Source: Polytrichum commune (taxonomy: Eukaryota; Streptophyta; Polytrichopsida; Polytrichales; Polytrichaceae). From it: a stretch of 64,000 nucleotides of DNA. Numbering within the stretch: position 1 is the stretch's first letter; the number at the start of each line of letters is the position of its first letter. The stretch is taken from positions 19,579,501 through 19,643,500 of the forward strand of contig OX485805.1 in NCBI GenBank assembly GCA_950295325.1, given 5' to 3'. A program made the translations under genes and the position numbers. Of this stretch, positions 1 to 64,000 are shown in pieces. The notes below the pieces were generated by a model, which saw only the letters and a list, made by a program, of their open reading frames with translations, was not told the DNA's origin and did no database searches.

Positions 1-1
1 A

Positions 2-2620
2 ATCCAACAGGAGCTCCAAGCAAACATTCGGCCACGCAAAGGCCTTCGGAAGTACGAAACATTGACACGTCCTACTCCGTCTGCAAATAAGTGTAAACGT
101 CAAAGGTTGCTCTGTGAGGAGTCTATTAGAGAAGTTGCTACGAAGGATTGTTGTGTACATCGTTGTTGCCAATTGTTCCCAAGAGATAAATTGAAGGCCA
201 TCCGTGAAGAAATGTGGCTTGGAGATTTCCGTCTAAGATCCACCAAAAAACTTGATGTCCATAGGGCGATACATGTGAACGGAGCGGGTCGCAAGGTCAT
301 CACCCTTGAGAGCATAGACGTGTGTTGTACGGCATGGTACACCATTCACGGTGTGTCGAAAGCGGAATTTTATAGACAAGCCGCGTATGCCAATAAAGGC
401 CGCCGTGCCCGTCACCATGGGAACACGGGCTTAAAGAAACCAAGAGAAGCAACGAGACAAGCAACAGCCACTCTGGCAACCATCATTGTCCCCCTTGCCG
501 ATGCAATGCCGCACAAAACACGGACACTCGCAACCGGTGAAAAGGTTGTGGAGAAGGTTCTTCCTACAGGCACGAAATGGAAAGACACATTGTTGGACGT
601 AAACGCAGTTGGCGAGAAGGCCGGGTTGGACCCTATTTCGTTGTCGAAACTAAGTGCTATAAAAAAATCGAACTTTAGCGAATACATCACAAACAGACAA
701 GGCGACAAATTTGCCCGTTGTTCCAAATGCGAGAAGTTGAAACGCCTTCGAGATGCACACACGATGGGGACAGAGTCCTATGCCGCACATCAAATGAACT
801 ATTTCAAGCATGTGAACATGCAAGAGGCACACCGTAATGATTACTACACAAATAGAGCTTTGTCCATCTCCAGGCCTTTGGAGGTCCTTATAATCATCCA
901 TGACAAAATGGACCATGCCAAAACAGCCTCACCATGTTTTGCAAATCGAATAAAAGCCACGGACGGCCTTTTTAAGCTTCCTGTTTCGGTTACAGGTGAT
1001 TTTGATAACAATTGCATTGCATTACCTAAACATAAATTTGTGCGTTTAGGTTTGTACTTGGGGCCATACATGTACACCATGTGAATTTTTTGGTGTTATA
1101 GTTGAATATTAAACCATTGGGTTGCCTTTGCAGGAATGATTGCACATGGGCATGGAGATGTCAAGTATGCTCATTATGCTCTTGATTTGTATCCGGGGGA
1201 TTCAAACCACACGATAGGGTCATTTGCAAAGCTTTTACGTGATTTGGAGAAACCGCCGTCCTATTCATCAAGATTGCTATTTGAAAACTCGGGATCAACA
1301 CCTCTATATGAAGCGGTCTTGGATGGAAGAGATGTATGCGTGCACTCATTGCCGGAGCCACCAAGTGAAGATGTGATTGCCAAGAATTTGCCCCCAACTC
1401 TGCGTGTCCAATTGGACAATTGTACGAAGGACAATAAAAGTAGATATGTTTTTGCATATTGGTCGTTGTTGGTTGCGAAAGGCATTTTCAAGGAGGTTTT
1501 TGTGTCCTTTCTATTGGTAGGCCACACGCACGATGATATTGATGCGTCCTTTGGGCGGTGGAGCATGAAGTTGCGCGAGGAGGATTTTCCAACAATCCCA
1601 TTGTTGATGAAGTCGTACATGGATTTGGAGAACATTCCCGTCATCCCACATATGATAGAGGAGGTTCCAGACTTCAAGGCATTTATAGAACCGTATATTC
1701 GAAGCGGAGCTCACCGATTGATCGGACATACGAAGGCACAACAATTTCGGTTCTACGTGCGTGACGATGGTGTCCCCGCCATGCAATACAAGTTGTTGTG
1801 CACATCACAAGACTGGAGCCCGCCGGAGGGTCTCCTTGTATGGCGTGTTGATGGGGAAGGAAGGACGATGTTGCCTGACGGAGAGCCTAAGCCTTGCAAA
1901 CCAATACCCATGAAGAATTTGGAGGACATTTGTAAAGGCATATCAGGCTTCATACAATATTGGGAGAGTTTGAGGGTAGCGGATGTTGGTGGATCGTGTT
2001 GGCTTCGTTACGGAAGTTGGATACAATATTGGACACGTGTTCGTGGCGCTTTGGCAAACCTTCATGAAGATACACCCCTTACTTTAAGGCATGGGTTTTG
2101 GCCACAAACACGTGTCAATGTACAAGCTTCGGAGGCTAGTCTTTTGGGAAATGGAGAGGTTCGAGAGGAGTTTGATGTGGACGACCATTACGTGGGGCCT
2201 GCTAGTAGTCGTCCACCACCATCTTTCCGCATTGCAGTGGATTGTCATGAAGGTTATATGCTCATTTTGCGTCCTGGAGATGAGACATATGCAAAGCCAG
2301 TGTGGGTGGCAAGAGCTTTGTCCAAACCAATTTTTGTAACTTCCAGCCCTCATTTTCGACAAATACAAGTAGAGTACTACCGACCGACATCACGGAATGA
2401 AGATGTTGTTCGGCATTATACAGGCTGGGATACAAACCCTAACTTTCGGTGGAAGGTGGATTCTGAGCATGGTCCATCTTGGATAGATACAGATTCCATA
2501 TTCATAGCATGGAAACCACGGAAAAATCATAGTGGATCGGTGTCCATCCCTCAAAAGTACATAACTTTTGCAAAAGACAACCTTGCTCGGATCGCAGAAG
2601 AAGCAACCCACGTTAAATGA
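2..2620 (+). CDS. DUF7869-type DDE transposase-like protein, copy 1 (5' partial)
   Basis: The reading frame is open from the window edge to 1049, then an 84-bp intron (1050-1133, GT...AG, phase 1) joins through a Gly codon to the exon ending at the TGA at 2618-2620. The N-terminal part is Cys/His rich (CCVHRCC; a CSKC knuckle near 720). The core shows HDKMDHAKT, then QLDNC, then VGHTHDDIDASFG. These acidic residues have the spacing and context of an RNase H-like DDE/DDD transposase, and I recall this arrangement in proteins annotated DUF7869. The C-terminal third is beta-rich with a PVWVARAL...VEYYRP pattern that could be a small chromo/SH3-like module. No internal stop is seen, so this copy may still be functional. 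Assignment as a transposase is inference from motifs plus the flanking inverted repeats. Confidence 0.75.
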
Positions 2621-3123
2621 GAAGTTGGTAGGATTGTGTTAGCATGATTATAGTGTAATATGTAATTCGACGAATATATATTACTCATATGTGTGCTCCT
2701 CAAACTTGGGGCAAAGTTTGGGTAGAACTTGCGAATGCTATATTGTTTGGGGTTGGATGAATATTCATTTACTATATTTCAATACAAATGTGAAGTTCAT
2801 TTTTTTATTAAGTTTGGGACTAAATTGTCCATTGAAGAAAAATGCATTTATTGCATGCACTTTGTATGTTGCAATGTCTATATTTTATTGACCATGCTAA
2901 TAATATAAACCATTTTATATGTTTATTGGATGAAACTAGTTTGGAGTGCTCTACCCAAAGTGTTTTTGTTGATGAAGTTGGTGTTGAGTGCTCTACCATA
3001 TGTGCTTATGTCCACACATAATAGATTTGGGATATTAGAACATATAATATATTTGAGATTGTTTGCAATATAGTTTCGGAACACGGAATGTTGTTTGATC
3101 CATATATTAATTTGAGACTAGAG

Positions 3124-3151
3124 AAAGTCTCAATTTAACGAATATAGTGTT
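3124..3151 (-). repeat. Terminal inverted repeat, right end of copy 1
   Basis: The 28 bp ending ATATAGTGTT are the exact reverse complement of the 28 bp at 44607-44634 and match 59951-59978. The sequences beyond it in copies 1, 2 and 3 all differ, which fixes the outer boundary after GTGTT. Confidence 0.85.
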
Positions 3152-4207
3152 TCATGTCTTAAAGACTTACTAAGTAGGATAACCAATTCCAAAGATCTTA
3201 AAGTAGATATAAAAGACAATCCGGGTAGTCATCTAAAATTTCAAAAACAAATATACAAGGCCTACATATACTGTGCACTTACTTTTAGGTCAGGTATGAA
3301 AAACATGCCCTCCGAGTAGAAGACCGTTTACTTATTCCCTCTACCTCACGGAGGCTACCACACTCTGCCACTCTAGAGAGTCAGCCAATTTGACACCACC
3401 ACAAAGTACTTCTAATCCTATAAACCTCTTGAATTCCCGAACTTTAAAATCAATTTCATTTCATTCCAAGGAAAGTGCACCCTTGAGGTCTACGGTTTTG
3501 GAGCTACGCTTGTCCACCAACACCTCCCTCCTTTAGGAATGTTCCTTATGTTAAAAGTGAAGAAGTTGGTAAGAATGTATAAAGGCACAATGCCATAATT
3601 TATTTTTAAGTTGACTTACTCCCCCGAAATTTGAGAAATAAGAGGCGAATGTCTTCTAGCCTTGTCCAGCAGCTGAACGACGAAATGACCGTGTGATCAT
3701 ACAAGCGACAACCCTACATCATCGCTGCCATTCATTGGATTAGTTGTAACGTTTAAAGCAGCTGCTATGCATAACGTTCATGGCGACACCTACTACAAAC
3801 AATGGAATTGTGTCATCTTCCTCAACAACCTAGTTCCAGTCAGAGCAAAATGCCATGTGGTCGAAAGTTGGAGGCGACCAAATCACATAAAGTTTCTCGA
3901 TCATGCTTTGGGACCATGAACAGGGAGAAGCGGCCGCTAGTTCACGACATCTGAAAACCTACGAATTATTTTTTCAGGAATCTACCGAATATTCTTCAAA
4001 GAAATAAAGAGACCCTGAAACATGCCAAACATGTAACCGGTTGGACTTGGAAACACCAGCATCGCAACTGGTTAGGCCCAAAATTCTCCCTTTGACGCTG
4101 ATTCAAATGAGGAATTTGGTTAAGCCTGAGTGCAAAGAATGGGCTCTAATCAATTGTTGAAGAGCATCTTATGTGCATCTGTCGTCATGGCCAGCCAACA
4201 CGTAAGC
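3152..4207. other. Gene-free intergenic DNA
   Basis: I see no convincing coding region. A segment at about 3951-4110 is a diverged relative of 5455-5640 (shared order of an ACATGTAACC..GTTG..ACTTG..AAACACCAG-like core), so this is probably old repeat debris. Confidence 0.5.
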
Positions 4208-4210
4208 TTA

Positions 4211-4744
4211 GGGCCGGTTTACACCATGGACCATGGAGGATGGCCATTTTCCATGGTCTAACTTCAATTGTCAGCTTACAAAGCTTTTGGGCTCCTTACA
4301 AGGTGCAAACCAAATGTGGATGAAGAGGAATGACCATGCACCAAAAAGTGAATGTGCTGATTTTTTGTTTGTATGCCCCAGAAAGGCCGTTTTGAATTAA
4401 AAGAACAAAGTTTGACCATTCTCTATTCTTCTTTTGTCTTCATCTTCTTTTGCTCCAAAAAAAAATCATTAAAAAATCATTAGAACAACATTTCTTTGTC
4501 ATGGGCCCTTGCCTTTTTGTACTAGAGCACCTCTTTTGCTTCGTCCACCGCAAAGACCGTTGGACCATGTCAGTGGATAATGTGGGCCTTAAAATATGTC
4601 TTTTGAGGGCCTCAAACTCCATGGTCACTTTGCCATTTTTTTTCCTTGGTGTAAACCGGAGTGGTCCCGGGACGAGTTCAATAGCCAATCTCATATTTTA
4701 CAGGGCCTTGGGACAACTTCATGGTCCATGGTGTAAACAACCCC
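4211..4744. mobile_element. Non-autonomous PIF/Harbinger-like element (MITE)
   Basis: The left end starts GGGCCGGTTTACACCATGG and the right end is the near reverse complement, ending TGTAAACAACCCC. The element is 534 bp and flanked by TTA on both sides (4208-4210, 4745-4747). A 3-bp TWA target duplication with GGG/CCC ends is the hallmark of PIF/Harbinger elements. No transposase is encoded. The inner edge is rich in CCATGG repeats. Confidence 0.8.
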
Positions 4745-4877
4745 TTAATTATGAGGGCACTCCTCATTCATTTGTTCAAATTTGGAGTTTCTTCTATATT
4801 TGGGAGGTTGGTACGGGTCAGTGACTCATGCCCCAATCACACCAACATTTTTGTCCAGTTCCACCCATCAAATTGTT

Positions 4878-5145
4878 GGGGATTCTGTTGGGAAATAGAT
4901 GTCGGTCCACCATTTTCACACTATTTTAGTCGGAGATGTTGATGGATGGTGCCAAGAGTGGCTGGTGTGATCAACCCCTCATGCTTCGATCACACGAAAG
5001 TTTCCGTCTGGATCCAGCCGTAAAAACTATGGGGATTATGTTGAGAAATAAATGTTGGCCCATCATTTTTCCACATTATTATAGATGGAGATGCTGATGG
5101 GTGGTGCCGTAAGTGGCTAGTGTGATCAACCCCTCAATGTGGATC
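4878..5145. repeat. Diverged tandem duplication, ~153-bp period
   Basis: The block beginning GGGGATTCTGTTGGGAAATA at 4878 recurs at 5031 with scattered changes. Both copies contain GGAGATG, TGATGG, GGTGCC and GTGTGATCAACCCCTCA in the same order. Confidence 0.7.
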
Positions 5146-5454
5146 ATCTTGTTTTTGTTTTCCCTTGTTTGCGTTTGACCATGTGACGCAATGAACAGGG
5201 AGAACCAACTGCTATGCAAACTGATTATCCCAATTAGTGCATGTTACTACTCGGGTTACACAATGTTATAACTATTTAGAAAGAATTCATTCTTTTACCA
5301 AGTAAAGTCATTTATGTTCTATATTGTCTGAACAACCTATTGAACTTTTGTTGGTCAAATTAAAACTTCTAAGTAAGACATTATTGCACTGCATAGCTCC
5401 AGATTGTAACACACGGTAATTGGGATAAGCAACGTAGTCACAGATGAACCGGTT

Positions 5455-5640
5455 GAGCTAAGAAATAACCAGTTGAAGTTCAAGAATTTAGGAAAAATAC
5501 CGATACTTTTAGAAGAATCTATGTAATATACCTCAAATCAATAAAGAAAAACTAGAAGATCTTAACATGTAACCAATTGAACTTGAAAACACTAGGATCT
5601 TGACCGATTATGCCCAAAATCCTCCCCAAACACTGATGTG
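5455..5640. repeat. Second copy of dispersed repeat (first at ~3951-4110)
   Basis: The same ordered words occur in both places (GAATCTA, AATAAAGA, ACATGTAACC, CTTG, AAAACAC, GCCCAAAAT), with many substitutions. The two copies flank the 4211-4744 insertion and the 153-bp duplication, suggesting an old segmental duplication or two ends of a decayed element. Confidence 0.45.
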
Positions 5641-6501
5641 ATGCAAGCGATTATGGGAGACACACATAGGTGAGTAAGAAAAACAAATTGACATTCTAGA
5701 CATCCTTAAAAACATACAACTTGTTATGCCAACATTCATAAAAATATTCAATCACAAATTTATTTATATTTTAATGCATAAGTGTTGACACATAGCCCAC
5801 CTATTGCGAGGTAAATAATAAACTCAATTTTTGTACCAAGGAGGCTCTTGAACAAGGTTGGATTAACAAGCTAAAACTTAAGTCAATATTACATTGATCA
5901 TGTTTTTTTGTTTTTTTTTCTTATTCTTTTTCTTCTATGCAGACATATTCACGCCAGTCATTCATGTAGTAGCTCAGCTTTTCAAAAACACATATTACTA
6001 TTGGATATGTTCGTGAAGTACCAACAAACTCTAGATGAGCTAAGGTAGAAGTGCATGACATGGACATTTGCACATCTAGGAGAACTCAAATTGCACTATG
6101 CATCAAGCAAATCCCAACACCACTATGCAGGTTTGCATAAAGTTTTATTTTTAATTTGTTTTTGTGAATCTTTCACATTCAAAGACTCTACCACTTTGAG
6201 ATAGATAACATAACTTGTCTGTGAGGCATTTTAAAATGCATAAAAGTGATCCCACCATGGTCATAGGATAAGAGCAATGGAGTATGTCTTTGGTTTTATT
6301 TACAACTAAAGAGTTCATGTTTCTTCAATGGCCTCATTCAAGCTTCATACTTGAAAATGAATCATGAAAGTGGAGAGGCTATACTTGCATACCTAGAATG
6401 ACATGGTCACATGTCATACTCGAAAAGGCGAAAGATCGCCAACTTTATATGTGCTTAAAGTCCAATCAATATCCCAATCTACAAATTTGGTTATGGCCTA
6501 A
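5641..6501. other. Gene-free AT-rich DNA
   Basis: No coding potential, recognisable terminal repeats or RNA gene seen. Confidence 0.5.
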
Positions 6502-6503
6502 TA

Positions 6504-7156
6504 CAACAATCTCCCGCTTAAGTACGCACTTTGAACCGGAGCCATTGGTGCGCACTTAGTTGGTAGAGGCGTACTTTACTCATATCGCTTTTTAGACCCT
6601 TTGATTTGATGAAACGCAATGGGAAACGGATGGAATTTGAGGCAACCCGCTTGACCGAAGCCCAACAATGTGAAATATTGTAAAGTTGAGCAAGCCGAAC
6701 ACACTGAGCAAGCATATGCTAGGGCGGGAGTATGAAGTCAGTGAAGGCACCATCCGGAAAGTTTGGGACAATCGGGAGAACATATTGCAACGAATTTGTT
6801 GAACATATTCCAACCTATTGAGACATTTGTTGAATTTGAAAGTGCTACCGACCTTAAAGGCTTTGAAGCTCTACACAACACTGTCCTTGACATCGATGAC
6901 CAATTGCTTTGCTCCAATGTTCAAACAGAAGTTGAACAAATGTATGATGAGTTGCGATGATCGTTTGAGACATTCCACTGAAGCATTAACATATTGACAT
7001 TTAATGTCAAGCATGGAAAACTCATGCATTTGCGACAAATGACTCTGCATAACATGTTCAAACAATAAAGTATGAACCCCAATTCTTGTCAAAAAAATTG
7101 CGCACTTGATCGGGATGCGTACTTAAACAACTGTGTACTTAAGTGGGAGATTACTG
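6504..7156. mobile_element. Decayed pogo/Tc1-mariner-like element with HTH remnant
   Basis: The left end reads CAACAATCTCCCGCTTAAGT and the right end, on the other strand, CAGTAATCTCCCACTTAAGT. The element is 653 bp and flanked by TA dinucleotides (6502-6503, 7157-7158). Plus-strand DNA near 6609-6800 translates in two frames into a relic resembling the N-terminal DNA-binding helix-turn-helix of pogo/Tigger transposases (LTEAQQCEIL, then YEVSEGTIRKVWDNRENIL). A frameshift separates the two pieces and no catalytic domain is present. TA duplication plus the HTH point to the pogo branch of Tc1/mariner. Confidence 0.65.
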
Positions 7157-7158
7157 TA

Positions 7159-9800
7159 ATGTGGGCCGCACTATATACAAGGAAACCTTGACATTGGGTA
7201 TAATGTTGCGGATGCAAACTGTATTCCAATCCACAATTGATAACATTGGAGGCCTATGTTAAAGGTCATAGTATCTCAATTGGATGGAAAATAGTGTGCA
7301 TGTGAGAGACTTCTAACAAAGATTGATTCATTCCATACCCATCCTAGTCATTCGGTTTTGAATCTACAATTAGAGCACTCAATTTACTTTTAGAAACATA
7401 TTCCAACCACATTGGAAATAATCATTTCCCCATATTTTCCTTGTTAAATGTTATTTTTCAAAAAACATAAACATTACGAATTTCAGGTTTGTGGAGAGGT
7501 TGGTACAAAACATATTGTCATGTATAAGGTTCCACATTATTTTAATGCATGATGGTGCACATTGTGGACCATATTATAATGCATCGAAGGATAGGTCACA
7601 CTATAAGTATGTGCATAGTATGTACCATATATAGTGTAGTTGGACACATAAGACGAGTGATCACATAAAACACATATATCTTGATTGAATATTCTCATAT
7701 ATGCTTAGTCAACTTAGTCCTTTACAGCATAATTGATGAACAACAAGCCATTTTAATAATAAATGAAGGGATAAGCACACCACTTGTTCCGTATAAATCC
7801 TCAAAAGCCAATGGTAGCAAGAGAAATTTCCTACTCTCATGCACATGCTTTGAGCTTACTAAAAACACGTGTCAAAGTTGGGTTTGCCAAGATGTAACAC
7901 CAATTTCCGACCCCTTGAATTGATACTTGAAGTTAATTGTTATGATGATCTCGGCAATGTTGCTCATGGTGGCTCCCCTTTTGGTCAAAAGTTATGGTTT
8001 GTATGCTTGAAAGTGGTACTTGCTTTTAAACGACACCTATCCTTAAAGTGTCAACAAATGTGTGTGATGGTGCATTGAGTAAGTTAAAGAATAAAGGCAC
8101 TAATCATATGTTGCATTAAATACAAAATAACAACCTTTGACCATTTATAGTGGTAGAGAAAAAAAAAAGTGAGAACGATTTAAAAAGAGCACCAACTTTG
8201 ACCAATCATAATTCTTAATCCAGGATCTACCCACTTAACGAGGTGGATAAGAGGTGTTCCACAAAGGCGAACAATACCCTCCTTGAATAGTTCAAGGCTT
8301 TCACACGTTATAAAGTTGATTTTGAGGTGGTATTCACCTAACAATCCGACATTGGTGGACCCCTAATGTGACACCAAAAGACCCAATGTTGCAATGCACT
8401 TTGACGATGTATAGGGGTCACGCCTTTTTATTTCAAAATGTTTTTTTGACCACCATGTTTTTAACTCATTGGCTAACCTGGGTTGAATTTCTTGAAATTC
8501 TCCAAAAATGAAAAGAGACCTAAAATCAAGAAAAACCTTGGGGGTGTTGCTTTAAGGACCACTTACCTTACTCTCTTTGCCTTTGCTTGTGCTTATTTAG
8601 AAGCTTCTACTTGGACACTTGTTGAACGCTTGGTTGGATGAGGCAAAGATGGATAAGGTTGCATGAGCAAATAAGGGGAGAGAGAGAGAGAAGCTCTATG
8701 TTTGCCCATGTGAGGAGGTCTGTGGTTGTAAGTTAAGATGTGTTTGTGGACCGTTGTGAGTGTTTATGAGTGTTGGGTACACACCCGACATGAAATCCAA
8801 TCATATGCTCCACAATTCATGAAACGGTACACAAACACAATAAGCTATATGGTGCTTAAACCATCACTTAAAGGATTTTTAAGAATTAATAATTATTATC
8901 TATTTGAAGAATTTACAAGGTAATTCAAATTGACTCCAAAATGTTTAGCACAACTTGCCTATTATAATTTTTGAAATCAATTTTGTTAATCACATGATTT
9001 CATAATAGAGAGAATTATGGTTGAATTCAATCAAAGGATGATTGGGTGTAGGAGAATTTAATGATCTCCTAAAACAATGATGTTGATGTGGGTTAGGCTT
9101 CAGGTTAATCAAACGGAGGAGGGGCCCAATGAAGGGAAGTCACATTGGACCCTAAGTAAAGAGCGACCTACATAGTTGCAGTGTGGAGCCATAGCGTAGG
9201 CTGACACAGTTAGCCACTGGTAGTGGCTAGTACCTTGGTGGGACCCCAACCCTGGAGAGGCAGCCAACATTGATCGTTGTGACCTCCACATAGTCTCAAA
9301 TAAGGTTAACGCTATTCATTATTCCATTACACTCCATTGCTTGGCATCCTCACGGTAGGGCTCATGGCCCACCCACTTCCCCAAGTCTATTGGATGATGC
9401 TTTGTGCCAATTTCTCAATGTCAACAAATGTTTTATTGAATCTTGGGTCCAACATATGAGAAGGAAGACGATACCCCTATGTTCTCTATCCACGAGGGAT
9501 CAAACCCTAGTTTGGTTGTTGGCCTCATATTGTTGATAAAATCATCAATGAGCCTAACTTGTCAAGATGAGGAGGTTCTTGCAACACATTGAATCCACAT
9601 AGAACTCTCATGATTACAACCTCCAAACCTAGCCTCTAGGGTGACAATTCCCATCTTATAATATGCAAGTTTTAATGATTTTTAATGCATTATAGTACAA
9701 TGTTGCAAGACACAATTCATTTTTCTATCTGATATTTTGAAAAAAATAACTTATTAGAATCTTAAAATCAGATTTCATGTATACAATATTGTTATATAAT
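7159..9800. other. Gene-free intergenic DNA
   Basis: Only short shadow reading frames. No terminal repeats, RNA gene or conserved domain recognised. Confidence 0.5.
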
Positions 9801-9819
9801 ATTGTTATTTAAGTGCGCG

Positions 9820-10012
9820 CTCTCTCTCTCTCATATGGAGTCTATTGAAAAGCACTTTTTTCACATGATCATAATATGTATTATCTCTCTCTCTCATGGA
9901 GTCTCTCGAGAACCACTCTTTTCACATGATCATAATATACATTATCTCTCTCTCTCTCATGGAGTCTATTGAAAACCACTTTTTTCACATGATCATAATA
10001 TAAGAGAATGAA
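9820..10012. repeat. Three tandem ~62-bp units with CT microsatellites
   Basis: Each unit has a (CT)n run, then ATGGAGTCT, then a CACT..TTTTCACATGATCATAATAT block. GGAGTCT starts at 9837, 9898 and 9961, giving periods of 61 and 63 bp. Confidence 0.85.
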
Positions 10013-10176
10013 AGTTCTTTGTATATCTTATATAGTTTTCTAACTCAAAGTAATGGTTTTTTTTAATATTGATATATTTGAATGTCTATATTATTTAATG
10101 TAGGACTTGTCACATTTGCATATATGTTTTGAAGGAAAGCAAAGGATAACCATTAGTGAGAAAATCTATTTTCTAA

Positions 10177-11109
10177 GATGCAACCCTGGGGGTTGCACCT
10201 TTCATAACACGTATAAGTATATGTGAGCGGATAAAAAGGGTATTAATTTGAATTTTTTCTGTACTACATATACATGAGCTACACAAATTATAACTTATAG
10301 TTATGTACATGAATGGAGGACCTTTAAACAACATTTGTACTTGTATGGTAGGGTCACTTATTGAAGCTCATTTATTCGGAAGTATGGAGGAGGATGAGGA
10401 GTGTGATTATGATCACACATTGATTGATGATTCTAATGCACAAGACATAATTAATGTAGTCACATGTTAAAAATGATTTACATGAAGATGTGGAGTTGCA
10501 TAGGGAGCTTTAAAATGCCTTGGATGTTCTAATTGTTGAACATGAAAATGTTGAAATGCTATCTCAATCTAATGTAAAGTTCATTGTGGCTTATGTAGAG
10601 GTAGGGGAGTCCCAAACTTTGAGAAGTACAATTGTTAGTCAATTGAATGGAAATCCAACTTTATGTAAAGATCGATTGACTTGAATTCAGGCTAGCAAGT
10701 TTTATATGAAGCATCATATGGAAACATTTGGAAACAATATTTTATATTTGGAAACAATATTTGCAATAGCTTTCATGACATATTGTAGACTTAGATGCTT
10801 ATGAATTACATTCGGGGGATGAAAAAATCTTCAACAACTTTTTTAATGAATACTAAGGTTTTACATATACATATGATAAGGGGTTCATTATTATTCAAAA
10901 GCATATTTGTGTTTCTTGTGTCAATGATTCTATATGAATTTAAGTTGTTTTAGGTATACATATTGTCACTTGTATTTTTATCATTGAAATTGTATTTCTT
11001 GATTTTACAAAAAAAAAAAAAAAACTTGTGTATGGAGGGTTTTAGAGTTTGTTGCGAACACATGTGATTCTTAGTTCTTAATGAAAGGTGCACCCCTTGG
11101 GGATGCAAC
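10177..11109. mobile_element. Inverted-repeat element with hairpin ends
   Basis: The left end begins GATGCAACCCTGGGGGTTGC and runs on to CACCTTTCAT. The right end is its approximate reverse complement (ATGAAAGGTGCACCCCTTGG onward). Each end can itself fold (TGCAACCC pairs with GGGTTGCA). Similarity may extend about 20 bp further outward, so the limits are approximate, and I found no clear target duplication. The interior contains a degenerate reading frame (about 10380-10760, several stops) that I do not recognise. Confidence 0.5.
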
Positions 11110-14100
11110 AAAATTCACCAATTTCTAATTATTAGCATAAAGCTAAAATTTGTGTAGAAATTATTTTTTCAATATGTTATATATATTATAAATATAGGCA
11201 TCATGTTATGCAACAAGGAAACATGCAATTTTGATAACAAATTGACCTTCAATATTTACAATAATTGATGGATTCAAGCGATACTCAACTGGAAGTGTTA
11301 CTAAATAATGTTACTCAAAAGTGTTGTGGAATGATACAAACCTAAAGTAATACTAAAAACATAAAAAACATTTACAAAATACTCATCTCAAAACCTTTCA
11401 TGAATGTAGTGATTTTATAGGAAAAAAGGTTCATTTTATGATTGGTGGCTATAAGATCAAAAGTAGAGGAAAATATGATGTGTTAAAATTCTATTTTTGA
11501 ATACATCATCGTAAACTAGATCTAGAAAAATACACTGTTCACACCTCTTACTATGGGCTGAAATTAGCATGGTTAGTAATATCACGCCCCTTTGTATTTT
11601 ATGTGTGGATTGAGATTTTGAATGACTTATAATTTAAAAAATATAAATATTGAAGTATAGAATTCAAAATGATGTTCTTATATCATATTACATTTTTTTT
11701 ATCCATCATAAATTTTTTCGTGCAAATTTTTGAATTCCATACTCCTAGTTTTTACCATATGATAATGTGGGCTGAAATTAGCGTGGATCAAAACAAACTA
11801 CATTCACAAAAGTATTGTGTCATGTCAAAATTATAGTGGGCCGAAATATTAGGTGATATAAGTGTAATCCTATTAGAGAAATAAGTATCTATTTAATATA
11901 ATATAATAAATTTCATAAAAGAGCTTCAACAAACCTCCAACTTTTGCTAAGGAAGTTGGAGAGATGATGTGTAAAATCACAAGGTGGTCTCTATAGATAT
12001 TAGGGTGAAGAGATTCAATAGAGCTATCTATTTCATACATACACACAAGCTGGCCTCTCTTAAGTTTTGCCTAAGATTCCAACACTCTTTTCTTTTGTTC
12101 TATGAGAGGAATCCACACATTGCACAAGGTTTAAAGAAGAAGAACCCTAGATTGAAGGTTTCCCATGAAAATCCTACAATGACTTGAGCAGTCTATTACC
12201 AAATATCTAAGGTATGTGGGTGTTATTTGGTTATGTTTTCATGTTCTCCAACTCCTACCAGTTAGATTCACACAACAAATCTCATGTTGCATTAGCAAAT
12301 CCATCATGAAACATATGCAAAAACATGATGTAATGAAGCTTGTATGATGAGAAAGCCATATATTTTCCTAACATTTATTGCTTGAGCCTCTTTTCATATG
12401 GTCCACCATATCTTGCACCTTCAATTTCACCCCTTGTTCATAAGCATTTCCCCCCTCTATGGTTTTTTTATAGCAACCTAAGCATATCATTATCTTACAC
12501 ATGATTTCATGTGTGAAATGAGCATAGAATGACGTATAAATATAATCCATCATACGAAATTCTCACAAAGAACAAAAATATCAGCATTTATGTAACATAT
12601 GTCAAGGAATACCACCGTAAGGTCTCATTCAACTATAATATCAAAATTTGAATTTTTGACAATACATAAACATACCATTTAGTATAGATAAGAACTTATA
12701 CCTATGGAACTAGCAAATGCAATCAAACATTCAAATTGTGGAAAATCTTAAAGTGGAATGGAATGTAGGCTTCAAGAATTACACTTTTCTTAGTTGAACT
12801 TATAAACAATCAAAATTATCTTTAAGGTGGAACTCAAGTTTGAACTTTGACCAACATAAAGCTCCGGGGGCAGGGTCACAAACAATCTAGGGTAAGGCGT
12901 GTGGCTGGTGTTCAAGTAACACTTCCAACTTCTTCCACACTCATGCTAGACTCGTTGGGGGTACATGTTCACAACACCTACCATCGGTGAGGGTAAAAAC
13001 ATTGATTTCTATGTAGAACCCAAAATATTCTTAAATGACAATTCAATGCCTAATTCATGATTGTGACCCAAATTAGTTCAATGAGGTTAATTTAGTATGA
13101 ACCAAAATAACATGTAGGGGAAAAAAATTATTACACCCCCGACGGTACGTGTTACGAAACGGGATCCAAACTTGTCGAACATCTCCATGTGGACTTATCC
13201 AAGGTGAGTTGCTCTAGATCTTGGACTGTGTGGACTCTCTCTTCATGCACTGGTGGCCCAACAAAAAATGCGAATTTGAGCGTAGCTCTTGAGTTGCAAC
13301 CTGGTATGCACGATCCCACACTCCTTGAATGCAATTTTTGGAGTCCATATGCTCTCTTCTTGTGCACAAATCCCCCATGCATGATCAATATCGGCTATGC
13401 AATGTGTAGTCTACGGACATTATATATCTAGGAAGAGGACCGTGGCAAGCCCCGGTCCCGCTTTGCTACCTACCATCCTTCAACACTGAGAGACTCATAT
13501 TCAGATTGAACTCCCAACATCTCACTATTATAATCTAAAAGCCTGCATTCATGAATAATGGTATGGAGTGCTTATGCTGACTCATGTTAAAATATTATGC
13601 ATGCACTATGACAACGATTTTGTCGATTTGGTTTGGGTTGTATGTTGAAGACAACACATCCACTATAATATTGATACTGCTATTGACTATTAAGAAGTCC
13701 ATTGATAGTGTTATCAATTTGAAAATTGATATTGACTGGCTGAATATGACCGTCGAGAAAAGAGCACAATAAGTGTTGCTTCAATGTAAAGGTGTTACTT
13801 ACCATTTTTGTCATCTTTGCACTAGTGTTGCTATGGTACAAGGTGATAAACTTTCTAAAAGAAATGGATAAAGTACCATGCATCATTGTCATTTGGGGAC
13901 CTTGTTGATATTGTAAATTACTATTTCATTGGCAACTTATTTGTCCGGCTCAGCTCTAGCCTCTTACTAAGTCATGGTCCCCATCATTTTCTCATTGGTA
14001 GTCCCCACATGTGCTTCCAAGTTGGTGGACCTCATGTTCCCTTGTATGTCTTGCTCTCCCTTCACTTTGATTTAATCAAGAAGTAGTCCGAGGTGGTAGA

Positions 14101-17100
14101 AATGGGAGAGAGAATTATCATATACAACTATACCTCTCATCCTTCGAATGTAATATGCAACACAAAGGTTATCTTTTTTGACACTAGGTTTAGTTTGAAT
14201 TACTCTACTTGACGTCATTTGAGATGAATTGACAATAAATATATATAGGGGGTCAAGTCTTTATGTTGGATGGATGAGAGATACAATCATATACGATAGT
14301 TCCCTCTCTCCATAGAAATGATTGAATCTGCTCTTAAAATTCACCAAAAGATATTCATACTAAAAGTTTAGATTGCCCCGAACCTATATCAAAGTGCAAT
14401 GCATGTGCCATTGTGAGGTTTCATATACCAAAATAGATTTTAGTGACTATGGCAACGTTGAAAATCCTAATTGATGTGCCCGATTAGTTTTACAAACGTT
14501 GTTTACTAGGACTTAGAATGTTTTGTTTCGCATTATGCACATGCACGCCACAAAAACCTATCACCACATAGCCAGACATGGAGACCCAATCTATGTCGAT
14601 GGCCTTGCACTTTTCAACATCTTTTCAACCGACTTTGAATCGTTGAAATCTCAAAAATGTTTTTTGAATCTTCATGTGTAGTATGTGATAAGAACTTTGC
14701 AACCAAATCGCAATAGACAATAGTCAACGGGAGGTTGACGTGGATGAGAGTTGTTAATTCTCATTGACATAGACTGAAGTCATATGCACACATGACCTCG
14801 GTCCATTCCATCTCTCAAGAGTGAAGCTAGGAGCACCTTAAACCAAGACAACACCCAAAACCAACACCCACGCCAACACCTTCAAAATCTTGCATAATAA
14901 GTACATCTTGATTTTGAAAATGTTCACTATGTGAACATTAGGCTCCCCTAACAGTAATGGATGATAACACAATTTTCATTTCGAAAATTTACATTTATGT
15001 CAAGATTTGGGGGGGGGGGGTAGGGGGACTTGTAGTACACCTATTATCTTTTGTTCTACTTGGAGGATTTTGGGGGACCACATGTATGCCAAATACCTCA
15101 ACTTCTCGGTTAACGTGCTCTCCTACCTTAGCAAATGCACTTCAAAGAGCTTGCAACCTTCATTATCATATGAATTGAGATGGTTATTTTTGAATGGCTC
15201 ATTTGAGGTTAGGTGGTGTTTGCTTTTGGTACATGTCACACATGAACATAGTACAATCTAAGTACACATCAAGAACACCTAAGTAGTAGGATGGTACAAC
15301 TCATGCATTTTAGCTCTAGCCTCTTGAGTTTGTGTGACATCCATTTGGTGGGTGCTAAGGAATTTTGGCCCCTCCAATTGTACATGATGGCTCTTTCAAT
15401 ACAAGTGTTGTTGTATGGAGTAAGACTAAGTTATAGGAGTCTGATGGGGATGGAATCTCCTCCCAGCATCGTCCATTTCTTCAAACTTAAGGTATACAAT
15501 TATATCCTTTATTTTTATTTTTATTTGTATTTGTATTTCCTTCCCCTTATAAGGACACCTATATGTGGGTGTTGTATGGTTTGGTGTGCCTCGAAGAATG
15601 AATGCAAAATAGACACGTGTTTGAAGGAGATTGCATTACATGATTAACATATGATAAGTTTTGTAGGCTTAGTAGTCAACATAAATGGTGCAACTTCAAG
15701 AACATATATCAAACTTACATGTGTTTAATATAGGGTAGACTACATGCTCAAAATCTGATAACCATTCTAGGCTCAATAGTCAACATACTTGAGGAGACCT
15801 TTTGACCATTTAAAAAACACAAGAATCTTCATTTTGTCAATGAATCACATATTCATAGGAGCTCCAAAATGTCTAAAAATGACTATGGCCTTGATGTGGA
15901 TTTGTGGACCTTTTTTTAGTAACCGTTGGTTTCATATCCTAGGGGAAGTGGGATGGTCAAAAAATGTAACCATTTAAGACCCATCCACCTTACCACAACA
16001 AACAATCAAGTTCCCTTACAAGCTATACATGTCACCAAACCTCGGATACATGTATTCAATGTTCATGTATTAATACATATTATCAATGTGCATGGACTGC
16101 ATATGAATAGATGTTTGAGTGTAACAATACTCCATACCACTATTCAGATTCATAACAATGTTTTGTGGGACTAATAATATTATGTGGAATATTCCTCACA
16201 TTTAAACTGAATGTGAGAAATATTTTATATGCAATTGATTTGTATTCGGAATACATATATCCGACAACCAAAGAAGTAAGATGTGAATGCATGTTGTTAC
16301 CTCCCACATGATGAAGAGATTCAATATGCCAAAGGCACTTATAGAAGGGGAGAAAAGAAGAAATGACTCCACGCCAATGCCAACATCTAATTAGGGGGTT
16401 GTTTCATCTTCGAGGTGGACCTTGAAGACTAATGCTTTGTTCAAAAGGCAATACCTTGAATGGGTATAGAGAAGGTGGACTACACTTATCTCCTCCAAGG
16501 GTTGGGTAGGGGATACATGGTTGGTTGAAAATCTCTAGTTCACCTAGACACCAAGGGCCACTTCACACACGAGTCAAGAGTTGTGACCATGAAATTGTGA
16601 GAGCCCAAAAGAAAGTGTCCAAAGGATGTCCCAAGACACCTCCAAAATCACGTAGAGTGGTCACAGACGCCTACCATGGTTGGGTGCACTGTAGTTGTAG
16701 GGTGCACTCGTATTGAAGTTCTAGGAAGTTCATCCATCCTAGCACTATTCCAATCTTAAGTAGCTTGAGCCTGCTATTCCTAATAAATGGTCTAAACAAA
16801 CCATTTCTTTATTATATGATTTATTCCAAGATCATATTATGACAAAAAATATTCGATTAGATTCTCACATTTTGTTTACAAAAATGAAGATTTCAAGCCA
16901 AATAAATTGTAGACCAAAATCCAACACCTCAATATTGGAATTCTAAACGACAAGCGCGAGTGACTATGATATAAAACAACCTAGTACTACAAAGGAAAAA
17001 AATTATATACATACTCATGACATGCTAGATGATAGACTCGTGTATTTATTCTAAGGTTTTTAATTCAATGTGATAAATGCCTTCACTACATATACAAAAT

Positions 17101-17607
17101 ATAAATCATGAAACAAATAGGCCTTTATTATATATACAATCCACTTTCACTTTCCAATGAGAAACTTATAGAAGGCATAATTGATGGAAACCAAAGAGCA
17201 CTTAAAGAGCTTCACATTTGGAAATCTACAACACAAAAGCAAATCTTAACAATAATGGATTGGGTAATCACTAGCAATGATAATCAAATGACAAACAATA
17301 AATGAAATCTTAAATTGGATAAAACTAGCACACCTATTACCATATTTTCTTTAAACCTTAGGACCCCCTTTTGTACATCTACCTTCACACTGAATTCAAC
17401 AACTTTTTTATTTGTACGTACTAAAGAAATATAATACCTCCCTCTAATGTATATTATGTACAATATTTTCTCAAATAATATCTTTTTTACACTCATGTTA
17501 TCCGGGATAGCGACGATTTGATTGAGCATTCAATCCCTTTCTATTTTCTTATTTAGTTATGTTTAAATTTCCTAAGTGGGGGAACTTGAATTTAGTCCCA
17601 CCTTTTA
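11110..17607. other. Long gene-free region
   Basis: No convincing gene. A 12-base G run lies at 15009-15020. The phrase GGGCTGAAATTAGC occurs at about 11553 and 11768 as a short diverged direct repeat. Remaining short reading frames show no domain or codon signature I trust. Confidence 0.5.
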
Positions 17608-17612
17608 CACAA

Positions 17613-18943
17613 TATGAGCCCAAAATGGTTGCTCATATTTTTTTTATGCTTAGAATTTACTTAGAATTGCATTTGGAGTGTTATTGAAACAATCAAAAGT
17701 ATAAAAAGACTGAGGCTTGGTGTGGTTTATGTTTTAGGCCTTAAGCCTATTTTGTGTGGTTAATTAGAAGCTTAGTGGCATTAGGGAGTGTTTTGGTTAA
17801 GTGAGTAGTGTTTGATGAAGCAAGGAGAAAGGCCTTGGATTTAAATGTTTGATTTAGAACATGTTCTTGTTGGTTTAGGGGGTGAGGGTTTAGTGTATAG
17901 GATAAGGTCCTACTAAGTAGGAGAAGGTTAAGGAGTTTGTGGTCTTGGGTGCCCTCTCCTCCTCTTCCTTTCTCTCTTCTTTTTCTCCTTCCTCCCCTCT
18001 CTTCTCCTCTCTCTCTCTCCCTCTTCTCTAGGAATTTGAGCTCTTAGAGCTAGAAAATATGTGGGAATTAGTTAGGGGCTTAGTGGAATTAGTGGGCTTG
18101 GTTAGGATAATTAGGTAGGGTCTTGGTAGAATTAGGTAGATAGTTGGTTAGGCTGCTAGGATTGAGACCGTGGCCGAGCTTAGGCTGCTGGGATTGAAGA
18201 CTGTGGAGCTTAGGCTGCTAGGATTGAGACTGTGGCCGAGCTTAGGCTGCTGGGATTGAAGACTGTGGAGCTTAGGCTGCTGGGATTGAGACTGTGGCCG
18301 AGCTTAGGCTGCTAGGATTGAAGATTGTGGAGCTTAGGCTGCTGGGATTGAGACTGTGGCCGAGCTTAGGCTACTGGGATTGAAGACTGTGGAGCGTAGA
18401 CCGTGGCCGAGCTTAGGCTGCTGGGACTGAAGACTGTGGCAGCTTAGGCTGCTGGGATTGAGACTGTGGCAGCTTAGGCTGCTGGGATTGAAGACTGTGG
18501 CAACTTAGGCTGCTGGGATTGAAGACTGTGGAGCTTAGGTTGCTGGGATTTGAGACTGTGGCCGAGTTAGGAGCCGGGTATGGACCCTTGATGGGCCCGG
18601 GCGTGAACTCGATCGTATATGGCAAGGGCCAAGGGCCAAGGGCCAAGGTCCTAGGGCATTGGGGAATTTAGCTTCACATAAATAAGGGGGTGGCATAAGG
18701 GAATAAGTCTTAGTAGGGATTTGATTGTGGGAATGTGAATTAGTGTAGGAGGAAAGGGATAAACAAAGAAGAGCATTTTTCAATGCTTGTATTCTTATTA
18801 TGGAATAAATTGGTTTTCAAGAATTGGTGGGAATTGAAATGGAGTTTTATGAAGTTGGTAAGAGGGAGCCATGCGAACATGAATGTGATACCCATTCCCT
18901 CATCCGGACTAGGACGCTTAAAGGTGGGTGGTTTGGCCTCACA
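17613..18943 (+). mobile_element. Solo LTR A
   Basis: The segment begins TATGAGCCCAAAATGG, ends ..CCTCACA, and is flanked by the 5-bp direct repeat CACAA (17608-17612, 18944-18948). Its start (..GAGCCCAAAAT), the GGATAAGG..CTA..AAGTAGGAG core and its end (CGGACTAGGACG near 18905) match the better preserved LTR at 36683-37750. No internal retrotransposon domains adjoin it, so it is best read as a solo LTR. It is longer than its relative because of an internal minisatellite. Confidence 0.7.
18150..18565. repeat. Minisatellite inside solo LTR A
   Basis: About a dozen copies of a ~32-bp unit (GCTTAGGCTGCTGGGATTGA plus a tail). Tails ending AGACTGTGGAG alternate with tails ending GACTGTGGCCGA, giving a ~64-bp higher-order period. 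It probably arose by slippage after the LTR inserted, since the 36683-37750 relative lacks it. Confidence 0.85.
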
Positions 18944-18948
18944 CACAA

Positions 18949-19919
18949 CTTCTTTCTTACTTAATTAATTTTGTTTACACATCCTACCTCACTACATTCA
19001 TGTATTAGGCATCACTCCTTACCAAGTTAGTGCATCCTTTAGCTCGGAACCTTCTAGAGCCTCGTGTAGGTCCTTGAAAGCCGAGTGACAATTCAAACCT
19101 TTTGAACTTCAATGGTCCGAAGTGTGGTGTCACCTTACTGAATTAAGTTCCCTTTCGGGCTTCTTGCCAACAAGGATTCACGATATATTTTTATATTTTT
19201 TATCATTAAATGTGTTTAAATTGGATAGACCACAAAATGTAACTTAATGGGAGTAGGGTGACGGATGATCTGTAGGTTTAACGTGTTGCACAATTTTCAT
19301 AGATTGGGGCTATAATTTCCAATTCATGGGGCCAATAACATAACAGTGGATTTCTTGATCATTAACCCCATCTTTCCACCAACAACTTTCAGAATGGTCG
19401 TGTTGGTGATTAATCCGATTTCACCACATAAAGATTTTTTCTAATAATCAAAACTATTACCACAAAACATACTGAGGGGCCCCAAGAACAATAGAGTTGA
19501 GTACCCCCTTTGGCAGTCAAGTGGTCAACCCACTTGACCTTACAAGATAGGTAAGTGGATTTAGATTGCATACCTTGGCCGCGCTCCTCCCAATCCTAAA
19601 TAAAAGGCTAAGGTTAGTTAGCTTACCTCAATGCTCCTCGTTTGATTGGGCTCGATGTAGTCCGAGCTGCTATCTTTTTGCCTCGCTCCACTTCTTGAAC
19701 ATTGATCTTATTTTCTTCCTTGCAGCTAACTTGGTTATGCGACTTAGGTTAGTCAATGGTTAAAGCATCATTTTAATGCACTGTAAGTTTGGCCTCACCA
19801 TAATTTATTTATTTATTAAACATTATTAATTTTCTAGGGATCTAAGATTCGCTTCAATCGGATAAGAATCGCAAAAGTTACAAGGTTTGGAAGAACGATG
19901 TCTATTCAACCAATCCTCC
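18949..19919. other. Gene-free DNA
   Basis: No gene, RNA or terminal repeat recognised. Confidence 0.45.
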
Positions 19920-20900
19920 AAATTCAAAAATTCATAGTTAAAATTCGTTATTATTTGGATTGAGGTTCACCATTCACCATTTAAAAGCTATAAAAAACAC
20001 TTATAAGAAAAAATATGAATTTAGCAAAGTAAGCCGAGATGGATCCAACAACATCCCTATAATGCAACAGTTAACTAGAAGGGCTCAAACTATGTATCTC
20101 ACCTTTGAAAATTCACATCTAATTCATTACTCCGTTAAATAATACGGTCTAAAAAACCTTGGAATTCTTTTAGAAAGAACTATAAGAGAAAAACATGAAA
20201 TTAATGAGGTAAACAAAGATGGATTCAACAACCTCCATGTAATGCTACAGTCAACTAGAATGGCTCAAATTATGTATCCACCTTTGAAAATCCATATCTA
20301 ATTTATTATTCAATCAAATCACACGTTTTAAATAGACTTGAAAAAATATCAAAAATTTCTATGAGAAAAAATATGAAATTGACAAGATATGCCAAAATGG
20401 ATCCATCAGCCTCCTTGTAATGCAACATCCAACTAAAAGGGCTCAAACTATGTATCTCACCTTTGAAAATTCATATCTAATTCATTATTCAATCAAATCA
20501 AATGTCATAGATAGCCTTGAAAAGATATAAAAAATAAATATAAGAGAAAAATATGAAATTGGCAAGGTAAGCTGAGATGGGTCTAGTAGCCTTCTTGTAA
20601 TGTAATAGCCAACTAGAAGGGCTCAAACTATATATCCCATATTTGAAAATCTATATTTAATTCATTATCCAGTCAAATCACTTGTTGTGAACGGCCTTGG
20701 AAAGTTAGACAAAAGTTCTACTTGGAAAAAAATAAAAAAAATAAAAAAAATAAAGTTTTAATAAGGCCAACAAGTTTGATCCAGTAGCTGCTGCCAAAAT
20801 GAACATCGTAATTTTTACTCTAACTTTGGAAATTCATAACTATTTGCTATCTCAACCAATTTGCAAATGGAAAACGGCTTTGAATAGATATAGAAAATCT
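19920..20900. repeat. ~180-bp satellite-like tandem array
   Basis: The phrase GGCTCAAACTATGTATC recurs at about 20081, 20261, 20439 and 20619, giving periods of 180, 178 and 180 bp. Each unit also carries ATATGAAATT..AAGGTAAG, TAATGCAAC, and TTTGAAAATTCATATCTAAT. Four units are clear, and a fifth, more decayed one runs to about 20900. Unit length resembles plant centromeric or subtelomeric satellites, but with so few and so diverged copies this is a relic or local array. Confidence 0.8.
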
Positions 20901-23113
20901 ATATAAGAAAACAAATTAAAATATTTGGTTCTAGATGGTAAACTAAATATTTATGCCATCAGCTACCAAAGTCTACAATGCCTTAATTTTTAAACATATA
21001 TTCTAACCTACCTCTAAGTCACAAAGAAAGAAATTTGTGTGTTTACAAACACACATTTTGACTAGGAGAAGGTAGGGGGAAAACTTCCTCAAGCCTTAGT
21101 ACTAGATAATTGAAAAGAGAGAGTTTTTTTTCCTAATTACTTAGAGGTAAGGCTTCGTCTTACAATCAAAATGAAGAGAGAGAGATTTCAATGTGTGAGG
21201 AGGGGGTCTTTAAACCCTCTCAAAAAAAAGTTGGACCCCTCCGCCATCGGTCCCATTTTTTCAAACCCTCCCCAAATTTGGACTCGGGGGTATTTCCGGT
21301 TGAAGTTGCCATCATATCGCCGAGGTGGCGCCGACAGAAGTTCTTCAAGTTCTTTCTAATTTTTCGTCATCAAGTTGGCAAAGGAGCAAGTGGACAAGTG
21401 ATTTTTAAAATTTTAAATTAATTAATGTAAATTTTTAAAATAAATCTTCATGCCGATTTTGCCTTCTTACGCCAAACACTTTTATTTGTCTTGTGTGACC
21501 TGCTATAACTAATAACTAATCCTTGCTTAGCTAGCTTCTACTAACTTAATCTCTTAGGTAGTTGCTTTTACTAGCTAGCAATTCTTCCTACTAAGCTAGT
21601 TTCTACCAATAGTTAGTGTTTTTTACTAACCATACATTAACTAGTTTTTTTCCCTTCACGGGTGAAAGCCCGAAGTTCTCGGTAATTTACTTTCTCCTTT
21701 TCGGGATCAAAACTAAATGAACTAAATTTTTCTACAATTCCCTATCAATTCTAACTTTTAATGCTAAAATCTTAACTAAAAGTGATCATGTAGAGTGGTA
21801 GATCATTCTAGGGGTTCACAGTCATCCACTCACACCTTCATTTGTTTGACGCCTTCCTTTATATACGTCGTCAATACTAACTAATAATAGAAACTTATTG
21901 ATATTAATCTAATTCCCAACTCTCTTTTTTTCTTTTCTTTTTTCTAATTTTTTTTTACGAGACCATGAGCCTTGCTTCAAACTGCAAGCGGTTTGGATGG
22001 CTCACACTACATATCATCAAGTTTTCTATATCCCATGGAGTTGGCGACCCTACACTATCACCAATATAATCTCCAATGTATGGGTAGTCAATGACAAACT
22101 AGTTGAGACCATAATCCACCCTCAAAGTTGTTACAAATATTTAGTTAGGATGTGGGTACACGGTTTGTACTCCCAAAACAAACTCCCCAATCCCAACCTA
22201 GACATCATTCATTTTTAGTATGACATTTTGAGACGCAACAAGGTCATGTCGACTAGACCAATTTTGCCAAGTCGAGTGTAATGATTGGGACACCTCTCGA
22301 TGTTAGTTTTGCTACTACAAATTGCTAGGACTCTAGTGTGTGACATATGCATCGGGAGACCTTCCGGTTTAGTGTCTGAAAATAAAACGCATGAGGTTTT
22401 AGATTTTATCTTGCACTAAGTGAATCACAAGGGTCGGAGCCCTCCAAATCCTAAGTAGTTATTGATAACATGACTTTTGACACTACAACGCATTGTGAGA
22501 CCACCTAATCATGCATGAGCTATACAAGTAATGACATTAATTTGGATGGAAGATGGATGAAAAAGTGGTTGAAAAGATAGATGAATAAATGGGTGGTATA
22601 TGTTGAAATAACTATGAATGTATTGGTCTTTGAGAATGAAGACTACAACATGACATACACAATATAGTTGTAGAAGGACATACAAACTATATAGTAGTGT
22701 GAAGCGACACACATGCACCAAGGAGTGTGAGATTCCATAGGTTGCAATTTCAAAAAGAAGTGCTCTGAATAACTTTCTTTGCTCGGGGGGGGGGGGGGGC
22801 ACTGGCGAAAAACGTAGGAACTACGTGCGATAAAATATAGGGTCTTGTATAAAAATTTGACATAAAATTTGTAAAATTATTAGATGTAGTATAGGGTGCT
22901 CTGGGATTGTGAAACATGATTATATGTAATATAGCATTTGACAAAACATGATTAAATTACCTAAGTGGTACATATAAAATAGCATGGAGAAAAAACGATA
23001 GTTTCAAAAATTAAATACTTTGTCACCAAAATATAAAACCGGCCCCACTTTAGACCTTTCGGAAATTGCATAAATGAAAAAAAAATGCCAGATAATTGCC
23101 TAAATGCATTAGG
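20901..23113. other. Gene-free DNA
   Basis: A GC-richer patch at 21190-21360 translates partly open but has no domain I recognise. A 15-base G run lies at 22785-22799. Nothing else supported. Confidence 0.45.
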
Positions 23114-23545
23114 AAATGGGGGCTATCAACCGATAAATTTTGCACTCTCTAGGCCCACTCTCGGGTAAAAATTGAAAAATCTGAGCTACCTCCAGAAAGC
23201 TCGGCAATTAGCCGTTTCCTCTACAGAACTCCCCGGACTCTACTCCCGCCCTCTCTCGCCCCCGCCTCCGTCAACCCTAGTTGGCAGACCTCAACTTGGT
23301 GCAAGAGTGGCACTCTGCTTCTCCGAGGCCCTGGAACAATCGGAGGATTCGGCTTCCAAACAATTGAAAACAATCAAGCAATCACCATCGGAAGCCTAGA
23401 CATATAAGTAATATAGGGTACCATAAAATCAACCATCCAAGAATTTATAATTACCAATAGGGTGCAAATAATCACAACAATTTACCATTATTTCAGAAAT
23501 TAGCATCCCTTATAATCCTTTCTCATAGGTAAATAGCCCCCATTT
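23114..23545. mobile_element. Possible short inverted-repeat element
   Basis: AAATGGGGGCTAT at 23114-23126 is exactly inverted at 23533-23545. The 432-bp interior includes a GC-richer stretch (23220-23400) unlike its surroundings. No target duplication is clear, and a 13-bp match alone is weak evidence. Confidence 0.3.
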
Positions 23546-23590
23546 TAATAGGTCATTATCGCAGGTGTATGCAAAATATACAAGGGAGTG

Positions 23591-23609
23591 CCCCCCCCCC
23601 CCCCCCCCC
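23591..23609. repeat. 19-base homopolymer C tract
   Basis: Longest of several uninterrupted G/C homopolymers in otherwise AT-rich DNA. Others are at 15009-15020, 22785-22799, 30058-30071, 30435-30452, 30813-30828, 45573-45586, 47088-47103 and 47236-47247. Confidence 0.95.
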
Positions 23610-24379
23610 GAGTTTCTTTGAGGTCATTCTCAAGCCAACCTCATCCTATTCAAGCCTTCGGTGCTCCTCCAATGGCCTTGTAAGATTTTCTCTAGTTTCT
23701 AAGATGAAATCATTGTCCTAGGATTCTTATCTCTATTGTGAATCCTTTATATTGGTACATATTTTGTCATCAACCCATGTTGAGCAAAAAAACTGTCACC
23801 ATAAATGTGTTTCATTTTAAATGTTCTTAAGCCTCTAACTTTCTTGTACCTCCAAAAACAACAAAAAATGGCATATCAAAATCAAAGGTAAATACTTGCA
23901 TTTATTGAAATTAGTCAAACAATTTTTCAATATTTGTTAGATGCAACTACATTCTTTGGAGTGGGTATACTTAAAATTTCTAAAATTATGAATTGGATGT
24001 TGCACAAATTAATATTTCTTTTGAATTCTCTTGCAACATACCAAAAAACTAGAATTTTTTTTGCATTGGAAGGCCTCCCAATATTGTTGGAACATCAATA
24101 TAAGGCTAGCACCTTCGTTGTATTAGTAATTAAGTCACATAATTACAACGTGTAATTTTTTGCGAAGGTAATAAAATATAACTATATTTAGGTCACCTAT
24201 GAGAACCGCATTTTGCCATGTTTTTGGACCTGACAGGTCAAGAATGGTGTTTTGAGGTACATGACAAGACATATTGATATGTGCTAGATAAAGTTGTGGA
24301 GAGAGTGACAATTTGATTATGTGATATTGACAGTGCACACATTTAGAGAGGTATTTGCAGAATGTATTGTGGAGGCGGG

Positions 24380-24946
24380 CCCACGGGTAGGTCACCTAGT
24401 GCATTTTAAAAACGACGTGCAGCATAATATAGAGAGGATTAAAATCATTTGAAATAAAAATTATAAAGGAATTCCAAATAATGAAGGGGCCATTAAATGT
24501 AGACAATCCCATTATAAGTAAGTTAGATGGACATAAAATGTGGGCCATTATTTTTTTGTAAAATTAATATAGGGACTGAAGATAAGGATCCTAGAAGGTA
24601 TGTTTAGTATGTTTGCTATGGTCTCCTATGTGTTTTCTTCATAGCTTTGTTTGCAATGATATTACTGTTTGCACCCTTTTTTGTTTCCATGGTTTCCCTT
24701 AACACTCGTCAATGCGTTAGGAAGTAGATTAGCTTTTATTACTTAAAAAGAATATAGAGTACAAAAAATTGCAGTGACTTGGACAATATAAGTAATGGAA
24801 GGGTGCAAACAAATGGGCCATTTTTGAAATTTAAGTAATTATAGAGAGGCTTTAATTCAGCCCTTGAAGGTAAATAGCCCCAAAACAAAAAAAACCCCCA
24901 GCCGCACGTGGTGCACAAAAATGCCTTAGAGTGACCTACCCGTGGG
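24380..24946. mobile_element. Non-autonomous inverted-repeat element, candidate 4-bp duplication
   Basis: The left end is CCCACGGGTAGGTCAC followed closely by GCATTTT. The right end is the reverse complement with small differences in the spacer. CGGG flanks both ends (24376-24379, 24947-24950). The element is 567 bp with no coding capacity. The superfamily is unclear. Confidence 0.6.
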
Positions 24947-25334
24947 CGGGCCGTTAGTGTTGTCATAATATCCATGACCTTATCATAATGAAATGCCCAC
25001 GCCAAATTAACAATTTAACCTCCTATTTTGGCGATGACGAACAAACAATTTCAACAACAACCACTCATAACGCAATATAATCTACATGTTATCTACATAG
25101 AGTTGTGATCCGTTAGGGTGGTGCGATCATGTTGAGAGTAGAATAAATAGGGAGCTTTCCCTAAGCCATTTTCACTTCTACTTCCATGGCGAAGCCTCAT
25201 TGCATTGTGGAGCGAACATAAAACTCTCACGGCTTGCAACAAGATTTAGTTTACCATCCTCTTTGCTATCCCCATTCTTTTTTTCATCCATTGTTCATCC
25301 ACCTTTATCCACTTTTATAAAAAAAAAAACCCTA

Positions 25335-25478
25335 CAGTAAAACCTGTCTAAAGTGATATTGTTGGGACCAGAGGTAGGCTATCACTTTAAACAGGTTATC
25401 ACTTTAGGCAGGTAAAGTACATACAGTATCATACAGTTGGGACCGAGTCGTGTTTATCACTTTAGACAGGTTCTACTG
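25335..25478. mobile_element. 144-bp Tc1/mariner- or pogo-like MITE
   Basis: The ends are CAGTAAAACCTGTCTAAAGT and, on the other strand, CAGTAGAACCTGTCTAAAGT, flanked by TA (25333-25334, 25479-25480). Inner copies of the CACTTTA..CAGGT motif recur in the middle. Ends starting CAGTA with a TA duplication are typical of pogo/Tc1-mariner derivatives. Confidence 0.75.
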
Positions 25479-25480
25479 TA

Positions 25481-26574
25481 TATATCAATACTTATATAGA
25501 GCATTTTGTGGTGAGAATTGACGAATTGCATAGGCAAGAGTTGCATAGACAAGAATTGCATAGGCAAGAGTTGTTGCGCGTCTCTAGCCAAGTAAGTTTA
25601 CATATTGCATTTTTATTTTCATTTTCCATTAATTATTTTTTAATCCCTAGAAAAATGCATTAGGAGCCCTACCGATGCGAGTGCTTATATTGTTAAATTG
25701 TCTTTGAGCTTCTTGTATTGGGAACATGCCCGATGCAAATGCATTTATGGTTTATGCTTGGGTTTGCTACAATTATGTAGAGCAACCTACATGAGGAGGT
25801 TTCCCATTACTAGACGATCTTTTAGCCCAATGAATGTATTTCATTTGTAAATCATACATGTGCCCTTTTTGTTACATACATAGTTTTGTTTAAGTATATG
25901 ATATTCTCATATTTGTTTGTCATGTTTATAATTTGTTGTGGGTAGTGGGTTCATGTGCTGAGTTGTAGAGCAAATCAGGAGGTCTCCCAATCTACATGGC
26001 TCTAGTGTAGAGTTATCAAAAAATTAGATCTTCCATCTCTAACATTCATTCGTTCACTATATAAAGGTTTTCTACATGCGGGAGATGGATACTCAATGGT
26101 TGAAGCATTTGGTGCCTAAAAATATTGGTGAAAACATTAAAAAAAGATTCTTCACCAACGGTGGCTACATATTTAGTGAAGGACCAGGTTGGGAAATGGG
26201 GTGCTGAGGTGGTGGAGGATACCTCTCCAAACACCATGAAAATTAGATTCGTATATGTGTAAGGTAAAACATCCAGATTCCATGATTGCTAATTCAAAAG
26301 CCCATTCCTATACCAATACAAAAGAAGGCCAAAAGAGGATCCAAACAAGTTTTGGGATAACTCCTAGTCTTAGGTAGCAGTGTACTTGGAGGAACACCCT
26401 TAGGGACACCTTGAGGGGCACCAGAGAGACATAGGAGGGGATCAATCAAGGATATGAAACCCCAAAAAAATCCAAAGGAAGCTACCTTGGAATGTTTATT
26501 GCGCATAAAAAATTAAATTAAAATTTTTTAAAAAAAGAATTTAAGGATAAATCCTAAAAACTAGAGACTATCAA
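25481..26574. other. Gene-free DNA
   Basis: Contains a short AGAATTGCATAGGCAAGAGTT direct repeat (about 25514-25575). No gene recognised. Confidence 0.45.
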
Positions 26575-27231
26575 CCATGCCATCCACAACCATTTGGAGC
26601 CACTGTACATTGGCAATGCAAACCTCTTAACAACTTTGAAGGACATATTATGAAGGTGCCATTGGAATGTTTACACCTCACACCAATTACATGGGTACAT
26701 AGGCAAGTTATTGAGGGTCATCGTCAACAATTGATGGATGTGGTAATAGCACTACATGGGTCTCATGCTAGAGTTTAAATCTTTGTGATGTCTATCAAAT
26801 TGGATAGAGAGACCAAGAAATACAAAGCTTTGTCCAAAAAACCTAAATCCAAACAAGCTATGTTGGACAATGATTTCTAAATTAAATCACATCAAAGGTC
26901 AACACATAGTAGAGGCGATGGGGGGAATGATGTTAACTCAAAATTTTCCAACCAAGAAGATATTAAGGCTTATTGTAGTTTCCATGAGATTGTTCTTCTG
27001 TGGTTATTGGACAAAGAGAAAGTGATGTACATGTTCAAAGTGTTGAACTTGAAAATCCATGACAAAGGTGCAAGGCCCACCTCCTTCGAGGATGTCTCAC
27101 AAGGAAGAGCAAGTTGGGTTGATAATGCAAAGCCGCAACCTACAATATTGCATTTGATATGTGTGTCCTTTGGGAGGTCTCCCAATGCAGATGCTTGCAC
27201 ACTTGCCATTTTTGTAGAGTATTCAATCTAA
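26575..27231 (+). pseudogene. Degenerate coding region, unrecognised (weak likeness to the ParB-like cargo protein)
   Basis: One frame stays open for about 215 codons except for TAA at 26776-26778 and 26878-26880; each would be removed by a single T-to-C change. The translation has a protein-like composition (KVPLECLHLTPITWVHRQV, then QLMDVVIALHG, then IFVMSIKLD; later a charged Lys-rich stretch). The layout of the first 60 residues loosely recalls the segment before DGQH in the cargo gene at 50532-51857, but I could not align it convincingly. Neither end is defined and no domain is certain. It could also be a relic of an unrelated retroelement. Confidence 0.35.
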
Positions 27232-30200
27232 CGATGCTCTTGGACGTGTTTAGAACTTTAAACTGGCAATGACAACAATTTTCCACGACACAAACAACAT
27301 CAAAGAGTGTCTTTCATTAGAGAAACTTTGAGGCCTCAAGATGCCCCTCTTGTAGTGTTAGCCTCACACCCCCTTAAGACTCGTTTAAGGACGCAAAGAA
27401 AATCTCTTGGTCCCCAAACCCCTTATTTCCGCTCCTTTTGTACATGTACCTGAGTTATTGTAAATAATAATTTGACAACCAAGATTAACCCGATGGGAGG
27501 GGTCGAAGAGTATTAGTACCCATGAACAATGAATGACCCCTTGGAAAGTGCACCAACAAATATCAATATAAAATTAGAAGGTCTCGCAATATTTTTGAGT
27601 TTTGTACCCATGTATGGTGACCCGAGCTTGTTACACCCTTGCCCAGTCATGCAATGGAGTGTACTTGGAAGGTACTTAGGCCAAGTACTATTGCTTAAGC
27701 AATACTTTAAATCAAGGTTTATAACACAACTCTTGAGTTACTAAGTGTTTCTAATAAACTTCAACCTATGGGGCCCTTGGTCATTTATAAAGTGATTGTA
27801 CAACCACCCCTAAAGCCGTAGGTATATATCACAAATCAAAGACATATTATAAATTATATTGTGAATATCTAATTTGAAGTTGACAATAAAAATGACATTT
27901 TGTAGAATGCTTTGTAAACTACATCTATATGATTGGAATGACAACATTTCTCACAATATAAATCTTAGGGCATTGTCTTAAGAACATAATAATGATTTCA
28001 TGTTGCAATTTTTTTCTTCTAATTGAACAAAAATGAGAAAATACATGATGGAGAAAGAAAATTTTAAGACATCAAAAAACTTGTTATTAGTTTCTCAATA
28101 ATATAAATTTAGGTGTAGAGTTGAAAACTATTGTGATTGTGATGGAAATCTTCTTGGTCTGAAGATGACGACCACTATGATCAAAGCCACTTGAGGTTTT
28201 CTTTAACTATTGTATGGCTCATGTTGTACCATATCTGTGCTCATGGGAACCAATGCTCGTGATAAAAACCTATAGGCACTTGGAAGATACGTGGTGTGGG
28301 CATACGGGGCGTGGACGTGACTTGTATGCAAACTAGATAATATGTAAGTTACTAGACATGCTTTAAGTTATTATACATAGGTCAACTTGACAATCGCGGA
28401 AATCATCCATCCACACCTCAGTTGACCTCGCAGTTGACCCATTTTGATTACATGGAACACTACAAGGGTGCAAGAGACAATGATTTTATATCATGGGTTG
28501 CGTTGCATAAGAGCAACTAAATTTCTAGGGACTAGCTGACTCACACCTCTTCCACGCTATCCAAAGCTTGTGAACCTAGTACCCCTCTAAACATGTATTC
28601 CAATCCACATAACCGATGATTAAAACACATGTTAAGCTCACTAACCTTGTAATGTACCTACTATGAAGGCCCTTCTCCACTTGATGTTGAACAAAGGATG
28701 TTTTTAGCCGAAAGGAGAGTGTACTTATTTTGTATTCCAATCTACTACTAATAATGCTTGTCGATCGTAGATGATCATCCATGTGTCAACATCAATACTT
28801 GGTTTTAGGTCAAGAAAATGCCGACCCTATAGCTACCAAAGGACCCCTCCCCACTTGCATGGGTTCTATGTGGTAGTAGCATAGCCACTACCCTTGACAC
28901 CTATTGGTTGATGCCGTAATAAATGAAGTTTTATGAAAAGTCAACCTCATGATGTTGTTTGTTAACAAAGGCAACTCAATATTACACTTAAGGTAAATGG
29001 GAGGTAAATGGGGTTTATTTGGTCTTATTTGACGATCTATATTTGATTGGTTGTGGTTAGGTGTGGATCTATGAATGGACATTAATAGACATGTGTTTTA
29101 AATAGATTGGACTACATGTTCAAAATATGTTAATTATTAGACTAGGCTCAATAGTCACATAACTAGGGGGGCTCTACATGAACAATCTATTTTAATCATA
29201 TGTCTTTACTCAATAATATCTCAAGAATAATTAGCAAGTTACGTTGAGTCTTTGTTACGCAAAAGTTGGTTTATTATCTCAAATAATGGTTGCTAATCAT
29301 TTTGAGTTGGCACAACAACTGCATGGTGCCAGTTTCATATTGGACCGAATGTGTGAGTATAAGAGTCCACATTCAATGTGACATATTCACAACCATTTGG
29401 CAATGTGCCATATATCAACCACATGTCCCTGTCTATGCTTCCAACATGCTTTACACTTAGCTTACGAGAAAAAGCATAAAACCAAAAACATTATAAAAAT
29501 CTAAAACACATGCTAGGAGAAGCATGCCATGGCTTGAGCTACCATATTGAAATTTGCTCAATTATCAAACGCATTTGGAAGGCTACCCTAAGCCTAGCAC
29601 GGAATGACACATTGTCCCCACTAGTGATGGCAACGAGTGCAAATAAAATTAAGCCTAATTTGCTCTCGAAGGTGTGTGGCATACATCAAGGTGCCACCTA
29701 GATTGGATTTTATGCATCTTGAACTGCAATTTCCAAGTGATATCAAATAAGGTCACAAGCAATGTTTGACCTACATGTGAGTAGTAGAATTTATGAATAT
29801 AAATTTATTGAAAAATGAAGCAAAAAACACTCTATAGCATCCAAAACCCTAAAACAAATAAATCAAACAATGTTGGATCCCCATTCAATTGGATAGAACA
29901 CATGTCAACACTAACATTGAAAATAAAATATATTATCTAGCATGTCATCCATGGTGGATGCCATGGTGCCATTTACACCACCTTCTCCATGTGTGAACTA
30001 TGCCCCACCCCCATTAAATTGTAAACCCTAAGTTAGGGTTTACAATTTACGGTTTGTGGGGGGGGGGGGGGTGGCATGGTTTCCTAATGCAATTGTGTTG
30101 GCAATGGTATTACAAGTGCAATCATCTCTTCTTCCCCAAAATAACTATATGTGGATGTGTCATTTACCTTGGAGTCACCCATACCCTTGGTATGCCTACA

Positions 30201-32075
30201 AGGAGCTTTAATTGTCAAGCGTAACTATTCACCTCATACTACCTAGCAAACTCAATTTGAACTCCACTTGATGGGCGGAAAACTCTTGCTCATGACTCTG
30301 GATTGGCACCAATTTGTTGGAGAGGCATGATTGAGGGATTGTATGTGAGTTGCTCAAACCTCACATGTTTTTATAGTGATATGTAGTGATATGCCCCCTT
30401 TCAATTTAACATGTCCTCATGATAATCAATTGGAGGGGGGGGGGGGGGGGGGAGGGGGTTGATTTGATGAAACATATATTGGTAGTGCATCATATCCTTG
30501 CGTGTTGAACCATATTTGTGCCCATGGGAACCAACCCTCGTGATAAAACCAAAGGTACTTGAAAGATACGTGTTGTGTCCATACATGGGTGTGGATGCGA
30601 CTTATTTGTAAACTAGACAATATAAGTTACTAGATATATGTCAACTTGACGGTCACATAAATCATCTATCCACGCCTTAGTTGGCTCATTTAGACATAGC
30701 TTATCAAAAGAACGTAAGACCAAAACATCAAAAATATCTAGCACGCATGTCTAAGGTTGCATGTCATGGCATGAGCTACCATATTGAAATTGGCTTACCA
30801 CTGTTTGGGAGTGGGGGGGGGGGGGGGGCTACCCTTAGCCTACCAAGAGATGACACACTGTACCCATTAGTGATGGCAGCAAGTGCGAAACAAATTTTGA
30901 GCCTAGTTACTCACTAAGGTCGTGGCATCAAGTGAGCATCCTTGGAAGATCTTCTAATGCATTCTTGGAAGATCTCCTAATCCATTTTGCAAGGTCTTAC
31001 AATGCTATGCTATTTCTTTAGGTTTCAAGGGGAAGAAGTTCATTAAAAAAATTAATAAAAAAATTCCTTCCCCCCATATGATGTCATAGAAAGTTTCCCA
31101 GATTCTTGCTCCAAGTCCGAGGACATAGTGAAATCAACTCAACTTGTTCTTGAGTGTTTTGGGTATTCTAGGAGTATCCGCACTAGTCAATTACTTTTGA
31201 AATGTGGATCAACACAACTTCACCAAATGTCCATGTCCTTAGGTTCCCCTGAGAGTGTCATGGAGATGGGCTTGGGTTTACACATTTTTTAGCTTCTTCG
31301 GGTTACTTTTCCCCCGCTAAGAAATGTAATTTTGATCTATGACTTTGACATCTTATAGTGTTTTGATATTCTTCAAGGAAACAAAGACTGTAAGTTGTAT
31401 TTGTAAATACTTTCAAGTCCCCATAAATGTTTCTTTGTATATTATCAACACTATTTTGAGGTTCCATGAATGAATATATATGAAAGTATTTATTGTTTGT
31501 TTCACATTTTCCCAACACATATGTTTTTTGATCTTAGGAGCTCTCTCGATGCATTTTCTCTGCAAGATTTTGAAGTTTCTACCACCCTTGTGCCGCCGAA
31601 GTACCAATCCCAACCAAGGCCCTTCAAGTTGATCATTCTCTCCATCGACGGTCTACTTTTTTATTCTTTGTTGAGGGTGAGATAGAAGGCCATTATGTGC
31701 TTAATGGACACGGTATTCTTAGATAAAATAAGGTTGTATGAACATATATATTGATTATCCAACACTTGCCTAAAGTTAGCTCGAAAGTTTTCATATGAGA
31801 TTGTGTGATGAGTATATAGGGCAGATGTTATATAAAGTGAAACAACAAAGACAAAGACAAAGACCATAATCATGTAGTTTAGCACACCCAAATGAAACTG
31901 AAATTGCAACTCTTTGGTTAAATGAACTTATGCCCAAGTCTAAATATGGTATAAGCAATCCAAATTCAAGAAAAAAAGAATTATTATAGTACGCAAACAT
32001 GTTAGACAAAATAAACTAATTCCACACTCTTAACCTACACACCTATAAGCATGGGACCGACAACTTAATGCTACA
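27232..32075. other. Gene-free region with diverged duplications
   Basis: Two blocks (28200-28440 and 29460-29690) recur in the same order but contiguously at 30490-30915. Shared words include CATGGGAACCAA, GATACGTG and CTACCATATTGAAATT. The first copy has about 1 kb of extra DNA between blocks. G runs at 30058, 30435 and 30813 lie beside or inside the second copy. No gene seen. Confidence 0.55.
30016..30048. repeat. Near-perfect palindrome with a telomere-like core
   Basis: Sixteen-base arms (AAATTGTAAACCCTAA and its reverse complement) are separated by one G. The centre reads CCCTAA-G-TTAGGG. Confidence 0.9.
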
Positions 32076-32711
32076 CTAGAGGTCACCATCCCAACCATCA
32101 TCATCTTCGCCATCGTTGCGCTCTAGTCTTTGTCGGTGCAAGTAAGTAGTAAGGTAGCAAACAACCTTAAATAACGGAATGTACTTAGATTTTGTGGAGT
32201 CAAATCTTTTTAGCAATCTTTTCCGTTTGCATTTAAGACCCCCTATACCCCATTCCACTCGTACCCTAAAACTTGTTTGCATCTTACTATAAGCGTTTAC
32301 AACATCATTATCAACTAACAAGCTTTGCTCTTGACACCCAAACCTTCGCACAATATATTGGTCTCGGCCTTGGTAGCCGGGGTCACCATAAACATACTCA
32401 AAATGATTGTCTGCGTGCATAATGTAATCTCTCCAAGTCCTATTCCATGAGGATGCACACAAACATGACCACATCATGAAATGACCCAGTATATCTAGAG
32501 TCGATGTATATGAATAAATCATAGTGGTCAACAAACCAATTGTGTTGTTGATTGAATAATTTATTTTTCTACCGCTAAAGATCCTTACATGATTTGGGGT
32601 CATGTAAGGATGGAGAATCTTACCCAAGGTGCCATCTATGAACTCTATGCACCTTTGTTGAATAACAACATTGACAAGAAGGAGAAACATAATGTAATGA
32701 CCTAACTTCAA
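32076..32711 (-). pseudogene. PIF/Harbinger (HARBI1-like) transposase, C-terminal catalytic part
   Basis: The 211-residue frame shows CIEFIDGTLGKI..PY (first catalytic Asp region), then a degraded second Asp region, then YGDPGYQGRD and VRVEWGIGGLKCKRKRL, where the Glu completes the DDE_4 triad. These are the recognised motifs of Harbinger nuclease domains. The family protein is about 350-400 residues, so the N-terminal half is missing here. A matching N-terminal fragment lies at 34730-35095 on the same strand, about 2 kb upstream. In the real family the second Asp sits in a G.PGS.HD context, which is not intact here. Probably an inactive relic of an element cut by an insertion or a long intron. 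Confidence 0.75.
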
Positions 32712-34729
32712 GATACAAGCAAGTTGAGTTGAACGGAAGCATCAAAACTAGGAGAAGGTGGTCGGAGGAGAATGCCCTAGAAGTGGAGTTGCGAACCTCA
32801 TAGAGAACCCTCAGCCACGGTAATAGGGCCCGACACGGAATTAGAAGGAAGTCGCGCGGTTTTATGTACCCTAACCCATGGTTATAAGACAACCAATGGT
32901 TAATGAAGGAATGTCTTCAAATTTTATACAAGGATGAGTAGATAGAGGGTATGATAAACTATTATGAAGGATTTTTAGGTACATGAGACTATGTTTTACA
33001 TTCTATTAGTATAATTACACTAGTAAAAATCATTTTAGTTTGGATCAATCAATTATGTAAGAATTGATTGATTCTCAAAGAATGATTCATTATGTAGCCA
33101 TGGCAAGGATAGGGTGAGAAACTTAAAAATACATACATAGAGTGGTTTGATGGTTAGAACCGTTTGTAATAGGAATCATCCACATACGTCGTAGATAAGT
33201 AAAAATCTAGGAAGTGGAAATGGTAACCATTCAATTATGTAGATTTTGGGGTAGTGAGAAAAAAACTATATTAAAAAAATGAGTTTTTAGGGATAAACGC
33301 CTCATTTCATAACAATGAAGTCATCTTAAGGTTAAATGTCAAAAACTTGAGCTTATCTTGTATCTTCTCTCTTTGAGACACCTTTATGAATTACAACTTT
33401 CTTCTATTAGAACTTCTCTCACTCTTAATTATTTTGTGAGTTGTTGGATGTTGCAACACTTTAATGGTTATTGTTGAGAGGAGAATAGTTTCTCTTAAAT
33501 AAGCACTCAAGAGAGTAGTGTAAGGGAGAGATCAAACGCTTGAGGTTTTGAAGCAACAATGGAACTTTGATAACTACTTACAACTATTTGCTATTCAAAT
33601 TGGAACTTCTGTCTTTCTCAAGATTCTTTGTGAGTTGTTGGATGTCATATTACTTGAAAAGTTACCAATTGAGAGAATAGTAGCTTCTTTTGAGCAAACA
33701 CTCAAAAGAGTACTATAAGAGTGAGATCAAATACATTCAATGTTTCGAAGAGTTAATGGAACTTTGATAAGTAAAGTAATATTGAGGAATATCTCATTAG
33801 TGACTTGATAAATAAAGCAAAGTAACATTGAAAATTATGTCAAAACTATTCTTCTCATCATCAAGAAACACTCAATATTGAAATATTATAAATAAAGAAC
33901 TATAAATTGTGTTTTAAGACGGAAGAATATTTTGCTATGTATGAATTATGGCGATGTGTGATTAAACATAAGTAAGATTGATGTTATAATATAATCAAAT
34001 TTATCATGTGCATACTTGATACAATTATAGAGATCATAATATTATATTATAAGAAGTAATACTTGAGCTTAATAATAATGACTCAAGAATATGAAATCTT
34101 CCTATTATAACTTATCAATGAAATGATTAACATATAATTATAAAGATATAAAAAATTATTGACGCAAGTATATGTATGAATGAATGAAATAAAAATTTAT
34201 GTACTATGGAACTTATATAATAAATTACAAGTTTTGACTTTCTTTGGAAAACTTATGCAAACTTTTGAAGAGTTCTTTTGTCATCAAAGATTAATGATAT
34301 TGTTTTATATGATATAATTTTGAATGATATGGATGGAACTTTAGAATATTGATACATCTCTTAAGCCGCCTCTACCGATCAATGAGCCTTAGATTGAAAG
34401 TGGAATTAATTAAGGATGAGATTGTTTAACTCCAAATAATCATATGCAGATCATAAGGAGAAAAAAAGTTACTAAAATTAAGACCGAGCATATTAATGAG
34501 GCATGGTAGTTCTCAAGCGATTATAAATTAATATGATGTCGCACCGTGAATCCTCTTAGCTAAATTTACAAAGGAACGACCCATAAGATGCATCAAACTT
34601 TGAAAAACTGGATGTTGTTGACTTAATTTTTCTCGGTCACAATTATCACGTTATTCTATTTCATGCTAAAGGGCGTCATTGATACAAAAAAACAACAAAT
34701 ATAGCATCGTCAGTTAAAACACTCTCAAA
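32712..34729. other. AT-rich DNA separating the two Harbinger fragments
   Basis: No coding sequence recognised. It includes the 194-bp tandem duplication at 33410-33790. It could be an insertion into the transposase gene or an old intron. Confidence 0.45.
33410..33790. repeat. Diverged tandem duplication, 194-bp period
   Basis: GTGAGTTGTTGGATG occurs at 33436 and 33630, followed in both copies by GAGAATAGT..CTT, CACTCAA.AGAGTA, GAGATCAAA and AATGGAACTTTGATAA in the same order. Confidence 0.75.
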
Positions 34730-35095
34730 TCAATTCCAATGGAATGTATTTAATATTAATGTATTGTCATGCTTTAAAAACATAAGAAAGAATGTAATTC
34801 GTTGTTGAATAGTGAATTTATATAGTTTCCCACTGGCACTCCGGGGTTCCCTTGTGGTACGTACGTACATAACAAGTTTTGAACACACATCTAGGCACAA
34901 ATTCTTAAATTCATCAAGTGTGAAGTTTATAAGATTCTTGAATTGTGTTGGGGTTGCCCTCACACTAGTTAAATGATCTCGAACACCTTTAGTAGGATTA
35001 ATCGAACGTTGATCTCCTAGTTCTAATTCATTTGCATTGAAGATTTCGGACAAGTTATAAGTTGTAGCTAATGCAACATGCAAGAACAATAACAT
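34730..35095 (-). pseudogene. PIF/Harbinger transposase, N-terminal fragment
   Basis: The 121-residue frame contains FKNLINFTLDEFKNLCLDVC, then YKFTIQQRITFFLMFLKHDN, then LNTFHWN. This helical pattern is that of the region preceding the DDE_4 nuclease in plant Harbinger transposases. It stops before the first catalytic Asp. Same strand as 32076-32711, so the two are probably halves of one broken gene. Confidence 0.6.
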
Positions 35096-36373
35096 CTATT
35101 GATCCCACTCGTGAATCATGGCTATGTCACTACTAGATGAATTGGAAGAAGATTGTGTACTAGACTTAGATAAAAATCTCTCATCACTATTTGATGAGAA
35201 TGTACTCATATCTATAGATTTAATATATCCAAGATGCCATAACACCATATTTGGTAATCAAAGACTTTTTGATGAATTTGAGATTATTCAAGGACATGTT
35301 TTTCAAATTTGGACTAGTGATGATAACATAAGTATCCCATATCTATAATTTTGGATACAATTATCGGACATAAATGAATCGAAGTGAACAAAAAATGAAC
35401 TTTGTATGAAAAAATTTGCGTATGAAATGAGATATCGTTGCCAATGGAAGATGCGGAGAATGATTGGAAATTGAATCTATTCGATGGATTTGAAATACAA
35501 ATATAATGGAAATACCATCAATGTCTTGAAGACTTTCAAATGAAATAGATAAACAAACACTATGTTCTATCCCTACACGCATTTAGGAAGTCCGTAGACG
35601 TTTATAGTCCCACTAGTACGTCCCATTTTTTTTTCGCGGCCGTGTTCTTGTTTTTTGTGGCCTCCATGGCTTTGAAAATCTCCGGACTGTGGTTGTATTC
35701 ATGTTTGTTAACTGGCCCAAAACACGTGTCGTTCTTCCATATATCCGGATGTGCTCCTGAATTGTATGAAGTGGTATTGTAAGTGAAATACGAGGGCATC
35801 TGTGAGAGGGAATATGTTGCACTTCTCCAGAGGGCCAAACAACGATATGACTCGGAGGATGTGGCCTTAAGAGTGTGCCTATCCAATGAAGTAGCCGAGT
35901 AGGGCCGGCCACCAAGCGAGCATAGAGCGACCTCCGAAACAACACCATAGGGAGAATGGAGTGGGAAATTAATGAGGGGAGGTTTGGGACAGGTGCTCGT
36001 TGATTGCATGATAGTGTTGAGCACATAATTGATACGTGTAGAATGGGGCAAGAGAACCAAAAATTCTTAAACATGTGTTGCACAATATTGCTTTGGTGTA
36101 AATTAAATCGTGGCTTAGAGAGACCTGATAGTGTGAGGGAGATTTTGAACGTAGGGGAAAAAAAAACATGAAGCAAAGCGGCCAATGAAAGGTTCCAAAG
36201 CAGAGTAAAAATGATTGGCAAGTGCGGGTCACAAAGAAAGTGATTTTTTTGGACACAAAAATGATATCAATGGATAATGGCCTCACTGGAGTAGGTGAGT
36301 ACGTAAATTTTTTTTGGAGCATCTACTGAAAAGTTCTTCCGAGGGACAACACCTCTACAGAAAAAAATCATGA
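35096..36373. other. Region with unassigned reading frames
   Basis: A 152-codon frame on the minus strand (35602-36060) ends in a charged Lys-rich tail (MEATKNKNTAAKKKWDVL). It could be a remnant of the DNA-binding protein that accompanies Harbinger transposases, but no Myb/SANT pattern is clear. The opposite strand is also partly open. I make no gene call. Confidence 0.3.
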
Positions 36374-36682
36374 GGGCCAACATTGTCACTTGTAAACAAG
36401 AACCATCGTAGTGCTATATCAGAGATTGCACGTGCACAACGTCCCACGGGCGAGCACATGTTTCATTCGAAGTTGTATAGTCATAGAGTTCGCATTGGGA
36501 CCGAGGGGGAGGATGATGAAACCAAAGGCAATGACAATGAAGTAGTGGACCTAGCTGACGAGACACCATATGTTATTCCTTACACACAAATAAGGAAGGA
36601 AAATGACAACACTGGGAAGGGGAAGGCTGTGGTGGTTTTTGACTCCCAATCCGGAGGTGAAGACAACAAGAACAAGTGCAGG

Positions 36683-37750
36683 TGTGAGCCCAAAATTGAT
36701 GCCCACATTGGTTGTTAACACTTATAAAACATTACAAGTGGTATTTTGGTGATTTATGATTATTCACAAAAATATAAAAAGAGTGAAGCTTGAAGAAAGC
36801 TTAGTTTGAATCATTAGGCTTTTGTGGAGTGGATTTAAGTAGGAGAAGGACAAACCTTGGTAAAGTGTGGTAGGTAGAAAACCAAGGTTAGTTAAATGTT
36901 CGAATTAGGATCCTTGTTGATCATTTGAGGGAGGAAGGCTTAGGAGATAGGATAAGAGTCTACAAAGTAGGAGGAAATCTCGAGGGCTTATCGTGAGCCT
37001 TGAAGGTGCTCACCCCCTCAAACTCACTATATAATCCCTCATTCTTCCCTCACTCATTCTATTTTTTCTTCGTGTTCCTTGGCACTCCACGTGTTATAAG
37101 TGTGGGTGCGTGGGAAGCAAGATAGGAGCACGTGTGTGTGCATGGATGTAAGGTTAGGAGCCAAGGCTAGTTGGCCTTGAAGAGGGCTTGACCTCTTGTT
37201 AGTAATAGTTGGGCGTGAATGATTTAAAGTTCAATTTATGGCTTTGTTTGAATATTTGGATTTACATTGATTAGCCTTATACTTATGCGGATGTGCAAAG
37301 TCTCTTATTGGAGCATTTAGTTTTGTTGGACTTCATATGAATTTTTGAGAGCCAAAAAACCGAGACTATGTCCAAACTTCCAAAAACTAGTGAAAAAGTG
37401 TAGGTTCAAAGTGAACAGCGTAGAATTGCGACCATATACTTTGTGGCAGTAGAAATATTATTGCATATTCATGTAGAGGACTTCATTACCTATCCATGGA
37501 TACCAAGAACTCATTTTTTGGACTTCATATGAATTTTTGAGAGCCAAAAAACCGAGACTATGTCCAAACTTCCAAACTTCGAGATTAAGGAGTGTAAGAA
37601 GACATAGTATAGACTTGGCTAAGTTGCGTATATTCCAACGATAGATTGGAATCATACATTGTGTTACAAAGAGAGAAATCTCTACATGTCATTATAAACT
37701 TCTCCATTCGGACTAGGACGAAATTGAAGGGTGGAGGCTTTTTGGTGACA
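36683..37750 (+). mobile_element. Solo LTR B
   Basis: The 1068-bp segment starts TGTGAGCCCAAAATTG, ends ..TTTGGTGACA, and is flanked by a perfect 5-bp duplication GCAGG (36678-36682, 37751-37755). TG..CA ends with a 5-bp duplication are diagnostic for LTR retrotransposons. No internal coding region is present. The host reading frame resumes in phase after it. Confidence 0.85.
37326..37578. repeat. Direct repeat inside solo LTR B
   Basis: A ~60-bp block beginning GGACTTCATATGAATTTTTG occurs at 37328 and 37520 almost unchanged, a 192-bp period. Confidence 0.85.
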
Positions 37751-38240
37751 GCAGGGGAGTCCGTATGGAGGAGTATGAAAACCTTCATTCACAACAGTCA
37801 GAAGGACAAGAGGAAAAGAGGAAGAATAGTACATGTAGAGTCCAAGGTGGAAGGAGGAGGCTAGAGAAGGATGAAATTGGAGAGGATAATGTACAATCCC
37901 CAAAGACCCATATCTATAACTGCTATGAGGAGGAGGGTGATGATTCTGATACCAAAACGCATATGCCTCCAATAAGGAGCGAGAAGAAAAGTGGTGGTTT
38001 GGATGCTAGGAAGGGGCAAGGAATTGTAGGGGCAATTGCACATCCATGTAGTAGCAGCGGGCGGAACACACCACAACCAACTCAATTGGTTGGCGGCATT
38101 GGCGGCAACCATGTTTATCGATTGATTCAATCATACCGTTGACTAGGAGCTGGAGAACATGCACACAATGTGCAATCCATCAGAGTTGTGGGAGTGCCCG
38201 CGATGGAGGTGCCACAAACAATGAAGCCCAGGATAAATGG

Positions 38241-40402
38241 GGTAAGATGGCATGCACAATATTTGCTAGGTATTTGTTTTCCCCGACAACAACAAACATC
38301 AAATTTGCAGCACAATTTGTCTTTTGCCCATGGGTGTGCAGGTGCTTTTGCGGTTCAATACACAATTTTGGTTGTTGCAGCAAGAAGGGCATGAGTGTTT
38401 GGGAAGTCCAGAGCCATAAAGCACAAGGAAATAAGCAACCAATGTGAATTAGGAAACCAAATGGTTCAAGTGACAAACGTGTTTTTTCCATTGGTGCCCA
38501 TTATGTTCAAGGAAGAAAGGCATGGCCTTGCAAACTTGGACAAGGTTGCAGTGCCTCATGCACCACGGGATTTGTGGTTGAAGTGGGAGTCAAACTATTT
38601 GATCGAGAAGCCCCAATTGTATTGATTCACTGAGCGCACTATGCAATGACCAAGCATATTGTATTCTCTGATGGACGAAAATTAGGATAGTATGGCCATA
38701 GTTGTCTCGAACTGTGGCAATAGGCATGGGAAGAGATTAGTTTCTGTTGTGTACGGTGATGGGGGTCTCGTAATGCTGGCAGACGTTGCAATGGTATTGT
38801 CCTCTCCACATGCACAGTGATGCTTGTGGGCACCATTAGTATTGCTACAACACCATCCTCATTTACCCTAACATGGAAACTGCCGGAAAGTGAGGTGTGG
38901 TTGTGGCACGTGATCGGACATGACCTACATTGTGTACATTGCAACATTTTTAATTGGGAAGAAAATTTGGAACTGTTAACCGTATTTTGTGCATGTCTTT
39001 TGATGATTGGAATGGTTGAATGAACCCAAAAATTGTGTGCACAACATGTTATATATATGAATGCAACCGTAGCAGTGGTAGCAATGATGGTTGTGCGCAT
39101 TTGCCTTATATGCGCAGTCGTTGTGGATGCAATCGCACATGAGGTACACATATTTTCTGCATATCGCGGCATTTGGAACTATGAAGGGCATTTACAACTA
39201 TGAACTGCATGTTCTGCATGTATTTTGTTGACCAAAATGGTTGATTGAACAAAAAAAAATGTGTGCACAATTTGTCTCATATACTCGTGTGAACGCAGCA
39301 ATGGTTGTAGTTAAGTTTGTGTGCATCTGCCGCATATGTGCAATTGCCGTGTACGCGCATTTCCTGTGTTTGCTCATGTGCTTTGTATGCAAATTTTGGG
39401 CGAACTGTTGAAATGCACACGCGAAAGTTTTGTTGTTATTGACCTTTAGTATGTATGTACGACATGGTGGAACATAATGAGTCTATGATACAAATTTTTG
39501 GTCAGGATGTATGACTTTTTGAATTTTGATGAAATTTGTGCTCCAAATGGAAGTTAGAATGCCGAATGAATAGGAAAGTAGGAAATCAATGACTAATTAG
39601 TAGAAGTGAGTAAGAAGTGAATTATTTTCACTCACGTAAACTAAATATTAGGATGAGATAGTCGAATGGGCAGGGCCATAGACATGTGATCAAAATGAAA
39701 AGACTCAGAAGATCGAGATACGGGCAGACTTATTGGCGAGAGAGACTTGTCTGATTGATAAGGACCATAGGCAAGGAGAGAGTGTGTGCAAAGTCTCTCA
39801 ATCTCCTCTCGGAAAGAGAGTGACTTTCCTGGCCGCAGCAACAATCGAGGTCTTTGCAGAAGTAGTAAAATCTTGGGTGTGAAGCCATGTATTGTAAAAA
39901 ACATTCTCTTCATAATATAAAAGTGTGATGCGTCTTTCTCCCTTATCTCCTTGAGTAATCTACTATGTTGATTGCAAAGTTCTTGGCGATAACAGTCAAT
40001 CAGATAGAATTCTGAGGGCGTAATGTATATGATCCATTAAAGGTCTAACCTAGAGAAAAGCAAAGACCATGCACATTGCTCATGAAGAATAAAGCTTCTT
40101 TACCTTACTAGTTCTTATTTGGGATAAAAAGGTGTGAAACCCGGTAATCCGTACACGTCAGAGAAGACAACATTGGAGTTAAGCATACTCATTCATCCTG
40201 GTTGGTGAGGGAGTGAATTTGTATGGGATTGACTATTTGGTGTAATCCTCTACTAACACAATATTCATTAAAATGAGAGTTTTCCAGTGAATTGAGAGTA
40301 CATAAAGCAAACTATTAATCCAAGAATGAAATGAAAACCACTAGAAAGTTGTAGAGTACAAGTAAAAAAATAACATTTGATTTTCCGCCGTAAATTTTGC
40401 CG
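38241..40402. other. Gene-free DNA with a diverged tandem duplication
   Basis: Blocks beginning AATGGTTG at 39011 and 39236 (225-bp period) share TGTGTGCACAA, a TGTGCGCATTTGCC-like core and several GCATATG words. Nothing else supported. A 5S-like patch near 40130-40210 was considered and rejected. Confidence 0.5.
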
Positions 40403-40404
40403 TA

Positions 40405-40928
40405 GTTTCCATTAAAATGAGAGTATGTTAAGTTGGGAAATCGACTCATTTAGGTTGACTCAACCTAAATTGACTAACATATTGTCCTCATTTAGGTCGA
40501 CTCAACCTAAATTGACTAACATAATTATCCTCATTTAGGTCGACTCAACTTAAATTGACAACATAATGTCCTCATTTAGGTCAACTCAACCTAAATTGAC
40601 TAACATAATTATCCTCGTTTAGGTCGACTCAACCTAAATTGACAACATAATGTCCTCATTTAGGTCGACTCAACCTAAATTAACAAAATATTATTCTCAT
40701 TTAGGTTGACTCAACCTAAATTGACAACATAATGTCCTCATTTAGGTCGACTCAACCTAAATTGACAAAATATTGTCCTCATTTAGGTCGACTCAACCTA
40801 AATTGACAACATAATGTCCTCATTTAGGTCGACTCAACCTAAATTGACAAAATATTGTCCTCATTTAGGTCGACTCAACCTAAATGAGTCGATTTCCCAG
40901 CTTAACATACTCTCATTTTAATGGAAAC
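40405..40928. mobile_element. Inverted-repeat element filled with a palindromic minisatellite
   Basis: The outer ~45 bp (GTTTCCATTAAAATGAGAGT onward) are inverted almost perfectly at the two ends, with TA on each side (40403-40404, 40929-40930). The interior is about eleven tandem 40-44-bp units, each carrying TTTAGGTYGACTCAACCTAA, itself a palindrome. A partial copy of the end sequence occurs nearby at about 40264-40285. TA flanks suggest a Tc1/mariner-type derivative. Confidence 0.7.
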
Positions 40929-40930
40929 TA

Positions 40931-43213
40931 CATGTCTGAAGCATAATCTAGTATTTATCAACCTAACATGACTTTTAGGTGTCCAAATGGCCAATATTAT
41001 TTTGAGAGGATCCCACTCTCTCAAAATATTGAATATCGTGTTTACTGATAATTCCCCATTCGTTTAAGTGAATCCGGCTAACATGTGACAAGATTAGCCT
41101 TGCATGTGATTCCCAAGTGTGGTTACTTTGTCACAACGGCAATATAGATGACGTTGAAAGAAGAAGTGTAATTAGGACAACCTCAAAATGTAATATTTCC
41201 CATGAGTACACGGAGTTGAGTGACCAATCATATGTTTCTTCTCAACTTAATAAGATCAAACTTTGTTTGTTAAGATTTCCTTTTGTTAATCTCCTAGTGA
41301 TTGGGCAGTAGATAACTAGGGAATCTGTAAGTGAAATGTTCTTATTGAGAAAAAACTACAACTTTTATCTATGCGCAAAAGAGTGGTGAGTGCAAAAATG
41401 TTCTATACGAGGAACTCTTCTTCAAAGTGAGAATTAGATGTGAACATCGTGAGTGTGTATCGTGGTACCAAAAAGATCTTTACAATGTCCCTTCTGAAAT
41501 TGTGGGCTTCACCCCAGAGTCTAATGTGGTGACCATAAGCTCAGGAACGACGAGAAGGCGGGGAAGTCGAAGAGCTTGGTCGTGGAAGGTGAATTGCGGA
41601 GAGGAAGGGAGGTGCCATTGTCCCATAACGTTTGGCGGAAGGCTCGAGAGCCAATATAAAGAGAGTAAGGGCCAAGTACATCTTTGAGAACTTGACGCTT
41701 ATTGATGATTGTTACTAAGACTATGGCCCACTCTATGAGACTTAATACTTGGAATTGGTTATTGAGACTATGGCCAACACTCACTAGACTATGGACTTGG
41801 GGATTTAGACTCGATTGCTTAGTTACGGTACGCTTAGTTCTGGTCCTTAGCTCTCGCCACTTGTAATTAGACTTTTTCAAATTATAACAACTCATTTTTA
41901 AAGTATTAAATGAAACATTGGTTTCTTAATTTAGAAGAAATGAAAAGAGATGGAATATAAAATTACCAGCTCTGATAAATTAATTCAAAGGTCTGAGGAG
42001 TATAATGGGGTGATATTGGGCGTGGGTGCTAACTTGTGGTATGACCTATAGTCACTGGATACCTAAGGAAGAGACTATGGACTAAAACAAGGTGCCTTGG
42101 CCTTGGGTGTATGAGACTATTGCTCACTCAAAAGACTATGGTTGAGCCATGACTCTTTGTATTATAAAACCATAATAAGAGGGATAATACTGTCAAGCAT
42201 GAGTTGTAAGGGAGTGATTGAGTAATTGCATGTACTGCACTGAGCGACCTTGAATGCCTAAACCCAAATCTAAGAGGACTCAAAACTCACCTAAGAAGAT
42301 GTCTAGCTACCTTGGGGTTGTCATACTAATTTCATTTCATAACTCGTGTAATTTATCAATCAACCTAATAGTGACCCCTAGATGTAAAAGTCTGACACTC
42401 ATTTGGTTTTCCTTGTGTGGTTTTCTTAATCGGAACCCAAACCCAAAAACTATTTACAAAGTTTGTTTATGGGACATCATGATGTATGACCCTACGGTGC
42501 ACCAAGCACTCAACCGCGGCCGTGTTGTCCCAGATCCAAAATCTTGTATGTATTTCCTAAATACACATATTCACAAGAATGTGTAACCCATCAGACGTTA
42601 CGTTTGTGGTCCTTTACAACTGGTCACCACCAACCTCGCGTTCACCTTGTTCCACTGTGGTGCTATGGCTAAAAATGCGCAAAAATTGGCTCATTTCCTT
42701 GGTGGCATTGTCGCAACCCTTGTTAATTCCCCTTAATCATCTTAATCATTTTTATTTCTGTCAAGGGTCATGAGCGCTAACCCTTCGCATTCTGCTATGC
42801 TAATGATTAGCTCCTCCTACCCCGGACCTTATAATTCATAAGAGGGAAGCAACCCTCCTACTTTGCTTTCGGGACTCACATCTTAATCGGTAGCCAATTC
42901 TTAGATGTAGACTTCCACCCATGGAAGTCCAATCTTATGTTGATCATCGCATTGCCGGAGCAACATTACAACAACCCAAACCATACTAGGCAACTATGCC
43001 CTCACATTGGGCCAAAGCCCATGTAGGTTGTGCCATTCGGCCTTGGGTGGGTGAGGCCACACCACCTCACCCATATAAGCCTCTAGGACTTTTGGTAGGG
43101 CCCCTACCCCACCGTCAAGAAACCTTTTGTCTCTCTTCCAAGAGTTGGGGCCAAGTAGACATTTTCCCTTAGCCGCTGAGCCTAAAAGCCCCCAACAGCT
43201 TCAGACCATCATA
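40931..43213. other. Gene-free DNA
   Basis: Short open frames (for example 41427-41687 and 42254-42586) lack any recognisable domain. No terminal repeats found. Confidence 0.45.
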
Positions 43214-43525
43214 AGGTAGAGGGGCCCTTTCCTGCTCGAATTTCAGATTGGCATGTTCATTGGGGAGTTATTAAGGGGGAATCAATCTTGGAAGATGTGC
43301 AAAGTACATTGGAAATTGGACCAATTGGAATAATTAATTTTGGATTAATATTGAATTAGTTATGAATTTTGGAAGGAAAACTCATAGGGGTACCCAAAAC
43401 CACTCACCCCAAAAATGTACACCATGATTACTAGAAATTTGAGGTTGGAAGCTAAAATGTACCTCTTGTTTGGATAGGTCTAGTGAGCGGTTTAAGGACC
43501 CGAGCAGGAAAGGGCCCCTCTACCT
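43214..43525. mobile_element. 312-bp MITE
   Basis: AGGTAGAGGGGCCCTTTCCT plus GCTCG at the left end is exactly inverted at the right end. TA flanks both sides (43212-43213, 43526-43527). No coding capacity. Confidence 0.65.
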
Positions 43526-43879
43526 TAACTTCCTTGTACGATGTCTGATGCTAATAAGCAACCATTCTATCTTCATCTACGCTTCGTGTAGATGCCGATG
43601 GACTCCTCACTTGCCCCATTTGAGCAAGTATTGAGCAAGTTATGCCTGTTCAAACCTTGGCAGTCCTGGGAGCCACTCCCAGGCCACTGCTGTACCACTA
43701 AAATTGCCATAACTCCTAGCTCACACCTCCGATTGAGGTGTTCTTGAGCATTTTAGAACCTACACGCCATAAGCTACGCATAGCTGATGGCCTTACCTTC
43801 ATGCCTCCTAGCAGGGTTGTTTTTTCACAAAGTTTTTACCCATCCACGTCCCAAAACCTCGAATTGAAAGGCAAAAAAA

Positions 43880-44000
43880 ATTGCAACCCGTCCCAAAACC
43901 GGTAATTTCAAAACCAACCCGTCCATGGAAAGGTTGAAGAAAAAACAACCCGTCCCAAAACCGGTAATTTCTAAACCAACCCGTCCATGAAAAGGTTAAA
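43880..44000. repeat. Two 62-bp tandem units
   Basis: CCCGTCCCAAAACCGGTAAT, AACCAACCCGTCCATG and AAAGGTT occur in order at about 43888 and 43950. A related block (CGTCCCAAAACCGGTTCA) lies at about 60103. Confidence 0.8.
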
Positions 44001-44606
44001 GGAAAAAACAAATCGATAAAGATAACCCGAAAGATGTCGGCATGTGATTGGTGCACTTGCCACTTGGAAACAATAGTATCTTACTATCTTCGTTCATTTC
44101 TGCTTTTTCTATTATAATTACCAATTTGCCAGCCTGCCACTGCCCCATTTTGTATGTTTGTCCACAGACTAGTTTAGAGAAACTGAACTAGACTCAGTCA
44201 CTCAAACTCAACCGGTTCATTTGAAACTAACTCGAATTCAAGAAGTTGGAGAGTGCCGCTGAAACAATCTCCTCCTGCAATCTTGAACTTCAACAGGTGT
44301 TTTCTCAAACTCAACCGGTTCATTTGACGACTGCAATCAAGTTATCTCTCACCGGTCTCTCAGTTGCTTTAGTTTTCAGTTGCATATGTTCGATTCATTA
44401 GCATCCTAAATCTTGAGAGTCTTATTCCTCTCTTTTTAAACTTTTTAACATGTTTATATATACTAATTCTTATTCAATTACTAAGTTTACCTTCAATTGT
44501 AATCTTTGACATTATGTTAAAAAGGTTCTAAATTTTGTAGTTGATGAATTAATGTATGCAGGTGAATCAAACACTTCAAGATTGATAGTTTGATTGGGTA
44601 TTAGTA

Positions 44607-44634
44607 ACACTATATTCGTTAAATTGAGACTTTT
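44607..44634 (+). repeat. Terminal inverted repeat, left end of copy 2
   Basis: Exact reverse complement of 59951-59978. A three-mismatch version marks the end of copy 3 at 62134-62161. Confidence 0.9.
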
Positions 44635-44764
44635 TGGGCATTTTGAGACATTCACATAAATAAGGACAAGGATAAATGGAACACATATTGGAGAAAGTTG
44701 TAAGATGCGAACACTTTGAAGCGGGTGTTTAGACCAAGAACCCCATTAATATCTCATATTCGTG

Positions 44765-45005
44765 ATTGTTTAGGGTGAGCAATCCAAACCTTAGGCCACG
44801 TTGAATGGGAAATCTTAAAACATTCATATTATCACACACAAAATATGAGAGCTTGTATGAATATGGTTTAGGCAGGGCAATCCAAACCATAGATCATATT
44901 GAAAGGGAGATATGTCAAGCAATATAATATAACATACAAAATATTCCAAACTCATATTTGTGATGGTTTAGGTAGGGCAATGCAAACCTTAGACCATATT
45001 GAAGG
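44765..45005 (+). repeat. Subterminal repeats of the transposon
   Basis: Three ~100-bp units carry TTTAGG(N)nGGGCAATCCAAACC-like cores at about 44768, 44866 and 44969, each followed by a CATATTGAA.GGGA block. A related word in opposite orientation, GTTTGGAGTGCTCTACCC, lies near the right end (about 59766; partial second copy about 59810). Paired subterminal repeats are typical transposase binding sites in large plant DNA transposons. Confidence 0.6.
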
Positions 45006-45152
45006 GGAAATCATGTGACAATTATATTATTGCAAAAAAAACATACAAAGTATGGCATGTAAAATGCATAGCATGCTAACACCACACATCCATTGGATAG
45101 TGCGACCCAAAATCATATTGCCTATGGCCCAAAACCCTACGCCTACTATGGC

Positions 45153-45458
45153 CTATCTAGCCTCGGAGATTGCCTCTTTTTCTTTTGCTTTTTTCTTTTC
45201 TTTTGCCTCTTTTTCTTTTGCTGCGGCTTCCTTTGCTTGCATTGCTTCAACATTCCTGAAAATCTCCGCCCTGCGACTATAGCCATTCTTGGGGTGACCG
45301 CCATCAATAACACATTTTGGATTCCGTCGGCCGCCCGAATTATACAACGAAGAATTCGAATACGATGAAGTGGACTATCTTGCATTTCTGGTCATGGAGT
45401 AGAAACGCTCCAACTCGACGGACGTACTAGCCCGCATAGGTTTACGGGTGGGAGCAAC
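45153..45458 (-). pseudogene. Cargo exon 6: C-terminal Lys/Glu-rich tail
   Basis: The acceptor GACGCGTTGCAG opens VAPTRKPMRAS. The frame has TAG at 45375-45377, then continues to a Lys/Glu/Ala-rich helix (EAAAKEKEAKEKKKAKEKEA) and ends at TAG 45153-45155. It lies 0.5 kb from the left terminal repeat. Confidence 0.5.
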
Positions 45459-45591
45459 CTGCAACGCGTCAATGCAAGAACACACGTGTTAGTTTAGGGA
45501 GGAAGACCCAAACGTGTCACACGTTCATTTTTTAAGTGCGGGATGATTGTAATGCGCGGTTAACCAGGTTTTGGGGGGGGGGGGGGTTCAC

Positions 45592-45945
45592 CTTGTCACC
45601 GGGGGCGTTCCCGTCGGAGTTGGCGAGGAGGGGCAATGCGTCCCGCAAAGGAATAGGAAGGGTGCCACTCTTCGTTGGCCGAGCGTCCATCCGCAGCCGC
45701 CGTTGAGGTGTAATACTGCCGCCGGGCCGAGAGGGGGACGTCCGGACGCATTTGCGATTTATGCCCTTGAGCGGCGACGGGGACGGAGAATGCCGGAAGA
45801 TTTGCTTGGGTGGGGGGCTATCGACGACGCCGGCGTCAAGAGGCTCCTTGGAGTAGTCGATGGTGGACGCGGCATCGTAGACGGTCTCGTAGAAGAAGCT
45901 CCCCAAGTTTGATTCGCTGACGATCTCAATCGAGGGCTCCAAACG
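45592..45945 (-). pseudogene. Cargo exon 5: Ser/Pro-rich region
   Basis: The acceptor TTTTTTGCGCCAG precedes RLEPSIEIVSESNLGSFFYE. It is 118 codons with a Ser/Pro-rich middle (RHSPSPSPLKG) and a donor GTGAAC after Gly-Asp-Lys. No domain recognised. Confidence 0.5.
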
Positions 45946-46043
45946 CTGGCGCAAAAAAGGAAACAAAACAAAACCCAAAGGGAGGGGGGGAGGGGGGAGC
46001 ATGTGAAAATCGATATACAATTGAGGCATAATATATCACACAC

Positions 46044-46875
46044 AATGGCACACCATGTAGTATCTCAAATGAGTTTATTATATTTCGCGTGAGCGTACAA
46101 CTCTCTGTACATATAGTCCTTCGGATCCATGTATCTTTCGCCTATCGGATTACAACTAAGGAACCGGGGCACGGGTAGTCCGCTCCCCACGAGCGTTTGA
46201 ATGTACTTAAGTAGGTCTAACAAAAAGCGGTCTCGGACCTTTTCGACCGTCCACGTAGGGCAAACTATGAAGTTGGAGGTCGGGTTCAAAATGTTTTTGG
46301 AAGCGTTGTCATCCACCATCAACGTGTTGTCACGGGTGGGGCGAACGTCGTAGGGACAGCCAACCATAGTTGGACGCTGGTCCCATACAACTGGCTTCAA
46401 GACCTTAAGAAACTGGTTTACGGCGGGGTTGTTGGGCTTCTTCACAACCCTGCCCTCGGGGGTGTATAATGTTTTACAAGAATCTTCTCCTAGGACCAAG
46501 CACGGGGGTTGGAGTCCCTTGAAGATGAACTCCACGACGGCCTGGGTGTTCTCGGACTTCATGGAGCTCCAAACGATCACCCACCATTTGGATAGGGCGA
46601 CCTCAGGAAGCGCCGAAGCCACGGGCGGAGGTACACTAGCTTGCTTTGATGTACGCGGGGGGTCCATCGTAGTTCCCGTCCTCGGGCTTGCAGAAAGGCA
46701 CCGTGGGGACCCTGGGACAGTGCACGCACTGGACGAGGACCCCGTTGAGGTCTAGCACCAGGAACCGTGTCTTGGGCGGCGGAGACGGGGAGGGCAAAAT
46801 CGGGGGGACCACCACGCTGTCCTCCACGCTCCTCGGGGAGGACCGGTGGGGAGCCACGACGCTATGCTCCGATCC
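46044..46875 (-). pseudogene. Cargo exon 4: FCP1/NLI-type HAD phosphatase-like domain
   Basis: RFLVLDLNGVLV is HAD motif I in the plant FCP1-like variant, with Asn at the second position. KWWVIVWSSMKSENTQ supplies the WSS motif II. NTLMVDDNASKNILNP supplies the DD motif IV, and IVCPTW follows, as in CTD-phosphatase-like domains that remove phosphate from Ser/Thr. The two halves lie in frames offset by one base; the shift falls near a six-base C run at 46657-46662. TGA at 46065-46067 comes near the end, before a weak donor (GTGTGT) at 46043. This may be a captured host gene fragment, since plants carry many such phosphatases. Confidence 0.65.
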
Positions 46876-47348
46876 CTGCGGCGACGAGCGAGAGAAGGCG
46901 GCGAGGACTATGTTATGCTATGTCCATCTCAAGCAGAACGGAAATTTTGTGCAAACACAAGAAGAATTGGACCATTGGTGGCAGCAAAAACATACAAGGG
47001 GAACAACATACATTGGGACACGGATGCAAACATATGGGCGCCAAAAATAATAATTTTATTGTTACAAATCTCTATGTACAATTTTATGGGGGGGGGGGGG
47101 GGGCGCGGTGAACGAGGGCATTCACACTATCCTAATTGTACATCTACAAAATTGGTTGCGCGCCGCCAAGGTTGAGCGTAGTCGAGTGAGGCGAGACGAG
47201 GGGGATCGCGGGGGGAGCACGTTGTTGGGTGCGGCGGGGGGGGGGGGTGTAGTTCCTCATAGCTAGGGGAGACATGACCACGCCAACAAGACAATGACCA
47301 AGGAAGTTTGGGTCGGTCGACCCAAACTGGGAGGGCTCAGTGTGTTAC
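46876..47348 (-). other. Cargo intron 3 with one palindrome and a G tract
   Basis: The intron is 473 nt, GTAACA..CGTCGCCGCAG, joining Gln-Gly-Glu to Gly-Ser-Glu in phase 0. It carries the palindrome at 47306-47327 and G runs at 47088-47103 and 47236-47247. Confidence 0.55.
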
Positions 47349-48833
47349 CTCGCCCTGGTCATGTCTCGACGATGTGGATGCCTCCACCGTCCCCGGTGCC
47401 CCACCTCTCTCGCCACCGCCTTCTCCGCCTACGTCAGGGACCTTGTCCTGCAAAGGTTGAGCATCAGGCCCTTGTCCTAAACCAATCTCCGCATATGCAT
47501 CATGCATGGGTTCATCGATTTGGTTAGGAATAGAGGTATCACCAGGCCCTTGGAGGCCTTCAACATCTAACATGGTTGTGTCTCTTTGAGACACAAGTTT
47601 GTCAAGGGAGGACTGAGCTGCTTTGGGGTTTGGGTCGCCCGACCCAAACTGTCCTGCATCGGGGGAGGCGCCTTGGGGCACTACAGTCGAGGGTGGGTCT
47701 GGGTCGGTCGACCCAAACATCCTGGGATCGTCCGCCTGGTGAGGGGGCGCCATCACTATGGGGGGCCGTAGTGGTGGAGGGCCCAACGGGGAGGAGGCTC
47801 CAGATACGCGCCAGATGTTGGGATCGTCCACTTGTTGGACCGGCGCGTACGGAACATGGGGCGGCCGCATCATGTGCTGGAAGCTGAATGACCCTTGCGA
47901 CACTGGGTGCTGAGGGATGCTCTGCGCTGGGAAACCGGGGGGCAAGTGCGGAAACGAGCTGGACAGAGCCACCACCAATCATTGCGCCCACATCCCTTGT
48001 ATGACTTGCGATATCAAGTCGGCGCTGGATGGAGGTTGGGCCATCGCCCTTAGTCTTTCTTGTTCCAAGAGGAGAGCCCTCAGCTCTGCGACCTCGTTCC
48101 GCACGGAGGGTTCTTCCGCGGCAGCCCTCTGCAGGCGGGCGCGCTGCTCCTCGTCTCTACGCATCTTCTCGTTGGCTTCCTCCACAGTGAGGACCTCGGG
48201 TTTCACCCTAACCATGCCTGCGAACGCTGTCGGGGAGGGGGGATCCGATCTGAGCTGTTTGGCGAGCTCAATGTCGTCGTCGTCCTCGCTGCTAATGGCA
48301 ATGGTCTCCTCCAATGCGTAATCGCCATAGAGCTTCTTTCCCTTTAACTTCCTCCTCTCCCGGAACGTGGCAATCGCGTCCCTGGAGTACATGTCCCTCG
48401 CATCGTCCACCGTAAGGACGGGCATCATCTTACTCTGCGGGGTTGCCACACGCATAGCCTTCTTCCTCTGAGGGACTTCAGATTCTTGCGTGAATCCCGT
48501 TGCCCCTTCCTCCACATCCCCTTCCTTTTCCTCCTCTCCGTGTTCTTCTTCCTCCTCCTCCTCTTCCAGCTCTCCACCTCCTGTACGGGACGGATTGCCC
48601 GGATGCAACCCGACTAGAGGTTCGGGTAATTGGGTTGTTGCCCTCATCGCAATTTCTTCCGGGTTGATCCGCCTCGCCCTATCAAGAGGGTTCTCACCCC
48701 CCTCAACAACCTCGTCCACGTAGCTTCCCGGGATCCAGTCGAGGATATCCATCTTCTTTGCCAGCGATTTCTGCGTCCTGTAAAATTGCAGATCACCATC
48801 CTCTATGTACGAGTAGATGTTCAACCCCAACAT
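47349..48833 (-). pseudogene. Cargo exon 3: end of methyltransferase-like fold, acidic, coiled-coil and Pro-rich linkers
   Basis: It opens with the continuation of the methyltransferase-like motif (MLGLNIYSYIEDGDLQFYRT). Next come an acidic run of eight Glu in a row, a basic patch, a predicted coiled coil (EANEKMRRDEEQRARLQRAA) and a proline/glutamine-rich tail. TGA at 47979-47981 lies at the coiled-coil/Pro-rich border. Two palindromes lie inside this exon and are translated in frame as FGSTDPDP and FGSGDPNPK-like peptides (47697-47718, 47628-47649). The donor GTAACA at 47348 gives phase 0. Confidence 0.55.
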
Positions 48834-48986
48834 CTACACAATCCAAGTTATATAGAAATTAGAATTTGCAAGACAAAAAACAAGACCAAAAACAATATCT
48901 AGTTTGGGTCGACCGACCCAAACCAAGAAAGAGCCTGGTTTGGTCGAACGACCAAAGCTGCGCAAGAGCTAAAGAATATAACTTAC
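48834..48986 (-). other. Cargo intron 2 with two palindromes
   Basis: The intron is 153 nt, donor GTAAGT, acceptor GATTGTGTAG, phase 0. It splits the methyltransferase-like motif between Met and Met-Leu-Gly. It carries palindromes at 48902-48923 and 48938-48957. Confidence 0.75.
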
Positions 48987-50318
48987 CATGGCAACATAGA
49001 CGGGTTTCGAGCCCCCGAACACGTTGAAGATACAGTCCCCTCTCCTAGTCAGGGTCCTCAGCATCCGCATGTAGAATTCCATCCGCAGCTCATCTGCAGG
49101 ATAGTTTGCGTATTTGGCCTCGTCGTATAGGCATTTGCTGGCACCTAACCCATCTGGAACTTGGAAGAGCTTGTCCATCCGGGACATAGGGTGGTTCGGC
49201 ACCTTCAACAACTCCGCTTTGTACACGAAGTACAAACACAAGACGTTGACGACCTTGGTCTTCTTGTCCTTCAACGACGTGTAGGCCCCCTCCGCCGGTG
49301 CGGCGATGTAGTGAGACTTGGAGACTGCATACTCCGGCTGCAATTTCCGGACAAGGTCGTACACCTGCTCCGCCCTCCTATTCTCGACTATCCATAGCCA
49401 GATATCAATCTCCTTGAACTTAGGACTCGCATAATCGACGAACTTAGATAGGAAGGGGTCGTAAAACAGTGTGCTCATCGTACCCTCAAATGAGCTTCCA
49501 GGAATGTTCATGAAATCTATCATTCCGAATGGAAAACGCCCCCCTGCTTTCGTCCTTATGGCCATTCTGGCGTCCTGACCTGGCCAGCCCTGAATTTTCA
49601 AAGGCTCGAAGGTGACAAGGTTGAAGTAAGCGTCCCCTTCAAACTGGACAATTTTCTTCTCCTTGATGAAGTTCGAGAATGCACGCGCTGTGTGATCCGG
49701 AAGCGCCCGGTTCTTCCCACCCTTCACCATCTTGGCCCGCAAGAAGTCGTCCCCCGCTTCCCTTATTAGAGCCGCCATGGAGGCACTGGTGAACTTATAT
49801 TCAGCTTTGAATGCTCTCCAGTTAGCCTCATGAACCTCGCCGTCCACGACAATATTCCTCTCCGGCACCAATTTATGCAGCTTCTGCACTATAGTTGTCT
49901 TCTTTTTCCTATTCTCCGTCCATTCCTTCATGGTGTAGCATGAAGGGACGAAGGATTTGGGCTTTAAGAAGACAATCTTCGGGTACACCTAGCACCTTTT
50001 CGCCGTGGGCGTGAAATGCAGGATGTGCGCCGCCGCCTTCTCCATCTCCGTCTCGGAAAAGCCTTGAAGAATTCTAAAGAACTCTCTCACGAGAGGCTTC
50101 ATTTGTTTGAAGCGCGTGGTTTGGTTGAAGAAAATTCCTGTGTCCGGGTCGATGAGCTCACCCGTCTCATGCTTCTCAAATACACTCTTCCACTTCATCC
50201 AAACGGAGTCGGATGCTGTGATTAAATAAATCTCCCCTCTAAGCTCGTTGTATTTCTTCTGTTTGTGACTAGCATTATCAATGGAGGAGAATTTATTTAT
50301 CATTTGGTATTTGAAGTC
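48987..50318 (-). pseudogene. Cargo exon 2: DNA methyltransferase-like domain, first part
   Basis: After the ParB-like region the exon encodes about 440 residues. The end, RRGDCIFNVFGGSKPVYVAM, continues in exon 3 as MLGLNIYSYIEDGD. This reproduces the C-terminal nucleotide-binding motif of N6_N4-type (DPPY) methyltransferases (..gD.VlD.F.GSG...A...G....gIE.d). ParB followed by an N6_N4 methyltransferase is a known bacterial and phage arrangement. No clear DPPY catalytic motif is visible (the closest is a YDPF), so the domain may be inactive or repurposed. TAG at 49989-49991 interrupts it. Confidence 0.5.
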
Positions 50319-50531
50319 CTGCATGTGATCAAAACAATCATTTGAATGCATGTTAGATATGAACATGTGATTTCCAAAACATATCATGACCAGTATCTGC
50401 ACCAAGAGTTTGGGTCGATCGACCCAAACTAAAAAAAACATGACTGCAACAAGACTTTGGGTCGAGCGACCCAAAGTACACAAATAAAGCTGCAAAAGGA
50501 GTTTGGGTCGTTCGACCCAAACAATACTCAC
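50319..50531 (-). other. Cargo intron 1 with three palindromes
   Basis: The intron is 213 nt, GTGAGT..ACATGCAG. Its length is a multiple of three and it lacks stops, so it looks like coding sequence, but splicing it joins KNPKWE to DFKYQ. It carries palindromes at 50408-50429, 50455-50476 and 50501-50522. Confidence 0.65.
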
Positions 50532-51857
50532 CTCCCACTTGGGATTCTTGTCCTTTGCATTCTCCCTCTCCTTGAGAGGCCTACCATAGAACTCCCACAC
50601 CTCCCGCGAGGCCATGATATTCCTTATCCAGGAAGCTTGGTAGGCCCTTTTCTTATTCCCCATGTTAAAGTAACGGGAGATGTCGCTCAGTCGGGTCTCA
50701 TCGTCAGACCACGCCACTAGTGCCTTCCACACCTTCAACTTCACCTTCTGATGGTTGGGATCGTCCCACTCAGTCATCAGTTGGATTTTCTTGGAAGCCT
50801 CAACGCTGTGTTGGCCGTCTATGAGCCAAAAATCGCCTTTCTGAATTGTCGCCCACATTTCAGGGGTAGGCATTTTCTTCAGTCCCTGGGGCATCACTAC
50901 AATGGTTTGTCTGTCGTCTTTGAATTATTTGCTAACGATCTGCGCGATTATCCAATCGACGTAGGCGTCTTCTTTTGCCCGGACACATTTTTCTGGTGGC
51001 GCGAGATGACACTGACTGATGTTCACGTCGAATTTGAAATCCCTGCCCATGAAAAAGAAATGGGAGCACTTGGTCGTGAAATTGTTCACGATTTTTTGGA
51101 TCTCCCCTGCATCCACTTCCTGCCTTGGCTTCGGCATGCGCAATTCGGGAGAGACTGGCTCGTCAGTCATCACAGATGACTCTCTCGCCCTCTTGGAGGG
51201 AGTTGTTTGGCGGCTGCCAGAAGGCGTAGGAGTCTCGCTAACCGCCGGTGTCTCCGATGGAGTGGTTCATCTTGAGCTAGCCGGGACTGGTTGCGGCATC
51301 CTCACCGATTGAGGCCTTGACGACCCTGCACCTTCCTCAGTGGGTACCTTCCGCCTGACGGGTTGCTGAGACTTCGTTTTGCTCTGCAGGGCTTTGTTGA
51401 GCACGCTGATTGCATGCTTTAGTTTCGTAAACCGGCTCAAGACCTTTGTGTTCGATGTACTGGCATCGATGAAAATTGTCTCGGGTTTGATTACGTCAGG
51501 TTCGACACATGACTCCTTTGCATATGTAGCGTCAAATGGTTCGACGAACTGGTGCAGAAACATATGAGCATTCTGCACAGCGCTGTTCTCAAGGATGACG
51601 TCTGCGTAGTCTCCAAAAGACTGGACCGACGCCACCTCCCATCCCGTAAGAGTCGCCCAGGTATGTTTTTCCACGGTCCCTACTTTGACAACGAATATCA
51701 TTTTGTAAAGGGAGGTTTTTACTACTTGAATTGACCAGGCGAGGACAAGCCCGTCCTTAGGGACATATGAGTCATCCTGAGGGGTTTCGTGCTCCTGCCA
51801 TAACACGTCTGGCGCAAGCATGAACCACCTTTCTCCTGGTCTTTTCTTTGGGGCCAT
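50532..51857 (-). pseudogene. Cargo exon 1: N-terminal region and ParB/Srx-like motif
   Basis: The ATG at 51857-51855 follows a splice acceptor (CTTTCTTTGCAG), giving start MAPKKRPGERW. Residues 1-150 are an unrecognised globular region; about 150-240 is Ser/Pro/Thr-rich linker. From about residue 270 the pattern VDWIIAQIVSK, then TIVVMPQGL, then KGDFWLIDGQHSVEASKKIQ matches ParB/sulfiredoxin-fold proteins, where DGQHR-type motifs line the active site. The family usually has Arg after the His; here it is Ser, so activity is doubtful. Two in-frame stops (51267-51269, 50925-50927) break the exon. The donor GTGAGT follows Lys-Trp-Glu codons at 50532. Confidence 0.55.
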
Positions 51858-53170
51858 CTGCAAAGAAAGAAGCAAGGATGTTAGTTTCGGTCGTTCGACC
51901 CAAACTTCTTCAGAATAGATTAGATGTCACGTGATGGAAGGGAAATATAATGCATCAACGCATTTATTTTTGGATTGTGTCTTGTTATTTTAGAACTTCA
52001 TTTATATGTTTATATGGTATTTCGTTATCTTGGGTGGATTTGCGTTTTATATTGTCATCAAGGATTTCTTGATAAGTTTATATTGTAGAGGTTGCGTTTG
52101 GGTCGACCGACCCAAACAGCAGGCTGTGGTTTGGGTCGAGCGACCCAAACTATAGGCTGTGTTTGGGTCGTCTCCCCAAACTGTTCTATTTTAATATAGT
52201 TTTTTGAACTTGGCATGTAGCATATACAGTGCTTATGCGTTGTGTATGCTACAACAACATGAATTAACAAACACATGTTTGATTTAATAACATAGAATAC
52301 CTTTCAGGGTTGTTGTTTCAGCAGGGATGGAGTGGATCTGGTGTTCTTCTTCCAATAACACACAAACTACAGAATGCAACTCACACACACTCTGAAATTT
52401 CCAAGCATCTACTAAATATTTCAAATAGTTCTTTAGTCTCTCAACACAGATCAAAAGCCTGTGTCTTTCAACAAGCTTTTGAATCTCTCAAACAACAACT
52501 GAAACTCTCAAAACAAGAACTGAATCTCTCAAAAAACAAGTGATCCTTTCAAATGACTTTTCGATCTCTCAAACACCTCCTCATTATCTTTGAAGAACTC
52601 CTAAAGCTCACAAGCACTCCAGAAACATAATAACTCCAAAACCCGCAAAAAATTACACATGTGATACAAATCTACAATCACATGCACTTCGAAACACAAA
52701 CTATAGCTCTCACAGAATGTTCTAAAACACTTCACGACTCCTCTCCGAACTCCCTTCACCTTCACGCCCTGAAACCCTCCTCCGTAGGTTTCTGTTCTAT
52801 TCTAAACTCCTCCTAACTTCTAAGATTGCAGAAGTTCTATTGTGAATAGAGCAAGAGAAAGTAGGGAAATAGACGAAGTAGAGAGAAAGAGAAAGCAGGG
52901 AAATAGCTAAAGAGAGCCTGAATCACCTCGGCGCTTCGTGAAAGCGGCGCTTCAAAAGAGGCGGCGCTTCCAAACGAGGCGCGGAGCGAGTGCTTGGCGA
53001 GGAGAGAGAGAGAAAGAATGAAAAAAAATGACGGTTGGGGTTTTGTTTGCCTCGGGAATTGGCGCCCAACCGCACGAATAGGGTGCCCACAAGATTAGGG
53101 CACCAACGGAAATAGGGTTACGCGGGACCCAAAATCCTAAAGCCTAACTCAAACCCCTTAGCGGGGATTA
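51858..53170 (-). promoter_or_regulatory. 5' region of the cargo gene with a probable leader intron
   Basis: A likely 5' UTR intron spans about 51858-52302 (donor GTATTC after CTGAAAG, acceptor TTTCTTTGCAG before the ATG). It carries four palindromes (51884-51905, 52096-52117, 52129-52150 and a damaged one at 52161-52181). Upstream is a CTCTCAAA-rich tract and GCGCTTC repeats (about 52925-52980). No TATA box or start site can be fixed by eye. Confidence 0.4.
52491..52545. repeat. Short tandem repeat of ~22 bp
   Basis: Three imperfect units of CTCTCAAA.ACAA.AACTGAA lie in the leader of the cargo gene. Confidence 0.7.
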
Positions 53171-53650
53171 ATTTTTTAACGACACTTTGGAGTACCCTAA
53201 GGTTCCACATCAACTGCAATAATCTACAAAACTAACCATTTATATAACTAATGGATTTTAACAACGCAACTTTATGCTAAAACTAAGACTCAACCCCTAC
53301 TTACATGACACCATAACCTTAATTTTCCAAACAAGTTGAAATCATTGGTTTATCTTTTGTTTGAGCACATTAGGAAAATAATACAATTGCGTGACATTGA
53401 ACGATGTAATCATTGACGTTTAGACTTTACCAATGATGCCAACAACTCACATAATATTCCATGAATAAAAAAGATAACCCCCACCCCCCAACATGAAATT
53501 CCGAAATTTAGAAGACTTGAATGTGGAGCCTAAATGAATACCTTCCCAAAGTGCATTTTGTCAGGGTTTTGAATTGCATGATCCTTATTTCAACATGCTA
53601 ACATGCTCAAGTTTTTAGTAAATCCCATAGATATTCACTATGATGCATGA

Positions 53651-54430
53651 CATAGTCGCCAATAAACCGTGGATCATGATATATTTACTTGGGATGTGAT
53701 ATAAAAGTAAATTGGAGAAGCACAACATCGTATGAAGCCATGAAATCAATCATGTTCTTATTCAATGTTCCCTCCACGTATATTAGATAATGGCGCAAGA
53801 TAAAGTAGATGTTGTTTGTATATGGAGGCAATACTGAACAACTAGGAGATTTGGTGTTTAGGGTTTAGGGTTTAGGAGTTAGGGTTATAACATATTAATC
53901 TATCCAATATTAACGTATAACATTGTCTTAATGGTGAGAAGAGTCTTATAGGAAGGTTATAGTAAAGACAATCTTGATTATGTTAATATGTTATTTGGGA
54001 CGTTTAAACGTGATATACTGATTGGTCTTGTGTTTAGGAAAAAAAACATTTTATGTTGTGGATGTTATTAGGGTTAAGGGGCCGGACTTTGGATATTTGT
54101 CTCACTTTGATGAATCACATAGTCGCCAATATACATGGTATTTAATATATGGAATGTAATATAAGACTAAATCGGATAAATACAACATCAAATTCATGTT
54201 GTTATTCAATGTTCCCTCCGCATATATTAGATAATGGCGCAAGATGTAGTAGATGTTGTTTGTATATGAAGAAGAGTCTAATAGGAAGGTTACAGTAACT
54301 GCAATGTTATTTGGGATGTTTAAACATGATATTATACTAAATATTGGTCTTGTGTTTATTCAATACAGATTTCATGTTGTGGATGTCATAAGGGGTTAGG
54401 GTACAACTTTGGATGTTTTCCTCACACACA
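53651..54430. repeat. Diverged tandem duplication, ~445-bp period
   Basis: TTCAATGTTCCCTCC and TATTAGATAATGGCGCAAGAT occur at about 53761 and 54205. Both copies run through AGGAAGGTTA.AGTAA, TTATTTGGGA.GTTTAAAC, GGTCTTGTGTTTA and TGTTGTGGATGT. Further shuffled copies of nearby words lie at 54520-55270. Confidence 0.8.
53857..53877 (+). repeat. Interstitial plant telomere repeat
   Basis: Three TTTAGGG units inside the transposon's central spacer. Confidence 0.9.
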
Positions 54431-55758
54431 TTAGTAAACTTGAAGTGAACTTGAGGATGGATTCAAATATCATTGAAAGACTGAACTAAAAAGCAACATT
54501 GGTGGTTTGTATCCCCTTAACAACGTCCGCATATGTTCGTCATTGCCACACTTGCATGCGAGAGATAGAGCAATGTTGTATGCAATCATTACAAATGACA
54601 TAACATGTTCTTTAAAAGTTTTTGTCACTGGCATTGCTGCAAATTGAGATTTGGAACAATAAATCAACTTTGTCATGACATCATTTGTTTTCAATATTAA
54701 TAATTCCTCATGCGAGGATCTTAATAACTACACTTTAACTATTGTAGTTTTTGTGACTCTTACCATAAGGCGTTACACAATGTTTAGACTTCATTTGTCT
54801 ACATATTGGTTAAAATATACCGTAATGTTTGAGTTCAAATATAGAAATATAATGATTTAATATGTATATGATGCATTAGAGTGATATTGTAGAAGTCTTT
54901 ATTCTAAATCACTTATCACAAACATTTTCCCTCATGACACTTGAAAAACATTATGTGGCCGCCACCCTTTTCCCAATGGTGCATGTCATATCCGTCATTG
55001 CCACAATTGCATGCGAGAGAATAGAGCAATGTTTTAGGGTTTAGGGTTTAGGGTTTAGGGGAGACAAATAAATAATTTTATTCATCATGACAATGGCCTC
55101 AAGCCTTCGAAACTCTCTCATAATTGCAGCCTCCAAATGGCCCTAACCCCACCTAAATAGGTTTACACATGAAAACATTGACTGGAGTTGTGTTTTGGTC
55201 TACATATTGGTTAAAGTATACCGTCATGACACTTGAAAAAGTCAATGTGGCCGCCACTGTTCCTCCCAATGGCGTGTGTCATATCCACCCAAAACAAAAT
55301 AAATAGATTAAATATCATAGACTAAGTCATATGACGGCTGGGGTATCAGAGGGGCATTGATAGATGCGCATTTTCTACTATAAACAGAAAACGGGGAATT
55401 ATGTCAGGAGGTTTGAAATAACCTCTGCAGGAGAACAAGGCGGGAAAGGCATCCAATGAGGAAGTCGGAGAAACGGAGGTGGATAGTATAAAGGGACGCA
55501 CCCTCCAAAAGTCTGTCCTTTTTTGCTCTTCTCCCACTCTTGAATTCGTTGAGAGAACTCTTAGTCGGAGCTATACTTCAAGGTTCGTGCATGCTGCCGT
55601 TCATTAGCACTTATCCACAGCATGCAAGTTCATGAGCACCTATCCACAGCATGGAAGCCCACCGGGAACTTTGCAATGATCTCAAAATCATATGGGATTT
55701 CGGATTATCCACCGCATTATCCGCCGGATTTTGCGGGTTCTAGTGTGACTTTTATAAG
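54431..55758. other. Central spacer without genes
   Basis: It holds repeated words shared between 54790-55010 and 55198-55290 (TCTACATATTGGTTAAA, CATGACACTTGAAAAA, ATGTGGCCGCCAC), so a second layer of duplication is present. No coding region seen. Confidence 0.5.
55033..55060 (+). repeat. Interstitial plant telomere repeat
   Basis: Four TTTAGGG units, adjoining a copy of the CATGCGAGAGA..AGAGCAATGTT word also found at about 54554. Confidence 0.9.
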
Positions 55759-56200
55759 GTTTGGGTCGGCCGACCCAAACCCCTCCGCTAGTGTGGGCGG
55801 GTTTCAGCGTGACCCTGATCAGGTCTGGGTCGGTCAACCCAAACCCCAACCCCAGCTTGGGCGGCTGGAGGTTGACCATGAGAAGGTTTGGGTCGGTCGA
55901 CCCAAACCCCTGGACCAGTGTGGGCGGACTTGAGCAAAACCCCTCGACCCCTTGACATAGAATGTTTGGGTCGACCGACCCAAACCCCAACCCCAGCTTG
56001 GGCGGCTGGAGGTTGACCATGAGAAGGTTTGGATCGGTCGACCCAAACCCCTGGACCAGTGTGGGCGGGCTTGAGCAAAACCCCTCGACCCCTTGACATA
56101 GAATGTTTGGGTTGACCGACCCAAACCCCAACCCCTGCTTGGGCGGCTGGAGGTTGACCATGAGAAGGTTTGGGTCGGTCGACCCAAACCCCCTCCCAAA
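55759..56200. repeat. 141-bp tandem array containing seven palindromes
   Basis: Units start at 55823, 55964 and 56105 (period exactly 141 bp). Each has a palindrome, CCCCAACCCCAGCTTGGGCGG, TGGAGGTTGACCATGAGAAG, a second palindrome, then TGGACCAGTGTGGGCGG. It lies just upstream of the transposase gene. Confidence 0.9.
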
Positions 56201-56378
56201 ATTGTTTTTGGAACTCGCGCAAAGTATTGGGAGTTCACATTGTAGTTGTGTTGCAAATGTCTTTATCGTCGGTGTCCCCATTTATCACGATGTCTTGCAT
56301 TTTTTGATATTTGATTCTTTTGAACCCTTACATGGTGTGCATGTTTGTTGAGGTTTCATGTGCATGTGTGTAGGCGAA

Positions 56379-59300
56379 ATGGAGGGAGTTGGTGGAAGAG
56401 GGGATGCCTTCTCTAAAGACATGGGCAACTCCCATTCTTCTTCTGGGGATGACCTAGACATTGTCGGGGAGGATAGTTTTGGTGACAATGCAGATGAAGG
56501 TCATTTGGGGAGTCCTTCGCCATCTGCCCCTTCTTGCCCCACTGTGGAATGTGCTGGGCTTTCACGAGCTTCATGGGTGAATTTGGATGTGGTACTTGTT
56601 AATGACAATGGAGTTGCTGTGGCGGAGGGTATTTGTCGTAACACACATCCATAAGATTGCATTGATGAAAACCCTCTTGGCACCGACGACGTTGGAGTTG
56701 TTATATTGGAATCACTCGTACATTCCGAAGTGAATCCAACTCATAGGTTCTCGTTGCGAAGGTGGCCGTTGAGGAATGTGACAATTGATGGGGTTAATTT
56801 GCATGAGCATGAGCGACGACACATCCAAATCCAACAGGAGCTCCAAGCAAACATTCGGCCACGCAAAGGCCTACGGAAGTACGATACATTGGCACGTCCT
56901 ACTCCGTCTGCAAATGAGTGTAAACGTCAAAGGTTGCTATGTGAGGAGTCTATTAGAGAAGTTGCCACAAAGGATTGTTGTGTACATCGTTGTTGCCAAT
57001 TGTTCCCAAGGGATAAATTGAAGGCCATCCGCGAGAAAATGTGGCTTGGAGATTTCCGTCTAAGATCCACCAAAAAACTTGATGTCCATAGGGCGATACA
57101 TGTGAACGGAGCGGGTCGCAAGGTCATCACCCTTGAGAGCATAGACGTGTGTTGTACGGCATGGTACACCATTCACGGTGTGTCGAAAGCGGAATTTTAT
57201 AGACAAGCCGCGTATGCCAAGGAAGGACACAGGTCCCGTCACCATGGGAATACGGGCTTAAAGAAACCAAGGGAAGCAACGAGACAAGCAACAGCCACTC
57301 TGGCAACCATCATTGTCCCCCTTGCCGATGCAATGCCGCACAAAACACGCACACTCTCAACCGGTGAAAAGGTTGTGGAGAAGGTTCTTCCTATAGGCAC
57401 GAAATGGAAAGACATATTGTTGGACGTAAACGCAGTTGGCGAGAAGGCCGGGTTGGACCCTATTTCGTTGTCGAAACTAAGTGCTATAAAAAAATCGAAC
57501 TTTAGCGAATACATTACAAAAAGACGAGGCGACAAATTTGCCCGTTGTTCCAAATGCGAGAAGTTGAAACGCCTTCGAGATGCACACACGATGGGGACAG
57601 AGTCCTATGCCGCACATCAAATGAACTATTTCAAGCATGTGAACATGCAAGAGGCACACCGTAATGATTACTACACAAATAGAGCTTTGTCCATCTCCAG
57701 GCCTTTAGAGGTCCTTACAATCATCCATGACAAAATGGACCATGCCAAAACAGCCTCACCATGTTTTGCAAATCGAATCAAAGCCACGGACGGCCTTTTT
57801 AAGCTTCCTGTTTCGGTTACAGGTGATTTGGATAACAATTGCATTGCGTTACCTCAACACAAATTTGTGTTTTTCGGTTTGTACTTGGGGCCATAGATGT
57901 ACACCATATGAATTTTTTGGTGTTATAGTTGAATATTAAACCATTGGGTTGGCTTTGCAGGAATGATTGCACATGGACATGGCGATGTCAAGTATGCTCA
58001 TTATGCTCTTGATTTGTATCCGGCGGATTCAAACCACACGATAGGGTCATTTGCAAAGTTTTTACGTGATTTGGAGAAACCGCCGTCCTATTCATCAAGA
58101 TTGTTATTTGAAAACTCCGGATCAACACCTCTATATGAAGCGGTCTTGGATGGAAGAGATGTATGCGTGCACTCCTTGCCGGAGCCACCAAGTGAAGATG
58201 TGATTGCCAAGAATTTGCCCCCAACTCTGCGTGTCCAATTGGACAATTGTGCGAAGGACAATAAAAGTAGATATGTTTTTGCATATTGGTCGTTGTTGGT
58301 TGCGAAAGGCATTTTCAAGGAGGTTTTTGTGTCCTTTCTATTGGTAGGCCACACGCAAGACGATATCGATGCATCTTTTGGGCGGTGGAGCATGAAGTTG
58401 CGCGAGGAGGATTTTCCAACAATCCCATTGTTGATGAAGTCGTACATGGATTTGGAGAACATTCCCGTCATCCCCCATATGATCGAGGAGGTTCCCGACT
58501 TCAAGGCATTTATAAAACCGTATATTCGAAGCGGAGCTCACCGATTGATCGGACATACGAAGGCACAACAATTTCGGTTCTACGTGCGTGACGATGGTGT
58601 CCCTGCCATGCAATACAAGTTGTTGTGCACGTCACAAGACTGGAGCCCGCCGGAGGGTTTCCTTGTATGGCGTGTTGATGGGGAGGGAAGGACGATGTTG
58701 CCTGACGGAGAGCCTAAGCCTTGCAAACCAATACCCATGAAGAATTTGGAGGACATTTGTAAAGGCATATCAGGCTTCATACAATATTGGAAGAGTTTGA
58801 GGGTAGCGGATGTTGGTGGATCGTGTTGGCTTCGTTACGGAAGTTGGATACAATATTGGACACGTGTTCGTGGCGCTTTGGCAAACCTTCATGAAGATAC
58901 ACCCCTTACTTTAAGGCATGGGTTTTGGCCACAAACACGTGTCAATGTACAAGCTTCGGAGGCTAGTCTTTTGGGAAATGGAGAGGTTCGAGAGGAGTTT
59001 GATGTGGACGACCATTACGTGGGGCCTGCTAGTAGTCGTCCCCCACCATCTTTCCGCATTGCAGTGGATTGTCATGAAGGTTATATGCTCATTTTGCGTC
59101 CTGGAGACGAGACATATGCAAAGCCAGTGTGGGTGGCAAGAGCTTTGTCCAAACCCAATTTTGTAACTTCCAGCCCTCATTTTCGACAAATACAAGTGGA
59201 GTACTACCGACCGACGGCAAGGAATGAAGATGTGATTCGGCATTATACAGGCTGGGATACAAACCCTAACTTTCGGTGGAAGGTGGATTCTGAGCACGGT

Positions 59301-59447
59301 CCATCTTGGGTAGATACAAATTCCATATTCATAGCATGGAAACCACGGAAAAATCATAGTGGATCAGTGTCCATCCCTCAAAAGTACATAACTTTTGCAA
59401 AAGACAACCTTGCTCGGATCGCAAAAGAAGCAACCCACGTTGAATGA
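56379..59447 (+). CDS. DUF7869-type DDE transposase-like protein, copy 2
   Basis: Exon 1 runs from a probable ATG at 56379 (after a possible acceptor TGTGTAG) to 57876; an 84-bp intron (57877-57960) joins in phase 1 to an exon ending with TGA at 59445-59447. A TAA at 56652-56654 breaks exon 1, but sequence on both sides reads as one protein and one T-to-C change removes it. Translation may alternatively start downstream. Motifs in order are an acidic Ser/Pro-rich leader, CCVHRCC, ARCSKCEKL, HDKMDHAKT, QLDNC and VGHTQDDIDASFG. Copy 1 and the family pattern I recall have His where this copy has Gln in the last motif. By eye the 494-residue second exon differs from copy 1 at about 14 positions. 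Its promoter region faces the cargo gene across the palindrome array. Confidence 0.75.
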
Positions 59448-59950
59448 AAAGTTGGTAGGATTGTGTTAGCATGATTATAGGAGCAACTGTAATTCGACGA
59501 ATATATATTACTCATATGTGTGCTCCTCAAACTTGGGGCAAAGTTTGGGTAGAACTTGCGAATGCTATATTGTTTGGAGTTGGTTGAATATCCATTTACT
59601 ATATTTCAATACAATTGTGAAGTTCATTTTTTTATTAAGTTTGGGACTAAATTTTCCATTGAAGAAATATGCATTTATTACATGCACTTTGTATGTTGCA
59701 ATGTCTATATTTTATTGACCATGTTAATAATAGAAATCATTTTATATGTTTTTTGGGTGAAACTAGTTTGGAGTGCTCTACCCAAAGTGTTTTTGTTGAT
59801 GAAGTTGGTGTTGAGTGCTCTACCATATGTGCTTATGTCCACACATAATAGATTTGGGATATTAGAACATATAATATATTTGAGATTGTTCTCAATATAG
59901 TTTCGGAACACGGAATGTTGTTTGATCCATATATTAATTTGAGATTAGAG

Positions 59951-59978
59951 AAAGTCTCAATTTAACGAATATAGTGTT
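59951..59978 (-). repeat. Terminal inverted repeat, right end of copy 2
   Basis: 28 bp ending ATATAGTGTT, exact inverse of 44607-44634, followed directly by TAGT. Confidence 0.9.
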
Positions 59979-59982
59979 TAGT

Positions 59983-60402
59983 GGTTTGATTGCATTATGC
60001 TTATATTCACATGTCATATATGACATAACGTAATTGATATTTGTACCATTTTTTTAATTTAAAAAATGTTATTTTTAGAACCCGTCCAAAGTGAATTTGA
60101 CACGTCCCAAAACCGGTTCATTTTCTAAAAACCCGTCCACTGGAAATGTTTTTTTTTTATGAACATGTCCCTAGACATGTTAGGGGCCTTGTGAAAAAAC
60201 ACCCCTGCCTCCTAGTCTCCATGGGTGGGAGGCGTTCCCAACGCCCGGGATCCTCACCCACATTTGGATCACTTGGGCCCTCACACCAACGACGCCACAA
60301 GTCCCGGGTGTCACTCCAGGGTCCCCCTTGTGCTCATGGTGTTTCAAGCACTCCTCATGGAGAGGTGCGCTACAGGCACAAACCCTATATTCTACTTCTC
60401 GA
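59983..60402. other. Spacer between transposon copies
   Basis: AT-rich start, then a GC-rich patch (60190-60400) with no recognised domain. A CGTCCCAAAACCGGTT word here resembles the 43880-44000 repeat. Confidence 0.45.
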
Positions 60403-60795
60403 GGAATGGGCCGGAAATCATCAAAGTTATATCCAGATTCATAGAGTATTGGAAGGAGTTGTGTAAGGTAGACATCACCAGGCGTTTTTAGGATATTCAT
60501 GAACTGTTGATCGCGTATTGGGATCGTATTCGCTCAGCCTCGACGACATTTGGTGTCGACACCCTTATGACTTTGACACAAGGATTTTGGCCACAAAGTT
60601 GATTGACAGTTGTGGAGTCCAACGCCATGTTCTTCAACAATGGAGAGGTGCGTGAAGAGTTTGCAATGGACAAGCATTACATTGGCCCTATGTGCAATTA
60701 TTTGGCTCTGTCGTTTTGTGTGGGTGTTGATTGCCACGAAAGTTATATGGTCCTTGTACGTACAGGAAATGAGGAACATTCCAAATAAATTTGGT
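60403..60795 (+). pseudogene. Fragment of a transposase-like gene, older subfamily (copy 4)
   Basis: It translates as NGPEIIKVISRFIEYWKELC, then DIHELLIAYWD, then GFWPQS, then VREEFAMDKHYIGP and VGVDCHESYMVLVRTG, which follows copy 3 (62539-63714) closely. Several in-frame stops, including one after RRF and one after WPQS, show it is dead. It stops at the edge of an LTR-like sequence beginning at about 60796. Confidence 0.75.
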
Positions 60796-62133
60796 TGGTG
60801 TGAGCCCAATGTTAGGCCCACATATGGTTTTGACCTTAAAATCATTGGAAATTTAGGCTTTAGATTGATGTTGAAATATTCAAAAAGATAAAAAGAGTTA
60901 AGCTTTTGTGTTTAGGTTTGAGTTGAGTTAAGAATTGGCGTGGAGATGACCTTCGTAACTCTAGTCTTGACGAATTAATTGGGAATTAATCGATTGATTA
61001 GGCAAAGCTAAGATTTTGTGGAGCCGATTTAGATGGTACTGAGTTAGTTTTGGGGGTCGAGTTAAAAACTAATAACCAAGTGGGAGTGGAAGAGTGGCTC
61101 CTCAGGTGATTGATTTTGAAGTGGAGCCTGGTGGTTTTAGGGCAAGTTAGTGTTTGAATTAGGGGGGTGGGTCACTGAGATCCGGATAACCTTCCCAACT
61201 CGGAAATAGGGGACTCTCGGTGGCTCTGGGGGTTCTGAGTTTTTTGGTTGCTGGACAGCGGGGTGAAGGAGAGGAGGTGGCCGAGAGCAGATGCCGCCCC
61301 GCGGCGTGAGACAAGATTGAGCAGTAACAGGGGCTATGTGAGGTTTGCATTAGGATAGTTGCCGCATTAGTGGCAGCAGATCGAGCACAGGATTCAGGCA
61401 TAGAGTTGAGAGATCAATCCAAGCAGTGGTGGGTCAAAATAGAGAACCATTCCAGGTAGCACCCAATCTCTTGCAACCGGAGTGAGCACTGGTTCAGCTG
61501 GATGAAGCTAGGCATTCGGGAAAAGGCACTGAGCCCTCTTGAAAAATCGGTGGCCGAACGTGAATGAGCGAGAGCAATGCCGACTACCAGCCAGGTGACT
61601 GATTGAATTTGGAAGCGCTGGGATCTTGAAGGAATGTGACTGAGGTTCACCTGGCTTCGGAGCGCCCCTTGTCAAGCTTGAGAATTAGCAATGCCAATAC
61701 TCAGAGGGAGCGGTGGAGAAAGGAGGCACCTCGGCATTGCGAATTAGTGAGGCACGTTAGGGACACTGCGAGCTTCGGTGGATCTGCTGAGACCAGCCGA
61801 GAGGAAGGATGTGCTAGCAAGGACAGCGGAGGGGAGGAAGAATCTCCTGAATCAATCGCTGGGATGGAAGAGCCAAGAGCCATGTGCGGGACTCCTGGAC
61901 TTTGGAAGGGCCCGATGGCCGGAGTTGAATGAGTGATTGATCATCACACCAGTAATGCTATTGGTAGCTGCAACCAGGTGCCGCATCAGCCACTTCAGTC
62001 GATAAGCCATTTCCACCGAGGATGCCTCCCTCTGACTAGTGGGAATGTATTGCAGTGATTCACGCTGGGTCACCACATTGTGAAATTTGGGACATTCTCA
62101 GTGTGTGAACTGTTACATGGGGAAATCCCACAT
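60796..62133 (+). mobile_element. LTR-like sequence C (relative of solo LTRs A and B)
   Basis: It begins TGTGAGCCCAATG, as in solo LTR B, and interrupts copy 4. An early AAAAAGATAAAAAGAGTTAAGC word matches B (AAAAATATAAAAAGAGTGAAGC). Later sequence diverges and I found no matching 5-bp duplication, so the 3' limit is a guess set by the next element. The GC-rich part (61150-61930) contains no gene I recognise. Confidence 0.4.
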
Positions 62134-64000
62134 AACACTATATTCGTTAATCGGAGACTTTGGAAAGTCTCAAAATAAAATATGCCCATAGTTTGGGATG
62201 CCAATATTGTAAGCATACGGAACATTGGGAACATTGGGAACATGACGATTTACGAATTCGCACGTGGAGAATATTCACAGTACTAAAAATAGCTTGTATT
62301 GAATTATAATGAAAACATGAACTTCGTGTGGAAAATAACTCCCGAATCTCAAAAATAAATGAATTTATGTCATTATAGAGTTTAGGGTGCGCATCCCATA
62401 TCTAAGGGTCTTATGGAATTGGATGGCACATCCCAAATGTATACCACAATTGAATGTGGCAAGTCTACTATGTCTATTAAAAACCAAAAATAAGCACGCG
62501 TCTATGTATTTCGCCATTAACTCCCACCTACGTTATGTTTACCCATCTCCATCTTCCGTTTCATATCCATTCTCGGCGTCGTTTTCCGCAGCTGCAATAC
62601 GTGCCAAGTTGTCTTTGGCAAAATCTATATGTTTTTGGGGGATGGTCATTGTTTCTGATTTAGAACCCATGTGTGGCTTCCAAGCACAAAGTATGGTATC
62701 CGTGTTTATCCAAACCGGTCCGTAAGCTGAGTCCACTGTCCACTTGAAATTCTTTTTGGTGTCCCAACCTAAATAGGTGCGAAGCACGTTCGGGTCTTTG
62801 GTGCTTGGACGGCAATATTCCACCTCAATTTGTCAAAAGTTAGGGCTAGTTCGAACAAAATTGGGTGAAGACAATGCTTTCACCAACCAAATTGGTTTCG
62901 GGTGTTCCTCATCTCCTGCTCGTACGAGGACCATATAATCTTCGTGGCAATCAACACCTACACGAAACGATGGTGCCGGCCGATTGTGCGTTGGGCCAAT
63001 GTAATGCTTGTCCATTGGGAACTCTTCACGGATGTCTCCATTGCTGAAAAACATGGTGTCGGACTCGACAACCGTCAAACGACTTTGTGGCCAAAATCCT
63101 TGTATCAACATCATACGGGTGTCACCACCAAGTGTCATCAAAGCCGAGCGAATTCAATCCCAATACGCGATCAACAGTTCATGGGTATCTCTAATACGTC
63201 TGGTGATGTCCTCCTCGCACAATTCTTTCCAATATTCAATGAATCTGGATATGCCTTTGATGATTTCCGGCCCATTCCTCATGGGGTCGGGTTTGCAAGG
63301 CTTTGGTTCTCCATCCGGGAGCAAACATTTCTCATCCTTGTCTTGACGCCATACGAGTATACCATCATCAGGGCCCCAATTAGGAGATGTGCACAAAAAC
63401 TTGAACTGCATGGCTGGGACACCATCATCCCTCACATAGAATCGGAATTGTTGTACTTTGGTATGTTCCACCAATTGGTCCGCTCTTTTCAACATGTATG
63501 GCTCGATGAAGGCCTTCAAATTTGGTACTTCCTCAATCATATGCAGGATCACCGGCATATGGTCTAAATCCATATATGATTTCATAAAAAGTGGTATGGT
63601 TGGAAAATCTTCCTCATGCAACTTCATGCTCCAACATCCAAATGACGCATCAATGTCGTACGGAGTTGGACATTTGCCAAACACATCCAAAAAAATTGGA
63701 TAGACTTTCAACACGTAGTTGTGATTTCATACAAACCTGTGACAACTACGGGCAACTTGAAGAGACTATCCGTGGCCTTTATTCTGCGTGCATAACAAGG
63801 GCATGCGGTCTTGGCGTGGTCCATTTTATCATGGATGACTGTTAGAACCTCTGTGGGCCTCATTATGGAAAGAGCACGATTCTTGTAGTAATCTTGACGG
63901 TGAGCCTCTTGGTTGTTGACAAGCTTAATATTTTTTTTTGTCTGGAATGAGATTCATTGCCTATGGGGTGGGCGTCTCAAAGACCTTTGTATTTTTCACA
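62134..64000 (-). mobile_element. Transposon copy 3, inverted, older subfamily (right edge cut by window)
   Basis: The terminal repeat at 62134-62161 matches copy 2's left repeat at 25 of 28 positions. A transposase-like pseudogene on the minus strand ends about 400 bp inside it, mirroring the layout of copies 1 and 2. TTTAGGGTGCGCATCCC at about 62380 resembles the subterminal motif. Confidence 0.7.
62539..64000 (-). pseudogene. Transposase-like pseudogene, copy 3
   Basis: Minus-strand pieces in order: about 63950-63720 (EAHRQDYYKNRALS, VIHDKMDHAKTAC), 63714-63154 (YDIDASFGCWSMKLHEEDF onward), 63141-62833 (GFWPQSRLTVVES..) and 62823-62539 (ending in an acidic tail). The stretch that should hold the second catalytic motif (QLDNC) and the first half of the last one is absent, so it is an internal-deletion derivative. 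Frameshifts or stops separate the other pieces. Similarity to copies 1 and 2 is clear but moderate, so it is an older subfamily. Confidence 0.75.

Follow-up and report, generated by a model that had tools for sequence, protein, structure and literature searches.

A 64,000-nucleotide stretch of the Polytrichum commune genome (OX485805.1, positions 19,579,501 to 19,643,500 of the forward strand), referred to here as the window, carries a strict 22-bp palindrome that is repeated many times, and the question is what such a paired sequence is kept for. A sequence-only reading of this DNA had proposed three answers, which were a dimer binding site, an RNA hairpin in introns and a miniature mobile palindrome.

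The palindrome has the form GTTTGGGTCG-NN-CGACCCAAAC, and 17 copies are found at 47306-56189 with up to 3 mismatches allowed, compared with none elsewhere in the window and none in 100 dinucleotide shuffles of it. Two derivatives, a symmetric one at 48939 and one at 52161, which has one perfect arm and a degenerate partner, raise the count to the nineteen copies of the sequence-only reading, which are real. The genome contains 9231 perfect copies, counted as palindromes and not as independent events, and the reversed control gives none. The form TTTGGTCG-AA-CGACCAAA was rejected as a second widespread motif, since its 3 copies are those of the window and of its nearest relatives, L001 and L002.

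The two central bases had been described as free, which is wrong. Among the 9231 perfect copies, the centre is RY in 5475, RR or YY in 3718 (by subtraction) and YR in 38, all of them CA or TG, against nearly 500 YR centres expected if the two bases were independent. This rule is strand-symmetric and can be expressed as a half-site rule, in which at least one GTTTGGGTCG is followed by a purine (9193 of 9231 perfect copies). The geometry is also fixed: with gaps of 0 to 12 bp tested, facing perfect arms are separated by 2 bp in all 794 pairs from the examined loci, some of which overlap.

Changes in the arms are mostly single-sided: there are 200 of these, and the double changes number 6 that are complementary and 8 that are not. 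The idea that one arm alone is kept intact was rejected, because in 24 of the 35 unique contexts with two mismatches each arm carries one of them. At one intron site the two subfamilies have different centres, AC in the first and GT or AT in the second. Flips of the centre from CC to GG and from AC to GT are not claimed as proof that the palindrome inverts, because AC can become GT via AT and the subfamilies recombine. In L014 the change that defines the symmetric derivative is present in one arm only, a single case that hints at hairpin-templated correction.

The palindromes of the window belong to a 15.4-kb DNA transposon, named here family 1 (Table 1), whose homology to a second copy stops at 59979. 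The family 1 copy cut as L080/L081 has the target site duplication (TSD) TCAT; for a third copy, the left end was looked for in L078 without success. Gene B probably encodes the transposase, and no paper on its DUF7869 domain was found. The product of gene A has 1384 aa in the intact copies L001, L009 and L013 and 1388 aa in L007, and its spliced frame is intact in 4 of the 11 copies that were spliced; the window copy is interrupted by four in-frame stops. Pfam gave no match to residues 1-946 of gene A at E values up to 10, nor to exon 3 alone at 0.01.

Table 1. Transposon features and palindrome sites, with positions counted from the first letter of the window
Feature	Position	Strand	Remarks
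Whole transposon, family 1	44606..59978		28-bp perfect terminal inverted repeats (TIRs) AACACTATATTCG..., 4-bp TSD TAGT
Left terminal inverted repeat	44606..44633	+	28 bp
Right terminal inverted repeat	59951..59978	-	28 bp
Gene A, three coding exons	51857-50532, 50318-48987, 48833-47337	-	Spans 47337..51857
Gene B	56379..59447	+	Encodes DUF7869 domain
Non-autonomous element, gene-free, 788 bp	40255..41042		Family 1 TIR type (AACACAATATTC...), TSD TACT
Palindrome, centre GT	47306..47327		Gene A 3' UTR
Palindrome, centre CC (GG in other copies)	47628..47649		Coding exon 3; encodes FGSxDPN
Palindrome, 1 mismatch, centre GT	47697..47718		Coding exon 3
Intron A (48834-48986) sites	48902..48956		Palindrome 48902-48923 (AC) and symmetric derivative 48939-48956 (TTTGGTCG-AA-CGACCAAA)
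Intron B (50319-50531) array	50408..50522		50408 (AT), 50455 (AG, symmetric outer change), 50501 (TT)
Gene A 5'-UTR intron sites	51884..52182		51884, 52096 (AC), 52129 (AG), degenerate 52161; predicted splice sites
Array of 7 palindromes, spacing 63-78 bp	55759..56189		Predicted leader intron of gene B

Sixteen of the 19 sites are placed in introns, mostly as changeable tandem arrays; the two coding introns of gene A rest on its spliced frame and the leader introns are predicted. The exonic sites had been assigned to one exon; the last coding exon in fact holds two, and a further one lies in the 3' UTR. The seven copies that had been called a divergent promoter array are instead downstream of a likely TATA box (55487) and upstream of the start codon of gene B, the rightward gene, in its putative leader intron. 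The sites of the gene A 5'-UTR intron form units of about 33 bp, and at 51884 the fifth base of the left arm is altered in every copy.

The arrays differ among family 1 copies. Intron A has 1-5 palindromes in 35-36-bp units and intron B has 3-7, mostly in 45-50-bp units (21 of 21 copies in both cases), and the promoter/leader arrays of gene B have 7-19 sites with up to 5 mismatches in all 13 elements. Repeat units measure about 32, 33, 36, 38/73, 46, 56 and 63-79 bp, and the arrays grow by tandem duplication of units larger than the palindrome. A single tandem expansion, which the sequence-only reading had named as counting against it, is not the origin of the copies, because the units of these differing sizes have different spacers. 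Among copies that can be aligned there, the gene A sites occupy constant positions, with the sole exception of the third exon site, which is absent from L016. Inverted spacers between palindromes were seen by eye in the leader arrays of L003, L004 and others.

The first 100 palindrome places listed from the genome come from a single contig and fall into 7 clusters, which were assigned to two element families (one of them by eye). Each of 35 further loci is an array of 4-19 copies, and 33 of them match these elements outside the palindromes, the other 2 being all array and hence not assigned to an element; L082 was searched but is outside the 35. No clear palindrome was found outside elements among the 7 clusters and 35 loci, so the motif is not equally common in unrelated unique DNA of this sample, the other outcome that had been named as adverse. 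Confinement to the transposon holds within the window and fails genome-wide, where an unrelated element family also carries the palindrome.

The arms are more conserved than their surroundings. Between the two subfamilies of family 1, mean arm divergence is 0.4%, 0.4%, 1.6% and 2.0% at four single-copy sites, compared with left/right flank divergences of 23/5.5%, 17/17%, 16/9.8% and 21/53%. This comparison sets 13 of 15 copies against 5, 5, 4 and 6 of 6; the remaining copies lack either the site or that part of the sequence (L006, L014 and L018 at the exon and 3'-UTR sites, with L016 also at the third, and L002 and L014 at the leader site). Recombination between subfamilies could lower the apparent divergence locally. 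Arms are conserved alike in intron, UTR and coding exon. By eye, L016 looks like a mosaic in which the family 1 subfamilies recombine.

Family 2 is a transposon unrelated to family 1, of which a subclade carries the same palindrome. From the sequences compared, this subclade appears to have gained palindrome arrays twice, once in its leader together with a borrowed promoter and once in another intron. Among the family 2 copies examined for it, the leader array is present in all 4 that are at least 85% identical to the L042 exon and in none of the 3 at 75-81%. Over 131 bp, the family 2 cassette matches the promoter of one family 1 subfamily at 72.5% identity (E 2e-13). All 3 examinable copies with the leader array have the intron array, and L097, the only examinable copy without the leader array, has no intron array either; the intron gain thus rests on one empty copy, L096 and L098 having no exon match. 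Both gains arrived as whole arrays. On either side of one intron array lies a duplicated 118-bp segment whose copies are 92-93% identical; a duplication of this length would fit filler DNA at a staggered break. A Pfam scan of the family 2 gene, for which a MULE reading was tried, gives SWIM at E 0.076, below its cut-off.

In other lineages the matching exon is preceded by different palindromes, GGTTTCGG-GA-CCGAAACC and GTGTCTCGG-TC-CCGAGACAC. The palindrome does not simply track the family 2-type gene, because the proteins of families 2 and 3 are about 40% identical and their palindromes differ, and because families 1 and 2 have a palindrome in common although they are unrelated. A third, hAT, family with the cassette is not supported. 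In L044 a family 1-type promoter and array are joined to a hAT ORF (Pfam DUF659 and Dimer_Tnp_hAT), and a nested insertion is likelier there because 2 of 3 further loci of this array type run into gene B exons; at L054 there is only a partial match to exon 1.

A comparable system is known in Arabidopsis. VANDAL elements are MULEs without clear TIRs, and the VANC protein is DUF1985 in Pfam. In the VANDAL system (PMC5735166; PMC10398659), as in the moss, a short motif is densely repeated in tandem in the non-coding DNA of multi-copy DNA transposons. PMC5735166 places VANC21 motifs as tandem repeats in introns and in intergenic and terminal non-coding DNA, gained and lost from copy to copy, and describes a different motif for VANC6 and a VANC target motif in an unrelated element, AT9TSD1; the moss motif also changes between copies, differs by family and occurs in an unrelated element. 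The VANC21 motif described there has 9 bp and one orientation, whereas the moss motif is palindromic, 22 bp long around a 2-bp centre, and has three sites at constant places in exon and 3' UTR. Family 1, with its 28-bp TIRs, 4-bp TSD and DUF7869 gene, is not a VANDAL, and a VANC-type protein was not found in it, gene A being without a Pfam match in the searches above. In family 2, the promoter and leader came along with the sites, which also differs from VANDALs.

Given this resemblance to VANC motifs, the explanation we prefer is that the palindrome would be bound by an anti-silencing or activating protein that the element encodes. The palindrome consists of two identical 10-bp half-sites separated by 2 bp, to which a sequence-specific homodimer would bind; the element lineage itself would produce this protein, with gene A as the leading candidate. 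Bound to non-coding stretches of its own transcription units, the protein would keep the chromatin of the element open in a VANC-like manner. Family 2 seems to have picked up arrays of this palindrome, in one case along with a promoter and leader cassette, and could then use the same protein in trans. We consider the chances of this reading as a whole to be about even.

Selection on double-stranded DNA, with the palindrome as a candidate dimer site, is favoured over the RNA hairpin and the mobile palindrome because the arms out-conserve their flanks, coding exon included, the gap is fixed at 2 bp and compensatory changes are rare; the strand-symmetric centre also supports it. A hairpin in pre-mRNA, affecting splicing, stability or small RNAs, would suit the largely intronic placement, partly predicted as it is, and every site could fold into one. 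It is nevertheless very improbable, given the scarcity of complementary double changes beside the single-sided ones, the centres (AC against GT or AT) and spacer orientations that vary between copies, and the equal conservation of the coding-exon copies. Self-spreading of a miniature palindrome or array, which the same core amid unrelated spacers and in two families might suggest, as might the 118-bp duplication, is hardly credible: gene A sites stay in place among the copies that align there, growth is by larger tandem units, family 2 received whole arrays, and no single palindrome was seen inserted on its own between short target duplications.

Two other readings also take the palindrome as a protein site. 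Unrelated transposons may have evolved or borrowed the site of a host transcription factor for tissue-particular expression, and a site and promoter segment common to two unrelated families, together with the many sites near gene 5' ends, agree with this. It is unlikely, however, since the sampled clusters and loci have no clear site outside elements (with 2 loci all array), sites also occur in late introns, a coding exon and a 3' UTR, and related lineages have quite different palindromes, which element-specific proteins suit better. Binding by the transposase or an accessory protein for transposition itself has its model in En/Spm, a CACTA element whose TIR starts with CACTA, whose TSD has 3 bp and whose TNPA sites, also repeated and element-specific, are subterminal. 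In its favour, the gene-free 788-bp element of the window has the same TIR type and retains a related palindrome, TTTAGGTYGACTCAACCTAAA with its close variants, in 11 tandem copies, and this motif has 661 and 665 genome matches on the two strands. This role is rather improbable, since in the 15.4-kb element the nearest palindromes are 2.7 and 3.8 kb from the ends and the sites concentrate in introns, and the family 2 gains are in leader and intron; the TIR AACACTATATTCG and the TSDs TAGT and TCAT do not fit CACTA elements either.

A tentative extension of the dimer-site reading is an address code shared among selfish elements, in which the dimeric protein of one lineage would read the code and an unrelated transposon would have captured arrays, one with a promoter, to exploit that protein. 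The reader might be ParB-like, loading at parS-like palindromes, spreading along the element and excluding silencing. The parS sites are palindromes bound by ParB, and by eye a DGxH motif is present in the proteins of families 1 and 2. A reading of gene A and the family 2 gene as ParB plus methyltransferase is an eye-level motif lead that Pfam, PDB, profiles and folds do not support: hhalign of family 1 and family 2 profiles gives 0.6% probability (E 0.09), PDB comparison of the element protein for a ParB-type fold gave nothing better than E 0.33, and single-sequence fold models have mean pLDDT of 37 and 32 and are unusable.

Searches of the literature on moss-transposon palindromes, subterminal repeats, Polytrichum genomes and anti-silencing motifs outside VANDALs gave, by title among the papers listed, no description of this motif, and among the matches listed no paper containing both arm strings was evidently relevant by title. 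If the proposed reading is true, sequence-specific anti-silencing or self-activation of transposons is not peculiar to Arabidopsis VANDALs, and a different kind of DNA transposon uses a palindromic code that unrelated elements can capture. The filled and empty copies in one genome would then be a natural experiment on the co-evolution of cis-sites and trans-factors in selfish DNA. The half-site rule, at least one GTTTGGGTCG followed by a purine, is a precise and testable prediction for the putative binding protein.

The 22-bp palindrome GTTTGGGTCG-NN-CGACCCAAAC is found 17 times with at most three mismatches in the window (C3:19579501-19643500), always within 47306-56189, and at this threshold it is absent from 100 shuffles of the window. 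A symmetric derivative at 48939 and a half-degenerate copy at 52161 complete the nineteen copies counted by the sequence-only reading. The genome-wide search for arm-NN-arm which that reading proposed recovers 9231 perfect copies in 408 Mb (64 contigs), against none for the pattern read backwards. The palindrome is real, strongly conserved, high-copy and of regulatory type, and the sequence gives good support to reading it as a dimer binding site.

Conservation of the arms was measured between two subfamilies of family 1, the 15.4-kb DNA transposon of the window (subfamily 1, the window copy and loci L001-L014; subfamily 2, loci L015-L020). At four single-copy sites, with 13 copies of subfamily 1 set against 5, 5, 4 and 6 copies of subfamily 2, the mean arm divergences are 0.4, 0.4, 1.6 and 2.0% and the flanks diverge by 5.5-53%; site 47628, which lies in a coding exon, has arms at 0.4% against flanks at 17%. 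At the leader site 51884 the fifth base is altered in all 19 compared copies. The gap between facing perfect arms is 2 bp in 794 of 794 cases among the fetched loci, some of which overlap, gaps of 0-12 being tested. An RNA hairpin, one of the structures suggested earlier, is set aside on present evidence: in 406 unique contexts from these loci (38-mers with up to four mismatches, thus selected by similarity; 242 perfect sites), arm changes affect one side only in 200 cases, as against 6 with complementary and 8 with non-complementary changes on both sides. The commonest arm changes include C-to-T and G-to-A at CpG, which would be expected in methylated DNA. The present evidence also speaks against a miniature mobile palindrome.

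The two-base centre had been described as free, which it is not. Among the 9231 perfect copies, which are related and not independent trials, purine-pyrimidine (RY) centres number 5475 (59.3%), RR or YY centres 3718 (40.3%, by subtraction) and YR centres only 38 (0.4%); about 5% of YR would be expected were the two central bases independent at the observed RY share. All 38 YR centres are CA/TG, with no TA and no CG, and most of the 35 loci that hold them share one array type with 38/73-bp spacing (grouped by eye); they look like mostly one inherited change, with only a handful of independent origins. The rule can be restated as at least one half-site reading GTTTGGGTCG-R, and it is the same on both strands, which suits a protein bound to double-stranded DNA. 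This rule and the double gain of the palindrome by an unrelated transposon are its surprising aspects.

The supposed confinement to the transposon holds in the window but not in the genome, where the unrelated transposon family 2 also carries the palindrome. Taken in listing order, the first 100 places in the genome all fall on contig C1 and form seven clusters, three of family 1 (near 616k, 1180k and 2115k) and four of family 2 (438k, 475-478k, 2154-2160k and 462k, the last assigned by eye from its leader). Each of 35 further loci on seven contigs has 4-19 palindromes inside 1.2 kb, and 33 of them, once the palindromes are masked, still match a reference of family 1 or family 2; L052 and L067 have the array only. 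The leftward gene of family 2 (L041, L042) shows a cysteine pattern resembling SWIM (Pfam E 0.076); the family also has a rightward gene, and tblastx and tblastn comparisons of the proteins of both families find no similarity beyond the palindromes.

When family 2 copies are ordered by identity to the L042 rightward-gene exon, the leader array is present in four of four fetched copies at 85% or more (L090, L091, L094, L095), in none of three at 75-81% (L087, L092, L093), and is likewise missing at 52-56% (L088, L089). Together with the arrays, a new TATA box, a leader and a donor-like site were placed upstream of the older promoter; over 131 bp, this borrowed TATA/leader segment shares 72.5% identity with its counterpart in a family 1 subfamily. 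The other family 2 gene has a further array in one of its introns in L041, L099 and L100, also in L023 and L027 (L027 and L041 are parts of one element); L096 and L098, which could not be judged, are left out of this comparison. L097 lacks the intron array and its rightward gene is of the 80% type without leader array, its leftward-gene exons being nonetheless 88-96% identical to L041. A 118-bp duplication (92-93% identical) flanks the intron array and is single in L097. One family 2 lineage thereby appears to have acquired this site twice, at separate places, a double gain that would be difficult to account for unless the site were selected. In addition, family 2 carries a promoter palindrome of its own, of type CAGACCCTGTGCGTTAACGCACAGGGTCTG (L024, L028, L087, L092, L093), which older copies lacking the borrowed cassette have as well.

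Different palindromes are found in the matching place in families 3 (L083-L085) and 4 (L086). Family 3, which groups relatives of the family 2 rightward gene with about 40% identity, has GGTTTCGG-GA-CCGAAACC and GGGTTCGG-GA-CCGAACCC upstream of and after the matching exon, perfect in L083 and L084 and as a repeated half only in L085, while L086 has three copies of GTGTCTCGG-TC-CCGAGACAC. Copies of the family 3 motif (267 in the genome versus 1 for its control) do include the centre TA, so the centre rule is a property of GTTTGGGTCG. In family 3 the leader DNA forms a dense repeat mosaic. The 788-bp element of the window holds 11 tandem copies of a related palindrome, TTTAGGTYGACTCAACCTAAA, and close variants, a pattern with 661+665 matches genome-wide.

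Because the palindromes are lineage-specific and a limited sample has no clear site outside elements, we infer that the putative binder would be element-encoded; attempts to name this protein gave no identity. Action against silencing is suggested by a close parallel, the motifs of the VANC anti-silencing proteins of Arabidopsis VANDAL transposons (PMC5735166; PMC10398659). The palindrome system would work like VANC/VANDAL without being a member of it, because element, ends and protein differ.

Features of family 1 and of the neighbouring gene-free element
Feature	Window position	Direction	Details
Terminal inverted repeats	44606-44633 and 59951-59978		perfect, 28 bp; bound the element
NIF (NLI-interacting factor-like phosphatase) match	46065-46751	minus	frame inside transposon, E 1.3e-5
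Gene A		leftward	three coding exons
Gene A intron A			2 sites
Gene A intron B			3 sites
Gene A 5'-UTR intron (putative)			4 sites
Gene A coding exon 3			2 sites
Gene A 3' UTR			1 site
Gene B		rightward	DUF7869, E 4.6e-40
Gene B leader intron (putative)			7 sites
Gene-free element, 788 bp	40255-41042		family 1-type ends, TSD TACT

The target duplication of family 1 is TAGT in the window copy and TCAT in another. A second copy at 1-3152 (right end) is 96.8% identical to 56828-59979, the homology ending at the same element end. The 85 genome matches of gene B that were scored, out of 1868 candidates, have 96-100% amino-acid identity. The spliced frame of gene A is intact in 4 of 11 spliceable copies (1384 aa in L001, L009 and L013; 1388 aa in L007) and has four in-frame stops in the window copy; a Pfam search with its first 946 residues gives no hit at E up to 10. 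The NIF-matching frame is possibly a captured or third gene. The spliced frame is the evidence for introns A and B; the two leader introns are predicted from splice-like sequences next to the start codons and from a donor-like GT, which follows the TATA box in elements of both families (by eye). The palindrome search of the window finds no site between the two leaders (~52.3 to 55.7 kb). Three subterminal repeats near the left end (44765-45044, spacing 98-100 bp) contain a degenerate GGTTTAGG...CCAAACC dyad. A related DUF7869 element with near-identical terminal repeat lies in opposite orientation at 62134-64000 and in L021; the next 10 kb gave neither a gene A match nor a GTTTGGGTCG palindrome, and has pogo-like ORFs (by eye). 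A hAT element in L044 and L101 has probably inserted into a gene B of family 1 type, downstream of exon 1.

Site number varies among 21 gene A copies (the window and 20 homologous stretches picked from 119 scored hits to span identity). With up to six mismatches, intron A has 1-5 palindromes in 35-36-bp units and intron B 3-7 in units mostly of 45-50 bp, and the gene A leader varies likewise. Each exon or 3'-UTR site is single and occurs in all 18 stretches that align in this part (L006, L014 and L018 do not), the third site in L016 excepted. In L013 a small deletion has removed one intron B site (by eye). One palindrome is half-changed in L014 and fully changed at window position 48939, as though the sequence of one arm had served to correct the other. 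In all 13 elements compared, the promoter array has 7-19 sites (up to five mismatches) and its spacers differ from one part to another; some leader arrays have an inverted spacer between two palindromes. Telomere-like TTTAGGG repeats lie within arrays beside inverted spacers (leader array of L003, L004 and others; promoter array of L029) and in intergenic DNA of the window (about 53858-53880 and 55033-55060), and are perhaps filler DNA at repaired breaks.
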